NCBI GenBank assembly: GCA_027923965.1
Contig: AP026969.1
Location: forward strand, 248,001 to 312,000
DNA: 64,000 nt
DNA from: Comamonadaceae bacterium OS-1
GTDB taxonomy: Bacteria; Pseudomonadota; Gammaproteobacteria; Burkholderiales; Burkholderiaceae_C
Direction of reading: 5' to 3'
The notes below the pieces were generated by a model, which searched no databases, had not been told where the DNA came from, and saw only the letters and a list, made by a program, of their open reading frames with translations. Made by a program: the position numbers and the translations under genes. Of this stretch, positions 1-64,000 are shown piece by piece; the first letter of the stretch is position 1; each line of letters starts with the position of its first letter.

Positions 1-2
1 CA

Positions 3-1262
<1,260 letters not shown>

Positions 1263-1287
1263 TGCGTACGTGGTATCCCTCACGTTT

Positions 1288-1316
1288 ACCCTAGGGTGAA
1301 CCCCCGGAACTAGGGT
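1288..1316. promoter_or_regulatory. CTAGGG inverted repeat upstream of tctBA
   Basis: A 10-bp palindrome ACCCTAGGGT (1288-1297) is followed by a second half site CTAGGGT (1310-1316); ACCCTAG and CTAGGGT form a 7-bp inverted repeat. It lies 71 bp upstream of the tctB start in the only gap before the transporter. It could be an operator for a regulator of the tct genes. No T-tract follows, so it is not a typical terminator. Confidence 0.4.
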
Positions 1317-1386
1317 CTTACCTTAGAACCATAATCGCCGCACTGGTATTTGTGTTGCTGATTTGTAACTTTTGGGAGGACTGTAC

Positions 1387-1875
1387 GTGTTAATTAAAAG
1401 TCAGAAAGACTTCTTCTCCGGGCTCATGTTCATGGGGATTGGTGTGGCGTTTGCCTGGGGAGCCACGACCTACACCGTAGGCACCGGTGCCCGCATGGGG
1501 CCGGGCTACTTTCCGCTGGTGCTGGGTGTGGTGATGGCGATCTTGGGGGCCATCATTACCTTCAAGGCGCTGGTCACCGAGACCGAGAGCGGCGACAAGA
1601 TCGGCAAATGGGCCTGGCGCCCGGTGATCTTCATTCTGGGTGCCAACCTGGCATTTGGCGTGCTGTTGGGCGGATTGCCCAGCATCGGTTTGCCCGCCAT
1701 GGGCTTGATCATTGCCATTTATGCGCTGACGCTGATTTCGGCCAAGGCGGGCGAAAGGTTTGTGCTGCGCGACGTGCTGATTTTGGCTACCGTGCTGGCC
1801 GTCGGCAGCTACCTCGCCTTCATCCTGCTGCTCAAGTTGCAGATCCAGGTCTGGCCAACGTTTATTACAGGTTAA
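1387..1875 (+). CDS. tctB: Tripartite tricarboxylate transporter small subunit (TctB family)
   Basis: About 162 aa with four hydrophobic segments, matching the small membrane subunit of TTT transporters, which import tri- or dicarboxylates with a periplasmic TctC protein. I chose GTG at 1387 because a strong GGGAGGA site (1374-1380) precedes it by 6 nt; the TTG at 1372 overlaps that site. tctA follows after 9 nt. No tctC lies beside the pair, so the binding protein must be encoded elsewhere, as is common in Burkholderiales. Confidence 0.88.
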   Translation: MLIKSQKDFFSGLMFMGIGVAFAWGATTYTVGTGARMGPGYFPLVLGVVMAILGAIITFKALVTETESGDKIGKWAWRPVIFILGANLAFGVLLGGLPSIGLPAMGLIIAIYALTLISAKAGERFVLRDVLILATVLAVGSYLAFILLLKLQIQVWPTFITG

Positions 1876-1884
1876 GGGGTTCCC

Positions 1885-3396
1885 ATGGATTTGTTGAGTA
1901 ATTTGGCGCTGGGGTTCGGCGTTGCCTTCACCCCCATCAACCTGCTGTATGCGTTGATAGGCTGCATTTTGGGCACCTTGATCGGTGTGCTGCCCGGCAT
2001 TGGCCCGGTGGCCACGATTGCCATGTTGCTGCCCGCCACCTATGCCTTGCCGCCCGTGTCGGCGCTGATCATGCTGGCCGGTATCTACTACGGCGCGCAG
2101 TACGGTGGCTCCACCACCGCGATTTTGGTGAACCTGCCGGGTGAATCCTCGTCGGTGGTGACCTGTATCGACGGCTACCAGATGGCCCGCCAGGGAAGGG
2201 CCGGGCCGGCGTTGGCGGCGGCGGGTATTGGCTCGTTCTTCGCGGGTTCGGTGGGGACCTTGATCTTGGCGGCGTTTGCGCCTCCGTTGACCGAACTGGC
2301 CTTCAAGTTCGGCCCGGCCGAGTACTTCTCGCTGATGATTCTGGGTCTGATTGGCGCGGTGGTGTTGGCCTCGGGCTCCTTGGTCAAGGCCGTGGCGATG
2401 ATTATTCTGGGTCTGCTGCTGGGCTTGGTGGGTACCGACGTGAACTCGGGCGTGGCCCGTTTTAGTTTCGACGTCCCTGAGCTGACCGACGGCCTGGGCT
2501 TTGTGGCCATCGCCATGGGCGTGTTTGGCTACGGCGAAATCATCACCAACCTGGCCCAGCCGGAAGACGAGCGCGAAGTGTTCACCGCCAAGGTGAGCGG
2601 CCTGTTCCCCAGCAAGCAAGACTTCAAGGACATGCTGCCCGCGATGCTGCGCGGTACGGCCTTGGGTTCGGCTCTGGGCATTCTGCCCGGCGGCGGGGCC
2701 TTGTTGGCCTCGTTTGCCAGCTATGCGATGGAGAAGAAGCTGAAGATGAAGCCCGGTGAAGTCGCCTTCGGCAAGGGCAACATCCGCGGTGTGGCGGGCC
2801 CCGAGTCGGCTAATAACGCCGGTGCGCAAACCTCGTTCATCCCGCTGCTGACGCTGGGCATTCCGCCCAACGCGGTGATGGCGTTGATGGTGGGTGCCAT
2901 GACCATCCACAACATCCAGCCCGGCCCGCAGGTGATGACCAGCAACCCCGAGCTGTTCTGGGGACTGATTGCCTCGATGTGGATCGGCAACCTGATGCTG
3001 GTGATTTTGAACCTGCCGCTGATCGGCATGTGGATCAAATTGCTGACCGTGCCGTACCGCTTCCTGTTCCCGTCCATCGTGCTGTTTTGTGCGATTGGCG
3101 TGTTCTCCACCAACAACAACACCTTCGATATCTGGCTGGTGGCAGGCTTTGGTTTCCTGGGCTACCTGTTCAACAAGCTGGGTTGCGAGCCCGCGCCGCT
3201 GCTGTTGGGGGTGATTTTGGGGCCGATGATGGAAGAAAACCTGCGCCGCACGCTGTTGTTGTCGCGCGGCGACTGGAGCGTGTTTTTGACCCGTGGCCTG
3301 TCTGCGGGGCTGCTGGCGGCGGCGGCGCTGATGGTCGTCATCGTGCTGTTGCCTGCCGTGAAGAACAAGCGCGAAGAGGCGTTTGTCGAAGACTAA
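1885..3396 (+). CDS. tctA: Tripartite tricarboxylate transporter large permease TctA
   Basis: 503 aa polytopic inner-membrane protein of the usual TctA length. The N-terminal half carries the family glycine-rich signature (GTLIGVLPGIGPVATIAMLL), repeated in the second half as ALGILPGGGALLASF. The ATG follows an AAGGGG site and lies 9 nt after tctB, so the two are co-transcribed. A rho-independent terminator follows at 3413. The substrate cannot be read from sequence; citrate-like or dicarboxylate substrates are typical for the family. Confidence 0.93.
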   Translation: MDLLSNLALGFGVAFTPINLLYALIGCILGTLIGVLPGIGPVATIAMLLPATYALPPVSALIMLAGIYYGAQYGGSTTAILVNLPGESSSVVTCIDGYQMARQGRAGPALAAAGIGSFFAGSVGTLILAAFAPPLTELAFKFGPAEYFSLMILGLIGAVVLASGSLVKAVAMIILGLLLGLVGTDVNSGVARFSFDVPELTDGLGFVAIAMGVFGYGEIITNLAQPEDEREVFTAKVSGLFPSKQDFKDMLPAMLRGTALGSALGILPGGGALLASFASYAMEKKLKMKPGEVAFGKGNIRGVAGPESANNAGAQTSFIPLLTLGIPPNAVMALMVGAMTIHNIQPGPQVMTSNPELFWGLIASMWIGNLMLVILNLPLIGMWIKLLTVPYRFLFPSIVLFCAIGVFSTNNNTFDIWLVAGFGFLGYLFNKLGCEPAPLLLGVILGPMMEENLRRTLLLSRGDWSVFLTRGLSAGLLAAAALMVVIVLLPAVKNKREEAFVED

Positions 3397-3412
3397 AGGC
3401 GCCCACTCTGGC

Positions 3413-3443
3413 AAAAACGGCACCCTCGGGTGCCGTTTTTTTT
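3413..3443 (+). terminator. Rho-independent terminator after tctA
   Basis: The GC stem ACGGCACC/GGTGCCGT with a short loop is followed by a run of eight T. It lies 17 nt past the tctA stop. Confidence 0.9.
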
Positions 3444-3529
3444 GGGCAACAGGGGTATCTCCATTTGCCACGTCGGCGCACCGTGGTTCTACCTAAAATA
3501 AGCCTTCCACGCTTATTCCATCTGCACCA

Positions 3530-4417
3530 TTGGCTACAAAAAACAGAGCATCCGGCTTGCTGCTCGCCCTTGTGGGCTCTATCGCCTTCAGCGGCAAAGC
3601 CATCATCGTCAAGCTCGCCTACCGCTACGGGGTCGATGCCGTCACGCTCATCATGTACCGCATGCTGTTTGCGCTGCCCATCTTTGCCACCATGGCCTGG
3701 TGGTCCAGCCGTGGCAAACCGCCGCTGACCGCCCGCGACTGGTGGGGCGTGCTGGGCCTGGGCTTTACCGGCTACTACCTGGCCAGTTTTCTGGACTTTG
3801 CCGGCCTGGGCTATATCAGCGCCTCGCTGGAGCGGCTCATCCTGTACCTGAACCCCACCATCGTGGTGGTGATGGGTTGGGTGCTGTACCGCAAACCCAT
3901 CACCCGCAACCAGGCCCTGGGCATGGCCGTGTGCTACTGCGGCGTGGTGCTGGTGTTTGGCCACGAGATCAATATCCAGGGTACGAACGCGGGCCTGGGC
4001 GCGCTGCTGGTGTTCGGCAGCGCCATCAGCTATGCCATTTACCTGGTCTACAGCGGGCAGATGGTGCAGCGCCTGGGCTCGCTGCGGCTGGTGGGCCTGG
4101 CAACCACCGTGGCCTGCCTGTGCTGCCTGCTGCAGTTTGTGCTGCTGCGGCCCCTGTCGGCGGCCCAGGTAGCCCCTGAAGTGCTGTGGTTGTCGGTGCT
4201 GAACGCCACCGCCTGCACCGCCGCCCCGGTGCTGATGGTGATGATGGCCATCGAGCGCCTGGGCTCGGGCCTGACCGCACAGGTGGGTATGGTGGGGCCA
4301 CTGTCCACCATTTTGATGGGCGTTGTGATTTTGGGCGAACCGTTTACGGCCTGGGTCGCCGCTGGTACGGTGCTGGTGGTAGCCGGGATTTATGTTTTTA
4401 CGCGCTCCGGGCGCTGA
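3530..4417 (+). CDS. EamA/DMT-family transporter
   Basis: 295 aa, about ten hydrophobic segments in two EamA repeats, typical of drug/metabolite transporter superfamily exporters in the inner membrane. The start is TTG at 3530 with no clear ribosome site; a TAAAAT box about 30 nt upstream suggests a short or absent leader. The next in-frame ATG (about 3654) would remove the first membrane helix. The SDR gene follows after 15 nt, possibly as a two-gene unit. Substrate unknown. Confidence 0.85.
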   Translation: MATKNRASGLLLALVGSIAFSGKAIIVKLAYRYGVDAVTLIMYRMLFALPIFATMAWWSSRGKPPLTARDWWGVLGLGFTGYYLASFLDFAGLGYISASLERLILYLNPTIVVVMGWVLYRKPITRNQALGMAVCYCGVVLVFGHEINIQGTNAGLGALLVFGSAISYAIYLVYSGQMVQRLGSLRLVGLATTVACLCCLLQFVLLRPLSAAQVAPEVLWLSVLNATACTAAPVLMVMMAIERLGSGLTAQVGMVGPLSTILMGVVILGEPFTAWVAAGTVLVVAGIYVFTRSGR

Positions 4418-4432
4418 TTCAAGGAGACACAA

Positions 4433-5227
4433 ATGGATTTAGGAATTGCAGGCCGCTGGGCCTTGGTGTGCGGGGCCAGCAAGGGTCTGGGGCTGGGCTG
4501 CGCGCAGGCGCTGGTGCGCGAAGGGGTGAACGTGCTCATCGTGGCGCGCGGTGCCGCCGTGCTGGAGGCTGCTGCTACGCAATTAATAGCTGATGGCGCT
4601 CGTCCTGCAAGCACCAGCGTGCTTTTTTGTGCCGCAGATATCACCACGCCCGAAGGCCGGGCGGCGGTGTTTGCCATCCGCTCCGACTTCGACATCGTGG
4701 TCACCAACGCCGGTGGCCCGCCCGTCGGCGACTTCCGCGACTGGGACCGCGAGGCCTGGATCAAAGCGGTGGATGCCAACATGCTGACCCCCATCGAACT
4801 CATCAAGGCCACGGTGGACGGCATGGCGGCGCGGGGCTTTGGGCGCATCGTCAACATCACCAGCAGCGCGGTGAAGGCCCCCATCGACGTGCTGGGCCTG
4901 AGCAACGGCGCACGCAGCGGGCTCACGGGCTTTGTGGCCGGGGTGGCGCGCAGCCCGCTGGCGGGGCAGGGCGTGACCATCAACAACCTGCTGCCCGGTG
5001 CCTTCGACACCGACCGCCTGCGCGGCAATATGCAGGGCGTGGCGGTCCGAACCGGCCAAAGCGTGGAGGTGCTGGCCGATGCGCGCCGCCAGGCCATTCC
5101 CGCCCAACGCTTTGGCACACCCGAGGAGTTCGGGGCCATCTGCGCCTTTTTGTGCAGCGCGCATGCGGGCTACATCACCGGGCAGAACGTGCTGGCCGAC
5201 GGCGGGGCCTACCCCGGTACTTTCTGA
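4433..5227 (+). CDS. SDR-family oxidoreductase, atypical active site
   Basis: 264 aa Rossmann-fold short-chain dehydrogenase/reductase with a good AAGGAG site. The cofactor motif is GASKGLGLG (about residues 14-22), followed by NAGG and the catalytic-region ITSSAVK. At the place of the usual YxxxK it has LSNGARSGLTG, so the catalytic Tyr is absent; a FabG-like subfamily with this LSNxxR pattern is known. Residues about 47-66 are encoded by a copy of the AT-rich dispersed repeat (4573-4629) that keeps the frame. Substrate unknown; redox activity is uncertain. Confidence 0.85.
   Translation: MDLGIAGRWALVCGASKGLGLGCAQALVREGVNVLIVARGAAVLEAAATQLIADGARPASTSVLFCAADITTPEGRAAVFAIRSDFDIVVTNAGGPPVGDFRDWDREAWIKAVDANMLTPIELIKATVDGMAARGFGRIVNITSSAVKAPIDVLGLSNGARSGLTGFVAGVARSPLAGQGVTINNLLPGAFDTDRLRGNMQGVAVRTGQSVEVLADARRQAIPAQRFGTPEEFGAICAFLCSAHAGYITGQNVLADGGAYPGTF
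4573..4629. repeat. Dispersed AT-rich palindromic repeat inside the SDR gene
   Basis: Contains the hallmark GCTAC..AATTAATAGCTGAT, then a GCGCT segment and a GC-TTTTTT tail, like the intergenic copies at 5237, 55481, 57601 and 63044. It lies within coding sequence and keeps the frame. Confidence 0.5.
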
Positions 5228-5236
5228 CTACCTGGT

Positions 5237-5335
5237 TTATCAGTTTTCAGGCCTTTTTTGAACCATTAAACTGGCACTTCATGCTTATGGAGTAAGCGTG
5301 AGAAGCTCCTGTTTTTAGTATCAAAAACAGGAGCA
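5237..5335. repeat. Dispersed AT-rich repeat between SDR and trpS
   Basis: Read on the minus strand it shows the family pattern CGCTTA-N5-TAAGC followed by GCCA and an AT-rich tail. It includes a perfect 12-bp hairpin listed separately as a terminator. Confidence 0.6.
5305..5334. terminator. Bidirectional hairpin between convergent genes
   Basis: A perfect 12-bp inverted repeat (GCTCCTGTTTTT/AAAAACAGGAGC) with a 6-nt loop sits between the convergent SDR and trpS genes. The T- and A-rich stem could end transcription from either side. Confidence 0.55.
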
Positions 5336-5348
5336 AATAAGAAATAGC

Positions 5349-6635
5349 CTATGCTGCGTTGCGCAGTGCCTCCAGGGCCTCGGCCACCTCTTCCGGGCTG
5401 ACACCGTCGGCGGGGCGCAGGGCCCCCAGCCCCGCCGTGCCTTCGGCCTGCAACTGGCGGATGGCCGTGCCTGCGTCTTTGGGGGCCGCGTACCCGGTGC
5501 TGAGCAGCAGCAGACGCCCGTGGGCATCGACCAGCTTGAAATGGAATAGCCCGTCTGCCTCGCGGTACTGTTTGAAGCTGGGCAGTGCAGCTTTGGCGGC
5601 CTTGATGGCTTTTTGCGTGGCCTGGGCGTTCAGGTCGCGCAGGCCCACGGCGTGGCGCAGCTGGGCGATGAAGGGGGTGGCGGTCTGGCGGGCCTTGAGG
5701 GCACCGGCGCGCAGAATGGTTTCCACCTCGCCGGGGTTGTCCATGTAGCGCTGGTAGGCCTCGCGCATGGGGGCCACTTCCTGGTCGATGCGCTCAAACA
5801 GCACCTGCTTGGCATCGCCCCAGGCAATGCCGTCGGCATAGGCCTGGCGCAGGGCGGCGGTCTCGGTTTCGCTGGCAAAGGCCTGGTAAATCTGGAACAG
5901 GGCCGAGCCCTCGGTGTCCTTGGGCTCGCCGGGGGCGCGTGAGTCGGTGACGATGCTGGCGATCAGTTTGCGCAGCTCGGCCCGTGGCGCGAACAGCGGA
6001 ATCGTGTTGTCGTAGCTCTTGCTCATCTTGCGGCCATCCAGGCCGGGCAGGGTGGCTACGGACTCTTCGATCAGCGCCTCGGGCAGCACGAAGTAGTCGC
6101 CCTTGTAGGCGTGGTTGAAGCGCTGGGCGATGTCGCGCGCCATCTCGATGTGCTGGACCTGGTCGCGGCCCACCGGCACCTTGTGGGCGTTGAACAGCAC
6201 GATGTCGGCAGCCATCAGCACCGGGTACATGAACAGCCCGGCGCTGATCTCGGCATCCGGGTCGGCCTGGGCGGCAAGGTTCTTGTCCACCGAGGCCTTG
6301 TAGGCATGGGCGCGGTTGAGCAGGCCCTTGGCCGTCATGCAGGTCAGCAGCCAGGTGAGTTCGGGGATTTCGGGGATGTCGGACTGGCGGTAGAAGGCCA
6401 CGCGGCTCGGTTCCAGCCCGGCGGCCAGCCAGCTGGCGGCGATCTCCAGGGTGGAGCGCTGGATGCGCGCCGGATCGTCGATCTTGATCAGCGCGTGGTA
6501 GTCGGCCAGGAAGTAGAAGCTCTCCACACCCGGGGCCAGGCTGGCGCGCACCGAGGGGCGGATGGAGCCCACGTAGTTACCCAGGTGGGGGGTGCCGGAG
6601 GTGGTGATGCCGGTCAGGACGCGGGAAGTAGTCAT
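5349..6635 (-). CDS. trpS: Tryptophanyl-tRNA synthetase with C-terminal extension
   Basis: 428 aa class I synthetase that charges tRNA-Trp. The HIGH-like motif is GTPHLGN (residues about 13-19) and KMSKS is present (DGRKMSKSYDN). The start at 6635 (MTTSRVL) fits the family; the frame stays open further upstream but that part is not TrpS-like. Beyond the usual end there is a further stretch of about 60 residues, rich in FKLVDAHGRLLLLSTGY, that resembles a DUF1508/YegP-like unit. It is the last gene of a leftward block, 5 nt after the M50 peptidase gene. Confidence 0.95.
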   Translation of the reverse strand: MTTSRVLTGITTSGTPHLGNYVGSIRPSVRASLAPGVESFYFLADYHALIKIDDPARIQRSTLEIAASWLAAGLEPSRVAFYRQSDIPEIPELTWLLTCMTAKGLLNRAHAYKASVDKNLAAQADPDAEISAGLFMYPVLMAADIVLFNAHKVPVGRDQVQHIEMARDIAQRFNHAYKGDYFVLPEALIEESVATLPGLDGRKMSKSYDNTIPLFAPRAELRKLIASIVTDSRAPGEPKDTEGSALFQIYQAFASETETAALRQAYADGIAWGDAKQVLFERIDQEVAPMREAYQRYMDNPGEVETILRAGALKARQTATPFIAQLRHAVGLRDLNAQATQKAIKAAKAALPSFKQYREADGLFHFKLVDAHGRLLLLSTGYAAPKDAGTAIRQLQAEGTAGLGALRPADGVSPEEVAEALEALRNAA

Positions 6636-6640
6636 AAAAA

Positions 6641-7309
6641 TCAGCGAATCAAAAAGTTCAACGGGCTCAGCAAGATGTCCAGCAGGCCAAAGGTCAGGCC
6701 CATCACCGGCTGCATCCACAGCGTGCTGACGATGCCGGAAATCACCAGCGCCATGACGATGAAAAAGCCCCAGGGCTCCACCCGCGACACCAGCACGGCT
6801 TGGCGGTAGGGCAGCAGCCCCACCAGAATGCGGCCCCCGTCCAGCGGTGGCAGCGGAAACAGGTTGAAGGCAAACATCACCACGTTGACCAGCATGCCGG
6901 CCTCGCACATCTTCAGGAAAAACAGCTCGGTGGTGCCCGTGGCCACCAGCAGGTACATCAGCACCCCCCACAGGAATGCCTGGATGAGGTTGGCCCCCGG
7001 GCCTGCCAGCGCCACCCACACCATGTCGCGCTTGGGGTTGCGCAGCTTGCCAAAGTTGACCGGCACCGGCTTGGCGTAGCCAAACAGAAAGGTGCCCGAG
7101 GTGGCGAAGTACAGGATCAGCGGCATCAGGATGGTGCCTATCGGGTCAATGTGCTGGATCGGGTTGAGTGTGACGCGGCCCATCCGGTAGGCGGTGTTGT
7201 CGCCAAAGTAATGGGCCACATAGCCGTGCGCGGCTTCGTGCACCGTGATGGCAAACAGCACCGGCAGGGCATAGACCAGGACGGTCTGTATCAGGTTGGC
7301 AATATCCAC
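6641..7309 (-). CDS. Site-2-protease-like M50 metallopeptidase
   Basis: About 222 aa membrane protein. The zinc motif HEAAH lies in the first membrane helix and the second-half metal ligand motif LPPLDGGRI is present, so the active site looks complete. This is the rhomboid-sized M50 clade with no PDZ domain; its substrate is unknown. The start is uncertain: GTG at 7309 gives MDIANLIQTV, typical of the family, while a TTG at 7327 adds six residues. Neither has a clear ribosome site. It lies between yciO and trpS on the same strand. Confidence 0.85.
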   Translation of the reverse strand: MDIANLIQTVLVYALPVLFAITVHEAAHGYVAHYFGDNTAYRMGRVTLNPIQHIDPIGTILMPLILYFATSGTFLFGYAKPVPVNFGKLRNPKRDMVWVALAGPGANLIQAFLWGVLMYLLVATGTTELFFLKMCEAGMLVNVVMFAFNLFPLPPLDGGRILVGLLPYRQAVLVSRVEPWGFFIVMALVISGIVSTLWMQPVMGLTFGLLDILLSPLNFLIR

Positions 7310-7337
7310 GGGGGAGTTGTTTCGCAAAGAGGAAAAG

Positions 7338-7973
7338 TTACAGGCCGATGGCGGCCAGGTCGCCCCGGCCCTGGCGTACCAGCACCGGGTCGCCGCCGGT
7401 GCCCATGTCGGTCAGGTCGATCACCGTGGTGGGCTCCAGCGGGCAGGCCCCGGCGTCCAGCACGGCGGCAATCTGGTGTTCGAACAGGTCGCGGATGGCG
7501 TGCGCGTCGTTCAGCGGCTCGGTCTCGCCGGGCGGAATCAGCGTGGTGGCCAGCAGCGGGCCGCCGTGCAGCTCCAGTAGGGCCTGCAGGGTTTTGTGGT
7601 CGGGCACGCGCAGGCCGATGGTCTTGCGCGAGGGGTGGCTCAGGCGGCGCGGCACTTCCTTGCTGGCTTCCAGGATGAAGGTGTAGGGGCCGGGCGTGGC
7701 GGCCTTGAGCAGGCGGTACTGCTTGTTGTCCACCCGCGCGTAGTTGGCCAGCTCGCTCAGGTCGCGGCACAGCAGGGTCAGGTGGTGCTTGTCGTCCACA
7801 CCGCGGGTGCGGCGCAGCAGGTCGGCAGCGGCCTTGTCGTCCAGGTGGCACACCAGCGCGTAGCTGGAGTCGGTGGGCACCGCCACCAGCTTGCCCTGGC
7901 CCAGCAGGGCCACGGTTTGCTTGAGCAGGCGGATCTGCGGGTTGTCGGGGTGGATTTCGAAGTGCTGGGCCAT
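7338..7973 (-). CDS. yciO: YciO, Sua5/YciO/YrdC-family protein
   Basis: 211 aa with the YrdC-like fold, related to threonylcarbamoyl-AMP synthase (TsaC/Sua5). The N-terminus (FEIHPDNPQIRLL), PTDSSYAL, and the end PTTVIDLTD..VRQGRGD match YciO rather than TsaC. The PHP phosphoesterase gene lies two genes upstream, as in the enterobacterial yciV-yciO neighbourhood. The role of YciO in t6A synthesis is weaker or different from that of TsaC. Confidence 0.9.
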   Translation of the reverse strand: MAQHFEIHPDNPQIRLLKQTVALLGQGKLVAVPTDSSYALVCHLDDKAAADLLRRTRGVDDKHHLTLLCRDLSELANYARVDNKQYRLLKAATPGPYTFILEASKEVPRRLSHPSRKTIGLRVPDHKTLQALLELHGGPLLATTLIPPGETEPLNDAHAIRDLFEHQIAAVLDAGACPLEPTTVIDLTDMGTGGDPVLVRQGRGDLAAIGL

Positions 7974-7985
7974 AGGGTTCTGATT

Positions 7986-8876
7986 TTAAGATTCGGTGGG
8001 TTGCACGGTGATGCGGCTTTCCCGCACGGTCAGCCAGGCGCCGGCGGCACCGCACACGGCCACCAGGATGATGCCCAGCGTGGCCCACAGGTCGGGCACG
8101 TGGTTGAACACCAGCCAGCCGCCCAGCATGGCAAAACCAATTTGCACGTACAAAAACGGCATCAGCGTGGCCGCCGGGCTGCGGGTGTAGGCCAGGATCA
8201 GCAGCAGGTGGCCGACGCTGGCCGCCACGCCCATGAGCACCATGCCCAGCCACAAATGCCAGTCGGTAATGCTTTCCCAGAAGAAAGGCACGGCCAGCGA
8301 GGCCACCACCGTACCAATCCAGCCGGTGTAGAAGTGCATGGTCAATGGGTCTTCGGTGCGGGCAAGGCGGCTGGTCAGCACCTGGAACCAGGCATTGCAG
8401 CCCACCACCGCCAGCGGCAGCAGCATGGCCCAGGTAAAGGTATCACCGCCGGGCCGGATGATCACCATCGTGCCCACAAAGCCGCCCGCCACCAGCGTCC
8501 AGCGCAGGCCGGATACGTGTTCGCCCAGCACCGCGGCTACCAGGGTGATGACCAGCGGGGTGATCATCACGATGGCGGTGAACTCCCCCACCGGCATGAA
8601 CTTCAGGCTCAAGAACGCAAACAGACTGGTCAACAGCAGCAGCACGCCGCGCAGAACCTGGAATTTGGGGTGTGCGGTGCGCAGCAAAGCCCGCCCGCGC
8701 AGCGGCAGCATGGTGGCGCTGGTGACCACGGCCTGGAAGGCGTAGCGGAACCACAGGGCCATCAGCAAGGGCACGCTGGCGGTGGTCCATTTGGTGGTGG
8801 TGTCCAGCACGGCGAAGCACGCCACCGCCGCTATCACCAGCGCAATGCCGGCGAGCGCAGAGCCGGGGCGGCTCAC
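7986..8876 (-). CDS. EamA/DMT-family transporter
   Basis: About 296 aa with ten predicted hydrophobic helices and two EamA repeats. I chose GTG at 8876, which overlaps the stop of the upstream PHP gene (GTGA), indicating translational coupling. A GTG at 8903 would extend it by nine non-hydrophobic residues. It ends 12 nt before yciO. Substrate unknown. Confidence 0.82.
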   Translation of the reverse strand: MSRPGSALAGIALVIAAVACFAVLDTTTKWTTASVPLLMALWFRYAFQAVVTSATMLPLRGRALLRTAHPKFQVLRGVLLLLTSLFAFLSLKFMPVGEFTAIVMITPLVITLVAAVLGEHVSGLRWTLVAGGFVGTMVIIRPGGDTFTWAMLLPLAVVGCNAWFQVLTSRLARTEDPLTMHFYTGWIGTVVASLAVPFFWESITDWHLWLGMVLMGVAASVGHLLLILAYTRSPAATLMPFLYVQIGFAMLGGWLVFNHVPDLWATLGIILVAVCGAAGAWLTVRESRITVQPTES

Positions 8877-9727
8877 TGGATGCGGTCCGCCAGCAGTTCC
8901 CACACGGGTGTGAGATCGCCTGGCAGGTAGGGCAGGGTGCCCAGGTCGGTGTGGCTTTCCAGCGGGCTGTGGAAGTCGCTGCCGCGCGAGGCGGCCAGGC
9001 CAAATTCTCGGGCCACGTCGGCGTATTCGGTGTATTCGGCCACCGTGTGGCTGCCGGTCACCACCTCCACGCCCTGCCCGCCGTGGGCCTTGAATTCGCT
9101 GAACAGCGCGTATTCTTCGTTGGCGGTAAATTTATAGCGGCCCGGGTGGGCAATCACGGCGATACCGCCGGTCTGGGTGATCCAGCTGACGGCATCCTTC
9201 AGCGCCGCCCAGCGGTGCGGCACGTAGCCGGGCTTGCCTTCGGTGAGGTATTTGCGAAACACCTCGTAGGTGTCGGTGCAGGCACCCGACTCGACCAGAA
9301 AGCGGGCGAAATGCGTGCGCGAAATCAGCTCGGGGTTGCCCACAAACTTGAGCGCGCCCTCGTAGGCATTGGGAATGCCCACCGCCGCCAGGCCGGCCGC
9401 CATTTCCATGGCGCGCGGCCCGCGGCCATTGCGGGTGGCTTCCAGGCCCTGGCGCATCAGCGGGCTGTTGGCATCAAAACCCAGGCCGACGATGTGCACG
9501 GTTTCACGGGCAAAGGTCACCGAAATCTCGGCCCCGGTCAGGTATTTCATGCCATGGGCTTTGGCGGCCGCGGCGGCGCGCTGCTGGCCGCCCACCTCGT
9601 CGTGGTCGGTCAGGGCCCACAGCTCGACGCCGTTGGCGCTGGCGCGGGCCGCGAGTTGTTCAGGGGTGAGCGTGCCGTCGGATACGACCGAGTGGCAGTG
9701 GAGGTCGGCGTTGAGTATGGAGGTCAC
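8873..9727 (-). CDS. PHP-domain phosphoesterase (YciV/RNase AM-like)
   Basis: 284 aa polymerase-and-histidinol-phosphatase fold. The N-terminal metal-binding motif DLHCHSVVSDG, the TDHDEVGG motif, and later H-rich motifs (IAHPGRYKF, GSDFHSP) are all present. The family hydrolyses 3',5'-nucleotide bisphosphates and trims RNA 5' ends. It is the first gene of the leftward yciO-trpS block; a GTGA overlap couples it to the next gene. Confidence 0.9.
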   Translation of the reverse strand: MTSILNADLHCHSVVSDGTLTPEQLAARASANGVELWALTDHDEVGGQQRAAAAAKAHGMKYLTGAEISVTFARETVHIVGLGFDANSPLMRQGLEATRNGRGPRAMEMAAGLAAVGIPNAYEGALKFVGNPELISRTHFARFLVESGACTDTYEVFRKYLTEGKPGYVPHRWAALKDAVSWITQTGGIAVIAHPGRYKFTANEEYALFSEFKAHGGQGVEVVTGSHTVAEYTEYADVAREFGLAASRGSDFHSPLESHTDLGTLPYLPGDLTPVWELLADRIQ

Positions 9728-9788
9728 GAGTCGATTTTAGGCGCTATGGGTTTTCCCTGCCCCTGGGTGGCGATTGTGCGGGCCATAA

Positions 9789-9828
9789 AAAAACCCGCCG
9801 GGACACTTTCGTATCCAGCGGGTTTTTT
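9789..9828 (-). terminator. Terminator of the rpmB-rpmG operon
   Basis: The stem AAACCCGC/GCGGGTTT is followed on the minus strand by a T run. It lies 25 nt beyond the rpmG stop. Confidence 0.85.
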
Positions 9829-9852
9829 GTCGGGTACAAAGACCAGTCTGAA

Positions 9853-10023
9853 TTACTTCAGCTTGATTTCTTTGTAGTCCACATGCTTGCGAGCTTTGGG
9901 ATCAAACTTGCTGATCAACATTTTCTCGGGCATGGTTTTCTTGTTTTTGGTCGTGGTGTAGAAGTGACCAGTTCCGGCTGTGGATTCCAGCTTGATTTTT
10001 TCGCGTCCGCCTTTGGTTGCCAT
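9853..10023 (-). CDS. rpmG: Large ribosomal subunit protein bL33
   Basis: 56 aa, [15 protein letters not shown] start and TTTKNKK core typical of bL33. It lacks the zinc-binding cysteine pairs, so it is the zinc-independent (C-) form. It follows rpmB by 11 nt and ends at a strong terminator, the usual rpmB-rpmG operon. Confidence 0.97.
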
Positions 10024-10034
10024 GATTCAGCTCC

Positions 10035-10268
10035 TTATGCTTGGCCACGTGCGCGCAAATCGGCGAGCACAGAGTCGATACCGTTTTTGTCGATCAAACG
10101 CAGACCGGCGTTGGAGATGCGCAAGCGGATCCAACGGTTTTCTGTTTCGACCCAGAAGCGGCGGTATTGCAGGTTCGGCAGGAACCGACGTTTGGTTTTG
10201 TTGTTGGCGTGGGAGACATTGTTCCCCGTCATCGGGCCTTTGCCCGTTACTTCGCATACGCGTGCCAT
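10035..10268 (-). CDS. rpmB: Large ribosomal subunit protein bL28
   Basis: 77 aa, with [20 protein letters not shown] at the N-terminus and [10 protein letters not shown], as in proteobacterial bL28. First gene of rpmB-rpmG. Confidence 0.97.
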
Positions 10269-10424
10269 GAGGACACTCCAATCAGAGCCGGGGCGGCAAG
10301 ACAAGCCATCCCAGCCAATTAACGGCAGAAGCCGCACCTCGCCATCCATGAAGGTGGCGGTAAAAGTAATTTACCAAGCCTTGTTTGCTCTTGGAAGAGC
10401 CCACAAAATTCAGTAAAGCCTATG

Positions 10425-10430
10425 ATTATA
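10425..10430 (-). promoter_or_regulatory. -10 box upstream of rpmB
   Basis: A perfect TATAAT on the minus strand about 157 nt upstream of the rpmB start; the -35 region is weak. Confidence 0.4.
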
Positions 10431-10472
10431 GCCTTGTCAGAGAAAAGCTCGCTTGGCTTGCTTGCAGGCATG

Positions 10473-10506
10473 AAAAAGCCCGCTGCTTTTGACGGCAGCG
10501 GGCTTC
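10473..10506 (-). terminator. Native terminator of the tRNA-Thr locus
   Basis: A 10-bp perfect stem (AGCCCGCTGC/GCAGCGGGCT) with an 8-nt loop and a T run on the minus strand. It sits just beyond the 3' end of the tRNA fragment at 10515, so it belonged to the original tRNA gene. Confidence 0.8.
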
Positions 10507-10514
10507 TCAATATG

Positions 10515-10563
10515 TGGTGCCGGAGAGATGAATCGAACACCCGACCTTCTCATTACGAATGAG
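10515..10563 (-). other. tRNA-Thr 3'-half fragment, left attachment site
   Basis: 49 nt identical to the 3' part of the complete tRNA at 15133-15181 (including CCA), ending in the 14-nt core TCATTACGAATGAG (10550-10563). After the core the sequence departs from the tRNA. It marks the left junction of element 1 with the chromosome. Confidence 0.9.
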
Positions 10564-11031
10564 TTCCTAAGGTGAGGTAGCGATAGTCAGCGACATTCCA
10601 TGATAAACGGAATCAACAACTTACGTCGATCTTTGCGATTCATGCTGTCGCAAATTATCGCAAACAGTTGCTGTCGCTGTGCCATGAGTGTGCCACGGCA
10701 GCGCTGTCGGATCAACTGGCAAGTGGTGGGTGTGCCAGCGATCTAGATTTGACCTGTGACCGAACCGGACGCGTTATGAATAAGATAAGGAAGTGTTGAC
10801 GTAACGAAATGTGCTGTCTAGAGATAGAAGAAGACTGTACGCCAGCTATAGTACCGCTCGCCTTCAGACCTTTCGGTCCGAAGGTGGTCACAACACACAA
10901 CCGCATACTGGGCAAAAAAGCCCGCGATGTGATGCCAAATCCCCCAACTTAAACTTTCGAGAAAAAGCTTAAGGTGGAGGACGCGGGTTTGCTCGTAAAT
11001 TACCGCTATCTTACATTTTTCTGGGAAGTGG
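10564..11031. other. Non-coding left end of element 1
   Basis: No convincing gene. It holds TGTGCC repeats at 10678-10683, 10689-10694 and 10731-10736, proposed integrase arm sites. The rest shows nothing I recognise. Confidence 0.5.
10678..10694. repeat. Paired TGTGCC repeats, possible integrase arm site (left)
   Basis: Two TGTGCC hexamers spaced 11 bp start to start, 115 bp from the attachment core. The same pair occurs near the other two cores (15050 and 44917). Confidence 0.45.
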
Positions 11032-11946
11032 ATGACTTCTTTTATTGCATGGGTTGGCGTCGATCAGAGGGGGCCATCATCTTTATATTTTGCAAGTGAC
11101 AGCCGTGTTACCTGGGACAAGAAGAATCCTTGGGATGCCTGCAAAAAAGTCTTTGCTTGCAATAGCCAGCCTGAAGTCTTCGGATTTGTGGACTATCCGC
11201 TCCTACCGATGAATGCACTCACAAAGGCAGTGGCAGCGATTGACGCTGGTTTACGCCCCAAGCAAGCAGAATTATCCGCTGAGGGTCGGTGTGACTGGCT
11301 CTGGGAGCAGATAAAGTGGGAGGCCACAAAACATCCCAAAAATGAGCTTAAATCGTTCAATATTTTTTATGGCCTGAGAACTGGGAGCAAACATCCGATA
11401 AAGTTAGCAACCTCGGGCGAGGAGCAAGACGCTGACTTGGCAAGGTTCCATTTATTCGTTCTGTCATGGGACCATAAGGAGGAAGTTTGGTATGAGCGAA
11501 CCATCCAGGTGCCTTCAAAAGTATCCTCTGTATTGCACATCGACGGATCAGGCTTCGCGTCTATCAAAGACTGGACTGCTCGTTGGCACGAATCAGAGCA
11601 AAAAGACACGAGTCGGGTCGTTTTTTCTGCCTTTTGTGACTCGCTTGCATCGAATTCAGATGAGTCAAGCGGGGGAGCGCCACAGCTAGTGGGGACCTAC
11701 TGGGACAAAAATGCTCAAACTTTTGGGGTTCACACTCAAGCGCATGGGGCGACTTTCCAAGGGAGTCCATATAAAGGCTATGAGATGGGCGGTGTATCTT
11801 GGCGGAATTCACTTTTTGAGAGAGTAAATCCCTTGGGTACGTTATTGCCAAAGGCCCAACGCCATAGCCGTCCTAAATTAGGGAACCCGTCTATCGACCG
11901 CTTAGATGCTTCGCGGTTAGTCAAACTCGCTCACAAAGGACCGTAA
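11032..11946 (+). CDS. Proteasome-fold Ntn-hydrolase homologue
   Basis: 304 aa, ATG start. After Met removal Thr2 would be the N-terminal nucleophile (TSFIAWVG). ASDSRVT resembles the proteasome beta-subunit AADSRVT motif. D23 and K39 are 16 residues apart, as are proteasomal D17 and K33. G-S173-G and D210-x-x-S213-G-G match S129 and D166/S169, with the same spacings of 37 and 3. About 38 extra residues lie between K39 and S173, and about 80 follow the core. It is not HslV, and no ATPase partner is nearby. The next gene overlaps by 1 nt. Proteolytic activity is an inference from motif spacing only. Confidence 0.7.
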   Translation: MTSFIAWVGVDQRGPSSLYFASDSRVTWDKKNPWDACKKVFACNSQPEVFGFVDYPLLPMNALTKAVAAIDAGLRPKQAELSAEGRCDWLWEQIKWEATKHPKNELKSFNIFYGLRTGSKHPIKLATSGEEQDADLARFHLFVLSWDHKEEVWYERTIQVPSKVSSVLHIDGSGFASIKDWTARWHESEQKDTSRVVFSAFCDSLASNSDESSGGAPQLVGTYWDKNAQTFGVHTQAHGATFQGSPYKGYEMGGVSWRNSLFERVNPLGTLLPKAQRHSRPKLGNPSIDRLDASRLVKLAHKGP

Positions 11947-12329
11947 TGGCAAAGACTCTCGCCCAGATTCAGCAACAAATTCAGCAACTGCAAGACCAAG
12001 CCAGCGCTTTAAAGAAAAGAGAAGCGTCCGGAGTGATAGCCAAGATCAAGGTTGCAATCGAGGCGTACGGCCTAACGCCTGAAGATTTGTTTAGTGTGGT
12101 CCCAGCGGTAAAGGCGAAAAGAGCATCTAAAACAAGGAAGGTGTTGATAGCGGCACCAGACGTGAAAGTGGGGCGGAAGAAGGCACCTGCGAAGAAAAAA
12201 ACACCATCACCGCGGAAGTTCACGGATGGAACCAACTCTTGGAGCGGTCATGGAAAGCGTCCACAGTGGTTCAAAGATGCCCTCGAAGCAGGTAAGACGA
12301 TGCAAGACCTTGTAGTGCGTTTAAGCTGA
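11946..12329 (+). CDS. H-NS family DNA-binding protein
   Basis: 127 aa. The N-terminus is a short coiled coil (QIQQQIQQLQDQASAL), the middle is basic and Ala/Lys/Pro-rich (residues about 75-97), and the C-terminus carries the H-NS/Bv3F DNA-binding motif (TDGTNSWSGHGKRPQWFKDAL). Such nucleoid proteins silence horizontally acquired AT-rich DNA. It overlaps the Ntn-hydrolase stop by one base, so it is co-translated and may control this element. Confidence 0.85.
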   Translation: MAKTLAQIQQQIQQLQDQASALKKREASGVIAKIKVAIEAYGLTPEDLFSVVPAVKAKRASKTRKVLIAAPDVKVGRKKAPAKKKTPSPRKFTDGTNSWSGHGKRPQWFKDALEAGKTMQDLVVRLS

Positions 12330-12436
12330 TTCAGATGCAAGCTCGGGCAGATACCCTTGGATCACGAGACGATGCGCAGCCTTCAACCTTGAGCTGCATA
12401 TGGCGGACTTCTCCCCGCGGACCTTCGGCAATTGAC

Positions 12437-12772
12437 ATGTTTCAAGCGCTGATTGCTGAAGTTGAAAGGCCCTTGCAATGCATTCAATGCCTTTGGGTGA
12501 AGGAGCCACTGGGGTACGGAATTGAGGTGACAGCATTTTTTGACGGTGAAGGTAGGTATTCAGCCGTCTTGCTCGGAGGTGTCCATGGGGACGGTGAGCG
12601 GCGTGTCCTAGGAGGATGCTGCCCGCCGTTCCTGCTTGTTTCCGCGGCGGAAACGATCGGCGAGGAAATTGCCCTCCGGTTTTCAGCCGAGTTTTATTTC
12701 CCTTGGCGTGGACAGCCGAACGACCAATTCCCCTCGTGGCTGGACGTGCCGACTTGCGAGAGGCTTGGTTAA
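12437..12772 (+). CDS. Small protein of unknown function
   Basis: 111 aa if it starts at ATG 12437; the same frame is open from 12335. I recognise no family. It has an FFDGEGRYSAVLLGG segment and a CCPPFLL segment. It lies between the H-NS gene and the papain-like gene, on the same strand. Confidence 0.45.
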   Translation: MFQALIAEVERPLQCIQCLWVKEPLGYGIEVTAFFDGEGRYSAVLLGGVHGDGERRVLGGCCPPFLLVSAAETIGEEIALRFSAEFYFPWRGQPNDQFPSWLDVPTCERLG

Positions 12773-12843
12773 AACGGCCGCAACATCTCCCCGCCACCAC
12801 GCGTCCTCCTTGTGCTGCGAACATATCGACTAAGCTGAAATCC

Positions 12844-13518
12844 ATGCGCATTCAAACAATCTCATCACTGTCCCTGACCGAACACTGGGATGGGGTTAAA
12901 ACTCATACTGTTGCGAAACGACAAGGCCACCTCGATGGCGCCTGCGGACCTTATGCGTTGATGAACGCTCTCATGCTGTCGGGAGTCCTTACTGAAAAGC
13001 AAGTAAGCAAACTATGGGATGCGCCTGCCGATGGACGCACAGTACTTGGAAGGTGGAGTCGTTCCACCGAAGCGTTGATCCCCAACGGCACCGAAATAGA
13101 GAATTTGATGGAGTTGCTAAGAGGTGTTCAGCAGCAGGTCAAGAGAATTCCTGCGTTGGAAGTCGCGCAGATTGAACTTTCTGGCCGTAAAGAAGGAAAA
13201 CTGCTGGGCGGTCTTTGCGCTATTCAAGAGTGGATTGATCTGCACGATCAGCCCGTGCTAGCGACTCTTGGCTGGGACAAATACAGCGCCCATTGGGTAG
13301 TGGTTGTCGGCAGTCAGTACCATGAGCGAAATGGTAAGTACGGATTGTCCAACTTGCTGGCTGTTGATTCTGAAGAAGAATCCTCGTGCACTCAGGCTTG
13401 GAACGCAGTCTTAGGCCTTGGGGATATCGGCGCGAAGCGACTGCGTTACACATCACCCTCGCGGCATGAGTCGACTCCTTGTGATCTTCTCAGTGCGTTC
13501 GGGATTTTGACGGTATAA
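12844..13518 (+). CDS. Papain-like putative cysteine peptidase
   Basis: 224 aa with ATG at 12844. LDGACGPYALMNAL (Cys34) looks like a C39/papain-type nucleophile motif, SAHWVVVVG (His150) like the catalytic histidine, and LLAVDSEEE (Asp175) like the third residue, in the normal Cys-His-Asp order. No transmembrane or ABC part is attached. It is the fourth rightward gene after the Ntn-hydrolase homologue, so two different potential proteases share one short cassette. The substrate and the family name remain unknown to me. Confidence 0.6.
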   Translation: MRIQTISSLSLTEHWDGVKTHTVAKRQGHLDGACGPYALMNALMLSGVLTEKQVSKLWDAPADGRTVLGRWSRSTEALIPNGTEIENLMELLRGVQQQVKRIPALEVAQIELSGRKEGKLLGGLCAIQEWIDLHDQPVLATLGWDKYSAHWVVVVGSQYHERNGKYGLSNLLAVDSEEESSCTQAWNAVLGLGDIGAKRLRYTSPSRHESTPCDLLSAFGILTV

Positions 13519-13592
13519 ATTCTGTAATTTCTTGACCTACGAGTTGGAGCGCAATGGGTCCTGTTTGACTGAGTCGTCGCCGAGAGCTAGTG

Positions 13593-14768
13593 CTATTTCG
13601 ACAGGCTATTCCAGTCTTTAGCTAACCCGTAAATATCCGGCATCCAGTTCTCCGCATTACTGAACACGACCACCATACGGTCAGAGTTGTTGTCCCAGCC
13701 GATGCGTTGACCTCCCCAGCCCACAGCCCACGATGTATTCGGGGCCATCGTACTGTCCGTCCAAGTTAAATAGCCGTAGCCGTCAAACAAGGTGCCTGCC
13801 TTGCGAGCGGCGCGGTTGGCATCGTTGGCGATCTGGGTGGTCGCAGATGCCCTGACAAATTCACCGAAACATCCGGTCTCCTTGGACGACTGCTTGACCC
13901 ATAAGGCAAACCGCATCCAGTCCTCCATATGCATGCGGAAACCGCTATCTGCCAAGCCATTTTTCGCACGATCTTGTTGGTAGATACCGGGCAATGCCAC
14001 CCCCATCGGATCCAGCACTTTTGCCTGCATCCATTGGTCGGCGGTGATGCCCGTCGCACGACTCACCATGATTCCAAGCACAAAGGGATCGGTTTGCTTG
14101 TATGAAAAATGCTCTCCTGGCTTGTATTCAGAAAACACACCTCTGGCCGCTTTGGCAACCCGGTCGTCGGATACCAAGTCCACCAAATTCAATTCGCCGG
14201 TCTTCCATGCCTGAAACTGCGCAGGTGTCCATACCGAACTGTCCGCGTTTGGCTCTGCGCCACCGGATGCCATACGCAGCAAATCTCGCACCGTCGCTTT
14301 GCCCAAGGCCTTGCCGTTTAATTCGGGCATCAGCTCGCTGGCCGCTGTTTCCATTTTGAGCTTGCCATCGCACAGGGCTTGCCCCACCGCCATCGCAGTC
14401 ACAGTCTTGCCCATGGAGAAACCGCTGAGGTACGAGTCATCGTCCGCCGGTGCTTTGTATTCCTGGTACAGCACCTTGGCGCCATCCATCAAAGCAATGG
14501 CTTTCGCGGGCCGGTTTGCGAACAAGGTGCGGGCGCGCTCGATAACTGCCTGCTCTTGAGCCGTGGGCGTTGCCTTTTGCAACTGAACCGGATGCAGGCT
14601 GGGTTGGATGTCATACCACCATCGCGAACCTTTCCGTGCGAGGAGCCAGTCATCCGGCGTGCTCGCCGCACCGCCGTCTTTGAGCATGTTCTGGGCATGC
14701 AGTGGTGGGCATAGAACAAGTGTCGAAATGGCGATATGGACCGCTGCGGCAAGGGTGCGTATTTTCAT
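13593..14768 (-). CDS. Secreted class-C beta-lactamase-like serine hydrolase
   Basis: 391 aa with a signal peptide (hydrophobic residues 5-25, cleavage near HAQ). The SxxK motif is FSMGK, and the Tyr motif appears as SYKQ rather than YxN. The KTG box is replaced by WGGQR. This is the broad beta-lactamase/penicillin-binding family (PF00144), which also includes esterases. It is convergent with the papain-like gene and stands alone. Confidence 0.85.
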   Translation of the reverse strand: MKIRTLAAAVHIAISTLVLCPPLHAQNMLKDGGAASTPDDWLLARKGSRWWYDIQPSLHPVQLQKATPTAQEQAVIERARTLFANRPAKAIALMDGAKVLYQEYKAPADDDSYLSGFSMGKTVTAMAVGQALCDGKLKMETAASELMPELNGKALGKATVRDLLRMASGGAEPNADSSVWTPAQFQAWKTGELNLVDLVSDDRVAKAARGVFSEYKPGEHFSYKQTDPFVLGIMVSRATGITADQWMQAKVLDPMGVALPGIYQQDRAKNGLADSGFRMHMEDWMRFALWVKQSSKETGCFGEFVRASATTQIANDANRAARKAGTLFDGYGYLTWTDSTMAPNTSWAVGWGGQRIGWDNNSDRMVVVFSNAENWMPDIYGLAKDWNSLSK

Positions 14769-15049
14769 TCTTGGTTATTCAGGCTCAAACAGCAGCTTGG
14801 CTAACCACCAAGCAAATGGCTGTCCGATGTACAGGTTGTCGTTCTTAGATGCATTTTGACGGACAAGTCAGGCGGATTTCAGCTATTCGAGATTTCTCAA
14901 GAACCCTATAGCGTCGGGTGAGCAATCGGTTTGGACTACTGTAGTGGGAAAGGCTGATCCCGCAGATATGCGAGGTCTGAACACGGCAAGTCGCTATGGA
15001 GTCGCGCCGCCGAATGAGCCTGGTCGGCGTGGCAGTCGATTGAATCTAC

Positions 15050-15064
15050 TGTGCCAAGTGTGCC
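15050..15064. repeat. Paired TGTGCC repeats, possible integrase arm site (middle)
   Basis: Two TGTGCC hexamers spaced 9 bp start to start, 104 bp left of the core in the complete tRNA. Same orientation as the pairs at 10678 and 44917. Confidence 0.4.
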
Positions 15065-15081
15065 GCCACAAGCCAGAAAGC

Positions 15082-15104
15082 AAAAAAGCCGCACTAGGCG
15101 ACTT
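15082..15104 (-). terminator. Terminator downstream of the complete tRNA-Thr
   Basis: On the minus strand, stem AAGTCGC/GCGGCTT with loop CTAGT, followed by T6. It is unlike the native terminator at 10473, so it was brought by element 1. Confidence 0.75.
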
Positions 15105-15132
15105 CTTTAACTTGTTGATTTCATTGGTTTTT

Positions 15133-15208
15133 TGGTGCCGGAGAGATGAATCGAACACCCGACCTTCTCATTACGAATGAGCTGCTCTACCGACTGAGCT
15201 ACACCGGC
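15133..15208 (-). tRNA. tRNA-Thr (anticodon CGT)
   Basis: 76 nt cloverleaf with encoded CCA: acceptor GCCGGTG/CTCCGGC (one T-T mismatch at pair 6), D-arm GCTC/GAGC, anticodon loop TTCGTAA, T-loop TTCGATT. It resembles the thrW-type tRNA used as an integration site in other bacteria. It is the only complete copy of three in the window; the attachment core (15168-15181) covers the anticodon arm. The 3' half is identical to 10515-10563 and the 5' half to 45006-45046. Confidence 0.95.
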
Positions 15209-15540
15209 GACACATACCAAGCTGAAACCAGCATAGCTTTAGATTATAAGCAGAAATTTGGTATCTGCGGAAGGCATCGCAGATTCAATCACAAACGGCC
15301 TTCGGTGCTGTCCGCCGAAGTTATTTAGTTGACCGCCGCTAGTTGGTAGGCGCTTACACTCAAAACTGTCACGGCAACACACCTCTTCGATGCTAGCTTG
15401 CCGCTGACCAGCGCGCAGGGCAATCAGCCCGTCGCCGCAAAGCCCACACCCCTTGATTCGTGAATCCCTGAGCTCACCGGCAACTCAGGCTGGCTTTGCC
15501 CTGCGCGTTGATTTCAACCCTCTACTCAAGGAATCATTCC
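15209..15540. other. Left end of element 2, mostly non-coding
   Basis: Apart from the tRNA promoter I see no gene or TGTGCC pair. An AAGGAA ribosome site near its end serves the next gene. Confidence 0.4.
15243..15248 (-). promoter_or_regulatory. -10 box of the complete tRNA-Thr
   Basis: TATAAT on the minus strand, 34 nt upstream of the mature 5' end. This sequence belongs to element 2, so the element supplies its own tRNA promoter. Confidence 0.5.
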
Positions 15541-16056
15541 ATGGCTACCACCAACACCCAACAAGCGCCCACCGCACCCGGTGCCGTATTTCAACCTGCG
15601 TTCAAGCGCGTATCCCAAGGCGAAGACCGGCACGCCGACATTTACGCCGTGATTGCCACCCTGGTCGGCAACGGCAAGACCGTTGACGACATGCGCAAAC
15701 AGGCTGAAACGTTCGGCGTTCCCAAGACAGGTCCGTTCCACGCATACCTAGACGGTGATCTGATCGCCAAGCTGTTAGCAGCATATGGCCTGGTTGGCAC
15801 GGTGTGGAAGGAAGCAGCCGAGTTCAAGGACTTATCCGAGGTTGCCATCACCATGGTGGACTACGACGCCGACTGGGAAGTGGGCCGCTGTGTTGTCGTG
15901 CACCGTCAGAAGGGCGGCGATGGCAAGACCGTCCAATATGTGATTGACCCTTACATGCACGCAGATGCCAAGCTGCATATCCGTACCGATCTGAAGGGGC
16001 TGGAGCCCAGTTGGTACATCGGTGTCACTGCAATGAACAAACCCGCTGCGAAGTAA
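15541..16056 (+). CDS. Unknown accessory protein
   Basis: 171 aa, ATG after a moderate AAGGAA site. No family recognised. The layout (DIYAVIATLVGNGKT, then VVDYD-like VDYDADWEVGRCVVVHR and VQYVIDPYM) loosely resembles a C39-like fold with His and Asp but no cysteine at the nucleophile place; this is speculation. It is the first gene inside element 2. Confidence 0.55.
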   Translation: MATTNTQQAPTAPGAVFQPAFKRVSQGEDRHADIYAVIATLVGNGKTVDDMRKQAETFGVPKTGPFHAYLDGDLIAKLLAAYGLVGTVWKEAAEFKDLSEVAITMVDYDADWEVGRCVVVHRQKGGDGKTVQYVIDPYMHADAKLHIRTDLKGLEPSWYIGVTAMNKPAAK

Positions 16057-16130
16057 GCCGGGTTGCAACGTAGGCGAAACGTGTAGCGGCCTGCCGCAAG
16101 GCCGCTACTGAAGGGGTTACGGCGGCTGAC

Positions 16131-16535
16131 ATGCTGGGTTCCCCTGCAGGAGCCACCGCAGGCACCGGAGCCATACCACAGGGTGTCCTGTATCCCAACC
16201 GCAAACAGTTCCTGGAGGCTGCACGCTCCGGCCAGTTGGCGGGGTTCTATCGGGCTACTGCCGAAGACAGCAAGAAGGTGGTTTTGTCGATGCAGCGCAT
16301 CTTGATGACCAAGTACAAGGTGCCGCCCATCAGCCAGAACTGCTACGAAAACGGGTTCTTCGCCAGCAACGTATCGGGCCTGCTCGGTGATCTCACAGCG
16401 GTGCAGGTACCTACCTTGAGTGACCAGCCGCCCGAGTTCACCAACACCAGCTTCAACCGGGACAGCTTGACCAACTCCATCAATGCGCGGCTGAAGCCTT
16501 CCGCCACGCAATCACTGCCTTCATCGCTACCGTAA
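16131..16535 (+). CDS. Unknown accessory protein, possibly truncated
   Basis: 134 aa from ATG 16131, with no ribosome site seen. The residues EAARSGQLAGFYRATAED and NCYENGFFASN look like genuine coding sequence, but no family is recognised. The stop codon lies inside the first unit of an octamer tandem repeat, so the end of the protein would change if the repeat shifted phase. The N-terminus may be lost. Confidence 0.4.
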   Translation: MLGSPAGATAGTGAIPQGVLYPNRKQFLEAARSGQLAGFYRATAEDSKKVVLSMQRILMTKYKVPPISQNCYENGFFASNVSGLLGDLTAVQVPTLSDQPPEFTNTSFNRDSLTNSINARLKPSATQSLPSSLP

Positions 16536-16569
16536 TACCGTAATACCGTAATACCGTAATACCGTAATA
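16530..16569 (+). repeat. Tandem repeat (CCGTAATA)x5
   Basis: Five perfect head-to-tail copies of an 8-bp unit. It is not a multiple of three, so slippage would shift frame. It overlaps the end of the gene at 16131 and lies about 200 bp upstream of the toxin-antitoxin pair. Confidence 0.9.
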
Positions 16570-16767
16570 CGCACGTTATGCCGTACACCTGCTTGAGTTA
16601 GTAGGCCATTGCCTAGTCATGTTCAGGTCAAGTGGTTGTTCAAGATTGCATCGTGTGGTCTTTGGCCCCTGTTTTGCATTGCTGCACAGCATTGGGTGGT
16701 TTAGTGTCAATAACTTCACGCATAATGTGCAGTACTCTGTACGCTTTTCAACTAACCGGAGACTGTC

Positions 16768-17070
16768 ATGGCGTTCACTGCAGGCGATGTGGTTCCCCTC
16801 ACTCTGGCACGAGCCACCCTTTCTGACTTGGTTGAGCAGGTCAAGGCCGGTGCTGAAAAGATCATCACTAAGAATGGCGAGAGCTACGTCGCCATCATCG
16901 ACTCCCAGCGGCTGGACTATTACCACCAGTTGGAGCGCGAACGCATTCACCTACTGCTGATTGACGATGCGGGTAAGGGCGTGGACGACATTGCCGCTGG
17001 CAAGGTGAAAGATGCGCACAACACCCTGACCGCATTGAAGCGCCGCCGCGCCGCCAAGGCTCAAGACTGA
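16768..17070 (+). CDS. Phd/YefM-type antitoxin
   Basis: 100 aa. The N-terminal half (LARATLSDLVEQVKAG, EKIITKNGESYVAIID) has the Phd/YefM DNA-binding fold; the C-terminus is charged and would wrap the toxin. It is followed by the toxin gene after 14 nt. A GTAC-N3-GTAC motif near 16733-16743, just upstream, may be its operator, since such antitoxins usually repress their own promoter. Confidence 0.85.
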   Translation: MAFTAGDVVPLTLARATLSDLVEQVKAGAEKIITKNGESYVAIIDSQRLDYYHQLERERIHLLLIDDAGKGVDDIAAGKVKDAHNTLTALKRRRAAKAQD

Positions 17071-17084
17071 GCGACCTTCGGACC

Positions 17085-17477
17085 GTGGCAAATAAACACA
17101 TTGTTAAGCTCACCGCGAATTTCGAGCGCAATCTCGAAGAGGCAGAAGCATTCTTACTTAAGGCCAATGCGCCGCAGGCATTTGAGTCGCTGCTGGACGA
17201 ACTCATCGACACCGTCATTCCGAACCTTGAACGCTTCCCCGGCATGGGCCGGATGTTCTTTGAACACCCTACCCGTTCGGTAGAGGCTAGCAACGGTATC
17301 GACGGGTTGAAACGCAAGCTCAAGGCTATCGCCAAGGATGGCGAGATACGTGAATACGTGATGTCGCACTACCTGCTGCTATACGCACGTTTCGACGCCA
17401 CCATTTACCTGCTGTCGATCCGGCACCACCGGCAGCTCTCATTTGATTTTCAGTCGCTGTGGCCTGCGTCCCCTTGA
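17085..17477 (+). CDS. RelE/ParE-superfamily toxin
   Basis: 130 aa, GTG start, second gene of the pair. The core has the RelE/ParE pattern: an N-terminal helix pair, then EIREYVMSHYLLLYARFD and IYLLSIRHHRQLSFD, where ParE/RelE proteins end with the R-x-x-R/H motif. It is somewhat longer than the usual 90-100 aa. RelE members cleave ribosome-bound mRNA and ParE members inhibit gyrase; I cannot say which applies. It directly precedes the restriction operon. Confidence 0.8.
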   Translation: MANKHIVKLTANFERNLEEAEAFLLKANAPQAFESLLDELIDTVIPNLERFPGMGRMFFEHPTRSVEASNGIDGLKRKLKAIAKDGEIREYVMSHYLLLYARFDATIYLLSIRHHRQLSFDFQSLWPASP

Positions 17478-17513
17478 TGGGCCCGCACAGCACTACCAGT
17501 ACCCAAAGGATTC

Positions 17514-19901
17514 ATGGATCACTCAACACATAACAAGATCGTCTCGTTCATCTGGTCAATCGCAGACGACTGCCTTCGTGATGTATTTGTTCGCGGCAAG
17601 TACCGCGATGTCATCCTGCCGATGTTTGTTCTGCGCCGCCTTGACTGCCTGCTGGAGTCGTCAAAAGACACGGTCCTTGAAGAAGTGCGTTTCCAGCGTG
17701 AAGACGCAGACATGGCCGACCTCGACCCCCATGGTCTCCGCGAAGCCTCCGGCTACGTTTTCTACAACACGTCAAAGTTCACGCTCAAGTCCCTGCTGGG
17801 TAATCCGTCGCAGCTCGAAGCCAACCTCAAGAACTACCTTGATGGCTTTTCGGACAACGTCAAAGAGATCGTTGATAAGTTCGACTTGCGCAACCAGATT
17901 CGCAAGATGGCACAGTCGGACGTGCTACACGACGTGATCGAGAAGTTTGTGGCGGAGGAAATCAACATCAGTCCTGGCGACCGCAAGGGGCCAGATGGCC
18001 GCACCCAGCCAGGCCTGTCAAACCTTGGCATGGGCTACGTGTTTGAAGAACTGATCCGCAAGTTCAACGAAGAAAACAACGAAGAGGCTGGGGAGCACTT
18101 CACGCCGCGTGAAGTTATCAACCTCATGACCAATCTGGTCTTCATACCGGTTAAAGATCAACTCCCCAATCCACTCACGATCTATGACCCTGCGTGTGGC
18201 AGCGGTGGCATGTTGACCGAATCGCAAGACTTCGTAACGGACGCGGAAGGCGAGATCAAGGCTAAGGTGGGCGTGTTCCTGTACGGCAAAGAAATCAACC
18301 CCGAGACTTACGCCATTTGCAAGTCCGACATGATGATTAAGGGCAATGATCCCGAGAACATCAAGTTTGGCTCGACGCTGGCAACCAATGATTTTTCGGG
18401 TACGCGCTTCGACTTCATGTTGAGCAACCCACCCTATGGAAAGTCTTGGAAGGGCGATCAAAAGGGCATCATTGAAGGTAAAGAGGTTCTCGACCATCGT
18501 TTCCAAGTGAATCTGTCGGACTACACCGGCGAAAGTTTCGATTGGTTTCCTGCTATCCCGCGTTCATCAGATGGCCAGTTGCTGTTTCTGATGGAAATGG
18601 TGGACAAGATGAAGCGGCGCTCAGACCTGAGTGACAAGAACGCCACGCGCTTTTCGGGCTCTCGCATTGCCTCTGTGCATAACGGTTCAGCCTTGTTTAC
18701 AGGCGATGCGGGCGGCGGAGAAAGCAACATCCGCCGTCACATTCTCGAGAACGACTTTCTCGAAGCCATCATCCAGTTGCCGAACAATCTGTTCTACAAC
18801 ACGGGCATCACGACCTATGTGTGGTTGCTGTCCAACCACAAGGCGGCAAAACGGCAAGGCAAGGTGCAACTGATCGACGCATCCAACCTGTACCAGAAGT
18901 TGCGCAAAAACCTTGGCGAGAAGAACTGTGAATTTACCGCCGAGCACATTCAGCAGATCACCCAGCTTTATCTGGACCTTGCCGACGAAGGCGTATCAAA
19001 GGTCTTCGACAACCGGGACTTTGGCTATTACAAGGTCACAGTAGAGCGCCCCTTGCGTCTGGCCGCGCAGTTCAGCGCCGAACGCATTGCCACCCTGCGC
19101 TTCACACCGGGCATGCAAGAGATCATGGAATGGGTCTTTGGCAAATACGGCGACGAGGTATATACCGACCTCAAGTCCCATGCCGAAGCCATTGAGAACC
19201 ATCTTGAGCGCGAAGAAATCACCCTTTCGCCCAAGAACCGCAAAGAACTGCTGGCACAGACCACATGGCAGGCCCAGCGCGACATCATGCTGGCCGCACA
19301 GCAGATTGCCGCCAAGGTGGGAGCAGACGAACACCTCGATTTCAACTTGTTTGAAACCATGGTGGATGAGGCTTGCGCCGCCTTGAAGTTGAAGCTTTCC
19401 AAGCCCGAGCGCAAACAGGTTTTGAATGCCGTGAGCTGGCGCGACCCACGGGCTGCCAAAGTTATCAAGAAGCAGCACAAGCTGAGCGGCTCCAAACTTA
19501 AAGACCTGCTCTCGGAATTGCAGACCACCGCCAAGCGGCTGGGTGACTATGGCTATTGGCCCCAATCGTCCCAGTCCAGCAAGGCAGGCGAATTTATCGA
19601 ATACGAACCCGACAGCGAATTGCGCGACACCGAGAACGTGCCCTTGGCCAAGAGCAAGGTGCCCACTGCCTCCAGCGTTATTCATGAATACTTCATTCGA
19701 GAGGTGCGCCCCCACGTTGACGAGGCGTGGATTGCGCTCGATAAGACAGTGATTGGCTACGAGATCAGCTTCAACAAGTACTTCTATCAACACAAGCCAT
19801 TGCGCAGCCTCGAAGAAGTGACGGCGGAAATCCTCGCTTTGGAAGCTGAAACCGATGGCCTGTTGAAACAACTGGTCAGCTTTGTATCGGGAGCCAAGTG
19901 A
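17514..19901 (+). CDS. hsdM: Type I restriction-modification methyltransferase HsdM
   Basis: 795 aa adenine methyltransferase and core subunit of the type I complex. The N-terminal HsdM_N helical domain is followed by SAM motif I (DPACGSGGM, about residue 224) and catalytic NPPY (about residue 304). The protein is about 270 residues longer than classical HsdM, the extra C-terminal part being charged and helical. It forms one operon with the GmrSD-like gene, hsdS, a PIN-like gene and hsdR. Confidence 0.95.
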   Translation: MDHSTHNKIVSFIWSIADDCLRDVFVRGKYRDVILPMFVLRRLDCLLESSKDTVLEEVRFQREDADMADLDPHGLREASGYVFYNTSKFTLKSLLGNPSQLEANLKNYLDGFSDNVKEIVDKFDLRNQIRKMAQSDVLHDVIEKFVAEEINISPGDRKGPDGRTQPGLSNLGMGYVFEELIRKFNEENNEEAGEHFTPREVINLMTNLVFIPVKDQLPNPLTIYDPACGSGGMLTESQDFVTDAEGEIKAKVGVFLYGKEINPETYAICKSDMMIKGNDPENIKFGSTLATNDFSGTRFDFMLSNPPYGKSWKGDQKGIIEGKEVLDHRFQVNLSDYTGESFDWFPAIPRSSDGQLLFLMEMVDKMKRRSDLSDKNATRFSGSRIASVHNGSALFTGDAGGGESNIRRHILENDFLEAIIQLPNNLFYNTGITTYVWLLSNHKAAKRQGKVQLIDASNLYQKLRKNLGEKNCEFTAEHIQQITQLYLDLADEGVSKVFDNRDFGYYKVTVERPLRLAAQFSAERIATLRFTPGMQEIMEWVFGKYGDEVYTDLKSHAEAIENHLEREEITLSPKNRKELLAQTTWQAQRDIMLAAQQIAAKVGADEHLDFNLFETMVDEACAALKLKLSKPERKQVLNAVSWRDPRAAKVIKKQHKLSGSKLKDLLSELQTTAKRLGDYGYWPQSSQSSKAGEFIEYEPDSELRDTENVPLAKSKVPTASSVIHEYFIREVRPHVDEAWIALDKTVIGYEISFNKYFYQHKPLRSLEEVTAEILALEAETDGLLKQLVSFVSGAK

Positions 19902-21772
19902 TGCAAGAAATCCAAGGCAAGACCCGCACGGTGCGCGAACTGCTGTCCGGTGCCAAGTACGGTATCGACTACTACCAGCGCGAATACAAGTGGCAGACCA
20001 AGCAGATGGTTGAGCTTGTGTCTGACCTAACCGGCGCGTTTCTGGAGGACTATCAAGAAGCCCATCAACGCGCCGACGTTGCCAATTACGGCCACTACTT
20101 TCTTGGCTCCATTGTCATCAGCCAGCGCAAGAACGAGCAGCAGATCAGCGAACGCCTGATTGTTGACGGCCAGCAGCGCATGACCAGCCTGACTTTGCTC
20201 TTGCTCTACTTGCACAGCCAGCAAAAAGACCGCGACGATGCGGAACCCGTTGAAGAGCTGATCTTCTCCAAGAAGTTTGGCACTAAGTCCTTCAACCTGA
20301 ATGTGCCGGAGCGCAATGACTGCATGGAAGCCTTGTTTGATGGCAAGGGCTATGACACTGCCGATCAGTCCGAATCGGTTCATAACCTGATTGGGCGCTT
20401 CCACGATATTGGCGATGCTTTCCCGCAAGACATATCCGGCACCAAGGCGCTGCCTTATTTTGTCGATTGGTTGCTGGAGAAGGTGCACTTGGTGGAAATC
20501 ACGGCGTACGCCGATGCAGATGCGTACACCATCTTCGAGACCATGAATGACCGTGGCCTTTCCTTGAGCAACACCGACATGCTCAAGGGCTACCTGCTGG
20601 CCAGCATCACCGATGCGACCAAGCGGGCCGAGGCCAACAAGGAAATCAAGCAATGGCTGTTGACCTTTGCCAAGCGGGACAACGACCGCGACACGAAGGA
20701 AACTGAGGCTGATTTCTTCAAGGCATGGCTACGTGCCAAGTACGCTGGCGACATCCGTGAACGGAAGAAAGGTGCCAAGCCAGAAGACTTTGACCTGATC
20801 GGCACGGAGTACCACCGGTGGGTGCGTACCAATCACGAGTTGGTGGGGTTGAACGTCAGCGAAGACTTCAACCGCTGGGTTAAACAAGACCTGCGCTTCT
20901 TTGCCCGTGTGTACCTGGAATTGCTGGAGGCTTGCGAGGGCTTGAAGCAGGGGCTTGAGTCTGTTCGCTTCAATGCGGACCACGGTTTTACCCAGCAGTT
21001 TCAGGTGCTGCTGGCACCGCTGCTGCCCACGGATGACGAGGCCACAGTCAGGACCAAGTTGCGTCTTACCGCTGACTATCTGGACTGCTGGTTGAATCGC
21101 CGCCTGTGGAACTTCAAGTCCATCGACTACTCCACCTTGCAGTACGCCACTTTCCTACTGACCAAGGAACTGCGCAACCTGTCGCTGGAAGCATTGAGCC
21201 AGAAGCTGATTGCACGTCTGACCAGCGACGAGAAGGAGTTCCCGCTTGAAGATCAGCCGTCGCTGATTAACTGGAATGCCAAGAGCCTGCACCGCCAGTT
21301 GGCCCGGTTCACTCACTGGGTTGAAGAACAGAGCGGCCAGCCGGGGCGCTATCTGGAATACATCGTGCGCTCTGGCAAAAACGCCTACGAAATCGAACAC
21401 CTGTGGGCCAACCACTTCGAGCGCCATGCAGATGAATTCGCCCATGCGCAAGAATTCGCCAGCTACCGCAACCGCATCGGCGGCCTTGTCCTGCTACCCA
21501 AGAAGATCAATGCCAGCCTGAACGACAAGACCTTTGCCGACAAGGTGGCGCACTACCAGAAGGAAAACTTGCTGGCGCGTTCGCTGCACAGCGCCTGCTA
21601 CCAGCACAACCCCGGCTTCTTGCAATTGATGGCACGCACCGGCCTGCCATTCAAGTCGTTCAATGAATTCAAGAAGGCCAGTTTCGACGAACGCTATGCT
21701 GCTTACCAAGGCATCGCGAGGCAGTTGTGGTCACTGAGCCGCTTGCGGGAGGTGGCGGATGCAACAGTATGA
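19901..21772 (+). CDS. GmrSD-like DUF262/DUF1524 nuclease
   Basis: 623 aa. The N-terminal DUF262 half has YQREYKW and the NTP-binding IVDGQQRM (about residue 86), plus ETMNDRGLSLS. The C-terminal DUF1524 half has the His-Me finger nuclease signature IEHLWA (about residue 499) and GGLVLLPKKINASLN. This matches GmrSD-type modification-dependent restriction enzymes. Start: ATG at 19901 overlaps the hsdM stop by one base; a GTG three bases earlier is possible. It overlaps hsdS by 14 nt, so it is translationally embedded in the type I operon. Confidence 0.88.
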   Translation: MQEIQGKTRTVRELLSGAKYGIDYYQREYKWQTKQMVELVSDLTGAFLEDYQEAHQRADVANYGHYFLGSIVISQRKNEQQISERLIVDGQQRMTSLTLLLLYLHSQQKDRDDAEPVEELIFSKKFGTKSFNLNVPERNDCMEALFDGKGYDTADQSESVHNLIGRFHDIGDAFPQDISGTKALPYFVDWLLEKVHLVEITAYADADAYTIFETMNDRGLSLSNTDMLKGYLLASITDATKRAEANKEIKQWLLTFAKRDNDRDTKETEADFFKAWLRAKYAGDIRERKKGAKPEDFDLIGTEYHRWVRTNHELVGLNVSEDFNRWVKQDLRFFARVYLELLEACEGLKQGLESVRFNADHGFTQQFQVLLAPLLPTDDEATVRTKLRLTADYLDCWLNRRLWNFKSIDYSTLQYATFLLTKELRNLSLEALSQKLIARLTSDEKEFPLEDQPSLINWNAKSLHRQLARFTHWVEEQSGQPGRYLEYIVRSGKNAYEIEHLWANHFERHADEFAHAQEFASYRNRIGGLVLLPKKINASLNDKTFADKVAHYQKENLLARSLHSACYQHNPGFLQLMARTGLPFKSFNEFKKASFDERYAAYQGIARQLWSLSRLREVADATV

Positions 21773-23048
21773 GAGATACAAACCCAGCGGTGTAGAGCGT
21801 CTGGGGGAAATCCCCGAGCATTGGAGTCTCAAAAGGGTCAAGCATATCCACACGGTCAATCCATCAGGAAATTCCTCAAGGGCAGGCGAATTGGTTACGT
21901 TTGTTCCGATGGAAGCAATGAATAGCGATGGCACCTTCGATATTCACCGACAAGGGCTTAGACAACTATTTGGTCCATCACTTACAGAGTTTCAAGTCGG
22001 CGATGTTCTGCTGGCAAAGATCACACCTTGCTTTGAAAACGGCAAGGGGGCACTTGTCAGTGATTTGCCCACACCGAAAGGAATCGGGTCAACCGAGTTT
22101 CATGTTTTTCGACCTTCGGCGACGATAAACCCGAAGTTCACCTACTACCTACTGCACAACGACGCATTCCGGGTAGCTGCAGTTCCTTTTATGGAAGGCA
22201 CTGCGGGTCAAAAGAGAATTACGACTCCGTTTGTAAAAAATCTACTAATAGCATTACCTCCCCGTCAAGAGCAAGATCGCATCGTCACCTTTCTCGACCG
22301 GAAAGCCACTGAAATTGATGCTGCGATTGCAAAGAAGAAGCGATTAATTGATTTTTTTCAAGAGCAAAAGGACATTCTGATTACTCAAGCTGTTACCAGA
22401 GGCCTAAATCCAATGGCACGTATGCGCGACAGCGGCGTTACGTGGATTGGTCAAGTGCCTGCTCATTGGCAGCAAATGGCAAACCGTACGCTTTTCCGCG
22501 AACGCAAGGAGTCCGGCCATGCTGATTTTCCGATTCTTTCTGTTTCACTTCATACGGGAGTTTCCGACGAAGAACAGGATGACACAGAGAACGTACGGGC
22601 AAAAATCCGCATTGAGGATAAAACCAGCTACAAACGGGTTCGACCCGGTGATGTCACGTACAACATGATGCGTGCATGGCAAGGGGCTATTGGCGTGGTT
22701 CGCGTTGATGGTCTTGTCAGTCCTGCATACGTGGTTGCCGCACCACTCGCCACCATCAACGGCGCTTACTTCGAGTATCTCTATCGCACCCATGGATTCA
22801 TTCGCGAGATGGACCGCTACTCGAAAGGGATTACCGATTTCAGAAAACGGCTGTACTGGGATGAATTCAAACAGCTTGTTTCGCTCCTGCCGCCGCTGGA
22901 TGAACAGATTCAAATAGCAGCCTACGCTGAGCAGATCATCAATCAAACATCAGCTTTGACAGAAAAGATTCGAGATCAGATTGAGGCACTGAATGAATTT
23001 CGCGCATCCTTGATTGAAAATCTGGTGACAGGAAAAATAAAAACCTAA
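21759..23048 (+). CDS. hsdS: Type I restriction-modification specificity subunit HsdS
   Basis: 429 aa with two target-recognition domains (about residues 15-165 and 220-375), each followed by a conserved helical spacer (LPPRQEQDRIVTFLD and LPPLDEQIQIAAYAE). Each half starts with the characteristic WIG/LGEIPEHW motif. It fixes the bipartite DNA target, which cannot be predicted here. Overlaps the preceding gene by 14 nt. Confidence 0.95.
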   Translation: MQQYERYKPSGVERLGEIPEHWSLKRVKHIHTVNPSGNSSRAGELVTFVPMEAMNSDGTFDIHRQGLRQLFGPSLTEFQVGDVLLAKITPCFENGKGALVSDLPTPKGIGSTEFHVFRPSATINPKFTYYLLHNDAFRVAAVPFMEGTAGQKRITTPFVKNLLIALPPRQEQDRIVTFLDRKATEIDAAIAKKKRLIDFFQEQKDILITQAVTRGLNPMARMRDSGVTWIGQVPAHWQQMANRTLFRERKESGHADFPILSVSLHTGVSDEEQDDTENVRAKIRIEDKTSYKRVRPGDVTYNMMRAWQGAIGVVRVDGLVSPAYVVAAPLATINGAYFEYLYRTHGFIREMDRYSKGITDFRKRLYWDEFKQLVSLLPPLDEQIQIAAYAEQIINQTSALTEKIRDQIEALNEFRASLIENLVTGKIKT

Positions 23049-23063
23049 AGGGAGTTCATCACC

Positions 23064-24101
23064 GTGTTCGTCGAATCAATCATCAGTGAGCAATGGGTAC
23101 TAAACGGGCAACCTCACGGGGAGCGTCCAGACGCTGAGGATGTGCTGTACATCAAACCACTGCTGCAAAGCCGTGGGAAAACTGCTGCGGGCACGTCGGT
23201 ACTTCACTCACTGATTCTCGACAACAACGTTTTTAATGATCTTGTCGAGAATCGCAGGCCTGAAAACAATACATTCATCGCGGATCTATTGCGCAGTACC
23301 CCAATTGAATTAAATCCAACCTTTGCGATGATTGAGCAGAGGCAGACCTATGCTGGTGCCCCGGAAAAACTAAAAGAATACGCTGAACTTCTTGAACGTA
23401 CTTTCGGATGGTCCGCAGCAAAAGTCGGATCGGCCGAATTCGAGACATCGCTTGCTGAGTCAAGGGTGGCGATCAAAACCAACATCGAGTTGTTGTCGGG
23501 CTATCTTGCCGCAACAGTCTTTTTGTATCACCAAACTGCCCCTGCCAGCGAAAAGCTGAAGTGGCTGGCTGGCATGGTGGAAAACTCAGACCTCCCGTTC
23601 TTTCAGCTCCATTTTTACTTCGCGGCGCTGGTATTCCTTGCCGCGGAGTCGCCATCACTATTTCACCCAAAAGATCTGAAGAAGATCAAAAGTGATATGA
23701 AAGTTGCCTCCAGCTATGAGGAGCAGAAGGCGAAGCTCTCAAATCTGTCTAACGACTTGGCCTTGCCAACACTGGCAATATTTCCGGCAGCAAATTTAGG
23801 GAATGCACTTGTTTTTCCATACGTAGCAACGCGCGACAGGCTCGTTCAGCTATTTTTGAGCGAGATCAGTTGCCAGATGATTGTGGATGCTGGCAATGGC
23901 CGGGCAAATGGCTCTTGGGTGCTGAAAAGCACGGGCATTATCAAGACGAATCTGGGTGACGCAGTGGAAGCGCATATCCCCCGTCGCTACGTTGCGTCTT
24001 CAAAGGACGACGTGGCTGTACGTAAGGTAAGACTGGGAGCCTTCACTGAGCAGTACACAAAGCTCTGCGTTGAGTCGAAGATACACAGCAAAGCGGTATA
24101 A
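23064..24101 (+). CDS. PIN-like domain protein in the type I operon
   Basis: 345 aa, GTG start 15 nt after hsdS. The segment HSLILDNNVFNDLV (about residues 48-61) resembles the first acidic motif of PIN nucleases, with a later conserved-looking FAMIEQR; the rest is helical. I assign only a PIN-like possibility. Its place between hsdS and hsdR suggests a role linked to restriction, for example an extra nuclease or a regulator. Confidence 0.5.
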   Translation: MFVESIISEQWVLNGQPHGERPDAEDVLYIKPLLQSRGKTAAGTSVLHSLILDNNVFNDLVENRRPENNTFIADLLRSTPIELNPTFAMIEQRQTYAGAPEKLKEYAELLERTFGWSAAKVGSAEFETSLAESRVAIKTNIELLSGYLAATVFLYHQTAPASEKLKWLAGMVENSDLPFFQLHFYFAALVFLAAESPSLFHPKDLKKIKSDMKVASSYEEQKAKLSNLSNDLALPTLAIFPAANLGNALVFPYVATRDRLVQLFLSEISCQMIVDAGNGRANGSWVLKSTGIIKTNLGDAVEAHIPRRYVASSKDDVAVRKVRLGAFTEQYTKLCVESKIHSKAV

Positions 24102-24120
24102 AAGGTCAATAGGGAACAAC

Positions 24121-27078
24121 ATGGTCAGTCAAACCAACGAAGCTGCGCTTGAATCGCATATCGAAAACGCACTTGCGAAGGACGGCTATCGCATTGGCGA
24201 TCCGGCTGACTTTGACCAGGAGTTCGCTGTTGACGGCAAACTCTTTTGGGAGTTTCTCGAAGCGACCCAGCCCAAGGAATTGGCGAAGCTGAAAGACCGA
24301 CCCAACTGGCAGCGGCTGGTGTTGGAGCGGCTGAACAAGAGGATCAAAAAAGACAGCGTACTGGCCGTGCTGAAGAAAGGACTGGACATTGACGATGCCC
24401 ACTTCGATCTGCTCTACCGCCTGCCATACAACGACCTCAACCCCGAGGTGGTTGCCAACTTTGAGGCCAATCGCTTCAGCGTGACCCGGCAGGTGCATTA
24501 CAGCCAGACGGACACCTTCAAGTCGGTGGACATGGCCCTGTTTGTCAACGGTTTGGCGGTGGCGACGCTGGAACTCAAAAACCCGTGGACTGGCCAAAAC
24601 GTGCAGAACGCCGTTCGCCAGTACCGTACCGACCGCGACCCCAAGGAACCACTGTTCGAGTTTGGGCGCTGCTTAGTGCATTTCGCCGTGGACCCGGATG
24701 AGGCTTTCATGTGCGCGCAACTGGCGGGCAACGACAGCAACTTTTTGCCGTTTAACAAGGGTTTCAACTACGGCAAGGGCAACCCGGTCAATCCGAATGG
24801 GCACAAGACGGCGTACCTGTGGCAAGACATTCTGCCGCGCCGCAGCCTGACCAACATCATTGAGCAATTCGCCAAGTTCACGGTCGAGAAAGACAAAAAG
24901 ACCGGCAAGGAGCGCAAGGCCCTGTTTTTCCCCCGCTATCACCAGCTCGACGTGGTGCGCGGCATTCTGCAGGATGCCCAGCAGAAGGGCGTGGGCCAGA
25001 CCTACCTGATTCAGCATTCGGCAGGTTCGGGCAAATCCAACTCCATCACATGGCTGGCGTATCAACTGGTGGAGCAGTACGACACCACGGGCACCGCGAA
25101 TCTGTTTGATTCCGTCGTGGTGGTGACAGACCGGCGCGTGCTAGATACCCAGCTCAAGGACAACATCAAGTTGTTCTCTGAAACCAAGAACATCGTTGCC
25201 CACTGCGAAAGCGCACAGGAGCTGAAGTACAACCTTGAGCTTGGCAAGAAGATCATCATCACAACGGTGCAGAAGTTCCCTTTCATCGTGGATGGCATCG
25301 GGCAACTGTCTGACCGCAAGTTTGCTGTCATCATCGACGAGGCGCACTCTTCCCAATCGGGCGTGGCTGCAGACAAGGTGAATGAAACCTTGGCGGGCCA
25401 AGACGGTGATGAGCCGGTGGATGTGCAAGACCAGATTCTGGCGGCGATGAACGAGCGCAAGATGAGCAAGAACGCCAGCTACTTTGCGTTCACCGCCACG
25501 CCCAAGCCGGCCACGCTGGAAAAGTTTGGTCGCCAATCCGCCGACGGCAAGTTCTACCCCTTCCACCTGTATTCCATGAAGCAGGCCATTGAGGAGAAAT
25601 TCATCCTCGATGTGCTGGAAAAGTACACGACCTATAAGAGCTACTACGAGGTGCAGAAGTCGGTGGAGGACAACCCGTTGTTCGACACCGCCAAGGCGCA
25701 GAAGAAGCTTAAAGCTTTTGTCGAAGCTAGCCCCAGGACCATTGAGGTGAAGGCCAAGATCATGGTTGATCACTTCACAGCCAGCGTCTGGCAAGCCAAG
25801 AAGCTGAAGGGCAAAGCCAAGGCTATGGTGGTGACGCGCAATATCGAATGCGCCATCCGCTACTTCTTTGCCATACGTACCGCGCTGACGGAGGCCAATG
25901 CGCCGTTCAAGGCGCTGGTGGCCTTCTCCGGCGAAAAGATGGTGGACGGCATCAAGCACACCGAAGACTCTTTGAACGGCTTTTCTGTGCGTGACTTGCC
26001 CGATGAATTTGAGAAGGACGATGCTAAGATTTTGGTGGTTGCCAACAAGTACCTGACTGGCTTTGACGAACCCATGCTGCACACCATGTACGTGGACAAG
26101 AAGCTGCAAGGCGTTCTGGCGGTGCAGGCGCTGTCCAGGCTCAACCGCTGCAACTGGAAACTGGGTAAGAGCGATACCTTTGTGCTCGACTTCTACAACT
26201 CCGTGGACGACATCAAGGCGGCGTTTGACCCTTTCTACACGTCCACCAGCCTGAGCGAGCCAACGAACGTGAATGTCTTGCACGATCTAAGGGGCGAGCT
26301 GGACAAGTTTGGTATCTATGACTGGGCAGATGTCACGACCTTCAACGAGAAGTTCTTTGCCAGCGCCGAAGCCGAAGAACTCGCCCCTATCATCGACACG
26401 GTGGTGGCCCGCTTCGATGCCGACTTAGACGACGAGGAGCGCATTGACTTCAAGATCAAGGCCAAGCAGTTCGTCAAGATTTACGCGCAGGTGGCGGCCA
26501 TCATCCCGTTCAACAACGTGAACTGGGAAATGCTGCACTGGTTCCTGAAATTCCTGATCCCCAAGCTGAAGGTCAAAGACCCTGACCAGGACAAGCTGGA
26601 CGAGTTGCTGAACAGCATTGACCTATCGACCTACGGGTTGGAACGGTCACGGCTTGAAGCCAAGATTGGCCTTGATGCTGGTGAAGCCGAACTTGATCCG
26701 CAGAACCCGAATGTGCGTGGCCCTCATACTGGGCCGGGCGATGTGGATTCGTTGGAGGCGATTGTTCGCACCTTCAATAATCGGCACTTCGCTGGTTGGG
26801 AGGCCACGCCGGAGGAGCAGCGCGTCAAGTTCATCAATATCGCCAAGCATGTGGTGAATCATGCCGATTACAAGGTACAGGTCGAGGACAACCCTGATGC
26901 GCAGAACAGGCAGTTGGCTCTGGAGAAGCTGATTCAACATGCCGTCAGCATCGAGCGTCGCCGGGAGTTGGACTTGTACAAGCGTTACGCTGGTGACGCT
27001 GATTTCAAGCGGGCTTTTGATGCGAGCATTTCGAGGTTGCTGAGCATGGGCGACTTGAATGGTCGGCTCAACGGCTGA
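24121..27078 (+). CDS. hsdR: Type I restriction endonuclease HsdR
   Basis: 985 aa motor and nuclease subunit that translocates and cuts unmethylated DNA. The N-terminal PD-(D/E)xK nuclease shows VDMALFVNGLAVATLELKN (about residues 135-155). The SF2 helicase has HSAGSGKSN (about 303), DEAH (about 405) and FTATPK (about 455). ATG at 24121 is preferred over an upstream start that overlaps the PIN-like gene. It is the last gene of the R-M operon, followed after 16 nt by the DUF4297-like gene. Confidence 0.95.
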   Translation: MVSQTNEAALESHIENALAKDGYRIGDPADFDQEFAVDGKLFWEFLEATQPKELAKLKDRPNWQRLVLERLNKRIKKDSVLAVLKKGLDIDDAHFDLLYRLPYNDLNPEVVANFEANRFSVTRQVHYSQTDTFKSVDMALFVNGLAVATLELKNPWTGQNVQNAVRQYRTDRDPKEPLFEFGRCLVHFAVDPDEAFMCAQLAGNDSNFLPFNKGFNYGKGNPVNPNGHKTAYLWQDILPRRSLTNIIEQFAKFTVEKDKKTGKERKALFFPRYHQLDVVRGILQDAQQKGVGQTYLIQHSAGSGKSNSITWLAYQLVEQYDTTGTANLFDSVVVVTDRRVLDTQLKDNIKLFSETKNIVAHCESAQELKYNLELGKKIIITTVQKFPFIVDGIGQLSDRKFAVIIDEAHSSQSGVAADKVNETLAGQDGDEPVDVQDQILAAMNERKMSKNASYFAFTATPKPATLEKFGRQSADGKFYPFHLYSMKQAIEEKFILDVLEKYTTYKSYYEVQKSVEDNPLFDTAKAQKKLKAFVEASPRTIEVKAKIMVDHFTASVWQAKKLKGKAKAMVVTRNIECAIRYFFAIRTALTEANAPFKALVAFSGEKMVDGIKHTEDSLNGFSVRDLPDEFEKDDAKILVVANKYLTGFDEPMLHTMYVDKKLQGVLAVQALSRLNRCNWKLGKSDTFVLDFYNSVDDIKAAFDPFYTSTSLSEPTNVNVLHDLRGELDKFGIYDWADVTTFNEKFFASAEAEELAPIIDTVVARFDADLDDEERIDFKIKAKQFVKIYAQVAAIIPFNNVNWEMLHWFLKFLIPKLKVKDPDQDKLDELLNSIDLSTYGLERSRLEAKIGLDAGEAELDPQNPNVRGPHTGPGDVDSLEAIVRTFNNRHFAGWEATPEEQRVKFINIAKHVVNHADYKVQVEDNPDAQNRQLALEKLIQHAVSIERRRELDLYKRYAGDADFKRAFDASISRLLSMGDLNGRLNG

Positions 27079-27094
27079 ATAAGAAAGGGAGCAA

Positions 27095-28181
27095 ATGCCA
27101 TTTCACGATCATCTAAATGATTCGCTCACGAAAGAGCGCGGCGGTCGGCATGGCGGAAAAGGTCACGAGTTTCAACGGTATTGGGCGCTCTGCCACTTGC
27201 TAAAGCTTGACCTCGAACAAGATGACTACCTTCTGCTTATTGAGTTCATTGAGGATGTAGCGGTACTCGATACGGCCGTTACTCCGACGAAACTTAATCT
27301 CTTCCAGATCAAGAAAAAAGGAAGGTGCAGTAGGAGCCAAGTGGACTAAGACAACTTTGGCGAAGCCCCCGAAAGAAGGGGTTTCAATTCTGGCAAAGCT
27401 GTTTGAATCCAAACGCATATCGCCCGACTCCACTGCATCAATTGCCTTCGTGAGCAATGCCCCTGTTGATTTGACTCTTCATGATGGAAGTGAATCGACT
27501 GAGAGTGAACGGTTTAATGCCGACCATATAGAAAAGGAGTTGAAGGAGTCACTGCAAAAATCTATTGCAGGAGAACTCAAATGCACGGAGGCAGACATTG
27601 AATTCGGGGCGCTTACGTTCGTCAAGAGTCCGCTCGCAATGGATGATCTGGAAAATCACGCAATTGGCCGAGTTTCGTCGTATCTAGGCCAGAAATTCCC
27701 CACGCATGGAGCAAGGGCCGATGTTTTTTGCAAGGCGCTCTACGGCGAACTCAAAATCAGAGCGACATCAACTCAGGATGCATCCACGTTTGAAGAACTT
27801 TGCCAGATAAGAGGAATCGCCAAAAGTCAGTTCAATGAAATGCTTGCAACGACTCTGGCCAGAAAACCGGACAGCGAAATTATTGACGCAGCAATAGCTG
27901 GGCTGGTTCAGGAAAACGTTTCGTTTGTTGATCGCAATAAGGTGAAAGACGGTGCCCGCCGCTACTTGATTGACAAAGCAGGCAAAGGAGGTGCGGTCGT
28001 GGCATTGCTTGAGCAATCCATTGAGCTACAAATGCCAGCGATTCCGAACACCTTGGTCGCATCTTGGGATGTTGCCAAGTGGATTGAAAATGAAATTTCA
28101 ACATCCACTAACTCTTCGACATTGTCCATGCTTGATAACCACTATCTGCTCGCGGCGATTCTCTACAGGATCAATCAATGA
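27095..28181 (+). pseudogene. DUF4297-type nuclease, frameshifted
   Basis: Two adjacent frames belong to one protein of about 362 aa. The first (27095-27349) has the DUF4297 start, KGHEFQRYWALCHLL, and ends FQIKKK before leaving the family pattern. The second (from 27357 as an open frame, but readable from about 27320) gives KWTKTTLAKPPKEGVSIL. Removing one A from the A6 run at 27314-27319 joins them exactly. DUF4297 is found in Cap4-like DNA endonuclease effectors. It may be a broken gene, a slippage-controlled gene or a sequence error. An ATPase gene follows. Confidence 0.7.
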
Positions 28182-28408
28182 GCAAGCTCAACAACACACT
28201 CCGCTTGGTAAGAAATTTAAGGAAGGGCAAACATGAGAAGTTTGCGATTCAAAAAGCTCTGGCTCGTATCCGAAGCATCGAGAGCAGCGCGCAGCATCGA
28301 ATTCAATCCGAAGATGACCTTGCTGGTGGGCAAGAATCACACGGGGAAATCGACGCTGGTCAAACACATATTCAAGACGCTGGGGTGCGAGACCAAGGGC
28401 AAGTCTGA
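28178..28408 (+). CDS. Small overlapping ORF between DUF4297 and ATPase
   Basis: 76 aa. Its ATG overlaps the DUF4297 stop (ATGA), the usual sign of coupling, but 176 nt overlap the ATPase gene in another frame. Only the first 20 residues or so (MSKLNNTLRLVRNLRKGK) lie outside that overlap. It could be a small middle component of a three-gene ATPase system or just a coupling leader. Confidence 0.3.
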   Translation: MSKLNNTLRLVRNLRKGKHEKFAIQKALARIRSIESSAQHRIQSEDDLAGGQESHGEIDAGQTHIQDAGVRDQGQV

Positions 28409-29981
28409 CCGCTGGGATAGCCTAGCAATATCCGTTCTGCGTTTTGATCTTGATGGCGTTGATTACCTTGCGTATCGACGTGCAAATGTCTATGCCTTAA
28501 AGAATGAGTCCACTGGCACGATCAAGGTTACGACAAAGTACAGTGAATGGTCGAACTTACTGGCACACCTTTTCGATTTCCACTTGATGTTGCCAACGCA
28601 TCAAGAGTCACTGTCACAGGCGACGCCCCCATTTCTGTTCTTGCCGTTCTATTTCGATCAGGATGGAAGTTGGCAAAAGCAATGGAACTCTTTTGAGAAA
28701 CTGAGCCAGTTTTCCACGTGGGCAAAGCCTCTTACCTCGTATGTGACTGGACAACGCCCAAACGGTTATTACATTGCGAAATTTGAAGAGACAAAAGCCA
28801 AGGCCGAAGCCACAAAAGTTGCTCACGAACTTGGCGTCGTTCAATCTGCCTTGGTTCGCGTCAAAAAATCTCTGCCTCGTACGACCTTGCGCATTGATGC
28901 AGGAGCTTTCAAGCAAGAGATAGCTGATCTACTCAGGAGTTCAACCCAGTTGAATCAGGAGCAAGAGTCTCTTCGGAGCAAAGCCTTTGAACAAGCATCC
29001 GTCAAAGAATCGCTGAGTACGCAAATAGCGATGGCAAAGGACGCATTGCGCGATCTGGAGGGCGACTTGAAGTACCTTACCGAAAGCAAGGTCGAACCAA
29101 CGTTGCTCTGCCCCACTTGCGGCACTACACACGAAAATGGTTTTCCAATTCGCCTTGAGCTTGTTGATGATGCGGAAACTCTTAGAAAAATAATCGCTGA
29201 ACTGGAGTCAGAACGTCAAAAAGTTGATGAAGTTTTAGCCGGAATTCAAGGGAGACTGAACCGGGTAAGACTAAAGTCTCATGAGATTGAGAAGACTTTG
29301 AAAATAAAAAAGGGCGCGTTGCGTTTACAGGACGTAGTTGATAGTCAGAGTTCGGAAGTTGTCCGAGCCGCATTCTCTAAGGACATGGACTCTTTGAAAC
29401 GGCAACTTATAAAGCATGAGGAAATTTCCGCTGATCTCAAAGAGAAGGTCTCTAAATTTGATTTGCCAGAGCGAACCAAAGAGATAAATAGTTTCTATGC
29501 GGAACGGATTGAACTCTTTGTCAGTGAGTTGGGCGTACAAGACCTACGCGAGGATGTTAAGAAGAAACCCGACGCGAACATCACAGCCAGCGGAAGTGCT
29601 TTGCCAAGGTCGTTACTCGCATACCAGTTCGCAGTGTTGCATACGGCAAAAGAAAAGGGTGATGCGAAGTTGTTCCCTGTCGTGGTAGATTCCCCCAATC
29701 AACAAGGTCAGGATGCAGAACACCTGACTCAAATGTTAAATTTCATTGTTAAACGTACACCTGCTGAGCAACAACTAATACTTGCGGTCGAAGAAAGACC
29801 CGTTGGGTTAGTGTTCGACGGCACAATTATTGAACTCCAAGCCCCATACGGATTGCTAGACACATCTCAATACGAAACGATTTCAGGTGAACTGCAAAGC
29901 CTAGTTTCCGAAATTGCAGAGGGGGTTGACAGGCGTCTCGCGAATCAACGCATCGAAGTAATCAAAGAACCTTTGAATTAG
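28233..29981 (+). CDS. Rad50-like coiled-coil ATPase (ABC-3C-like)
   Basis: 582 aa. Walker A is GKNHTGKST (about residues 33-41). A long coiled coil holds a CPTC zinc-hook-like motif at about residue 292, and Walker B appears as FPVVVDSPNQQGQD near residue 482. This SMC/Rad50-type plan, next to a DUF4297-type nuclease, resembles the ABC-three-component conflict systems. The short 5' gap and shared strand place it in the same transcript as the R-M operon or directly behind it. Confidence 0.8.
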   Translation: MRSLRFKKLWLVSEASRAARSIEFNPKMTLLVGKNHTGKSTLVKHIFKTLGCETKGKSDRWDSLAISVLRFDLDGVDYLAYRRANVYALKNESTGTIKVTTKYSEWSNLLAHLFDFHLMLPTHQESLSQATPPFLFLPFYFDQDGSWQKQWNSFEKLSQFSTWAKPLTSYVTGQRPNGYYIAKFEETKAKAEATKVAHELGVVQSALVRVKKSLPRTTLRIDAGAFKQEIADLLRSSTQLNQEQESLRSKAFEQASVKESLSTQIAMAKDALRDLEGDLKYLTESKVEPTLLCPTCGTTHENGFPIRLELVDDAETLRKIIAELESERQKVDEVLAGIQGRLNRVRLKSHEIEKTLKIKKGALRLQDVVDSQSSEVVRAAFSKDMDSLKRQLIKHEEISADLKEKVSKFDLPERTKEINSFYAERIELFVSELGVQDLREDVKKKPDANITASGSALPRSLLAYQFAVLHTAKEKGDAKLFPVVVDSPNQQGQDAEHLTQMLNFIVKRTPAEQQLILAVEERPVGLVFDGTIIELQAPYGLLDTSQYETISGELQSLVSEIAEGVDRRLANQRIEVIKEPLN

Positions 29982-30032
29982 CCAGAATCCGAAAAAAATA
30001 CCATGCGAATAACCAAACCTTTAGTTCCAACC

Positions 30033-30050
30033 CAAAGCTAACCAGCTTTG
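30033..30050. terminator. Weak hairpin between convergent genes
   Basis: A 7-bp stem CAAAGCT/AGCTTTG with a 4-nt loop between the ATPase gene and the convergent recombinase gene. There is no T run, so function is uncertain. Confidence 0.3.
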
Positions 30051-30056
30051 CTCCGA

Positions 30057-31040
30057 CTACAGCAAGCTAGGTATCTTGCGTTTCTGCACAGGTCTGATGT
30101 ACCGTGCCAGCATCAGGTCGCTGGTATGCCCCGTTTGCTCACGTATTTGCCACGGCTGTAGCCCCGCAATGGCGGCCTGGGTACAGTACCCGGCGCGTAA
30201 GCTATGACCACTTACCTGGCTCGGATCACCTCCCAAGCGCCGTACCGCCTCTTTAACAATTCGCGCCACAGACTGCGCCGATAGAGGTGTGTCGCTGATG
30301 TTGTCATGCCGATCCACAGCGCGAAAGAGCCATCCGGTGTGAATGCCGGTCAGTTCTTGGTAGTGCTTCAATGCTTTGACCGGGCAACGCTCCCCGTTGG
30401 CATGCGGGATGAAACAGGTTCGGCCCGCAGCCTCCTGGTCAGTTTTGGATCGGACGATCAGTATTTCGATACCCGTTGAATGGTCCGTGATGTCTTCACA
30501 ACGCAGCGCCACCAGTTCAGACCGGCGCAATGCGGCTCCCCAGCCAACTAGCAACAGCGCTTGGTCGCGTGCAGCTTTGATAGGTTTTTGCTGTCCGGCC
30601 ATGACCAGCATTTCTAGCAAATCATCCTTCACAACGGCTTTAACCCGACGTTGGCGTGTGCCAAGGGTGCGACGAACGCCCTGCATGGTGCGTTTGACTT
30701 GTGGATGTTTCAACATCGACATATGCCCCGCGTCAATATGCGCTTTGTGAATGGAAATCAGCCTGCGCTGAAGAGTTGCGACGGCGCATACCGATGCGGC
30801 CTTAACGATGTAATTAATTACCTGCTCCAAAGTGGCCGGTATGGAGCCTCCATGCTGGTAGAAGTGCCGCACGTCAATGGCGTATCCGTGCTTGGTGGCA
30901 TCGGACTGCGCGGCTTCCATGTAGTTGGCGGCAGCGAGCTTCGACTGAGGCCTGAGTAGTTCAGCATTTTGCGAGTCCATCGTTATAGCCGGGCTTGCTT
31001 TGGCAACGATAGTGGATGCCGAAAGTGCGGTTTTTTTCAT
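30057..31040 (-). CDS. Tyrosine recombinase (XerD-like)
   Basis: 327 aa from ATG 31040. The catalytic set is visible: Arg in GWGAALRRSELVALR, HSLRAG (His-x-x-Arg), GH in QTGHTSDLML and Tyr in ARYIRP. The N-terminal SAM-like core-binding domain precedes it. It lacks the extra helix expected of an integron IntI and is not adjacent to an attachment core, so its target is unknown. The two small genes upstream of it are typical of plasmids or integrative elements. Confidence 0.88.
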   Translation of the reverse strand: MKKTALSASTIVAKASPAITMDSQNAELLRPQSKLAAANYMEAAQSDATKHGYAIDVRHFYQHGGSIPATLEQVINYIVKAASVCAVATLQRRLISIHKAHIDAGHMSMLKHPQVKRTMQGVRRTLGTRQRRVKAVVKDDLLEMLVMAGQQKPIKAARDQALLLVGWGAALRRSELVALRCEDITDHSTGIEILIVRSKTDQEAAGRTCFIPHANGERCPVKALKHYQELTGIHTGWLFRAVDRHDNISDTPLSAQSVARIVKEAVRRLGGDPSQVSGHSLRAGYCTQAAIAGLQPWQIREQTGHTSDLMLARYIRPVQKRKIPSLL

Positions 31041-31174
31041 GATTGTGGTGAAGGTTAATGTTAAGTATTCGTTCGTCAGCCGACTTTGAACAAGCGGCAC
31101 GGTGGCCGCTGGTGTTTGAGCTGGTAGGTCTGGCGATGCGATGCCGAATGGCGGGGCCCGTGCGGGAAAGGCGA

Positions 31175-31582
31175 CTAGGTTGCTGTGTCCGGTGGCGCAA
31201 AGTCGGCGGTGTGACGGCGGCACGGTGCAGATAGCTCAAAGCAGATGGCTGCACCCGTCCCCAACTCGGACAGCAACCAACCGATGGCCTCAACGGTGTC
31301 TTGGCCGACTGTGCCGTCATCGATCTCTGGCGATGCATGCGCCAGTAACTGGCCGATGGCCGCCACGCCCAGGTTGAATGTGCTTTGCAGCACCTCGGCG
31401 GATTCCGCGAGTTGCACCAGTAATGCCGGTGACGCAGCGTCGAAGTCTGGTCGGCCTTGGGCGCTTACAGGCAGTTGCGGCAGCAGTAGCAGCAAGTCGC
31501 GCATGGGCTGATGTGCATGCGATCCGACGATCAATACGTAGGGGTTTGAGCGTCGGCGCGCCGTGGCATATAGTTGCGCCAT
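31175..31582 (-). CDS. Unknown accessory protein
   Basis: 135 aa, ATG at 31582, directly after the gene at 31585 (2-nt gap), so they are likely co-transcribed. It contains VLIVGSHAHQPMRDLLLLL and a long helical middle; no family recognised. The C-terminal 20 residues look poorly conserved. Confidence 0.55.
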   Translation of the reverse strand: MAQLYATARRRSNPYVLIVGSHAHQPMRDLLLLLPQLPVSAQGRPDFDAASPALLVQLAESAEVLQSTFNLGVAAIGQLLAHASPEIDDGTVGQDTVEAIGWLLSELGTGAAICFELSAPCRRHTADFAPPDTAT

Positions 31583-31584
31583 GC

Positions 31585-31950
31585 TCAGTACTCATCGGCC
31601 CGAAGCACGGTCGTGCTGTCGCGGCGGCCCGTTGTTTCGTTGACGGCCTCGGTGATGACATACAGGCGGGTGCTTGAACCCTGCGCTGCGTTGGTCACCT
31701 CATAGGCCGAGAAGATGCGACTGCCGTTCAACAACGCTTGGTCGTTCAGGGCTTTGTCTTCCTCACCCAGATCACCCCATTCCCCATGCCGGTGCTGCTC
31801 TACTAGCCAAAAGACAGTTAGCTCCCAGGTATCCAGCGCGCTCATAGCTCCTGGTGTACTGAGCAGTTGGCCTAATTCAAATAGTGGGCGCTGTGCGTCG
31901 CGAAGTCTGTTGATGTCGTCTAGCGATTGGTATAGCGGGTGCTTGGGCAT
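31585..31950 (-). CDS. Small accessory protein of integrative elements, unknown function
   Basis: 121 aa from ATG 31950. Acidic, with PLYQSLDDINRLRDAQRPLFELGQLL at the start (26 residues, given as positions 5-30) and an ending rich in STTVLRADEY. I recall similar proteins from Burkholderiales integrative and conjugative elements but not a function. A damaged 5' copy of this gene and its leader lies at 33033-33355. Confidence 0.6.
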   Translation of the reverse strand: MPKHPLYQSLDDINRLRDAQRPLFELGQLLSTPGAMSALDTWELTVFWLVEQHRHGEWGDLGEEDKALNDQALLNGSRIFSAYEVTNAAQGSSTRLYVITEAVNETTGRRDSTTVLRADEY

Positions 31951-32190
31951 GTTGCGAGTCCTATAGAAGTGAGGAAGCCCCGGCGCACGATTGCCCACGA
32001 CAAAAAGCCACCCGAAGGTGGCTAGTCAAAAAAAGGAAAGGGAAAGGGGCTTGTGCGCCGGAGAAATGGCGCGGCTGGTTGGCTGGTGGTCAGCCTGGTG
32101 AAGTTAGCCGCGCATGGCTACGCATGTAGCCATGGCAGTGATTTTCGATGTGCGTGGCTGGTAGATCAAGTGTAGTGAAACTTTGCGTGA
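31873..32190. repeat. About 320-bp imperfect duplication, copy 1
   Basis: Covers the 5' end of the gene at 31585, its start region, a UUCG hairpin and about 150 bp beyond. It matches 33033-33355 over its whole length with scattered differences. Confidence 0.8.
32001..32023 (-). terminator. UUCG-loop terminator upstream of the accessory gene
   Basis: On the minus strand AGCCACC-TTCG-GGTGGCT is followed by T5. It ends transcription from the gene at 32217, or attenuates the gene that starts at 31950. The second duplicated copy has a similar hairpin at about 33164-33186 with one stem change. Confidence 0.8.
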
Positions 32191-32216
32191 GGCTCATTGG
32201 GTCGTCCGGTTAACGT

Positions 32217-32912
32217 TTATTGCGGGGACACCTTTACTGTCGAGACCACCTGCTTCACCATGTCTGCTAAAAACTCACGAAGCTGGCCAACCTCGTTTCG
32301 TGCAGTACGCGCCAGAAGTAGTTTCACCCGAAGGTGGGTCACTAAATCACACTTCCATGCGGTGGATCGAATCGCGCTATCAAGCTCAGTGGCAGCAGTG
32401 TCTAGCAGAAAAGCATCAAAATTCGACCGCGCGGCAGACCGTTCAGCATCACCAATCTCTGTTGCCTGTGCCAAAGCTTGACCAACCATTGCATCAATGT
32501 TTTGTGAAAGCAGCAGAAGTTTGTCGCGACCACGAAGCTCGAACGCGAGAACAGGATCTTCCTTAGCAAGGTCCGCAAGAGCTGTAGCAAATGGAACTCG
32601 AATCTCCGTGCTCAGCTCTTCGAGCGGCGCCTGCATGAAGCCGCGCATGAGGGGCTTCATTTGTTCCATAACCGAAGTCAGTTCTGCGTCGGTTATCGCA
32701 CCACCACTAGCCTCAATTGCCGCTCTTAATTCATTGGGAAGATGCTTGTTGGCGGCATTGATGCGTCGGACCAGGTGATGCGCTTCGAGAAGGTAGTAGA
32801 GGGCGGTCCGAGTGGCCCGCCGCCGTTCGTGACGAGTTTTAGCCCAATAGCTGATCGCGGCAATGACTGCGCTGACTGCGCCACCAAGAAACCCCAAATC
32901 TTTAAGATCCAT
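32217..32912 (-). CDS. Unknown protein with N-terminal membrane anchor
   Basis: 231 aa. A hydrophobic segment (about residues 7-22) is followed by a basic patch and a long helical region. No family recognised. It lies alone between the two duplicated segments and ends before the UUCG terminator. Confidence 0.6.
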   Translation of the reverse strand: MDLKDLGFLGGAVSAVIAAISYWAKTRHERRRATRTALYYLLEAHHLVRRINAANKHLPNELRAAIEASGGAITDAELTSVMEQMKPLMRGFMQAPLEELSTEIRVPFATALADLAKEDPVLAFELRGRDKLLLLSQNIDAMVGQALAQATEIGDAERSAARSNFDAFLLDTAATELDSAIRSTAWKCDLVTHLRVKLLLARTARNEVGQLREFLADMVKQVVSTVKVSPQ

Positions 32913-32980
32913 AAATTTAATAGTCTCTAGTGTCCAGCTTGCTGCAAGTTTCCGGTTGAAACATGTGGAGTCTATCCGGC

Positions 32981-33026
32981 TAACCGGCCAACATAGTTGT
33001 CGTTAACCGGCCAAGGTAATTGTCGT
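32981..33026. repeat. Two tandem 23-bp repeats (TAACCGGCCAA...TTGTCGT)
   Basis: Units at 32981-33003 and 33004-33026 agree at 20 of 23 positions. They mark the junction between the gene at 32217 and the second duplicated copy. Confidence 0.7.
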
Positions 33027-33032
33027 CAACCA

Positions 33033-33355
33033 CTAATTCAAATAGCGGGCGCTGTACGTCGCGCAGCCGGTTGATATCGGCCAGAGTTTGAAATAGGGGA
33101 TGCTTGGTCATGTTGTGAGTCCTATAAAACCGTGGAGGCTCTGGCGCACGATTGCCCACGACAAAAAGCCACTCGAAGGTGGCTAGTCATGAAAATGTGA
33201 AGAAGATTGGCTTGTACGCCGGAGAAATAGCGCGGCGGCCTGGCCGGTGTTCAGCCTGGTGAGACTAGCCGCGTATGCGTATGGCTACAAGTGCAGTCAT
33301 GGCATGGATTTTCGGTGCGCACGGCTAGTGGAGCAAGCGTTTTGAAACTTTGCTT
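33033..33355 (-). pseudogene. Duplicated 5' fragment of the small accessory gene (copy 2)
   Basis: The start region and about 26 codons (MTKHPLFQTLADINRLRD) match the gene at 31585, after which the similarity ends at the 23-bp repeats. The upstream leader, including the hairpin, is also duplicated. The fragment cannot make a full protein. Confidence 0.7.
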
Positions 33356-33484
33356 GATTTCCAAGTCAGCGGACTTATTTCTTTGAAGAACGTGATGGTC
33401 TGCTCCAGGCTGATCTGAGTCATTCGCGTGCCGCCGCTTGAGCGGATGCAGCCACGGAAACTGGTCATTGACTGTTTGAGAAAG

Positions 33485-33547
33485 CGGACGCTCAATGACA
33501 TAGCTCAGCGGACGCCGAAGGCGGTCCTTTGGAGCAAATTGTTAGGC
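33485..33547 (-). other. Partial attC-like site of cassette C
   Basis: On the minus strand GCCTAAC (33547-33541) is followed by the inner inverted repeat GGACCGCC-TTC-GGCGTCC. The outer GTTRRRY box is not found, so the array appears cut here. The TAA of the preceding gene lies within GCCTAAC. Confidence 0.45.
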
Positions 33548-34279
33548 CTTCCTTGGCCGCGGCTTCTTGGGCGGCTTGTGCTCCAACCATGTACTCCTGC
33601 CGAGGCGAAAAGCCTGCTTTGGCAGTCGGAACAGTGTTCTAAGCTCATTTACTACGTCACTGAAATCAAGTTGATTTACCTCCGCCCTATGCAGCCCGCG
33701 CGCTATATCAACAACAAGCTTCTCTTGAGCCCTGCGCTCCTGATCAGTACGGGCTCCCATTGCCTCAGCAATGGCCCGGGCGAGCGGGCTGTCTTGCCTA
33801 GGTAAATAGGTTTCCGTGACGTCGATCCAGTCAGTGCTAGGCAGGTCTTGCAGATCAACTGGCATAACCCATTTTGGCCGCCGACGGGACAGCGGTAGAT
33901 CTATATCTTTATAAGCCTTCGCGGCCAGCTCGGAACAAAAAGACGAAGTTTCCTGTCTCCGAAACCAAAACTTCTTGTTGTACGCTTGACCAAAATAATA
34001 AAGCAGACGGTCGTGGAGCTTGAGTTTTAAGTCGAGATTTCCGTCAATATTCTTCCTGCGCAGTACTTTAATGCGCTCGATAGCGAAATGGTCAATAGGC
34101 ACGATGTGTACCCCTTCCGCAGGCATCGCGTGTATGGCGAAGAACTCGCCAATGGCAACTGCGACATGTGAGAACTGAGCCAATTTTGCGCGCAAGAGCG
34201 TCTGAACGAGCGTGTTCGCAGACTTCTCTCCATCAAGCGGACGGATAAGAATGATGTCACCGATCTTCGGACAGGTCAT
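33542..34279 (-). CDS. YiiX-like permuted NlpC/P60 cysteine hydrolase (cassette C)
   Basis: 245 aa from ATG 34279, which follows a GGGGGAG site. The order of catalytic motifs is reversed: the His motif FSHVAVAIG comes first and the Cys motif SFCSELAAKAY second, as in the YiiX/YebB permuted papain-like group that acts on lipids or peptide bonds. The C-terminal third is basic and ends in KPPKKPRPRKA. The gene is framed by GTTAGGC boxes, with its stop codon inside the 3' one, as in an integron cassette. Confidence 0.75.
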   Translation of the reverse strand: MTCPKIGDIILIRPLDGEKSANTLVQTLLRAKLAQFSHVAVAIGEFFAIHAMPAEGVHIVPIDHFAIERIKVLRRKNIDGNLDLKLKLHDRLLYYFGQAYNKKFWFRRQETSSFCSELAAKAYKDIDLPLSRRRPKWVMPVDLQDLPSTDWIDVTETYLPRQDSPLARAIAEAMGARTDQERRAQEKLVVDIARGLHRAEVNQLDFSDVVNELRTLFRLPKQAFRLGRSTWLEHKPPKKPRPRKA

Positions 34280-34296
34280 AGTGCTCCCCCTAGAAG

Positions 34297-34362
34297 GCCT
34301 AACGTTTGACATGAGGGGTGAGGGGTCATCGCGCATGTCATGCGGGTGTTCCTGACCTAGGC
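34297..34362 (-). other. attC-like site of cassette B
   Basis: On the minus strand it runs from GCCTAGG (containing the cassette B stop) to GTTAGGC (34303-34297), with the inner inverted repeat TGACATG/CATGTCA. The first box departs from the RYYYAAC consensus. Confidence 0.5.
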
Positions 34363-35130
34363 AGGTTTCAATTCCAGCAACGGGCGTGCTTCGTCTTCTA
34401 GCAGGCGACGGTACTGTGACCTGTACTTTGCCTCGAAGTCCTGCTGCAACCAGATGGAGTTGATGCCGCCAATTGCACCAATTGAACGTGCATCGTCTAG
34501 ACGAGCCAGTTCTCGCTCAGCGTCAGTGAAGATTTTCGTGCGTTTCTGGAGTACTCGCGAGGCCACCTTGGACAGACCTTGCTTGACTCTGGTCACGTCC
34601 TCGCTGCGCAAAAGCGTGGAAAGCGAACTCCCTTCCAACTGTGCACTCATGCAGGACGCAATGTCGGACTGGAGATACCCAATGATGTCAGACTTTGGTT
34701 CTGGCTTGGTGCCAACTGACGCGCATGAGAGCAGGCGGGAGTGCAGTTCAGCAATGGTTGCGCCGTAGAGCTTTAGGTAGGCTGCATCGGCTTGCGTTCT
34801 GAGTGACGCGATCTCGGTCGTCAACTTCTTTCTTTCCTCACTCAGCTTCAGCTTCTCTCCTTCGAGTTCCGCCTTTCCACGACTCAAGCCTTCGATGTCC
34901 TTGGCAAGTTCAGCCTTGGCAAGTTGCGCTTCCCGATTGGAAACCTCAATCCTCTTTCTCTCTACTTCAAACACACCCAAATACAAAGAAAGAGCTAGCG
35001 TGGCAAGAGTGGCAGCGAGGGGAATCGCAACTCCGGGCTGAAGCCAAGGTGAGCGTTGAAGGTTTGCGATTTCAAGGCGGAGCTTCTGCGCCTCCAAGTC
35101 CTGGTTCTCTGCACTGTGGCCTTCCCCCAT
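34357..35130 (-). CDS. Membrane-anchored coiled-coil protein (cassette B)
   Basis: 257 aa from ATG 35130, which follows a strong GGAGGAG site. One transmembrane helix (about residues 28-50) is followed by a coiled coil (about 52-105) and a helical domain with cysteines. No family recognised. The gene lies between two attC-like sites and in the same orientation as its neighbours, so it is read as a cassette gene. Confidence 0.65.
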   Translation of the reverse strand: MGEGHSAENQDLEAQKLRLEIANLQRSPWLQPGVAIPLAATLATLALSLYLGVFEVERKRIEVSNREAQLAKAELAKDIEGLSRGKAELEGEKLKLSEERKKLTTEIASLRTQADAAYLKLYGATIAELHSRLLSCASVGTKPEPKSDIIGYLQSDIASCMSAQLEGSSLSTLLRSEDVTRVKQGLSKVASRVLQKRTKIFTDAERELARLDDARSIGAIGGINSIWLQQDFEAKYRSQYRRLLEDEARPLLELKPA

Positions 35131-35198
35131 GACTTCTCCTCCCTTGTACCTATGTGTCCTGCTTTGTATTGCCTGCAGCGAGCGGGTCGCTTGTTTGA

Positions 35199-35288
35199 TG
35201 CCTAACGAATATCGTTTATCTGCGGCGCAACGATGCAAGAGACGATGGCGATGGTCATACGCGGCGGATAAACGCTATTCGTTAGGCA
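35199..35288 (-). other. attC-like recombination site of cassette A
   Basis: A 90-bp imperfect palindrome. On the minus strand it opens with GCCTAAC and closes with GTTAGGC, and inside these lie GTTTATCCGC and GCAGATAAAC: the R''-L''-L'-R' layout of an attC site. The stop codon of the preceding gene lies in its first box. Confidence 0.75.
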
Positions 35289-36241
35289 GATTGCAAACCC
35301 AACGCTAGATGGGACACCACGATGTCCACGCGGCGCGCGTGTTCGCCGCCAACTTGGTTAGCCACGCTGCCGGTGGTAACTTCCGTATGGAAATCTCGTC
35401 CGAATTCATGCCGGCGCAAAAATTCGGCCACATTTGTGGCACGGCGCAGTGCCAAGTCGGTGTTGTTAGCTTGGAAGCCTGCGCCATCAGCGTAGCCGAT
35501 GAGTAAGACCGTAGGCGTTCGTCCAACCGGCACAGCGGCGATGGCTTTGCGAAAATCGGCAAGGACCGTGCTTCGTTGGTCGGCCACAAGGGCCGCGCCG
35601 CTCGGCTCGAAGCCGGTGACCTTCATGCGCTGCGCGCCAGTCCTGCGGACCTCCACCAGATCCTGGCTCAACTGGGCCACTTGCGAGCGCAAGGTGAGTA
35701 CCGCAGCGGCTACGTCGGCCGCCGCAAATCGGGCGTCGAGGTCAATGCTGGTAACGTTGACTGTAGGCAGTGGCACCGGCGGAATGGGGAGGTTTTTAGC
35801 GTCCGTTGTCGCCTCTGTCTGAGCCTTCAAGCCCTCTGCTGGCGTCGTAGCGCTTACCAGCTTAGTAGCGAATCTCTCCATAGCCTGAAAACTCGCCATA
35901 GCGCCTAAAAAGATTTGGTCCTTCACTGTCGGCGATAGCTGAGAGAAGTTGGTTGCTGTCGTTAAGGAACAGTAGCCCAGACGGGAAGTTTCCAGAATAC
36001 GAAGGGTGTCGCTGATTTTCGTGTAATCGGGACCCGTGTATTCGACGTTGGCAATCTTGATAGGCCCAAACAGCGGAGTGTTGATGGGGATGTCTATACC
36101 TTTGATCACCCAGTTCCCTTTTTGCTGGTACTGCATGCCGCAGCCCTGGTTCATTGCGGGCGTCTCCGGCTTCCTCGGCCAGCACCCGCTCAATACCAAA
36201 GAAGCGATGCAGACCGCACTTGCGAACGTAAGTTTGCGCAT
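35282..36241 (-). CDS. OmpA-like lipoprotein (cassette A)
   Basis: 319 aa. The signal peptide ends in a lipobox (LVLSGCW, Cys about 17), so it is probably a lipoprotein. The C-terminal third has the OmpA/peptidoglycan-binding pattern (VLLIGYADGAGFQANNTDLA, then RRATNVAEFL and ARRVDI). The gene ends inside the first box of the attC-like site at 35199. Start at ATG 36241, with an AGGGG site 10 nt upstream. Confidence 0.75.
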   Translation of the reverse strand: MRKLTFASAVCIASLVLSGCWPRKPETPAMNQGCGMQYQQKGNWVIKGIDIPINTPLFGPIKIANVEYTGPDYTKISDTLRILETSRLGYCSLTTATNFSQLSPTVKDQIFLGAMASFQAMERFATKLVSATTPAEGLKAQTEATTDAKNLPIPPVPLPTVNVTSIDLDARFAAADVAAAVLTLRSQVAQLSQDLVEVRRTGAQRMKVTGFEPSGAALVADQRSTVLADFRKAIAAVPVGRTPTVLLIGYADGAGFQANNTDLALRRATNVAEFLRRHEFGRDFHTEVTTGSVANQVGGEHARRVDIVVSHLALGLQSA

Positions 36242-36888
36242 TCTCTCATCCCCTTTTTTTACTGTTGTAGGTGCATCATAAATGTGAAGCGGCGCTGCGA
36301 TATCCCCCTTCTTGATGAAGAACGGCCAGCACGATTTACTCATTTCCCATGGAACTTGACCTCGTGCCCGACGAAACGCAAGGCGGGCACCGCGCGGCGT
36401 GGCTGGCAAGAAGGGGTACTGGCCCACCGAATTCGACGGTCCGCTCTAAGCCAGCCTTTAGCAGTCGTTTGACGGTCTTCGACGAATGTCCGCCGCCGAT
36501 CCCAGCCGTTGGTGGAATTGAAGTCTACGACCGGTTCCACTGCAAAACGGACTACGCCAAACTCAACAGGGTGAGCAGATAGGGTTATCGATAAACCATG
36601 TTGAGAATGCCTGTTAATCTTGCACCAGCTACTTTTAAGCGCCGCTCCATTGGTGGTGTGAACTGTTCTATGTAGTCCAAACCTACCTTCCGAGCAGGGT
36701 AAAAGCCAGGCGTACTGACAATGCGACAGGATTCTTCAGCGGCATGCACAGCGCTCAAGTCACGCGCTTGTGGCTATGCCTGTAATGCCAGTATACGTCC
36801 GAATATTGCCGTTTCACCAAAGCGCAATAACCGACAATCAGCATTGCGCCATGCATACCTACTCAAATCACTTACCTCGTAAACGGTG
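36242..36888. other. Region without a recognisable gene
   Basis: Some short frames exist, but none has convincing composition. I find no clear GTTRRRY box or attI-like site upstream of the cassette A gene, and no integron integrase. Confidence 0.4.
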
Positions 36889-38283
36889 CTATTCCTGAAT
36901 AAGCCGACGCTGAATGCTGGAACGATTAGAGTCCATATCTTCCTCATGAAATAGCACTGGGCTGTTACGAATATCAGGCGGCACCGGGATAAAGTTCTTT
37001 GGTGACAATATATCGTATAGCGACATGGGTACGTGCATACTATCGGGCGATGGTCCCTTGATATTAATCCGATGATTATTCCAAATGTAGGCAGCATGCT
37101 CCTTTAATACCCGGTCACTGATAACCATGTCTTCCAAGCACATATCGTTCTGCCAGTGCGCTACCGTGCTGCGATAGGGCAACGCGATTGCACGTAGTTG
37201 TTTGTAATCCAATCTCCGGAAAATTTGATCGTGGCTGGAGTATTTGTAAAGCAGGTCCTTAACCATTTTTGCCAGCACTTTAGGCGTAAAAACGCAAGGG
37301 TGCGGGCGACTACCGTGCTGCTTGGCGACCTGCACCAGTTTCCTCGTCCGGAAAACAGCTTCAAGGCGAATGGTCTTTTCGTTCAAATCATTTAAGAGTT
37401 CAACGCCCTCAACGTCAGGCAGCCCACCTTTTCTGGCATGCCCCAGTTGTGCCGCCTTATCGTATAGCTTTTGAGATTCTGTCTGCGAGTTCTGGTCAAA
37501 GTACACCGACTCGTTGACATACAGGCTGATATTGTTGCCAGCCTGAATCCCGGCAATGGCAAGGGCGTTAATTAGCGCGGATTTCATAACGCCATCAGGC
37601 ACTCGGAGCAGCAACACAACATCGATGCGTGTAACCTCCGCTAGCCGACCATTGGCAATCTCATAACCTACTTGGATTGGCAAGTCGACCCTGAGCTGTT
37701 TGTTAACGGCTCGGAACATCATGTAAGAGAGCATGGTCACGTCACCGGAGGACACTACATTCTGTCCTTGATAGTGCATCGCTGGACTACCCTCAACTGT
37801 CAGTTGCTTGGTCTTCTGAACGTAGCGCACACGTAGCGACTGCTTTCCGTGTGGTGATTGCAGACTGCCTTTTGCCCAGTCGGAATCGCCTACCAATTCA
37901 TTGTTGTCATCGATCTGTCCATAGGCACGCTTCAAATCCGCTCGATTGATGCTAGGTACATTGGATAACGTCAGATCTAGCGTATCAACCATGAGGCAAT
38001 CTGCTATGTGGTTGGTCATCGCATCTACATAGTCCAGTAGCCCATCACCACCGTGTACTAGGCCTATACCAGTTGTATTAGCACTGTCTTCACTGTGTAG
38101 CATGTCATCACTGTCTAACGTACTACTTATGGTATTACGGTCGAAATCATGGTGTTTTGAACCTTTGCTACCCTTATCCGTAACTGGTACGTTTTTCCGT
38201 GTTGGTGTGTTGAGTCCATCCTTGCCAAGTGGTGCGTTTGGCTTATTGGGGGGTGAAATGCCTGGGTTGTCCGGTGTACGCAT
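36889..38283 (-). CDS. Phage/plasmid replication initiator, gpII/X family
   Basis: 464 aa. It follows the order of filamentous-phage gene II/X replication proteins: VDTLDLTL, then a strand pair with SPAMHYQGQNVVSSGD, TRIDV, KLYDKAAQL and IRLEAVFR. These proteins nick the origin for rolling-circle replication. The N-terminal 70 residues are low-complexity and polar, unlike the family. It lies downstream of a related gene on the same strand, separated by about 170 nt. Confidence 0.65.
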   Translation of the reverse strand: MRTPDNPGISPPNKPNAPLGKDGLNTPTRKNVPVTDKGSKGSKHHDFDRNTISSTLDSDDMLHSEDSANTTGIGLVHGGDGLLDYVDAMTNHIADCLMVDTLDLTLSNVPSINRADLKRAYGQIDDNNELVGDSDWAKGSLQSPHGKQSLRVRYVQKTKQLTVEGSPAMHYQGQNVVSSGDVTMLSYMMFRAVNKQLRVDLPIQVGYEIANGRLAEVTRIDVVLLLRVPDGVMKSALINALAIAGIQAGNNISLYVNESVYFDQNSQTESQKLYDKAAQLGHARKGGLPDVEGVELLNDLNEKTIRLEAVFRTRKLVQVAKQHGSRPHPCVFTPKVLAKMVKDLLYKYSSHDQIFRRLDYKQLRAIALPYRSTVAHWQNDMCLEDMVISDRVLKEHAAYIWNNHRINIKGPSPDSMHVPMSLYDILSPKNFIPVPPDIRNSPVLFHEEDMDSNRSSIQRRLIQE

Positions 38284-38455
38284 GGTGTGGTCTTCTTGGT
38301 TGGTGCAATCCCCCAGTTGCTAGCAAAGTCTGGGAGTCGCTTTATCGTGTCGTTGCAGTACAAGCTGCGAAATTACGCCGACGCACATCCGACCGTTACA
38401 CATTGACTTGCGCAACAGTCGGTTGTGGTGAACATCTGTTTTGCGATTACTCGGG

Positions 38456-39718
38456 TTATTCTTCGATGTTGGATAGATCAACCCACCAGCCAGGCTTACC
38501 TTGCATTGCCGTATCAAGATCTAAGATTGTCTGATTAATGGCGGTGTGCGACAAAGTGTGCGGTGCCAGTTCTTCATTGTTTTGAGGTAGTAACCGATTT
38601 TCATAAGTGAAATCTGGAGACAGTAATTTATCCAGATTCAACTTATTAATTACCCAGGGTTTTTGAATGTCGATGCGTGCCTTTTTAATAAGAAGCCGAC
38701 GAAATTCATTATATTTCTTGGAATCCTTGTTGATTCGATTGTGATAAAAAGTGTTTTCACCTTTCAAGTAGGTCGCCACAACTTCTTCGTATTTGGATTC
38801 CAAATTCTGTGGATCAACTTCATCAATATCGGTAGCGAGATCGGCTCCCAACCATGCCGCGTAAAGGAAGCTTTCAAAGATGATCTTCAAGGGATCTTCT
38901 TTCATTTCTTTTTTATCCCAACGACGATAATCGTAGGGCAACTGAACTTCATGATTCTCGCTGTTAAAGTAGTAAAACTTGCGAATATCGACCTTGATTT
39001 CAATGCAAAGAATATTGCGAACAAGTTGTTGAATTTTCTTGCGATTGTCGGTGGGCGTAATTTTGTTAATTGTCGCTGGATATTCACCCAAGTCGCGGAT
39101 TACCGATATGCGTGCGTGTCCAAAAGGAAATGTCGCAATAAATGCGTTGCGATCATCCGGGTCGAGCATAATCTTGGTAGGTTTTTTCTCACTTGCATTT
39201 GAACGAATTGGCAGTTTATCTACTCCATCGAGAACGATTTTGAGATGACTCAACCAGTCGAGAAATGCTTGGTACGCTTTGGTTTCGTCTTCCATGTTGA
39301 AGTAATAGGGCACAGTCAATGACTCGATGCTGCAATCGTCTGCCGTAATGGCATCCAAAATTTCGTCTGGCAGGCTGGGAAGATTTTCTTTCATACTTGC
39401 TTTAAAGAGCGCTAGCATGACCGGTGTGGCTTTGTGAATATGGCTGGCACTGGAATAGCAATTCAAGCCAAGGAGGAAATCTGCAGGTTTGGCGGAAAAA
39501 TCAAAAATGGTTGCGTTTCCTTTGACCTTCAAATCTGGTTCATTGCGAGTAACTTGCATAAGGCTCTTGGTACCAGGGATGGGCCAATCTATTTTGGTTT
39601 TACGGGGGACACGCAATCCCTCGGGGTTGGTCTCTGCTAGTTTTTCACTATGTGCCTTGTTGATTGCGGCAGCGATTGAGCCTGTGGTCGTTACGGCGAG
39701 ATTGATTTCGAGAGACAT
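38456..39718 (-). CDS. Divergent gpII/X-like replication protein
   Basis: 420 aa, AT-rich gene. It keeps the family landmarks in weaker form: FSAKPADFLLGLNCYSS, FPFGHARISVIRD, and ILCIEIKVDIRKFYYF, in the same order as the next gene. I infer a second, divergent member of the II/X family. The two may be alternative initiators or one may be a decayed duplicate. Confidence 0.5.
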   Translation of the reverse strand: MSLEINLAVTTTGSIAAAINKAHSEKLAETNPEGLRVPRKTKIDWPIPGTKSLMQVTRNEPDLKVKGNATIFDFSAKPADFLLGLNCYSSASHIHKATPVMLALFKASMKENLPSLPDEILDAITADDCSIESLTVPYYFNMEDETKAYQAFLDWLSHLKIVLDGVDKLPIRSNASEKKPTKIMLDPDDRNAFIATFPFGHARISVIRDLGEYPATINKITPTDNRKKIQQLVRNILCIEIKVDIRKFYYFNSENHEVQLPYDYRRWDKKEMKEDPLKIIFESFLYAAWLGADLATDIDEVDPQNLESKYEEVVATYLKGENTFYHNRINKDSKKYNEFRRLLIKKARIDIQKPWVINKLNLDKLLSPDFTYENRLLPQNNEELAPHTLSHTAINQTILDLDTAMQGKPGWWVDLSNIEE

Positions 39719-39798
39719 GGTGTTGTTTTCCAGTTTGGTTAAGAAGTGCGGTGCGACAAAGTCGCAAGTTGTCCTACTTCAATGAATTGCGTGAAGGG

Positions 39799-39984
39799 TT
39801 AAACAGCGGTAGCGGGGGATACATTCCGTGGGGCTGCACTGAGACCGATGCGCTGGGATGTCAGGGCAGCAACCCAGTTGACGACTTCGCTTTCGACCCA
39901 ACGTACCGAAGAGCGCTGTGACGCACCCAGGCGCACGGGCTGGCCCTCATCGGAACCTGAGTACTCGTCGTAGTCATTCGCCAT
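39799..39984 (-). CDS. Short AlpA-like DNA-binding protein
   Basis: 61 aa from ATG 39984. It contains the second half of the AlpA/excisionase pattern (PVRLGASQRSSVRWVESEVVNWVAAL), but the usual first helices are absent, so it may be truncated. It overlaps the preceding gene by 11 nt. AlpA-like proteins switch on excision or replication genes. Confidence 0.55.
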   Translation of the reverse strand: MANDYDEYSGSDEGQPVRLGASQRSSVRWVESEVVNWVAALTSQRIGLSAAPRNVSPATAV

Positions 39985-40363
39985 GGTTTGCCTCCCCAAT
40001 CTTCTTGCAGGTAATCCAGTTCAAGAACGCCGAACGGTTCAGCAGAATCTTGCGACCATTGCCAGGACGGTGAATGACGGCGCAAAAGCCGTTTAACCGC
40101 TTGCCTGGCAAAGGATTCCTCGCGTGCGCCTCCGCCTGCCAAATCAGATTGCGGATCGCTCCCTCTGTGAAAATATGGGAATATTCGGCGGCTAGTTGCT
40201 TGACCGTCACGAATTGATTCGATGGGCTGGCAGACGCATTCGGTAATGCCGAAGGGCGGGTTCCATAAACCACGACCAATGGTGCGATGTTGGTCGTGAA
40301 AGTGGGCAGCGAGAAGCTGCTATTGGCTACGCTTGCGTATAGCTTGCGCGACGGGTCTTTCAT
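39974..40363 (-). CDS. Small HTH protein
   Basis: 129 aa from ATG 40363, preceded by an AGGAG site. The C-terminal two thirds (FVTVKQLAAEYSHIFTEGAI and RNLIWQ..NGRKILLNRSAFLNWI) look like a winged-helix, excisionase-type domain. It is upstream of the AlpA-like and replication genes on the same strand, a likely regulatory module. Confidence 0.6.
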   Translation of the reverse strand: MKDPSRKLYASVANSSFSLPTFTTNIAPLVVVYGTRPSALPNASASPSNQFVTVKQLAAEYSHIFTEGAIRNLIWQAEAHARNPLPGKRLNGFCAVIHRPGNGRKILLNRSAFLNWITCKKIGEANHGE

Positions 40364-40439
40364 GTGAAACTCTCCTGTGAAGTAAGGAATAAATGCGTTG
40401 GCCAACAAACGCACTGTCCTCTTCATAGGAGGTAATTGC

Positions 40440-40466
40440 CACGGGACTTAGTTTGGAATTTCAGTT
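40440..40466. repeat. Imperfect direct repeat, copy 1 (CCACGGGA)
   Basis: The block TAATT..CCACGGGACTTAGTTTGG..ATTTC recurs with a few changes at 44634-44664, in the same orientation, so the two flank the IS-disrupted gene and the integrase. Confidence 0.5.
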
Positions 40467-41804
40467 CCCTGACATCGCGAAACCAGTCCTGCATCCCAAG
40501 TTTGGAGCACCCAAGACTCTTTCGACGCTGGATATAACGTCAGCTTTTGAACTGCCGCGAGGTGACAAACTCGTACCACCCTTGTATTAAGTTGCTTCCA
40601 AGCTCAAGCCCTTCGCGTGCGCGATCTAGGAAGTCTGCGCTTGGCGTGGATGCTCTTGCGTTCGCTACTGAAGGCGGGATGGGTATGCCTCGAACATCGT
40701 AGTACTCCGGCATGTCTTCGCAATAGATTGCGTGACTTATTCGCATGTGGGACAACGGTCGTTGAGTCCCTTGGCTATCTGCTCCATGCCTATGCAATTC
40801 GTAAATGCACAAAGCGCGCTTCAACGCGTTGTCTTTTAAATCGTCCTCGCCACGGGGTCGGAGGCGGAGCGGAAATGTGAGCTGATCTCCCAGCTCCTTT
40901 TGCTGTTGGATCAACTTGCGGTCCACGTATTCTTGCTGCCCGGTCAACGCTCCCGCGACATCAATGGTCACTACTCGCCAGTTTTTCCGAATTCGCACTG
41001 CAGGTCCGCTCAGTTGCGCATAGAGCCCCATTCCACTACCTGCCGCATTGGGGAGGACTTCGATCTCGACAGCGATTGCGGGGGCGCCGCGCTGAACAGA
41101 TTGGGGATGATGTTTCTTGTGTAGATCCCTAAACGCATTGGCGATCCTAAAAGCCATCGCGAGTTGTGGACGCACATAACCATCCAGGCACACTAGAAAT
41201 TGGAACTGCGTACCTTTGAGTCCTTGTGGTGTGTTCACAGGTATCGGCATACCCTTTTGTACCTTTTGGATTACCTCCCCGCTTAAGCGGCGATCCACCC
41301 AGACGTATTGAGTCCATTCGAGCGGGTAAGCAATCTGTAGGCTCCCGAAGTCGATACGTTGCCCGTCAGGCAATGTACTCAAGCTTATCGACGAGGGTTT
41401 CGGATGAGCAAATGCCAGCGTGTTTACCTGCCAGATAGGCTCATTGACATGATAGAACCACGAGCCTAGGCCTGGTACGAGAGAGTTGGGCAATTCTTGC
41501 GGGATGGGTATCGTGGGGAGATGGCGCATTTGTGGATCGACCCATGCACCGATCCCGAAGTCCCGTGGGGCGTCGAATTCTCTGACCCGTATCGACTCCA
41601 GATCCAGTGTTGGGTGTTGTTCGATATATTCACCGAGGCTTTGCTTTTCGTAAGCTACGGTGTTCACCGTGCCGGTCAGCGGTTCTCCGTCGATGGTGAA
41701 GTATCTCGAATCAAGGGTAAGCTGGATATGGGAGGGCAGCGTAAATTCCCTAGGCGCTTTTGGGGAAGTCTGTGCTGGTCTAATTCCCCCGGACACCTCG
41801 ATAG

Positions 41805-43012
<1,208 letters not shown>

Positions 43013-43300
43013 CCAGCACAGTCCCCTGGTCTGGCAAAAGCGGGTACGAAGGTCGTCTATTCGGCCTAAGATGATCGGGCGGTGTGGTCCATGCTTCGTG
43101 GCGGCTAAGCCAGAGGGCGTAGTCATGCTGATATAGAGGGTTGAGACGAAGGAATAGCCAAGCCCAATCGTCGGGGTGCAGCTTGCTTTCCTCTTCTGAC
43201 AAGCGAAATGGATACGAACCTTCCGCCAGCGGCAGGGAGAACGCGACCTTGGACAGGTTAGATTGGCTTTTTTGATTGCGCATGTGTAGTTTGAGGCGTA

Positions 43301-44530
43301 TCAATTAGAGGTCGAAGTGCTGTTCAGCTTGGCGATGGCCTCAGCCGAGGCCTTTGCCGACTGCGCCACCATCTGCACGGCATCGTCAGATGCGAAGTGG
43401 GTGTAGATGAGGGTACTGCGGTGATCGACGTGGCCTAGGACATTGCCGATGCGCGGCAAGCTGAAATTCTGCCCGGCGAGTCGGCTTGCCAGCGTGTGGC
43501 GCAAATCATGGAAGCGAAACAACTTGATGTCTGCCTTGTTGAGGCAAGTGTTCCACGAGGCGCGGATCAGCACTGGTTTTTTGGGTTTCGTCTTGCTTGG
43601 AAATAGGAGCTCCTCGCTGAATGCATCGCCGCGTGGCACCTTCAAACGTACGACGGCCTCCAGCGCATCACCAACCAAAGGGACGAACCGCTGGCGTTTG
43701 TTCTTGGTTTTCTTGACGAGGATCAGCGCATGGTCCTTATGAAATTCGATATCGTGCCACCGAAGACGCATGATCTCATTCAGTCGCATACCGGTGCGCA
43801 ACGCGATCCGCACCACATAAGGCAGAGCGCGATTTTCCGACGCATCAACTTCTTTCAGCAACCTTTCCTCCTCCGAAGGGGACAAAACTCGGGGTGTTTT
43901 GGTTTCTTCTTGCCGCGGTCGCTCAACCCCAAGCACCGGCGACTTATCCAGCCACGAAAGTTGCTTCACGGCCACATTGAAGACGCGAGAGGCTACGGCG
44001 AGGTAGCGCAGTCCTGTTCCTACGGATGTCTTCTGGGGTGGTTTGGGTGGCTTTGCTGGTTTGGGCCTACCGGGCATGGGTGTTCGCGATGGCACCGCAA
44101 AGATTTGATGGACAGGCGTGGCGTAGTCCAAGAGCACCACCGTTGGCGACTTCTTCCTGCGTGTGTTGCTGAGGGAAGCCATGAGTTCGTCCACGCATTT
44201 CTGGAGAACCTCTGAAGTAACGTTGATGAGGCGCAGTTGACCCAATCTGGCTTCCCACCAATCAAGGATCTGAACGTAGTCTCGTGCCCGCGATGGGCGC
44301 ATGTACTTCTCTTTGAATCGCTGGCACAACTCTGAGAAGTCGCGCGTCTGCGCTTCGTTCACGAGGCGGAAACGACCTGTGCGAATCAGCCGCTCCGTTT
44401 CTTCGGCCCATGCTTTCGCATCGGTCTTTCGGTCGAATGAACATGTTTGAGGGTTGTGGCCTTGTACGCGGACCTGCGCATGCCAGCGCGATTTTCCGCT
44501 TGCGCTCTTGCGTTCACGAATGGAAGCCAT
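43301..44530 (-). CDS. Tyrosine-type site-specific integrase of element 2
   Basis: 409 aa from ATG 44530; a TTG at 44548 is less likely. The N-terminal arm-binding region (SIRERKSASGKSRWHAQVRV) precedes a core-binding domain and the catalytic set: Arg in LRTGMRLNEIMRLRW, HDLRH, GH in NVLGHVDHRSTL, and Tyr in IYTHF. It lies 0.5 kb from the 5'-half attachment site and reads away from it, as expected for an island integrase. Confidence 0.93.
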   Translation of the reverse strand: MASIRERKSASGKSRWHAQVRVQGHNPQTCSFDRKTDAKAWAEETERLIRTGRFRLVNEAQTRDFSELCQRFKEKYMRPSRARDYVQILDWWEARLGQLRLINVTSEVLQKCVDELMASLSNTRRKKSPTVVLLDYATPVHQIFAVPSRTPMPGRPKPAKPPKPPQKTSVGTGLRYLAVASRVFNVAVKQLSWLDKSPVLGVERPRQEETKTPRVLSPSEEERLLKEVDASENRALPYVVRIALRTGMRLNEIMRLRWHDIEFHKDHALILVKKTKNKRQRFVPLVGDALEAVVRLKVPRGDAFSEELLFPSKTKPKKPVLIRASWNTCLNKADIKLFRFHDLRHTLASRLAGQNFSLPRIGNVLGHVDHRSTLIYTHFASDDAVQMVAQSAKASAEAIAKLNSTSTSN

Positions 44531-44633
44531 GGGTGTTCTGAACCTCAATAGAGGCGTAAAGGGAGGGATCGAATTGCATCGGATGTATGGAGTAAGCAGT
44601 GCTTGAAACCATGCATCATTCCCGTTGGCGGAC

Positions 44634-44664
44634 TAATTTCCCACGGGATTTAATTCGGGATTTC
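44634..44664. repeat. Imperfect direct repeat, copy 2 (CCACGGGA)
   Basis: Matches 40440-40466 with a few substitutions and one added base; same orientation. Confidence 0.45.
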
Positions 44665-44916
44665 GGCCATGAGCGAGGGCCGTGGCGAACTGGAGGCAGG
44701 CGCTCGGCCTGCGCTGTGTGCGACTTGTGTCGGCCGGATTGTTTGATCCGACGACTTTCCTAGCAAGCTGCTTTAAGGAGCGCCAGCGGTGATCTGGCGC
44801 ATCGGGGGCGGAACAGGCGAGTGACAGCAATCGGCTGCGTCAAAGTCATTGACGGCTGGCGACTGTATCAAAAGCTTGGGGTTCTCTTCGAGACTGCCAG
44901 AGAGACTTCTCGGCGT

Positions 44917-44933
44917 TGTGCCAGCAGTGTGCC
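44917..44933. repeat. Paired TGTGCC repeats, possible integrase arm site (right)
   Basis: Two TGTGCC hexamers spaced 11 bp start to start, 73 bp left of the core at 45006. Confidence 0.45.
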
Positions 44934-45005
44934 AACGGGTGGCAGAGGGCAGTTGAAAATGGCCGCAACCTTTGATTTTTAAAGGCATTTTGGAGAGCAA
45001 GCTCG

Positions 45006-45046
45006 TCATTACGAATGAGCTGCTCTACCGACTGAGCTACACCGGC
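45006..45046 (-). other. tRNA-Thr 5'-half fragment, right attachment site
   Basis: 41 nt identical to the 5' half of the complete tRNA, starting at the common core (45006-45019). The flanking sequence at higher coordinates is the fbp 3' end, so this is the original chromosomal 5' half of the tRNA gene. Confidence 0.9.
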
Positions 45047-45059
45047 ACATAAGCCTTCA

Positions 45060-45065
45060 ATTATA
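45060..45065 (-). promoter_or_regulatory. Orphaned tRNA-Thr -10 box overlapping the fbp stop
   Basis: TATAAT on the minus strand at a distance from the 5' half typical of a tRNA promoter (13 nt to the tRNA start). It overlaps the fbp stop codon. It now reads through the tRNA fragment towards the integrase gene. Confidence 0.5.
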
Positions 45066-46068
45066 GCTTGTCGAAATAGGCCTCGGCCTGGGCGACTTCA
45101 TTTTTGGAGCCCAGCACCACGCTCACGCGCTCGTGGAGCTTTTGCGGGACGATGTCGAGGATGCGCTGGGTGCCGGTGCTGGCGGCACCACCGGCCTGCT
45201 CGACCAGCCAGCCCATGGGGTTGGCTTCGTACATCAGGCGCAGCTTGCCGGGTTTGCCGGGTTCACGCTTGTCCCAGGGGTAGAGGAAGATGCCGCCGCG
45301 CGTCAAGATGCGGTGCACGTCGGTGACCATGCTGGCGATCCAGCGCATGTTGAAGTCTTTGCCACGCGGGCCTTCCGTGCCTTGCAGGCAGTCGTCGATG
45401 TAGCGCTTCACCGGCGTGTCCCAGTGGCGCATATTGCTCATGTTGATGGCAAATTCTTGCGTGTCTGCCGGGATCTGGACGTTTTCTTGCGTGAGGAAGA
45501 ACGAGCCCTGTTCGCGGTCCAGGGTGAACATGGCCACACCGTTGCCCACCGTCAACACCAGCGTGGTTTGCGGGCCGTAGAGGCAGTAGCCTGCGGCGAC
45601 CTGGTTCTTGCCGGGCTGGTAGAAGTCTTGCTCGACCACGGCGGCATCGCCCTTGGGCTTTTTCAGCACGCTGAAGATGGTGCCGATGCTGACGTTCACG
45701 TCGATGTTGCTGGAGCCGTCCAGGGGGTCGAACAGCAGCAGGTATTCGCCCTGCGGGTAGCCGTTGGGCACGGCGTGGATTTCTTCCATTTCTTCCGAGG
45801 CCATGGCCGCCAGGTGGCCGCCCCATTCGTTGGCTTCGATGAGCACTTCGTTGGCGATGATGTCCAGTTTTTTCTGGATTTCGCCCTGCACGTTTTCGGA
45901 TTCGGCCGAGCCCAGCACGCCGCCAAGCGCGCCCTTGTTCACGGCATGGCTGATGCCTTTGCAGGCGCGGGCCACCACTTCGATCAGCAGGCGCAGTTGC
46001 GACGGGATCAGCCCGTCCACGCGTTGCTGTTCGACCAGGTAGCGGGTGAGAGAGATGTGTTGCGACAT
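45061..46068 (-). CDS. fbp: Fructose-1,6-bisphosphatase class I
   Basis: 335 aa cytoplasmic gluconeogenic enzyme that converts fructose-1,6-bisphosphate to fructose-6-phosphate. The metal and phosphate motif [19 protein letters not shown] and the C-terminal GGIFLYPWD are intact. Last gene of prfB-HAD-pepN-fbp, all leftward; 28 nt separate it from pepN. The tRNA-Thr promoter lies in its 3' end. Confidence 0.96.
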
Positions 46069-46096
46069 GGGATGTTTCCTTCCTCTTTATTTATTG

Positions 46097-48814
46097 TCAG
46101 TCGGCCAGCGCGCGGGAAACCACCTCGCGCACGTCGTTGCTGAGATCGGTCTTGGCGGCCACGCGGCCCAGCGCTTCGCGGGCGGCGGTGCGGTAGGGTT
46201 CGGCCAGGTTTTTCCAGCGGTCCAGGGCGCGTGCCAGGCGGGCGGCCACTTGCGGGTTGATGCCGTCGAGCTCGATGACGCGCTCGCTCCAGAACACATA
46301 GCCCGCCGCGTCCTTGCGGTGGAAGGCACCGGGATTGGCGCTGCAGTAGCTGAACACCACGCTGCGGGCGCGGTTCGGGTTGCGCAGGCTGAAGTCGGGG
46401 TGCTTGAGCAGCTGGCGCACGGCGGGCAGGATGTCGCCGTTGCGGTCGGTGGCACCGGCTTGCAGCGCAAACCATTTGTCCAGCACCAGCGGCTCGTCCT
46501 TGAACAGGGCGTGGAAGCGGGGCAGGGCCTGCGCCGCCAACGGGTGGCCGCTGGAGACCAGGGCGCTCAGGGCGTTGAAGCGGTCGGTCATGTTGCCCGC
46601 GTCCTTGAAGCGCTGCAGGGTTTTGCCGGGCCAGACTGTGTCGCCACTGGCCTGCGCGGCCAGGCAGAGCTGGCTCAAGGCCATGCCAGTCAGGGCGCGG
46701 CGGCCACTGGACAGCGGGTCGGGCGAGTAGGCACCGGTGTCGCTGTAGGTGGCGTAGACCCAGGCCCAGTCTTCTGCCAGCGCCTGCGCCAGCTGGCTGC
46801 GCATGGCTTCGCGCACCGCGTGGATGCGCTGCGGATCGACCACGTCGAGCTGCTCGGCCAGGTAGGTTTCGGACGGCAGGGTCAGCACCAGTTCCTTGAA
46901 GGCGGCATCCAGATCGGGGTGGCGCAAAACGCTGCGCATGGCCTCAATATAGGCATCATTTAAGGCCTTTCCGCCAGTCGCATCTGCATTACTAGCTATT
47001 AAAGATATAGCAGAGCGCACGGCCAGGCGTTGCCCGGCTTCCCAGCGGTTGAAGGCATCGGTGTCATGCGCCAGCAGGGTCAGCAGCTGGGTGTCGGTGT
47101 AGTCGAAGGCTAGCACCACCGGGGCCGAGAAGCCGCGCAGGATGCTGGGCACGGGCTCGGCATCCAGGTTGACGAAGGTCAGCGTTTCTTCGGCTTCCGA
47201 CATCACGAAGGTGTAGGGCGCGGTAAGCGTGGAGCCGTCGGCGCTGTGCAGGGCGAGTTCGGTGCCGTCTTGTGCCAGCAGGCCCAGGCCGATAGGGATG
47301 ACGAACGGTTCCTTGGCGGCCTGGCCCAGTGTGGGCGCGCAGCTTTGCGCCAGTGTGAGCGTGTAGCTGCGCGAGGCTGCGTCATACACGCCAGAGGCCT
47401 GCACGCGCGGCGTACCGGCCTGGCTGTACCAGCGCTTGAACTGGGGCAGCAGGCGCGCCAGGTCGGACTGCGGATTGGCATCGGCGATGGCCTGGGCGAA
47501 ATCGTCGCAGGTCACGGCCTGGCCGTCGAAACGCTCGAAGTACAGGGCCATGCCCTTGGCAAAGCCGTCGCGCCCAGAGGTTTGACTCGCCGCTGAGGCG
47601 GCGAGGGTCTGCATCATCCGAACCACCTCGGCACCTTTTTCGTAGATGGTGACGGTGTAGAAGTTGTTGATCTCGATGTAGCTGTCGGGCCGCACCGGGT
47701 GGGCCATGGGGCCTGCATCTTCGGGGAACTGGGCGGTGCGCAGCACGCGCACGTCTTCGATGCGCTTGACGGCCTTGGCCGACGGGTCGCGGCACAGGTC
47801 CAGGCTGAATTCCTGGTCACGGAAGACGGTCAAGCCCTCTTTCAGGCTCAGCTGGAACCAGTCGCGGCAGGTGACGCGGTTGCCGCTCCAGTTGTGGAAG
47901 TACTCGTGGCCCACCACCGACTCGATGTTGGCGAAGTCGGTGTCCGTGGCGGTGGCCTGGTTGGCCAGCACGTACTTGGTGTTGAAGATGTTCAGGCCCT
48001 TGTTTTCCATCGCGCCCATGTTGAAGTCGCTGGTGGCGACGATCATGAAGCGTTCCAGGTCCAGCGGCAGGTTAAAGCGGGCTTCGTCCCAGGCAATCGA
48101 GGCCATCAGCGAATGCATGGCGTGCTCGGTCTTGTCCAGGTCGCCAGGGCGCACAAACACCTGCAGCAAGTGGTCTTTGCCATTGCGCGCGGTGATGCGC
48201 TGCTCGCGGCTCACCAGCTGGCCGGCCACCAGCGCAAACAGGTAGCAGGGCTTGCGGAACGGGTCTTCCCACTTGGCAAAGTGGCGGCCATCGTCCAGCG
48301 GGCCCTGGTCCACCAGGTTGCCGTTGCTCAGCAGCACCGGGTACTTGGCTTTGTCGGCGCGCAGCACCACGGTGTAGGTGGCCATCACGTCCGGGCGGTC
48401 CAGGAAATAGGTGATGCGGCGAAAGCCCTCGGCCTCGCACTGGGTGAAGAAGGTGTCGTTGCTGACGAACAGGCCCATCAGCTTGGTGTTCTTGATGGGC
48501 GCGCAGGTGGTGAATATCTCCAGATCAAACGCACCGTCGTCTACCGAGGGCAGGTTCTCCAGCACCAACTGGCTGCCTTCGATCTTGAAGGAGGCTCCCT
48601 GGCCGTTGACCAGCACGCGCGCCAGGTTCAGCTCTTCGCCGTCCAGGCGCAGCGCCTGGGCGGGCACGTCGGGGTTGCGGCGCATGCGCATCTTATTGAG
48701 CACGCGGGTTTTGGCCGGGTCCAGGTCAAAGCAGAGCTCCACCGTGTCGATCCAGAAAGCAGGCGCGGTGTAGTCGGCCCGGTGGATGGCTGTCGCCTGT
48801 CCTTCACGGTACAT
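46097..48814 (-). CDS. pepN: Aminopeptidase N (M1 family)
   Basis: 905 aa, slightly longer than E. coli PepN (870). The GAMEN motif (NMGAMENKGLNIF) and the zinc motif HEYFHNWSGNR with the later Glu (LKEGLTVFRD) are intact, so it should be an active broad-specificity aminopeptidase. Residues about 603-622 are encoded by an AT-rich copy of the dispersed repeat (46960-47011) that keeps the frame. The start overlaps the HAD gene end by 11 nt. Confidence 0.95.
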   Translation of the reverse strand: MYREGQATAIHRADYTAPAFWIDTVELCFDLDPAKTRVLNKMRMRRNPDVPAQALRLDGEELNLARVLVNGQGASFKIEGSQLVLENLPSVDDGAFDLEIFTTCAPIKNTKLMGLFVSNDTFFTQCEAEGFRRITYFLDRPDVMATYTVVLRADKAKYPVLLSNGNLVDQGPLDDGRHFAKWEDPFRKPCYLFALVAGQLVSREQRITARNGKDHLLQVFVRPGDLDKTEHAMHSLMASIAWDEARFNLPLDLERFMIVATSDFNMGAMENKGLNIFNTKYVLANQATATDTDFANIESVVGHEYFHNWSGNRVTCRDWFQLSLKEGLTVFRDQEFSLDLCRDPSAKAVKRIEDVRVLRTAQFPEDAGPMAHPVRPDSYIEINNFYTVTIYEKGAEVVRMMQTLAASAASQTSGRDGFAKGMALYFERFDGQAVTCDDFAQAIADANPQSDLARLLPQFKRWYSQAGTPRVQASGVYDAASRSYTLTLAQSCAPTLGQAAKEPFVIPIGLGLLAQDGTELALHSADGSTLTAPYTFVMSEAEETLTFVNLDAEPVPSILRGFSAPVVLAFDYTDTQLLTLLAHDTDAFNRWEAGQRLAVRSAISLIASNADATGGKALNDAYIEAMRSVLRHPDLDAAFKELVLTLPSETYLAEQLDVVDPQRIHAVREAMRSQLAQALAEDWAWVYATYSDTGAYSPDPLSSGRRALTGMALSQLCLAAQASGDTVWPGKTLQRFKDAGNMTDRFNALSALVSSGHPLAAQALPRFHALFKDEPLVLDKWFALQAGATDRNGDILPAVRQLLKHPDFSLRNPNRARSVVFSYCSANPGAFHRKDAAGYVFWSERVIELDGINPQVAARLARALDRWKNLAEPYRTAAREALGRVAAKTDLSNDVREVVSRALAD
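46960..47011. repeat. Dispersed AT-rich palindromic repeat inside pepN
   Basis: On the coding (minus) strand it shows GCTAT..TTTAATAGCTAGTAATGC and a GGCGG..AGGCCTTAAAT tail, an AT-rich island in a GC-rich gene, matching the intergenic family. Confidence 0.55.
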
Positions 48815-49493
48815 GGAGGGTCTCCAAAAAATTCGATTGCAAAAGTTCTTCGTAATTGTGCACAGTGGCGATGACGTGCGGCCCGGCCAGCTCTTCCGGT
48901 GTGTTGCTGGTGCAGATGGCCACGGCCCGCATCCCGGCCCTGCGTGCAGCTTCTATGCCAAAGGGTGCGTCTTCGAACACGATACAGTGCTCTGGCGCAA
49001 TGCCCAAGCGCTGTGCTGCTGCTAAAAAGATAGCGGGTGTGGGCTTGCCACTCAGGCCCTCGTCGCCGCGTGCAGTCGCATCGGGCGGCGGGTTCATCTG
49101 CAAATGGCCCAGCACGAATTCCACGTTGTGGATGTCGCCCGCCGTGCCCACCGCCACTTTCAGGCCCCGGGCCCGGGTGGCCTGGTAGAAGGCGGTGAAG
49201 CCCGGCACCTCTTTGAAGATCGGCCCAAAGATGTCGCGGTAGAGCTGCTCTTTCTCGTGCACCAGCGCCCAGGCGTGTGCCTCATCCATGTCGGGCTGGT
49301 CGAGGATCAGGCGCACGCATTCCAGGCCGGTGCGGCCCGTAGTGCGGCGCATCAGCTCGCCGATCTCCATGGCCACACCGTGCTTCTGGGCAAAGTCCAG
49401 CCAGGTGGAGGTGTGGTGCGGCATGGAGTCGACCATGGTGCCGTCCATGTCGAAGATGATGGCTTTGGTGGGTTGCGAGAGAAGAGCTTGCAT
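48804..49493 (-). CDS. HAD-superfamily phosphatase (phosphoglycolate phosphatase/beta-PGM-like)
   Basis: 229 aa. Motif I is FDMDGTMVDSMP; later motifs give a Thr/Ser (VGTAGD), Lys (SGKPTP) and Asp pair (VFEDAPFG). The start at 49493 overlaps the prfB stop (TAATG), so it is coupled to prfB; the frame remains open upstream but only over prfB. The substrate is unknown; the clade includes sugar-phosphate phosphatases. A short repeat copy (49003-49034) encodes part of the cap-proximal region. Confidence 0.88.
   Translation of the reverse strand: MQALLSQPTKAIIFDMDGTMVDSMPHHTSTWLDFAQKHGVAMEIGELMRRTTGRTGLECVRLILDQPDMDEAHAWALVHEKEQLYRDIFGPIFKEVPGFTAFYQATRARGLKVAVGTAGDIHNVEFVLGHLQMNPPPDATARGDEGLSGKPTPAIFLAAAQRLGIAPEHCIVFEDAPFGIEAARRAGMRAVAICTSNTPEELAGPHVIATVHNYEELLQSNFLETLHVP
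49003..49034. repeat. Partial dispersed repeat inside the HAD gene
   Basis: On the coding strand GCTATCTTTTTAGCAGCAGC and a GCGCT segment match the first half of the family pattern. Encodes AIFLAAAQRLG in frame. Confidence 0.4.
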
Positions 49494-50597
49494 TACACGC
49501 CTTGCTTGAGAGAGGCTTCGATGAAGATGTCCAGGTCCCCGTCCAGCACCTTCTGCGTGGCCGAGACTTCGACGTTGGTGCGCAGGTCCTTGATGCGGCT
49601 GTTGTCCAGCACGTAGCTGCGGATCTGGTGGCCCCAGCCTACGTCGGTTTTGGTGTCTTCCAGCTTTTGCTGGGCTTCTTGTTGCTTGCGCAGCTCGAAG
49701 TCGTACAGGCGGCTGCGCAGGCGCTTCCAGGCGACATCGCGGTTGCTGTGCTGGCTGCGGCCGTCCTGGCACTGGACCACGATGCCGGTGGGGATGTGCG
49801 TCAGGCGCACGGCCGAGTCGGTCTTGTTGATGTGCTGGCCGCCTGCGCCGCTGGCGCGGAAGGTGTCGGTGCGCACGTCGCTGGGGTTGATGTCGATCTC
49901 GATGGAATCGTCCACCTCGGGGTAGACGAACACGCTGGCAAAGCTGGTGTGGCGGCCGCCCGAGCTGTCGAATGGGCTTTTGCGCACCAGGCGGTGCACG
50001 CCGGTCTCGGTGCGCAGCAGGCCAAAGGCGTATTCGCCCTCGATCTTGATGGTGGCGCCCTTGATGCCTGCGGTGTCGCCGTCGGTGATGTCTTCCACCG
50101 TGGCAGTGAAGCCCTTGCGTTCGGCGTAGCGCAGGTACTGGCGCAGCAGCATGCTGGCCCAGTCGCAGGCTTCCGTGCCACCGGCACCGGCCTGGATGTC
50201 CAGGAAGCAGGGCAGGGGGTCGGCGGGGTTGTTGAACATGCGGCGGAATTCGAGGGCTTCGACCTCGGTGGCCAGGGCGGCGGTTTCGGTCTCGATGGTG
50301 ATCAGGCCGTCTTCGTCGCCTTCTTCTTTCGACATTTCGAACAGCTCGGTGTTGTCGGCCAGCTCACGGGTGAGTTTTTCCAGCGACAGCACCACCGCGT
50401 CGAGCGATTTCTTTTCTTTGCCCAGCTCTTGGGCTTTTTTGGGGTCGTTCCAGACGCTGGGGTCTTCTAGCGAGGCATTGACGGTGCGCAGGCGTTCGGC
50501 TTTGGCATCGACGTCAAAGATACCTCCGGAGGTCTTCCGTGCGCACGCTCAGGGTGCTGAGTTGGTTGCCAATGGTGTTGATACGTTCTGCGTCCAT
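49493..50597 (-). CDS. prfB: Peptide chain release factor 2, with programmed frameshift
   Basis: 367 aa after a +1 frameshift. The 5' part starts at ATG 50597 ([13 protein letters not shown]) and reaches CGG-AGG-TAT-CTT-TGA-C, where the internal Shine-Dalgarno-like CGGAGG and CTT-TGA-C signal direct the shift at 50514-50519. The main part carries SPF (stop-codon recognition, [10 protein letters not shown]) and GGQ (peptide release, [11 protein letters not shown]). It terminates UGA and UAA codons and autoregulates by this frameshift. First gene of the operon with HAD, pepN and fbp. Confidence 0.97.
50514..50519 (-). promoter_or_regulatory. prfB +1 programmed frameshift site
   Basis: Minus-strand CTT-TGA followed by C, 3 nt after a CGGAGG anti-SD helper, the conserved prfB recoding signal. 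Confidence 0.95.
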
Positions 50598-50888
50598 GAG
50601 ATTCTTCCTTGGGGTGTGCGCACCGGTCTGCTGCGGGGCACGGGGCTTCAACGCAGACAGGCGGGCATCGGGTGGCTAATCGCATATTTTCTCATGCCCC
50701 CGTACCCTGGTGAGGAGGGCGGTGTCGGTCCGAAACGTACGGCCCACCGCATGTTCCGACCCGTTGGCTTGGGCTGTCAAAAACAGCCTCTTTGAGGGGG
50801 CAAAGGACCACGGGCGGTGTTTTTTGAAACACAATGTATCTTAAAGGTAGCTTGCTGCCATCAGACTGAGCCCACCGAATGCGACTTG

Positions 50889-53840
50889 ATGCACACCACC
50901 GTTTTGCCCCGGACCGATGCCCACCATAGATTGAAAGCCAGCATAGTGGCCCTGGGGGTGTTGGCGCTAGTGTCCTTGGTCGTCACCATGGCGATGCCTC
51001 CGTTGACCAGCCTGACCCAGGGCCACACGGATATGTTGTCGGTGCATATCCTGATGGAGTTGTTTGCCATCATCATTGCCATGCTGGTGGTGTCGGTGTC
51101 CTGGCACACTTTCGACGCGCGGGAAGCGCGCTCGGCCAACATTCTGGTGTGCGGCTTCCTGATTGTGGCCTGCTGTGATCTGGTGCATGCGCTCTCTTAC
51201 GCGGGCATGCCGGACTTCCTGGCCCCCAGCGGCACGCCCAGAGCCATTTTTTTCTGGTTGATGGGACGCAGCTTCGAGGCCGCCACCATGGCCTTGGTGG
51301 CGGTGGAGTGGGTGCCGCCGTTGTCGCGCAGATTCTGGCTGGCCGTGGGCGTAGGGATTTCTGCGGGCCTGGTCTGGTTTGGCTCTTTTGCGCTAGATGC
51401 CTTTCCGGCGACTTTCGTGCCTGGGCGGGGTGTCACGGCGTTCAAGGCTAATTTTGAGTACGTGCTGTGCGTGTTGAACCTGGCCGTGGCCCTGGTGCTG
51501 TGGCGCCGTGCGGAACGCAGCGGCTTGCCCCGCCTGTACGTGCTGGCCTTGTCCAGTTTTGTGATGGGTGTGGGAGAGCTTTCGTTCACCGCCTACGTGG
51601 CTCCGTCTGATTTTCAGAATATTTTTGGCCATGCCTACAAACTGGCCGCCTATTTGCTGCTGTACCAGGCCACCTTCATCACCAGCATCCGCCAGCCTTT
51701 TGCGGATCTGCGGCAGTCCGAAAACAGCTTGCGGGCCAGTGAGAACCGCTACCACTCGGCCCTGGCTTCCTTGTCGGAAGGGGTGGTGGTGCAGGGCGCG
51801 AGCGGGGCCATTCTGACGGCCAACCGCGCCGCCGCGTCGATTCTGGGCTTGACGGTCGAGCAGCTCCTGGGGTTGAGCATGGAGGACCCGCGCTGGCGTG
51901 CCATCCAGCCGGATGGCCTTCCATGGCCTGCGGAGGCTTACCCCTTCCAGGTGACATTGCGCACCGGTCGGCCCAGCTCCAAGGTCACCATGGGCATTTA
52001 CAAGCCAGATGGGTCCCTGGTCTGGATTCTGGTGAATTCCGAGCCGATGGCGGTGCCAGGCGAAAGGTCGGCTCGGTCGGTGGTCACCTCATTTACCGAC
52101 ATCACCCTGCGCAAGGATGCCGAAACCCAGCTACGGATTGCGGCCATTGCTTTCGAGTCCCAGGAGGCGATGATGATCACCGATGCCAAGCATGTGATTT
52201 TGCAGGTCAACCAGGCGTTCGTTGAGAACACCGGTTACTCCGCACAAGAAGTGGTGGGCAAGACCCCGCGCATGCTCCAGTCGGGTCGGCATGACCGCGC
52301 TTTTTATGCGGCCATGTGGGAGGTGGTGCACCGCACCGGGGTCTGGCAGGGCGAGGTATGGGACCGGCGCAAGAATGGCGAGCAGTACCCCAATTGGCTG
52401 ACCATCTCTGCCGTCAAAGGGGCCGACGGCACGGTTACCCACTACGTGGGGGCGAATCTCGACATTTCCCGGCGCAAAGCCGCTGAGGACCAGCTCCACC
52501 AGCTATCGTTTTACGACCCCCTGACCCATCTGCCCAACCGCCGCCTGCTGTTGGACCGCCTGGGCCATGCCCTGGCCAACCATGCCCGCAGCCAGCGCCC
52601 GGGAGCGGTGTTGCTGATCGACCTGGACCATTTCAAGACGCTCAACGATACCCAGGGCCACGAGGTGGGCGACCGCCTGCTCATCCAGGTGGCCCAGCGG
52701 CTGCAATATGCGGTGCGCCAGGGCGATACGGTGGCCCGCCTGGGTGGCGATGAATTTGTGGTCTTGCTGGAAAGCTTTGATCCTGACAGCCTGCTGGCCA
52801 CGCAGATTGAAATTCGGGCAGAAAAAATTTGCCTCGCGCTGGACCAGCCCTACCAGCTGCAGCTCAAGCTGGAAGACGGCCAGCGCCAGACCATCGAATA
52901 CCACTCCACCGCCAGCATAGGTGTCACCCTGCTGGGCGGCAGCAACCACAACGTGGATGAGCTGCTGATGCAGGCCGACCTGGCGATGTACCAGGCCAAG
53001 AGTTCAGGCCGCCACGCCATACGCTTCTTTGACCCCGACATGCAGGCCCGCGTAAATGCACGCACCGTGCTGGAGACCGAGATGCGGATGGCGCTGCTCA
53101 AAGGGCAGTTCCTCTTGCACTACCAGCCCCAGGTGGACGGTGCGCAGCCGTGCCTCACCGGGGTCGAGGTGCTGGTCCGCTGGTTGCACCCCGAGCGTGG
53201 CATGGTGTCACCGGCCGACTTTATTCCGCTGGCAGAGGCCAGCGGCCTGATCCTGCCGCTGGGAGCCTGGGTGCTGAAAACCGCTTGCACCCAGTTGGCC
53301 GCCTGGGCGGGCCAGCCGCACCTGGCTGCTTTGACGCTGGCCGTGAACGTCAGTGCCCACCAATTCGCCCAGGCCGACTTCACCGACCTGGTGCTGGACG
53401 TGCTGGCGCAGACCGGGGCACCGCCCCAGCGTCTCAAGCTGGAGCTCACCGAAAGCACCCTGGTCAATAACGTCGAGGCCATCATCGCCAAGATGCTGCT
53501 GCTCAAGGCACACGGCGTGGGTTTTTCGCTGGACGACTTCGGCACCGGCTATTCCTCGCTGTCCTACCTGAAGCGCCTGCCGCTGGACCAGCTGAAAATC
53601 GACCAGTCGTTTGTGCGGGACGTGCTGACCGACCCCAACGACGCGGCCATCGCCCAGATGATCGTCGCCCTGGGCGGCAGCCTGGGCCTGGCCGTCATTG
53701 CCGAAGGCGTGGAAATCGAAGCACAGCGCCAGTTTCTGGCCAGCCACGGCTGCCATGCCTACCAGGGTTATTTGTTCAGCAAGCCCCTGCCTCTGGAGGC
53801 CTTCGAGGCATTGGTGCAACGCCGCATGGGCACCATTTAG
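50889..53840 (+). CDS. MASE3-PAS-GGDEF-EAL cyclic-di-GMP enzyme
   Basis: 983 aa from ATG 50889; a GTG at 50817 would add 24 residues that do not look like membrane protein. Seven or so N-terminal helices resemble MASE3 ([33 protein letters not shown]). Two PAS domains follow (about residues 285-420 and 425-540), then GGDEF ([11 protein letters not shown], about 618) with an I-site RQGD, then EAL with EVLVRW (about 757) and [10 protein letters not shown]. Both active sites look intact, so it may both make and degrade c-di-GMP. Stop overlaps the convergent MCP gene by 4 nt. Confidence 0.93.
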
Positions 53841-55405
53841 GAAGCCGCCAGGGCCCGTGGCCGGTGGCCCGCAGCGTGGTGGGTCAGCCGAAACACCGAC
53901 ACCGTGTGCACCAACTCCGCCGCCTGGTGCTTCAGGCTGTCGGCAGCGGCGGCGCTTTGCTCGACCAGGGCGGCGTTTTGCTGGGTGGTCTGGTCGATCT
54001 GGGTGATGGCCTCGCTGATTTGCGCCACCCCCTGGGTTTGTTCGCGGCTGGCGGCGCTGATGTCGCCCATGATGTCGGTGACGCGGCGGATGGAGGCCAC
54101 CACCTCCTGCATGGCGGCGCCGCTCTCATCTACCAGCGCCGAGCCCTGGGCCATGCGCTGCACGCTGGTCTGGATCAGGCCCTTGATTTCGCGGGCTGCA
54201 TCGGCGCTGCGTTGCGCCAGCAGGCGCACCTCGCTGGCCACCACCGCAAAGCCCCGCCCCTGCTCCCCGGCGCGGGCGGCTTCCACGGCGGCGTTCAGCG
54301 CCAGGATATTGGTCTGGAAGGCAATGCCGTCGATCACGCCCACGATGTCGCCGATCTTGGCCGAGGCCTGGGCGATCCCGGTCATGGTGTCGGCGGCCCG
54401 GGTAAACACCTCGGAGCCGCGCACGGCCACGCCAGAGGCTTGCAGGGCCAGCTGGTTGGCCTGCAGGGCACCGTCGGTGTTTTGCTGGATAGTGGCGCCC
54501 AGCTCTTCCATGCTGGCGGCGGTTTCTTCCAGGGCCGAGGCCTGGGCTTCGGTGCGCGCGCTCAGGTCGTGGTTGCCCATGGCGATTTCCTGGCTGGCGC
54601 TGGAGACGCTTTCGGCGCTGGCGCGCACGCTGCCGACCACGTTGGCCAGGCTGGCTTGCATGCTGTGCAGGGCGTTGAGCAGATCGGCCAGCTCGTCTTT
54701 GCCCGCCACGGGCTGGGCGGCGGTCAGGTCGCCGCTGGCCACCGACTGCGACACGCCCAGCGCATGGCCGATGCGGGTGGTGATGGTGCGGCTGAAACGC
54801 CAACTCGCCAGCATCACGGCCAGGCAGACCAGCAGCATCACCGCCAGGCTGATGGTGGTGGCGCGCTGGCCGTTCTGGGCGGCCAGGTCGGCTACGGCCC
54901 GGCTGTCGGTGGCAATGGCCTTTTCGGCCTCGTCCAGCAGCTTGGCGGGTTCGCGGTCCATGCCTTGCACCGCCTTGTCGCCCACCGTCGGGTCGAATTC
55001 GGCGGCCTTGAAGGCCTCGAAACCCTTGCGGTAAGCCGCGCCCATGGTCTGGTGGGACTGCGCAAAACGCTCGACCAGACCCCGCGCATCGCCCGGCGGC
55101 AGGGCCTGCTGCAGGGTGCTGGCGGCTTTGGCGATTTCACCCTCTTTGGTTTCAAACGCCTTCCAGTAGCGCGCCAGTTGCTCGGGGTTTTTGCCGCGCA
55201 ACAAGACGTTTTTCCACTCCTGCACCTGCACCTTGAAGTCATTGAGCAGATGCCCGATGGCGCGTTCGTTGCTGGAGCGGTCCTGCACCGTGGTCTGGTA
55301 GGTAGTCAGCGACTGGTTCAGCTGGTAGATGCCAAACAGCGCGGCGCACAGCACCAGCACCATGGCCGCGGCAAACGCCAGGGGAAGTTTGAGGCTCAGT
55401 TTCAT
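53837..55405 (-). CDS. Methyl-accepting chemotaxis protein
   Basis: 522 aa. Two membrane helices (about residues 10-30 and 190-208) flank a four-helix-bundle-like periplasmic domain; a HAMP region follows, then the signalling tip [20 protein letters not shown] and [14 protein letters not shown]. The class corresponds to the 36-helical-heptad E. coli Tsr type. The ligand is unknown. It has no che gene beside it. Confidence 0.93.
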
Positions 55406-55480
55406 ACATCACCGCTTTGCAGCGCCCATGTGGCCAAGATGCTTACATCTTGACACAAACGGCGTGTATACGCCATCTGC

Positions 55481-55545
55481 TGTAATGCTATCTAATTTGT
55501 AGCTTATTGCGCCCTATCCATAAGCATGAGCGGCCTAAAAGGCTT
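55481..55545. repeat. Dispersed AT-rich repeat downstream of the hydrolase gene
   Basis: Shows GCTATCTAATTTGTAGCTTATTGCGCC, then TATCCATAAGCATGAGCGGCC, matching the family order. It lies between the MCP promoter region and the hydrolase stop. Confidence 0.65.
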
Positions 55546-55548
55546 GGA

Positions 55549-56463
55549 TCAATTGGCCAGAAACCCTTCGACCAGCTGCGCCAAGGCTTCTGGCTGGTCG
55601 TGGTGCAGCATGTGTCCCGCGTCCTGGACGACCGCCACCGTGGCCTGGGGCACCGACTGCAGGCGCTGGTGGTACTCGGCCAGGGTGTAGCCCAGGCCCC
55701 AGCGGGCCAGGCTGTCGTCGGAGGCTTCCACCGACAGCGTGGGCGCGGTGATGCGCTGGTACACGGCCAGCGTTTCATCGACGCGAAAGAGCTGGGCGTT
55801 GCGCAGCTTGTGGGCCGGGTCGCCCAGGATCTGCCAGGGCCGGGTGCCGTCGTTCTGGATGGTGGGCTGCGACCAGTGCTGGGCCAGCCACTCGGCCTTG
55901 TCCAGGGGCAGGCGGGGGTTGGTCTTGACCAGGCGGCTGGCCACGCCGCGCAGGTCGGGGTAGGTTTTCAGGCGCATCTCGCCCTGGTGCAGGCTGTGCA
56001 GGCCGTCCATCCACTGGGCAAGGCGGCCCGGTGCCTGGGACGGCTTGGTGGCGGGCATGCCAAAGCCTTCCAGGTTCACCAGGCGGCGGATGCGCTCGGG
56101 GCGCACACCCGCGTACAACATGGCCACGTGGCCGCCCATGCTGTGGCCCACCAAATCCACCGCCTGGCCGGGGGCGTAGTGGTTCAGCAGAAAGTCCAGG
56201 TCGGCCAGGTAGTCGGGGAACCAGAAGCTGTCGGCCCCGCCGCTGCCGGTCTGGCCAAAGCCGCGCCAGTCGGGGGCCAGGATGTGGCGGTCTTGCACCA
56301 GGGCATCCACCATGAACTGGTAGCTGGCCGCCACGTCCATCCAGCCGTGCAGCAGCACCAGCGGCGGCTGGTCAGGGAGGGGCTGGCCCCATTGGCGTAC
56401 GTGGTAAGAAATGGTGCGGATGGGGATGAACTCGCTGCGCGAGGGGCGTTGGATGGCGTACAT
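55549..56463 (-). CDS. Alpha/beta hydrolase
   Basis: 304 aa alpha/beta-hydrolase fold. The oxyanion-hole HGWMD lies near residue 39, the nucleophile elbow is GHSMGG (about residue 106), and the catalytic His is in DAGHMLH near the C-terminus. The substrate cannot be told. It is divergent from the aldo/keto reductase gene, with 73 nt between starts. Confidence 0.88.
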   Translation of the reverse strand: MYAIQRPSRSEFIPIRTISYHVRQWGQPLPDQPPLVLLHGWMDVAASYQFMVDALVQDRHILAPDWRGFGQTGSGGADSFWFPDYLADLDFLLNHYAPGQAVDLVGHSMGGHVAMLYAGVRPERIRRLVNLEGFGMPATKPSQAPGRLAQWMDGLHSLHQGEMRLKTYPDLRGVASRLVKTNPRLPLDKAEWLAQHWSQPTIQNDGTRPWQILGDPAHKLRNAQLFRVDETLAVYQRITAPTLSVEASDDSLARWGLGYTLAEYHQRLQSVPQATVAVVQDAGHMLHHDQPEALAQLVEGFLAN

Positions 56464-56536
56464 ACCGCGATATTAGCCACAGCCATGTTGTAGGATGGAA
56501 AATTACCCTCTGACACACCTCTGACCGCACCGTCCC

Positions 56537-57598
56537 ATGAAAAAAATCCAACTCGGTCAAAGCGACCTGCAAGTCACCGCCGTTTGCCTGGGCACCATGA
56601 CCTTTGGCGAGCAGGTGGATGAAGCACACGCCCACGCCATCCTCGACCGTGCGCTGGAGCGCGGCGTGAACTTTGTGGACACGGCCGAGATGTATTCGGT
56701 GCCCGCCCGCGCCGAAACCTACGGTGCTACCGAAACCACCCTGGGCCATTGGTTCCGACAAAACCCCGGCGCGCGGCAAAAGACCGTGCTGGCCACCAAG
56801 GTGGCGGGCCCGGCGCGCGGCATGGGCTGGATCCGCAACGGCAGCCCCGACCTGACCCGCGCCGAGATCATCGATGCCTGCCACGGCAGCCTGCACCGCT
56901 TGCACACCGACGTGATCGATCTCTACCAGATCCACTGGCCGGTGCGCCATGTGCCCGCGTTTGGCGGCGTGTACTTCGACCCGGAAAAAGACCTGCCGGT
57001 CTCCAGCATCCACGAGCAGCTCGAAGCCCTGGCCTCGCTGGTCAAGCAGGGCAAGGTTCGCAACATCGGCCTGTCCAACGAAACCCCGTATGGCGTGCAC
57101 GAGTTTGTGCGCCTGGCCGAGCAGCATGGCCTGCCACGCGTGGCCAGCGTGCAGAACCCTTACTGCCTGATCAACCGCACGGTAGAAAATGGTCTGGACG
57201 AAACCCTGTACCGCCTGGGCGTGTCGCTGCTGGCCTACTCGCCACTGGGCTTTGGCCTGTTGACCGGCAAATACGATGCCTCCGGTACCACCGGCCCGGA
57301 CGCTCCCGCGGGCCGCATGTCCCGGTTCGAGTCGATGCGCAAGCAGCGCTGGGGCCGCCCCGAGTCGCTGGAGGCCGCGTGCCGCTACAACGCCCTGGCC
57401 CGCGCCAACGGCATGACCCCCACCCAAATGGCGCTGGCGTTTTGCCACTCCAAATGGCAGGTGGCCAGCACCATCATCGGGGTCACCTCGGTGGCGCAGC
57501 TGGACGAATGCCTGGACGCCTGGGGCAAAACCCTGCCGAGCGCGCTGCTGGCCGAAATCGACAAGATCCGCTGGGAACTGCGCGACCCGGCACAGTAA
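56537..57598 (+). CDS. Aldo/keto reductase (Tas-like)
   Basis: 353 aa TIM-barrel NADPH oxidoreductase. The catalytic set fits AKR: D and Y in NFVDTAEMYS, K in VLATKVAG and H in DLYQIHWP. Conserved NIGLSNETPYG and NPYCLINR follow. The protein resembles Tas. The substrate is unknown. Confidence 0.93.
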   Translation: MKKIQLGQSDLQVTAVCLGTMTFGEQVDEAHAHAILDRALERGVNFVDTAEMYSVPARAETYGATETTLGHWFRQNPGARQKTVLATKVAGPARGMGWIRNGSPDLTRAEIIDACHGSLHRLHTDVIDLYQIHWPVRHVPAFGGVYFDPEKDLPVSSIHEQLEALASLVKQGKVRNIGLSNETPYGVHEFVRLAEQHGLPRVASVQNPYCLINRTVENGLDETLYRLGVSLLAYSPLGFGLLTGKYDASGTTGPDAPAGRMSRFESMRKQRWGRPESLEAACRYNALARANGMTPTQMALAFCHSKWQVASTIIGVTSVAQLDECLDAWGKTLPSALLAEIDKIRWELRDPAQ

Positions 57599-57600
57599 GC

Positions 57601-57665
57601 TGATTGCTATCATTTAAGTAGCTTTCCACGCTTATGGAATGGGCGGTGACGGCATTTTTCTTATA
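57601..57665. repeat. Dispersed AT-rich repeat downstream of the aldo/keto reductase
   Basis: Shows TTGCTATCATTTAAGTAGCTT then CACGCTTATGGAAT and GGC followed by a TTTTT tail, the standard family layout. It runs up to the ybaK start region. Confidence 0.7.
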
Positions 57666-57676
57666 AATTATTGGAC

Positions 57677-58168
57677 ATGGCCAAGACTGCGCACATTTCG
57701 GAAACCCCGGCCACCCAGTTCCTCAAGGCGCAGGGCGTGGCTTTTACCGAGCACCCCTATACCTACCTGGAGCACGGCGGTGCCCAGCACAGTGCCGAGG
57801 TGCTGGGGCTGGACCCGTTCACCGTCGTCAAAACCCTGGTGATGGAAGACGAGCACGCCAAGCCGCTGATCGTGCTGATGCACGGCAACCGCGCCGTGTC
57901 GCTGAAGAACCTGGCGCGGCAGATCGGCTGCAAATCGGTGGCGCCCTGCAAGCCCGAGGTGGCGAACCGGCACAGCGGCTACCTGGTGGGCGGCACCTCG
58001 CCGTTTGCCACCCGCAAAACCATGCCGGTGTACATCGAAGCCGCCATATTGGAGCTGCCCCGCATCGCCATCAACGGCGGACGGCGCGGCTACCTGGTGG
58101 GGCTGGACCCGCAGGTGTGCGTGCGTCTATTGAATGCAAAGCCGGTGGATTGCGCCATTCCACTGTGA
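57677..58168 (+). CDS. ybaK: Cys-tRNA(Pro)/Cys-tRNA(Cys) deacylase YbaK/EbsC
   Basis: 163 aa from ATG 57677; TTG at 57671 is possible. Matches the YbaK/EbsC editing domain: LGLDPFTVVKTLV, VMLHGNRAVSLKNLAR-like segments, GGTSPFATRK and INGGRRGYLVGL. It clears mischarged Cys from tRNA-Pro. It is followed after 48 nt by plsY. Confidence 0.9.
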   Translation: MAKTAHISETPATQFLKAQGVAFTEHPYTYLEHGGAQHSAEVLGLDPFTVVKTLVMEDEHAKPLIVLMHGNRAVSLKNLARQIGCKSVAPCKPEVANRHSGYLVGGTSPFATRKTMPVYIEAAILELPRIAINGGRRGYLVGLDPQVCVRLLNAKPVDCAIPL

Positions 58169-58216
58169 TTCCACGGTGATCGGCTGGCAAAATGCCCTCC
58201 AGTTTGGAGACACATT

Positions 58217-58852
58217 TTGACCACGATTTACCCTGCTCTTGCCACCTTGGCCGCCTACTTGCTGGGCTCGCTGTCGTTTGCCGTCATCGTCAGCCGGGTG
58301 ATGGGCCTGAGCGACCCGCGCACCTTTGGCAGCAAAAACCCCGGGGCTACCAACGTGCTGCGCTCGGGCAGCAAGCCCGCCGCCATCGCCACCCTGCTGC
58401 TGGACGGCGTGAAGGGCTGGCTGCCGGTGGCGCTGGTGGGCTGGTACGGCGCGCCCTACGGCCTGGAAGAAGGCACCATCGCCCTGGTCGGGCTGGCGGC
58501 ATTTCTGGGCCACCTGTACCCTGTCTTCTTCAAGTTCGTGGGCGGCAAGGGTGTGGCCACGGCACTGGGTGTGCTGCTGGGCATCCACCCGCTGCTGGGC
58601 CTGGTGGCCATGCTGACCTGGCTGCTGGTGGCCTTCATCTTCCGGTTTTCGTCCTTGGCCTCGCTGGTGGCCACGGCCCTGGCCCCGGTGGTCTACGTGC
58701 TGGGCAGCGGTGGGGCCTGGTACAGCGAAACGCCCGTGCTCATCTCCATCTGCGTAATGGGCGCGCTGCTGTTCTACCGGCACCGCGAGAACATCGTGCG
58801 CCTGCTGGGCGGCAAGGAATCCCGCCTGGGCAAGGGCAAAAAGCCCGCCTGA
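58217..58852 (+). CDS. plsY: Glycerol-3-phosphate acyltransferase PlsY
   Basis: 211 aa, TTG start preceded by TTGGAGA. The membrane enzyme transfers acyl from acyl-phosphate to glycerol-3-phosphate, the first step in phospholipid synthesis. The family motifs GSKNPGATNVLRS, GHLYPVFFKFVGGKGVAT and the five membrane helices are present. It is convergent with the HD-GYP-like gene, 1 nt apart. Confidence 0.95.
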   Translation: MTTIYPALATLAAYLLGSLSFAVIVSRVMGLSDPRTFGSKNPGATNVLRSGSKPAAIATLLLDGVKGWLPVALVGWYGAPYGLEEGTIALVGLAAFLGHLYPVFFKFVGGKGVATALGVLLGIHPLLGLVAMLTWLLVAFIFRFSSLASLVATALAPVVYVLGSGGAWYSETPVLISICVMGALLFYRHRENIVRLLGGKESRLGKGKKPA

Positions 58853-58853
58853 A

Positions 58854-59837
58854 CTAGCGTACCGGGGCCAAGCGGTCGGCGTAGATGCCCTGGCGCAACA
58901 GGCTTTGGTGGTTCACCCGCACCGTCACCGCGTCCTGCGTCAGCGCGGCCTGGATCAGCGGGCTGCTGGTGGCGGTGCGGTGCAGGCGCGGTGGCGCAAA
59001 AGTGTCGCCTTTGCGGTTGAGCAACATGGCGACCAGCGGGTGGTTGGCCTTGGCGCTGCGGCGCAGCACCACGGCCGTTTCGCCGCTGTCCATGCGCACA
59101 TAGGTGCCAGGCGGGCACAGGCCAATGGCGCGCACCAGCGCAAAACCCACCGGGTCGTGCGGACCCAGGGTGCTGGCCATGATGCTGCGCACAGAATCCG
59201 TCACGCTGCGCCCGGTACGCGATTTGCGCGGGCTGACCATGGCCGCATAGCGGTCCACCACGCGCAGGGTGTGGGCCAGCCGGGGCACCAGGCCCAGGGT
59301 TTGGACATCGCTGCGCGGGTCGTGCGCATGGTGGTGGGTGGCCACCACGTCCAGCCAGTCGGGGTCGGTAATGCCCACCTCGGTCAGCACCTGGCGGCTG
59401 GCGGCGGCGTGGCCGCGGATCTGCATCTGCTGCGCGTCGGTGGGCGGGCTGGTCTGGATGGCCAGGCTGTCTTGCAGCTGGGTCATGCCGATATTCATGG
59501 TCATGGCGGCAAACACCAGGCTGTCGCGTTCGGTGTCCACCAACCGCAACTCCTCGGCAGTGATGTGGCACAGCACGGCACACACCAGGGCGTGCAGGGC
59601 GCTGTAGCCGACCGATGCATTGGTGGCCAGTTGGAACAGCAAATACAGCGCGGTATCGGTGTCTTGCAGCAGCAGGTCTCGCATCCAGCGGTTGTACTGG
59701 CGGATCTTGGATTCAAAGTCGGGAATATTGCGCGGATTGGCCAGCACCATAGCCAGGCCCGACTCCAGATCGGCCCACAGGCTGAGCAGGTCTTCGTAAT
59801 CGGCTTCCTGCGGAGAGGGCACTTGGGTGGTGGGCAT
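58854..59837 (-). CDS. HD-GYP-like protein with degenerate catalytic motif
   Basis: 327 aa. The layout is that of an HD-GYP c-di-GMP phosphodiesterase domain: an H in the first helix (SALHALVCAVL), then MNIGMTQLQD at the place of HDIGK, GHAAASRQVL, ATHHHAHDPR, and DRYAAMVSPRKSRTGRS near the usual DxYxAL..RPYR. The HD pair is missing from the second motif, so metal binding and activity are doubtful. It may bind c-di-GMP or act as a scaffold. Confidence 0.75.
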   Translation of the reverse strand: MPTTQVPSPQEADYEDLLSLWADLESGLAMVLANPRNIPDFESKIRQYNRWMRDLLLQDTDTALYLLFQLATNASVGYSALHALVCAVLCHITAEELRLVDTERDSLVFAAMTMNIGMTQLQDSLAIQTSPPTDAQQMQIRGHAAASRQVLTEVGITDPDWLDVVATHHHAHDPRSDVQTLGLVPRLAHTLRVVDRYAAMVSPRKSRTGRSVTDSVRSIMASTLGPHDPVGFALVRAIGLCPPGTYVRMDSGETAVVLRRSAKANHPLVAMLLNRKGDTFAPPRLHRTATSSPLIQAALTQDAVTVRVNHQSLLRQGIYADRLAPVR

Positions 59838-59906
59838 GTATCGGGGGCAGTCTAGAGGGACAGGCCGAATTTAGCAGAGACGCGGTATCTGCAGAAATTC
59901 ACGGTC

Positions 59907-60554
59907 TCAGTAGCGCCGCTCCAGCACCATCTGGTCGTTGATGCGGGTCATCTGGAATTGCGTCAGAAAGCTGTTGCCCAGTAGTACATAGGGCATGGAC
60001 GAGGGGGTGACCACCGCCTCCACCCCTGGCAGCTCCACATCGCCAATGCGCACCGAGTTCAGCCGTATGCGCCAGCCCACCACATTGCCGTTGGCCGTGC
60101 CCATGCGGACCTGCTCACCGTTTTTATAGGGGATGCCCATGCGCTCCGCGTCGCCGACCCCCAGGCTGACCGCGGTGGCCCCGGTGTCCACCACAAACTG
60201 CATGGCCTGGCCGTTGATCTTGCCCGGGCCCATGAAGTGGCCTTGGCTGTCGGCCGTGAGCACGATCTTGTTGCCCGCCCCCTTGCCCTTGACGCTCACC
60301 GGCGATTCGCCCATGCGCAGGGTGGCGCGCTTGCCCGCAATCTCCACCACCGCTTCTTCGTTGGCGGCAGACAGCAGCTTCACCCCCATATAGGTTTCGC
60401 CCGGTGCCACGCTCTTGGGCGCGCGCCCATCGACCAGCAGCAGCGCCTTGCCGCCCATCATGCCGCTCAGGGCCACGGTCTGGGCGTGCGCGCCCGCGCC
60501 CGCGGCCAGGGCTGCGCACAGGGCTGCAAGGCGGAGCTGCACGCGCAAAGACAT
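59907..60554 (-). CDS. Retropepsin-like aspartic protease, exported
   Basis: 215 aa. A signal peptide ends near AHAQ. The catalytic motif VVDTGATAVSL (about residue 121) and the later VLLGNSFL match the TIGR02281-type clan AA aspartic proteases. It probably works in the periplasm as a homodimer. It overlaps the yajQ stop, so it is likely co-transcribed with yajQ. Confidence 0.88.
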   Translation of the reverse strand: MSLRVQLRLAALCAALAAGAGAHAQTVALSGMMGGKALLLVDGRAPKSVAPGETYMGVKLLSAANEEAVVEIAGKRATLRMGESPVSVKGKGAGNKIVLTADSQGHFMGPGKINGQAMQFVVDTGATAVSLGVGDAERMGIPYKNGEQVRMGTANGNVVGWRIRLNSVRIGDVELPGVEAVVTPSSMPYVLLGNSFLTQFQMTRINDQMVLERRY

Positions 60555-61039
60555 CAGTCTCTCTGGTTGTTGAAGCTCAGGGGCAGGTCGGTGATCTCTT
60601 TGCGGATCAGCGCCATGGCCGATTGCAGATCATCCCGCTTGGCACCCGTGATGCGCACCGCATCGCCCTGGATGGCGGCGGTGACCTTGAGCTTGCTGTC
60701 CTTGATGGCGCGGGTGATCTTTTTCGACACTTCAGTCTCGATGCCGCTGCGCACCTTGACGACCACCTTGACCTTGTCGCCGCCCATCTTCTGCACGTCG
60801 CCCTTGTCCAGGAACTTCACGTCCACATTGCGCTTGGTGAGCTTGTTGGTCAGCACGTCCATGATCTGGTCGAGCTGGAACTCCGCGTCGCCGATCAGGG
60901 TGATTTCCTTGTCTTTCAGCGCAATGCTGGCCGAGGTGCCCTTGAAGTCGAAGCGGGTGGTGATTTCTTTGGTGGTGTTGTCCACGGCATTGCGCACTTC
61001 GGGCATGTCGGGTTCGCAAACGGTATCGAATGAAGGCAT
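60554..61039 (-). CDS. yajQ: YajQ-family nucleotide-binding protein
   Basis: 161 aa, the normal length, with the [20 protein letters not shown] start and [17 protein letters not shown] ending of YajQ. Some family members bind cyclic-di-GMP and regulate transcription. It overlaps the next gene by one base. Divergent from murB. Confidence 0.95.
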
Positions 61040-61113
61040 GGTTTTCTCGGGAATATGGTGTGGGCGAGGGCGATATGGATCGATGGCCCGCCGCCCGGTG
61101 GGACAATCCAGGC

Positions 61114-62154
61114 ATGTTAATCGAGAAAAATGTTCCCCTGCGCGGCTACAACAGCTTTGGCATCCACGCCCGCGCCCACACCCTGGTGCGCATCCGCAGC
61201 GAGGCCGATCTGCTGGCGCTGCGCGCCGATGCCGCGCTGCAGCCGCAGCCCAAGTTCGTGCTGGGCGGCGGCAGCAACATCGTCATCACCGGCGACGTGA
61301 AGCCCCTGGTGCTCAAGGTGGAAGTGCCCGGCAAGCGCCTGGTGGCCGAGACCGACAAGGCCTGGGTGGTCGAGGCCGGGGCCGGGGAAAACTGGCACGA
61401 CTTCGTGGCCTGGACCCTGGACCAGGGCTACTGGGGGCTGGAAAACCTGGCCCTCATCCCCGGCACCGTGGGGGCTACGCCGGTGCAGAACATCGGTGCC
61501 TACGGTGTGGAGCTGCAAGACCGCTTCGAGGCGCTGGACGCGGTGGATTTGTCCACCGGCGACAGCTTCACCCTGAACGCCGCCCAGTGCGCCTTTGGCT
61601 ACCGCGATTCGGTCTTCAAGCACCAGGGCGGCATGGGTCTGGAGGGCAGGGCGCTGATCACCCGCGTGCGTTTCCACCTGGCCAAGGCCTGGAAACCCGT
61701 GCTGGGCTACCTCGATCTGGAAAAGAAAATGGCCGCCACCGGCATCACCGCGCCCAGCGCGCGCCAGATCTTTGACTGGATCTGCGAGATCCGCCGCGCC
61801 AAGCTGCCCGACCCGCAGGTGCTGGGCAACGCGGGCAGCTTCTTCAAGAACCCCACCGTCAGCGCCGAGCAGTGCGCCGACATCATCGCCCGCGAGCCCC
61901 GCGTGGTGTATTACCAGCTGGCCAACGGCACCGTGAAGCTGGCCGCCGGCTGGCTGATCGATGCCTGTGGCTGGAAGGGCAAGTCGGTGGGCAACGCCGC
62001 CGTGTACGACAAACAGGCCCTGGTGCTGGTCAACCGCGGCGGGGCCGAGCACCCGGCCACCGGCGGCGAGGTGATGACGCTGGCCAAAGCCATCCAGACC
62101 AGCGTCTACGAGCGCTTCGGCATCCGCCTGGAGCCTGAACCCGTGGTCGTTTAA
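61114..62154 (+). CDS. murB: UDP-N-acetylenolpyruvoylglucosamine reductase
   Basis: 346 aa FAD enzyme of peptidoglycan precursor synthesis. Start at ATG 61114 ([17 protein letters not shown]). FAD and substrate motifs are present: [34 protein letters not shown] and AGSFFKNP. It is the type I (E. coli-like) class. The next gene starts 14 nt after it. Confidence 0.96.
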
Positions 62155-62168
62155 CTGGGTAATTCTCT

Positions 62169-62588
62169 ATGCCGCACCTCGTCATCCTCTATACAGGTCA
62201 ACTCGACGCACCCGCCGCCCAGGGCGGTAGCGACATCACCCAACTCTGCCGCAGCCTGGCAGACACCATGCTGGGAGTGCTGGACGACGCGGGCAAGCAG
62301 CTGTTTCCCACCGGCGGCACGCGCGTGCTGGCCTACCCGGCGGCGCACTACGCGGTGGCCGATGGCAAGGGGGACTATGCGTTTGTCTACCTGAACCTGC
62401 GCATGGGCAAGGGCCGCAGCGAGGCCACCCAGCAGCGCGCGGGCGAGGCCCTGCTGGCCTGTACCCGGGCGCATTTCGCCCCCATTTTTGAGCAGCGCCC
62501 CATCGGCATCACGCTGCAGATCGACGTGGGCCCCGAGGTGTTTGACGGCAAATACAACAACCTGCACCCGCTGTTCCAGAAGAACTAG
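62169..62588 (+). CDS. 5-carboxymethyl-2-hydroxymuconate isomerase-like protein
   Basis: 139 aa tautomerase-superfamily protein with Pro after the initiator Met (MPHLVILYT), the catalytic Pro position, and the CHMI-typical YAFVYLNLRMGKGRSE. In homoprotocatechuate breakdown it isomerises the ring-cleavage product. No other catabolic gene is near; it follows murB by 14 nt, so a role in that pathway is only inferred. Confidence 0.85.
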   Translation: MPHLVILYTGQLDAPAAQGGSDITQLCRSLADTMLGVLDDAGKQLFPTGGTRVLAYPAAHYAVADGKGDYAFVYLNLRMGKGRSEATQQRAGEALLACTRAHFAPIFEQRPIGITLQIDVGPEVFDGKYNNLHPLFQKN

Positions 62589-62708
62589 CGGATACAGGCA
62601 GAACGCGCACATTCCAGAAACACCGCAGAACTGGCTTCGCCAGGCTGCTGGTGTTGCCCCCTGCAAGGGGGTTGGAGAAAGATGCGCAGCACTGCAGCCT
62701 GGGGGTGT
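62589..62708. other. Intergenic region with GC-rich Comamonadaceae-type repeat
   Basis: Contains CTGGCTTCGCCAGGCTGCTGG, then the palindrome CCCCCTGCAAGGGGG and GCAGCCTGGGGG. I recall the pattern as common between genes in this family; no gene seen. Confidence 0.4.
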
Positions 62709-63026
62709 TCAACCAAAATGGCAGATGTAGTGGTAGGGGGCTGTCACGCGGATCTGGAAGCTGGTATTGCCCGCCACGCTGAAGGTTTCGCCTTCGCCCG
62801 ACTTCACCCACACATCCGTTCCTGCCAGCATGTATTCGCAGCTGCCGCCCACGCCTTCCATGATCTCGGGCGCGCCGGTGTTGAAGGTCAGCGTGGCGGG
62901 CAGGATCACGCCCACGCTCTTCTTGGTGCCATCGGCAAAGGTCACGCCGTGGCTGATGCACTTGCCGTCGAAGTAGACGCTGGCCTGGGTGGTGACGGTG
63001 ACGCTGGGGATGTGGGTGGTGGTCAT
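62709..63026 (-). CDS. ppnP: Pyrimidine/purine nucleoside phosphorylase
   Basis: 105 aa cupin-fold protein, the normal size for PpnP (formerly YaiE, DUF1255). Motifs: SVYFDGKCISHGVTFADGT, VILPATLTFNTGAPEIMEG and CEYMLAG. It phosphorolyses several nucleosides. Start at ATG 63026. Confidence 0.9.
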   Translation of the reverse strand: MTTTHIPSVTVTTQASVYFDGKCISHGVTFADGTKKSVGVILPATLTFNTGAPEIMEGVGGSCEYMLAGTDVWVKSGEGETFSVAGNTSFQIRVTAPYHYICHFG

Positions 63027-63043
63027 GGCAAAAAAAAGGGGTT

Positions 63044-63100
63044 TGCTATTGGTTATATAGCTGCTCGTGCTTATCAAATAAGCGCTGGAGGCACTTTTTA
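63044..63100. repeat. Dispersed AT-rich repeat upstream of ppnP
   Basis: Family layout is clear: TTGCTATTGGTTATATAGCTGC, then CGTGCTTATCAAATAAGCG and GGCACTTTTTA. It lies between ppnP and the next gene. Confidence 0.75.
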
Positions 63101-63163
63101 TCTAAATTCAGCAGCTGCGCGCATTCGGATTCTAAGCGCGCAGTGTTGGGGTTTGGACGGGGT

Positions 63164-63766
63164 CTACATGGGCGGCGTGAAGCCGTTGCGGCCGGCCAGA
63201 ATGCGCTGCGCGGTCGGCTTGCCGTCCACCACCTGGGCGTTCACCAGCACCTTGGCACCGGGCACCAGCAGGCTGGCATCGCCGGGCTGGAAGGTCACCA
63301 CTGGCACGTTGGCGGGCACCAGCAGCTTTTTTTCACCGTCTTTGTACTTCAGCGTCAGCGTGCGGCCATCGCCCGTGGCCACCAGATCGGCCACGGTGGC
63401 GTTGGTCATGGTGCTTTGCGGCTGCAGGTCCCAGGGGTAGTGGCCCTCGCCCGCGCCGCGCGCGGCCTCGGGGAACACCAGCACCTCCAGCGCCACCTGG
63501 CTGCCGTCGGCCTGCGGCATGGCGGCGGTGCCGATGAAACTACCGGCTTTGATGTCGGCCAGCGCAATCGGCAAGACCTCGGACACCGGCGTGGCGCTGG
63601 TCATCACCAGTTGCACCACCTCGCCGCTGCGCTCCTTAAGGGTGATGCTGCCCGCCTCCACCTTCTCGATGGTGCCGCGCAAACGCACGGTAGGGGCGCT
63701 GGCCTGGGCGAAGACGAGGGCGCTGGCGCTGCACAGGGCCAGGGCGGCTATCAGATGTTTGATCAT
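63164..63766 (-). CDS. Exported protein of unknown function
   Basis: 200 aa with a signal peptide (residues 1-21, ALVFAQ). The rest is beta-rich (VRLRGTIEKVEAGSITLKE and LVPANVPVVTFQPGD) and resembles DUF5666-type periplasmic proteins, but I recognise no function. Confidence 0.7.
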   Translation of the reverse strand: MIKHLIAALALCSASALVFAQASAPTVRLRGTIEKVEAGSITLKERSGEVVQLVMTSATPVSEVLPIALADIKAGSFIGTAAMPQADGSQVALEVLVFPEAARGAGEGHYPWDLQPQSTMTNATVADLVATGDGRTLTLKYKDGEKKLLVPANVPVVTFQPGDASLLVPGAKVLVNAQVVDGKPTAQRILAGRNGFTPPM

Positions 63767-63809
63767 GGGGTGACTGGCTAGGTTGGTTAAAGACCGCCCA
63801 GTCTAGGGA

Positions 63810-64000
63810 TTAACCGGGAATCTTGTCGGCCCAGGCATCCGGGCTAAAGCCCACTGTAAGGACATCGCCACCCCATTCCACCACCGGGCGCTTGACTGTG
63901 CTGGTGTGCACCAACATCACTGCCTGGGCGCTGGCGGCATCCACCACGCTGGCCTGGGTGGCCGCGTCCAGCTTGCGCCAGGCTGTGCCCTGGCGGTTCA
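63810..64000 (-). CDS. ArsC/Spx-type reductase family protein (5' end outside window)
   Basis: The C-terminal 63 residues of a gene that continues past the right edge. They include STVKRPVVEWGGDVLTVGF and the end DAWADKIPG, typical of the ArsC/Spx/YffB family. The catalytic part is outside, so arsenate reductase activity cannot be judged. Confidence 0.75.
   Translation of the reverse strand, partial: NRQGTAWRKLDAATQASVVDAASAQAVMLVHTSTVKRPVVEWGGDVLTVGFSPDAWADKIPG

Follow-up and report, generated by a model that had tools for sequence, protein, structure and literature searches.

The 64,000-nucleotide stretch of the Comamonadaceae bacterium OS-1 genome analysed here (the window) carries a gene for a member of a widespread yet sparse family of stand-alone hydrolases with the proteasome beta fold. 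This gene is located at a tRNA-Thr gene, on a segment of 4.6 kb, and its product departs from the rest of the family at what is apparently the oxyanion-glycine position. The features of this segment and of the adjoining element's far end are as follows.

10515..10568, minus strand: 3' part of tRNA-Thr, left end repeat of the island (54-nt direct repeat)
11032..11946, plus strand: proteasome-like Ntn-hydrolase, 304 aa (residue alignment and predicted model)
11946..12329, plus strand: H-NS family protein, 127 aa (PF00816)
12335..12772, plus strand: 145-aa open reading frame (no relatives detected)
12844..13518, plus strand: C39-peptidase-like protein, 224 aa (conserved Cys34, His150 and Asp175)
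13593..14768, minus strand: serine hydrolase of the beta-lactamase/DD-peptidase fold, 391 aa (PF00144)
15133..15208, minus strand: complete tRNA-Thr(CGT), junction of the 4.6-kb segment and a 29.8-kb element (direct repeats)
45006..45046, minus strand: 5' part of tRNA-Thr, right end repeat of the second element (41-nt direct repeat)

The tRNA repeats, taken together with gene spacing in congeners, point to two tandem segments at a tRNA-Thr(CGT) integration hotspot. The 3' part of the tRNA gene recurs as a 54-nt direct repeat (96%; 10515-10568 and 15133-15186) and the 5' part as a 41-nt direct repeat (100%; 15168-15208 and 45006-45046). The chromosomal flank genes are some 35 kb apart in the window genome; in congener G004 the same genes lie about 880 bp apart with an identical, intact tRNA-Thr between them. 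Their distance is about 2.4 kb in G006, 7.0 kb in G005, 7.3 kb in G002 and 19.3 kb in G003; G007 has them on two separate contigs, and neither turned up in G001. The G003 insert at this hotspot contains a C39-like open reading frame (E 2e-7). The 4.6-kb segment encodes the Ntn-hydrolase, the H-NS-like protein, the 145-residue product, the C39-like protein and the PF00144 hydrolase, the last with related DNA (69%) in G006; no integrase was found among these five scanned proteins. Either of the two tyrosine integrases of the 29.8-kb element could have acted on the smaller segment in trans. The larger element, which also bears a type I restriction system, GmrSD and a Cap4-type nuclease accompanied by an AAA protein, spans positions 15187-45005 and includes the following genes.

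17514-19901: HsdM
19898-21772: GmrSD, within the type I operon
21759-23048: HsdS
24070-27078: HsdR
27357-28181: Cap4-type nuclease
28233-29981: AAA protein accompanying the Cap4-type nuclease
30060-31223: integrase
36892-38283: G2P-like replication protein
42125-43012: transposase with an integrase core (rve)
43304-44548: integrase

A second cysteine-peptidase-like gene is present on the larger island, where positions 33545-34336 encode a permuted papain-like amidase (PF05708, Peptidase_C92, E 1e-7); an OmpA-like gene (E 4.6e-5, below cut-off) lies near it. The same island contains a 245-nt direct repeat, 82% identical, at 31872-32116 and 33033-33277.

The Ntn-hydrolase gene occurs once in the whole 5.12-Mb genome. 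It starts with an ATG preceded by a Shine-Dalgarno-like GGAAG and remains open across 304 codons; a scan for promoters and terminators gave no more sites than did shuffled sequence. The sequence-only reading had picked out six proteasome positions in its product, and these are indeed where it placed them: Thr2, directly after Met1, Asp23, Lys39, Ser173, Asp210 and Ser213. The intervals that it gave, 16 residues from Asp to Lys, 37 from Ser to Asp and 3 from Asp to Ser, are likewise correct, and we take the set to correspond to T1/D17/K33/S129/D166/S169 of the proteasome. The Thr/Ser1-Asp17-Lys33 triad of proteasome-like Ntn-hydrolases is thus represented by T2, D23 and K39, and by analogy Thr2 would be the nucleophile once the methionine has been removed.

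An alignment of 76 family members shows which of these positions matter most. Threonine stands at position 2 in 73 of them and serine in L021, the two remaining rows lacking the position only through trimming; Asp23 is kept in 75 and Lys39 in all 76. Such near-invariance indicates that the nucleophile and the Asp/Lys pair are strongly constrained. Homologues without Thr2 and Lys39 had been named beforehand as grounds for abandoning the assignment, and the family retains both. Positions 173, 210 and 213 are looser than had been implied: Asp210 is found in 70 of the 76 members, position 173 is Ser in 55, Thr in 19 and something else in 2, and at position 213 there are 34 Ser, 23 Cys, 14 Thr and 5 Val. 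Judged from this alignment, the six-residue match in the window protein is not a chance one.

Structure prediction and a fold search, proposed at the outset as a check, place a proteasome-type Ntn fold in the model of the window protein. The predicted helices are H1 (57-71), H2 (77-81 and 83-100), H3 (175-186) and H4 (194-207). Of the large insertions that had been read into the protein, none is seen between H3 and H4, where the loop is of proteasome length (7 residues); what stands is a loop at 118-137, after residue 117 and of low pLDDT, along with short additions and a C-terminal extension that contains a predicted helix at 286-299. No Pfam family, PF00227 included, matched the protein up to E 1, and searches of PDB sequences with the single sequence and with a profile gave no match. 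When profiles were compared, the HslV, Anbu and BPH proteins of the genus itself gave no significant match; the best was BPH with E 0.0075 at 5.8 bits, where a random open reading frame gave 8.1 bits. The case for proteasome homology rests on the fold, the order of the residues and the active site.

Members of the family are thinly spread. They were found in 1 of 60 relatives (the host genome alone), in 2 of 369 genomes of the class and in 5 of 398 of the phylum, the host being counted each time, and the gene was not found in 7 other congeners, two of them incomplete genomes. When each GTDB species was scanned through a single genome, 102 pattern matches came up, 72 of them encoding relatives; this is a lower bound, since the patterns were strict. 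These come from Pseudomonadota, Bacteroidota, Bacillota, Actinomycetota, Acidobacteriota, Cyanobacteriota, Planctomycetota and other phyla. On a tree built from 73 rows, of which 10 belong to no group, phylum has to change 18 times, the minimum being 13 and the mean for shuffled labels 37.2; there is partial clustering by phylum with some mixing, which is not alone proof of transfer. Two IMG/VR contigs carry members, at the same two loci in both scans, and a search of a phage collection gave no match.

No partner gene recurs beside these genes, and so no conserved system is defined. Among 951 called genes at 81 loci, window included, no BLAST cluster of neighbours occurs at more than 4, and a fixed partner was accordingly rejected; the clusters found at 3-4 loci include recombinases. 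By Pfam, the 134 nearest proteins (150-800 aa, from 75 loci) comprise six Phage_integrase, four DUF3800 and two Resolvase matches, against at most one of each among 134 random genes (top 25 of 146 families listed; one recombinase in all), the control genes being from Pseudomonadota only and the family loci from many phyla. Background counts are 27 DUF3800 matches in 100 genomes and 446 Phage_integrase matches in 60 genomes (summed from the table). With a profile seeded and iterated on the family loci, hence biased toward them, a recombinase was detected no farther than 2.2 kb away at 12 of 80 loci, at six of these within 350 bp, compared with 1 of 20 random regions of 12.8 kb. A profile built from the window's two integrases only gave hits at 3 of the 80 loci (803 kb) and at none of the 20 controls (256 kb); these figures prove nothing, and recombinase enrichment was set aside. 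At L006 a tRNA-Gly separates integrase pieces from the Ntn gene, and at L057 an integrase has a tmRNA gene on one side and the Ntn gene on the other. PADLOC matched 258 models to neighbours and 23 to random genes, figures that count redundant models rather than proteins and that rely on a control from Pseudomonadota only.

Two nuclease types were considered as partners. DUF3800 genes adjoin the Ntn homologue at L007, L010, L022 and probably L014 (E 0.002), as judged by motif and profile, and a DUF3800-type gene lies farther off at L006 (by eye); these five loci stand apart in the tree. DUF3800 has been reported next to Cas12a2, with an RNase H-like nuclease fold (PMC10910872). With 4 of the 134 nearest neighbours by Pfam, DUF3800 is at most an occasional neighbour. 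An R-x4-7-H motif was noted by eye in several same-strand downstream genes, and 10 of their products were chosen for Pfam: one match is clear (L058, RiboL-PSP-HEPN, E 1.1e-29), two are weak (L031, E 0.0027; L055, E 0.0022) and the other seven proteins have no HEPN match. A HEPN RNase as regular partner was rejected on this result and kept as a lead only.

Single loci add some observations of their own. The RiboL-PSP-HEPN gene (L058:6862-7536) lies 36 bp downstream of the Ntn homologue on the same strand. A similar downstream gene is shared by a viral contig (L007:6850-7665) and a Pseudomonas chromosome (L025:6859-7656), 12 and 27 bp from the respective Ntn homologue; its R-x7-H motif was seen by eye, and it has no convincing Pfam match. 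An Agrobacterium plasmid has a gene for a 'multiubiquitin domain' protein (L002:12326-12813) at a distance of about 5.5 kb from its Ntn homologue.

Island location does not prove a role in conflict; from the neighbourhoods such a role is possible, unproven. The explanation that we tentatively prefer, and to which we give a little less than an even chance, is that the protein is a stand-alone proteasome-fold hydrolase that acts through Thr2 on a specific target as a conflict effector or regulator, with the H-NS-like and C39-like genes as co-passengers. By analogy with the proteasome, methionine aminopeptidase would remove Met1 and expose Thr2; threonine at position 2 permits removal of the methionine. 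The Thr2 hydroxyl, its pKa lowered by Lys39 and Asp23, would then attack the carbonyl of a peptide or amide bond, with the oxyanion held by the backbone NH of residue 54, and one specific substrate would be cut or acylated. The sequence-only reading had remarked that the gene has no unfoldase beside it, and no unfoldase gene was recognised in its neighbourhood; the substrate is therefore likely to be specific, folded or short, and not general cell protein. The neighbourhoods suggest that family members frequently travel as cargo of integrative islands and sit among defence genes; most likely they would act as protease effectors or regulators in conflicts with phages or with mobile elements of other kinds. 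For the window gene, carried at tRNA-Thr on its small segment, the adjacent H-NS-like gene would plausibly silence incoming AT-richer DNA; H-NS-like genes of mobile DNA are described as silencing DNA that enters the cell (e.g. PMC7074111). A bolder form of the proposal, which we regard as unlikely though worth stating, is that this single-gene threonine protease is an undescribed anti-phage or anti-mobile-element protein, carried as island cargo in many bacterial phyla, sometimes with DUF3800 nucleases, a HEPN protein or further defence genes alongside, and cutting one specific target upon infection, with the copy in the window a natural variant of altered chemistry.

That last point concerns residue 54, which was overlooked in the first reading. 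Position 54 is glycine in all 75 other members and aspartate solely in the window copy; even the closest relatives, L013 (49% identical to the window protein) and L006, keep the glycine. In the predicted model residue 54 ends the strand that precedes H1, and this junction, together with a weak alignment to BPH, makes it the apparent equivalent of proteasome Gly47, given as the oxyanion glycine in PMC8665760. The family thus has a glycine at this position, and the window copy does not. The substitution suggests altered or lost activity and argues against full activity of this copy. It is possible, though again we think it unlikely, that the window copy is a decaying passenger or pseudo-enzyme, in which the Gly-to-Asp change abolished catalysis while the fold persists, and which is inert or only binds its old substrate. 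Its departures from the family consensus at positions 37, 52, 56 and 58 would fit such decay, as would its absence from the congeners searched and the missing integrase among the segment's scanned proteins. Against this, none of the six named active-site positions is altered, the reading frame and its GGAAG are preserved, and a backbone NH is available from any residue, so that loss of activity is not certain.

Instead of a defence protease, the protein could, with lower probability, be a ligase or transpeptidase for specific proteins, in the manner of archaeal connectase, or an amidase that processes a single small substrate. Connectase itself is proteasome-like and ligates proteins (PMC8665760), and a lone gene with no recognised unfoldase suits a substrate-specific enzyme; connectase lacks H1-H2 according to the same paper, however, whereas both helices are present in our model, and no substrate gene recurs nearby.

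The H-NS-like gene next to the Ntn-hydrolase had been identified correctly. The H-NS-like protein has the C-terminal DNA-binding domain PF00816 (E 1.1e-10, 41.6 bits, cut-off 25.6), the N-terminal oligomerisation domain PF22470 falling below cut-off (E 0.036), and H-NS-annotated relatives occur on Variovorax, Polaromonas and Methylibium replicons. Its ATG overlaps the Ntn stop codon (TAATG), so that the two genes are probably co-translated in this strain. The 145-aa open reading frame, which may or may not be a real gene, has no Pfam family, no counterpart near other Ntn loci and no plasmid match. The C39-like gene most likely starts at 12844 (the frame is open from 12616). Cys34, His150 and Asp175 of its product, singled out as cysteine-peptidase residues, are invariant in an alignment with 4 relatives and also with 3 near-alike ones; one relative is annotated 'C39 family peptidase', and HcuA is the annotated name of one. 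Pfam gave no match up to E 1, and an AF2 model from four sequences only has a pLDDT of 36.9.

What did not hold is the idea that these three genes form one module. The H-NS-like and 145-aa proteins were each searched for with a single query, the C39-like protein with a query plus a profile; up to 6 kb per side at 80 other distinct Ntn loci, those of L013 and L006 included, no H-NS-like or C39-like open reading frame was found, the full 6 kb on both sides being available at 37 loci and many contigs ending earlier. The sole other match was weak (E 0.03) and fell on an Ntn homologue itself. Conversely, an Ntn profile matched nothing in the short flanks of 11 C39-like loci (two overlapping, hence 10 distinct places). 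On these counts the three-gene cassette was rejected; the window genes are very probably not one cassette, and the H-NS-like and C39-like genes look like co-passengers of the tRNA-Thr island. A joint role of all three in silencing or protein processing is accordingly very improbable, despite the overlap of the first two genes here and the co-occurrence of the Ntn and C39-like families in one genome (G513), on different contigs.

In 2021, Fuchs, Alva and Lupas described 22 proteasome-like families and stated that neither genomic context nor co-occurrence had hinted at a function for the new homologues (PMC8665760). For the present family, a full-text literature search gave no function among the matches listed. 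A functional lead now exists in the integrative islands and in neighbours that match many defence models, and it makes a cheap phage-challenge test possible. The window copy, with its apparent oxyanion glycine replaced, is a natural experiment.

Compared with known systems, the window protein is proteasome-like by fold and triad but not of the PF00227 type of HslV, Anbu and BPH. Going by their sequences, the host has an HslV-like gene of its own, located elsewhere than on the island, and separately an Anbu-like one, and two congeners have a BPH-like gene. Relative to the 20S beta subunit (M. tuberculosis 2fhg and 3mka; 12-13% identity), the window protein lacks a propeptide, has a C-terminal extension, apparently carries Asp at the Gly47 position and has no unfoldase gene recognised nearby. 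Anbu (5nyw, 5lox) gives no significant profile match. BPH and HslV resemble the window gene in being single-gene bacterial proteasome homologues; in HslVU, HslU adjoins HslV, whereas no HslU was found when the five proteins of the 4.6-kb segment were scanned. According to PMC8665760, BPH has no known unfoldase, and both BPH and HslV are described there as compact and without C-terminal elements, unlike the window protein. PMI-2 to PMI-6, in the same description, have an H3/H4 insertion that is absent from our model and are thereby set apart. On the fold search, the window family could still be another of the Fuchs families (PMI-1, GPH and so on). With those families, as the paper describes them, it shares the lack of an assigned function, the proteasome fold, a patchy distribution over phyla and occurrence in some phages.
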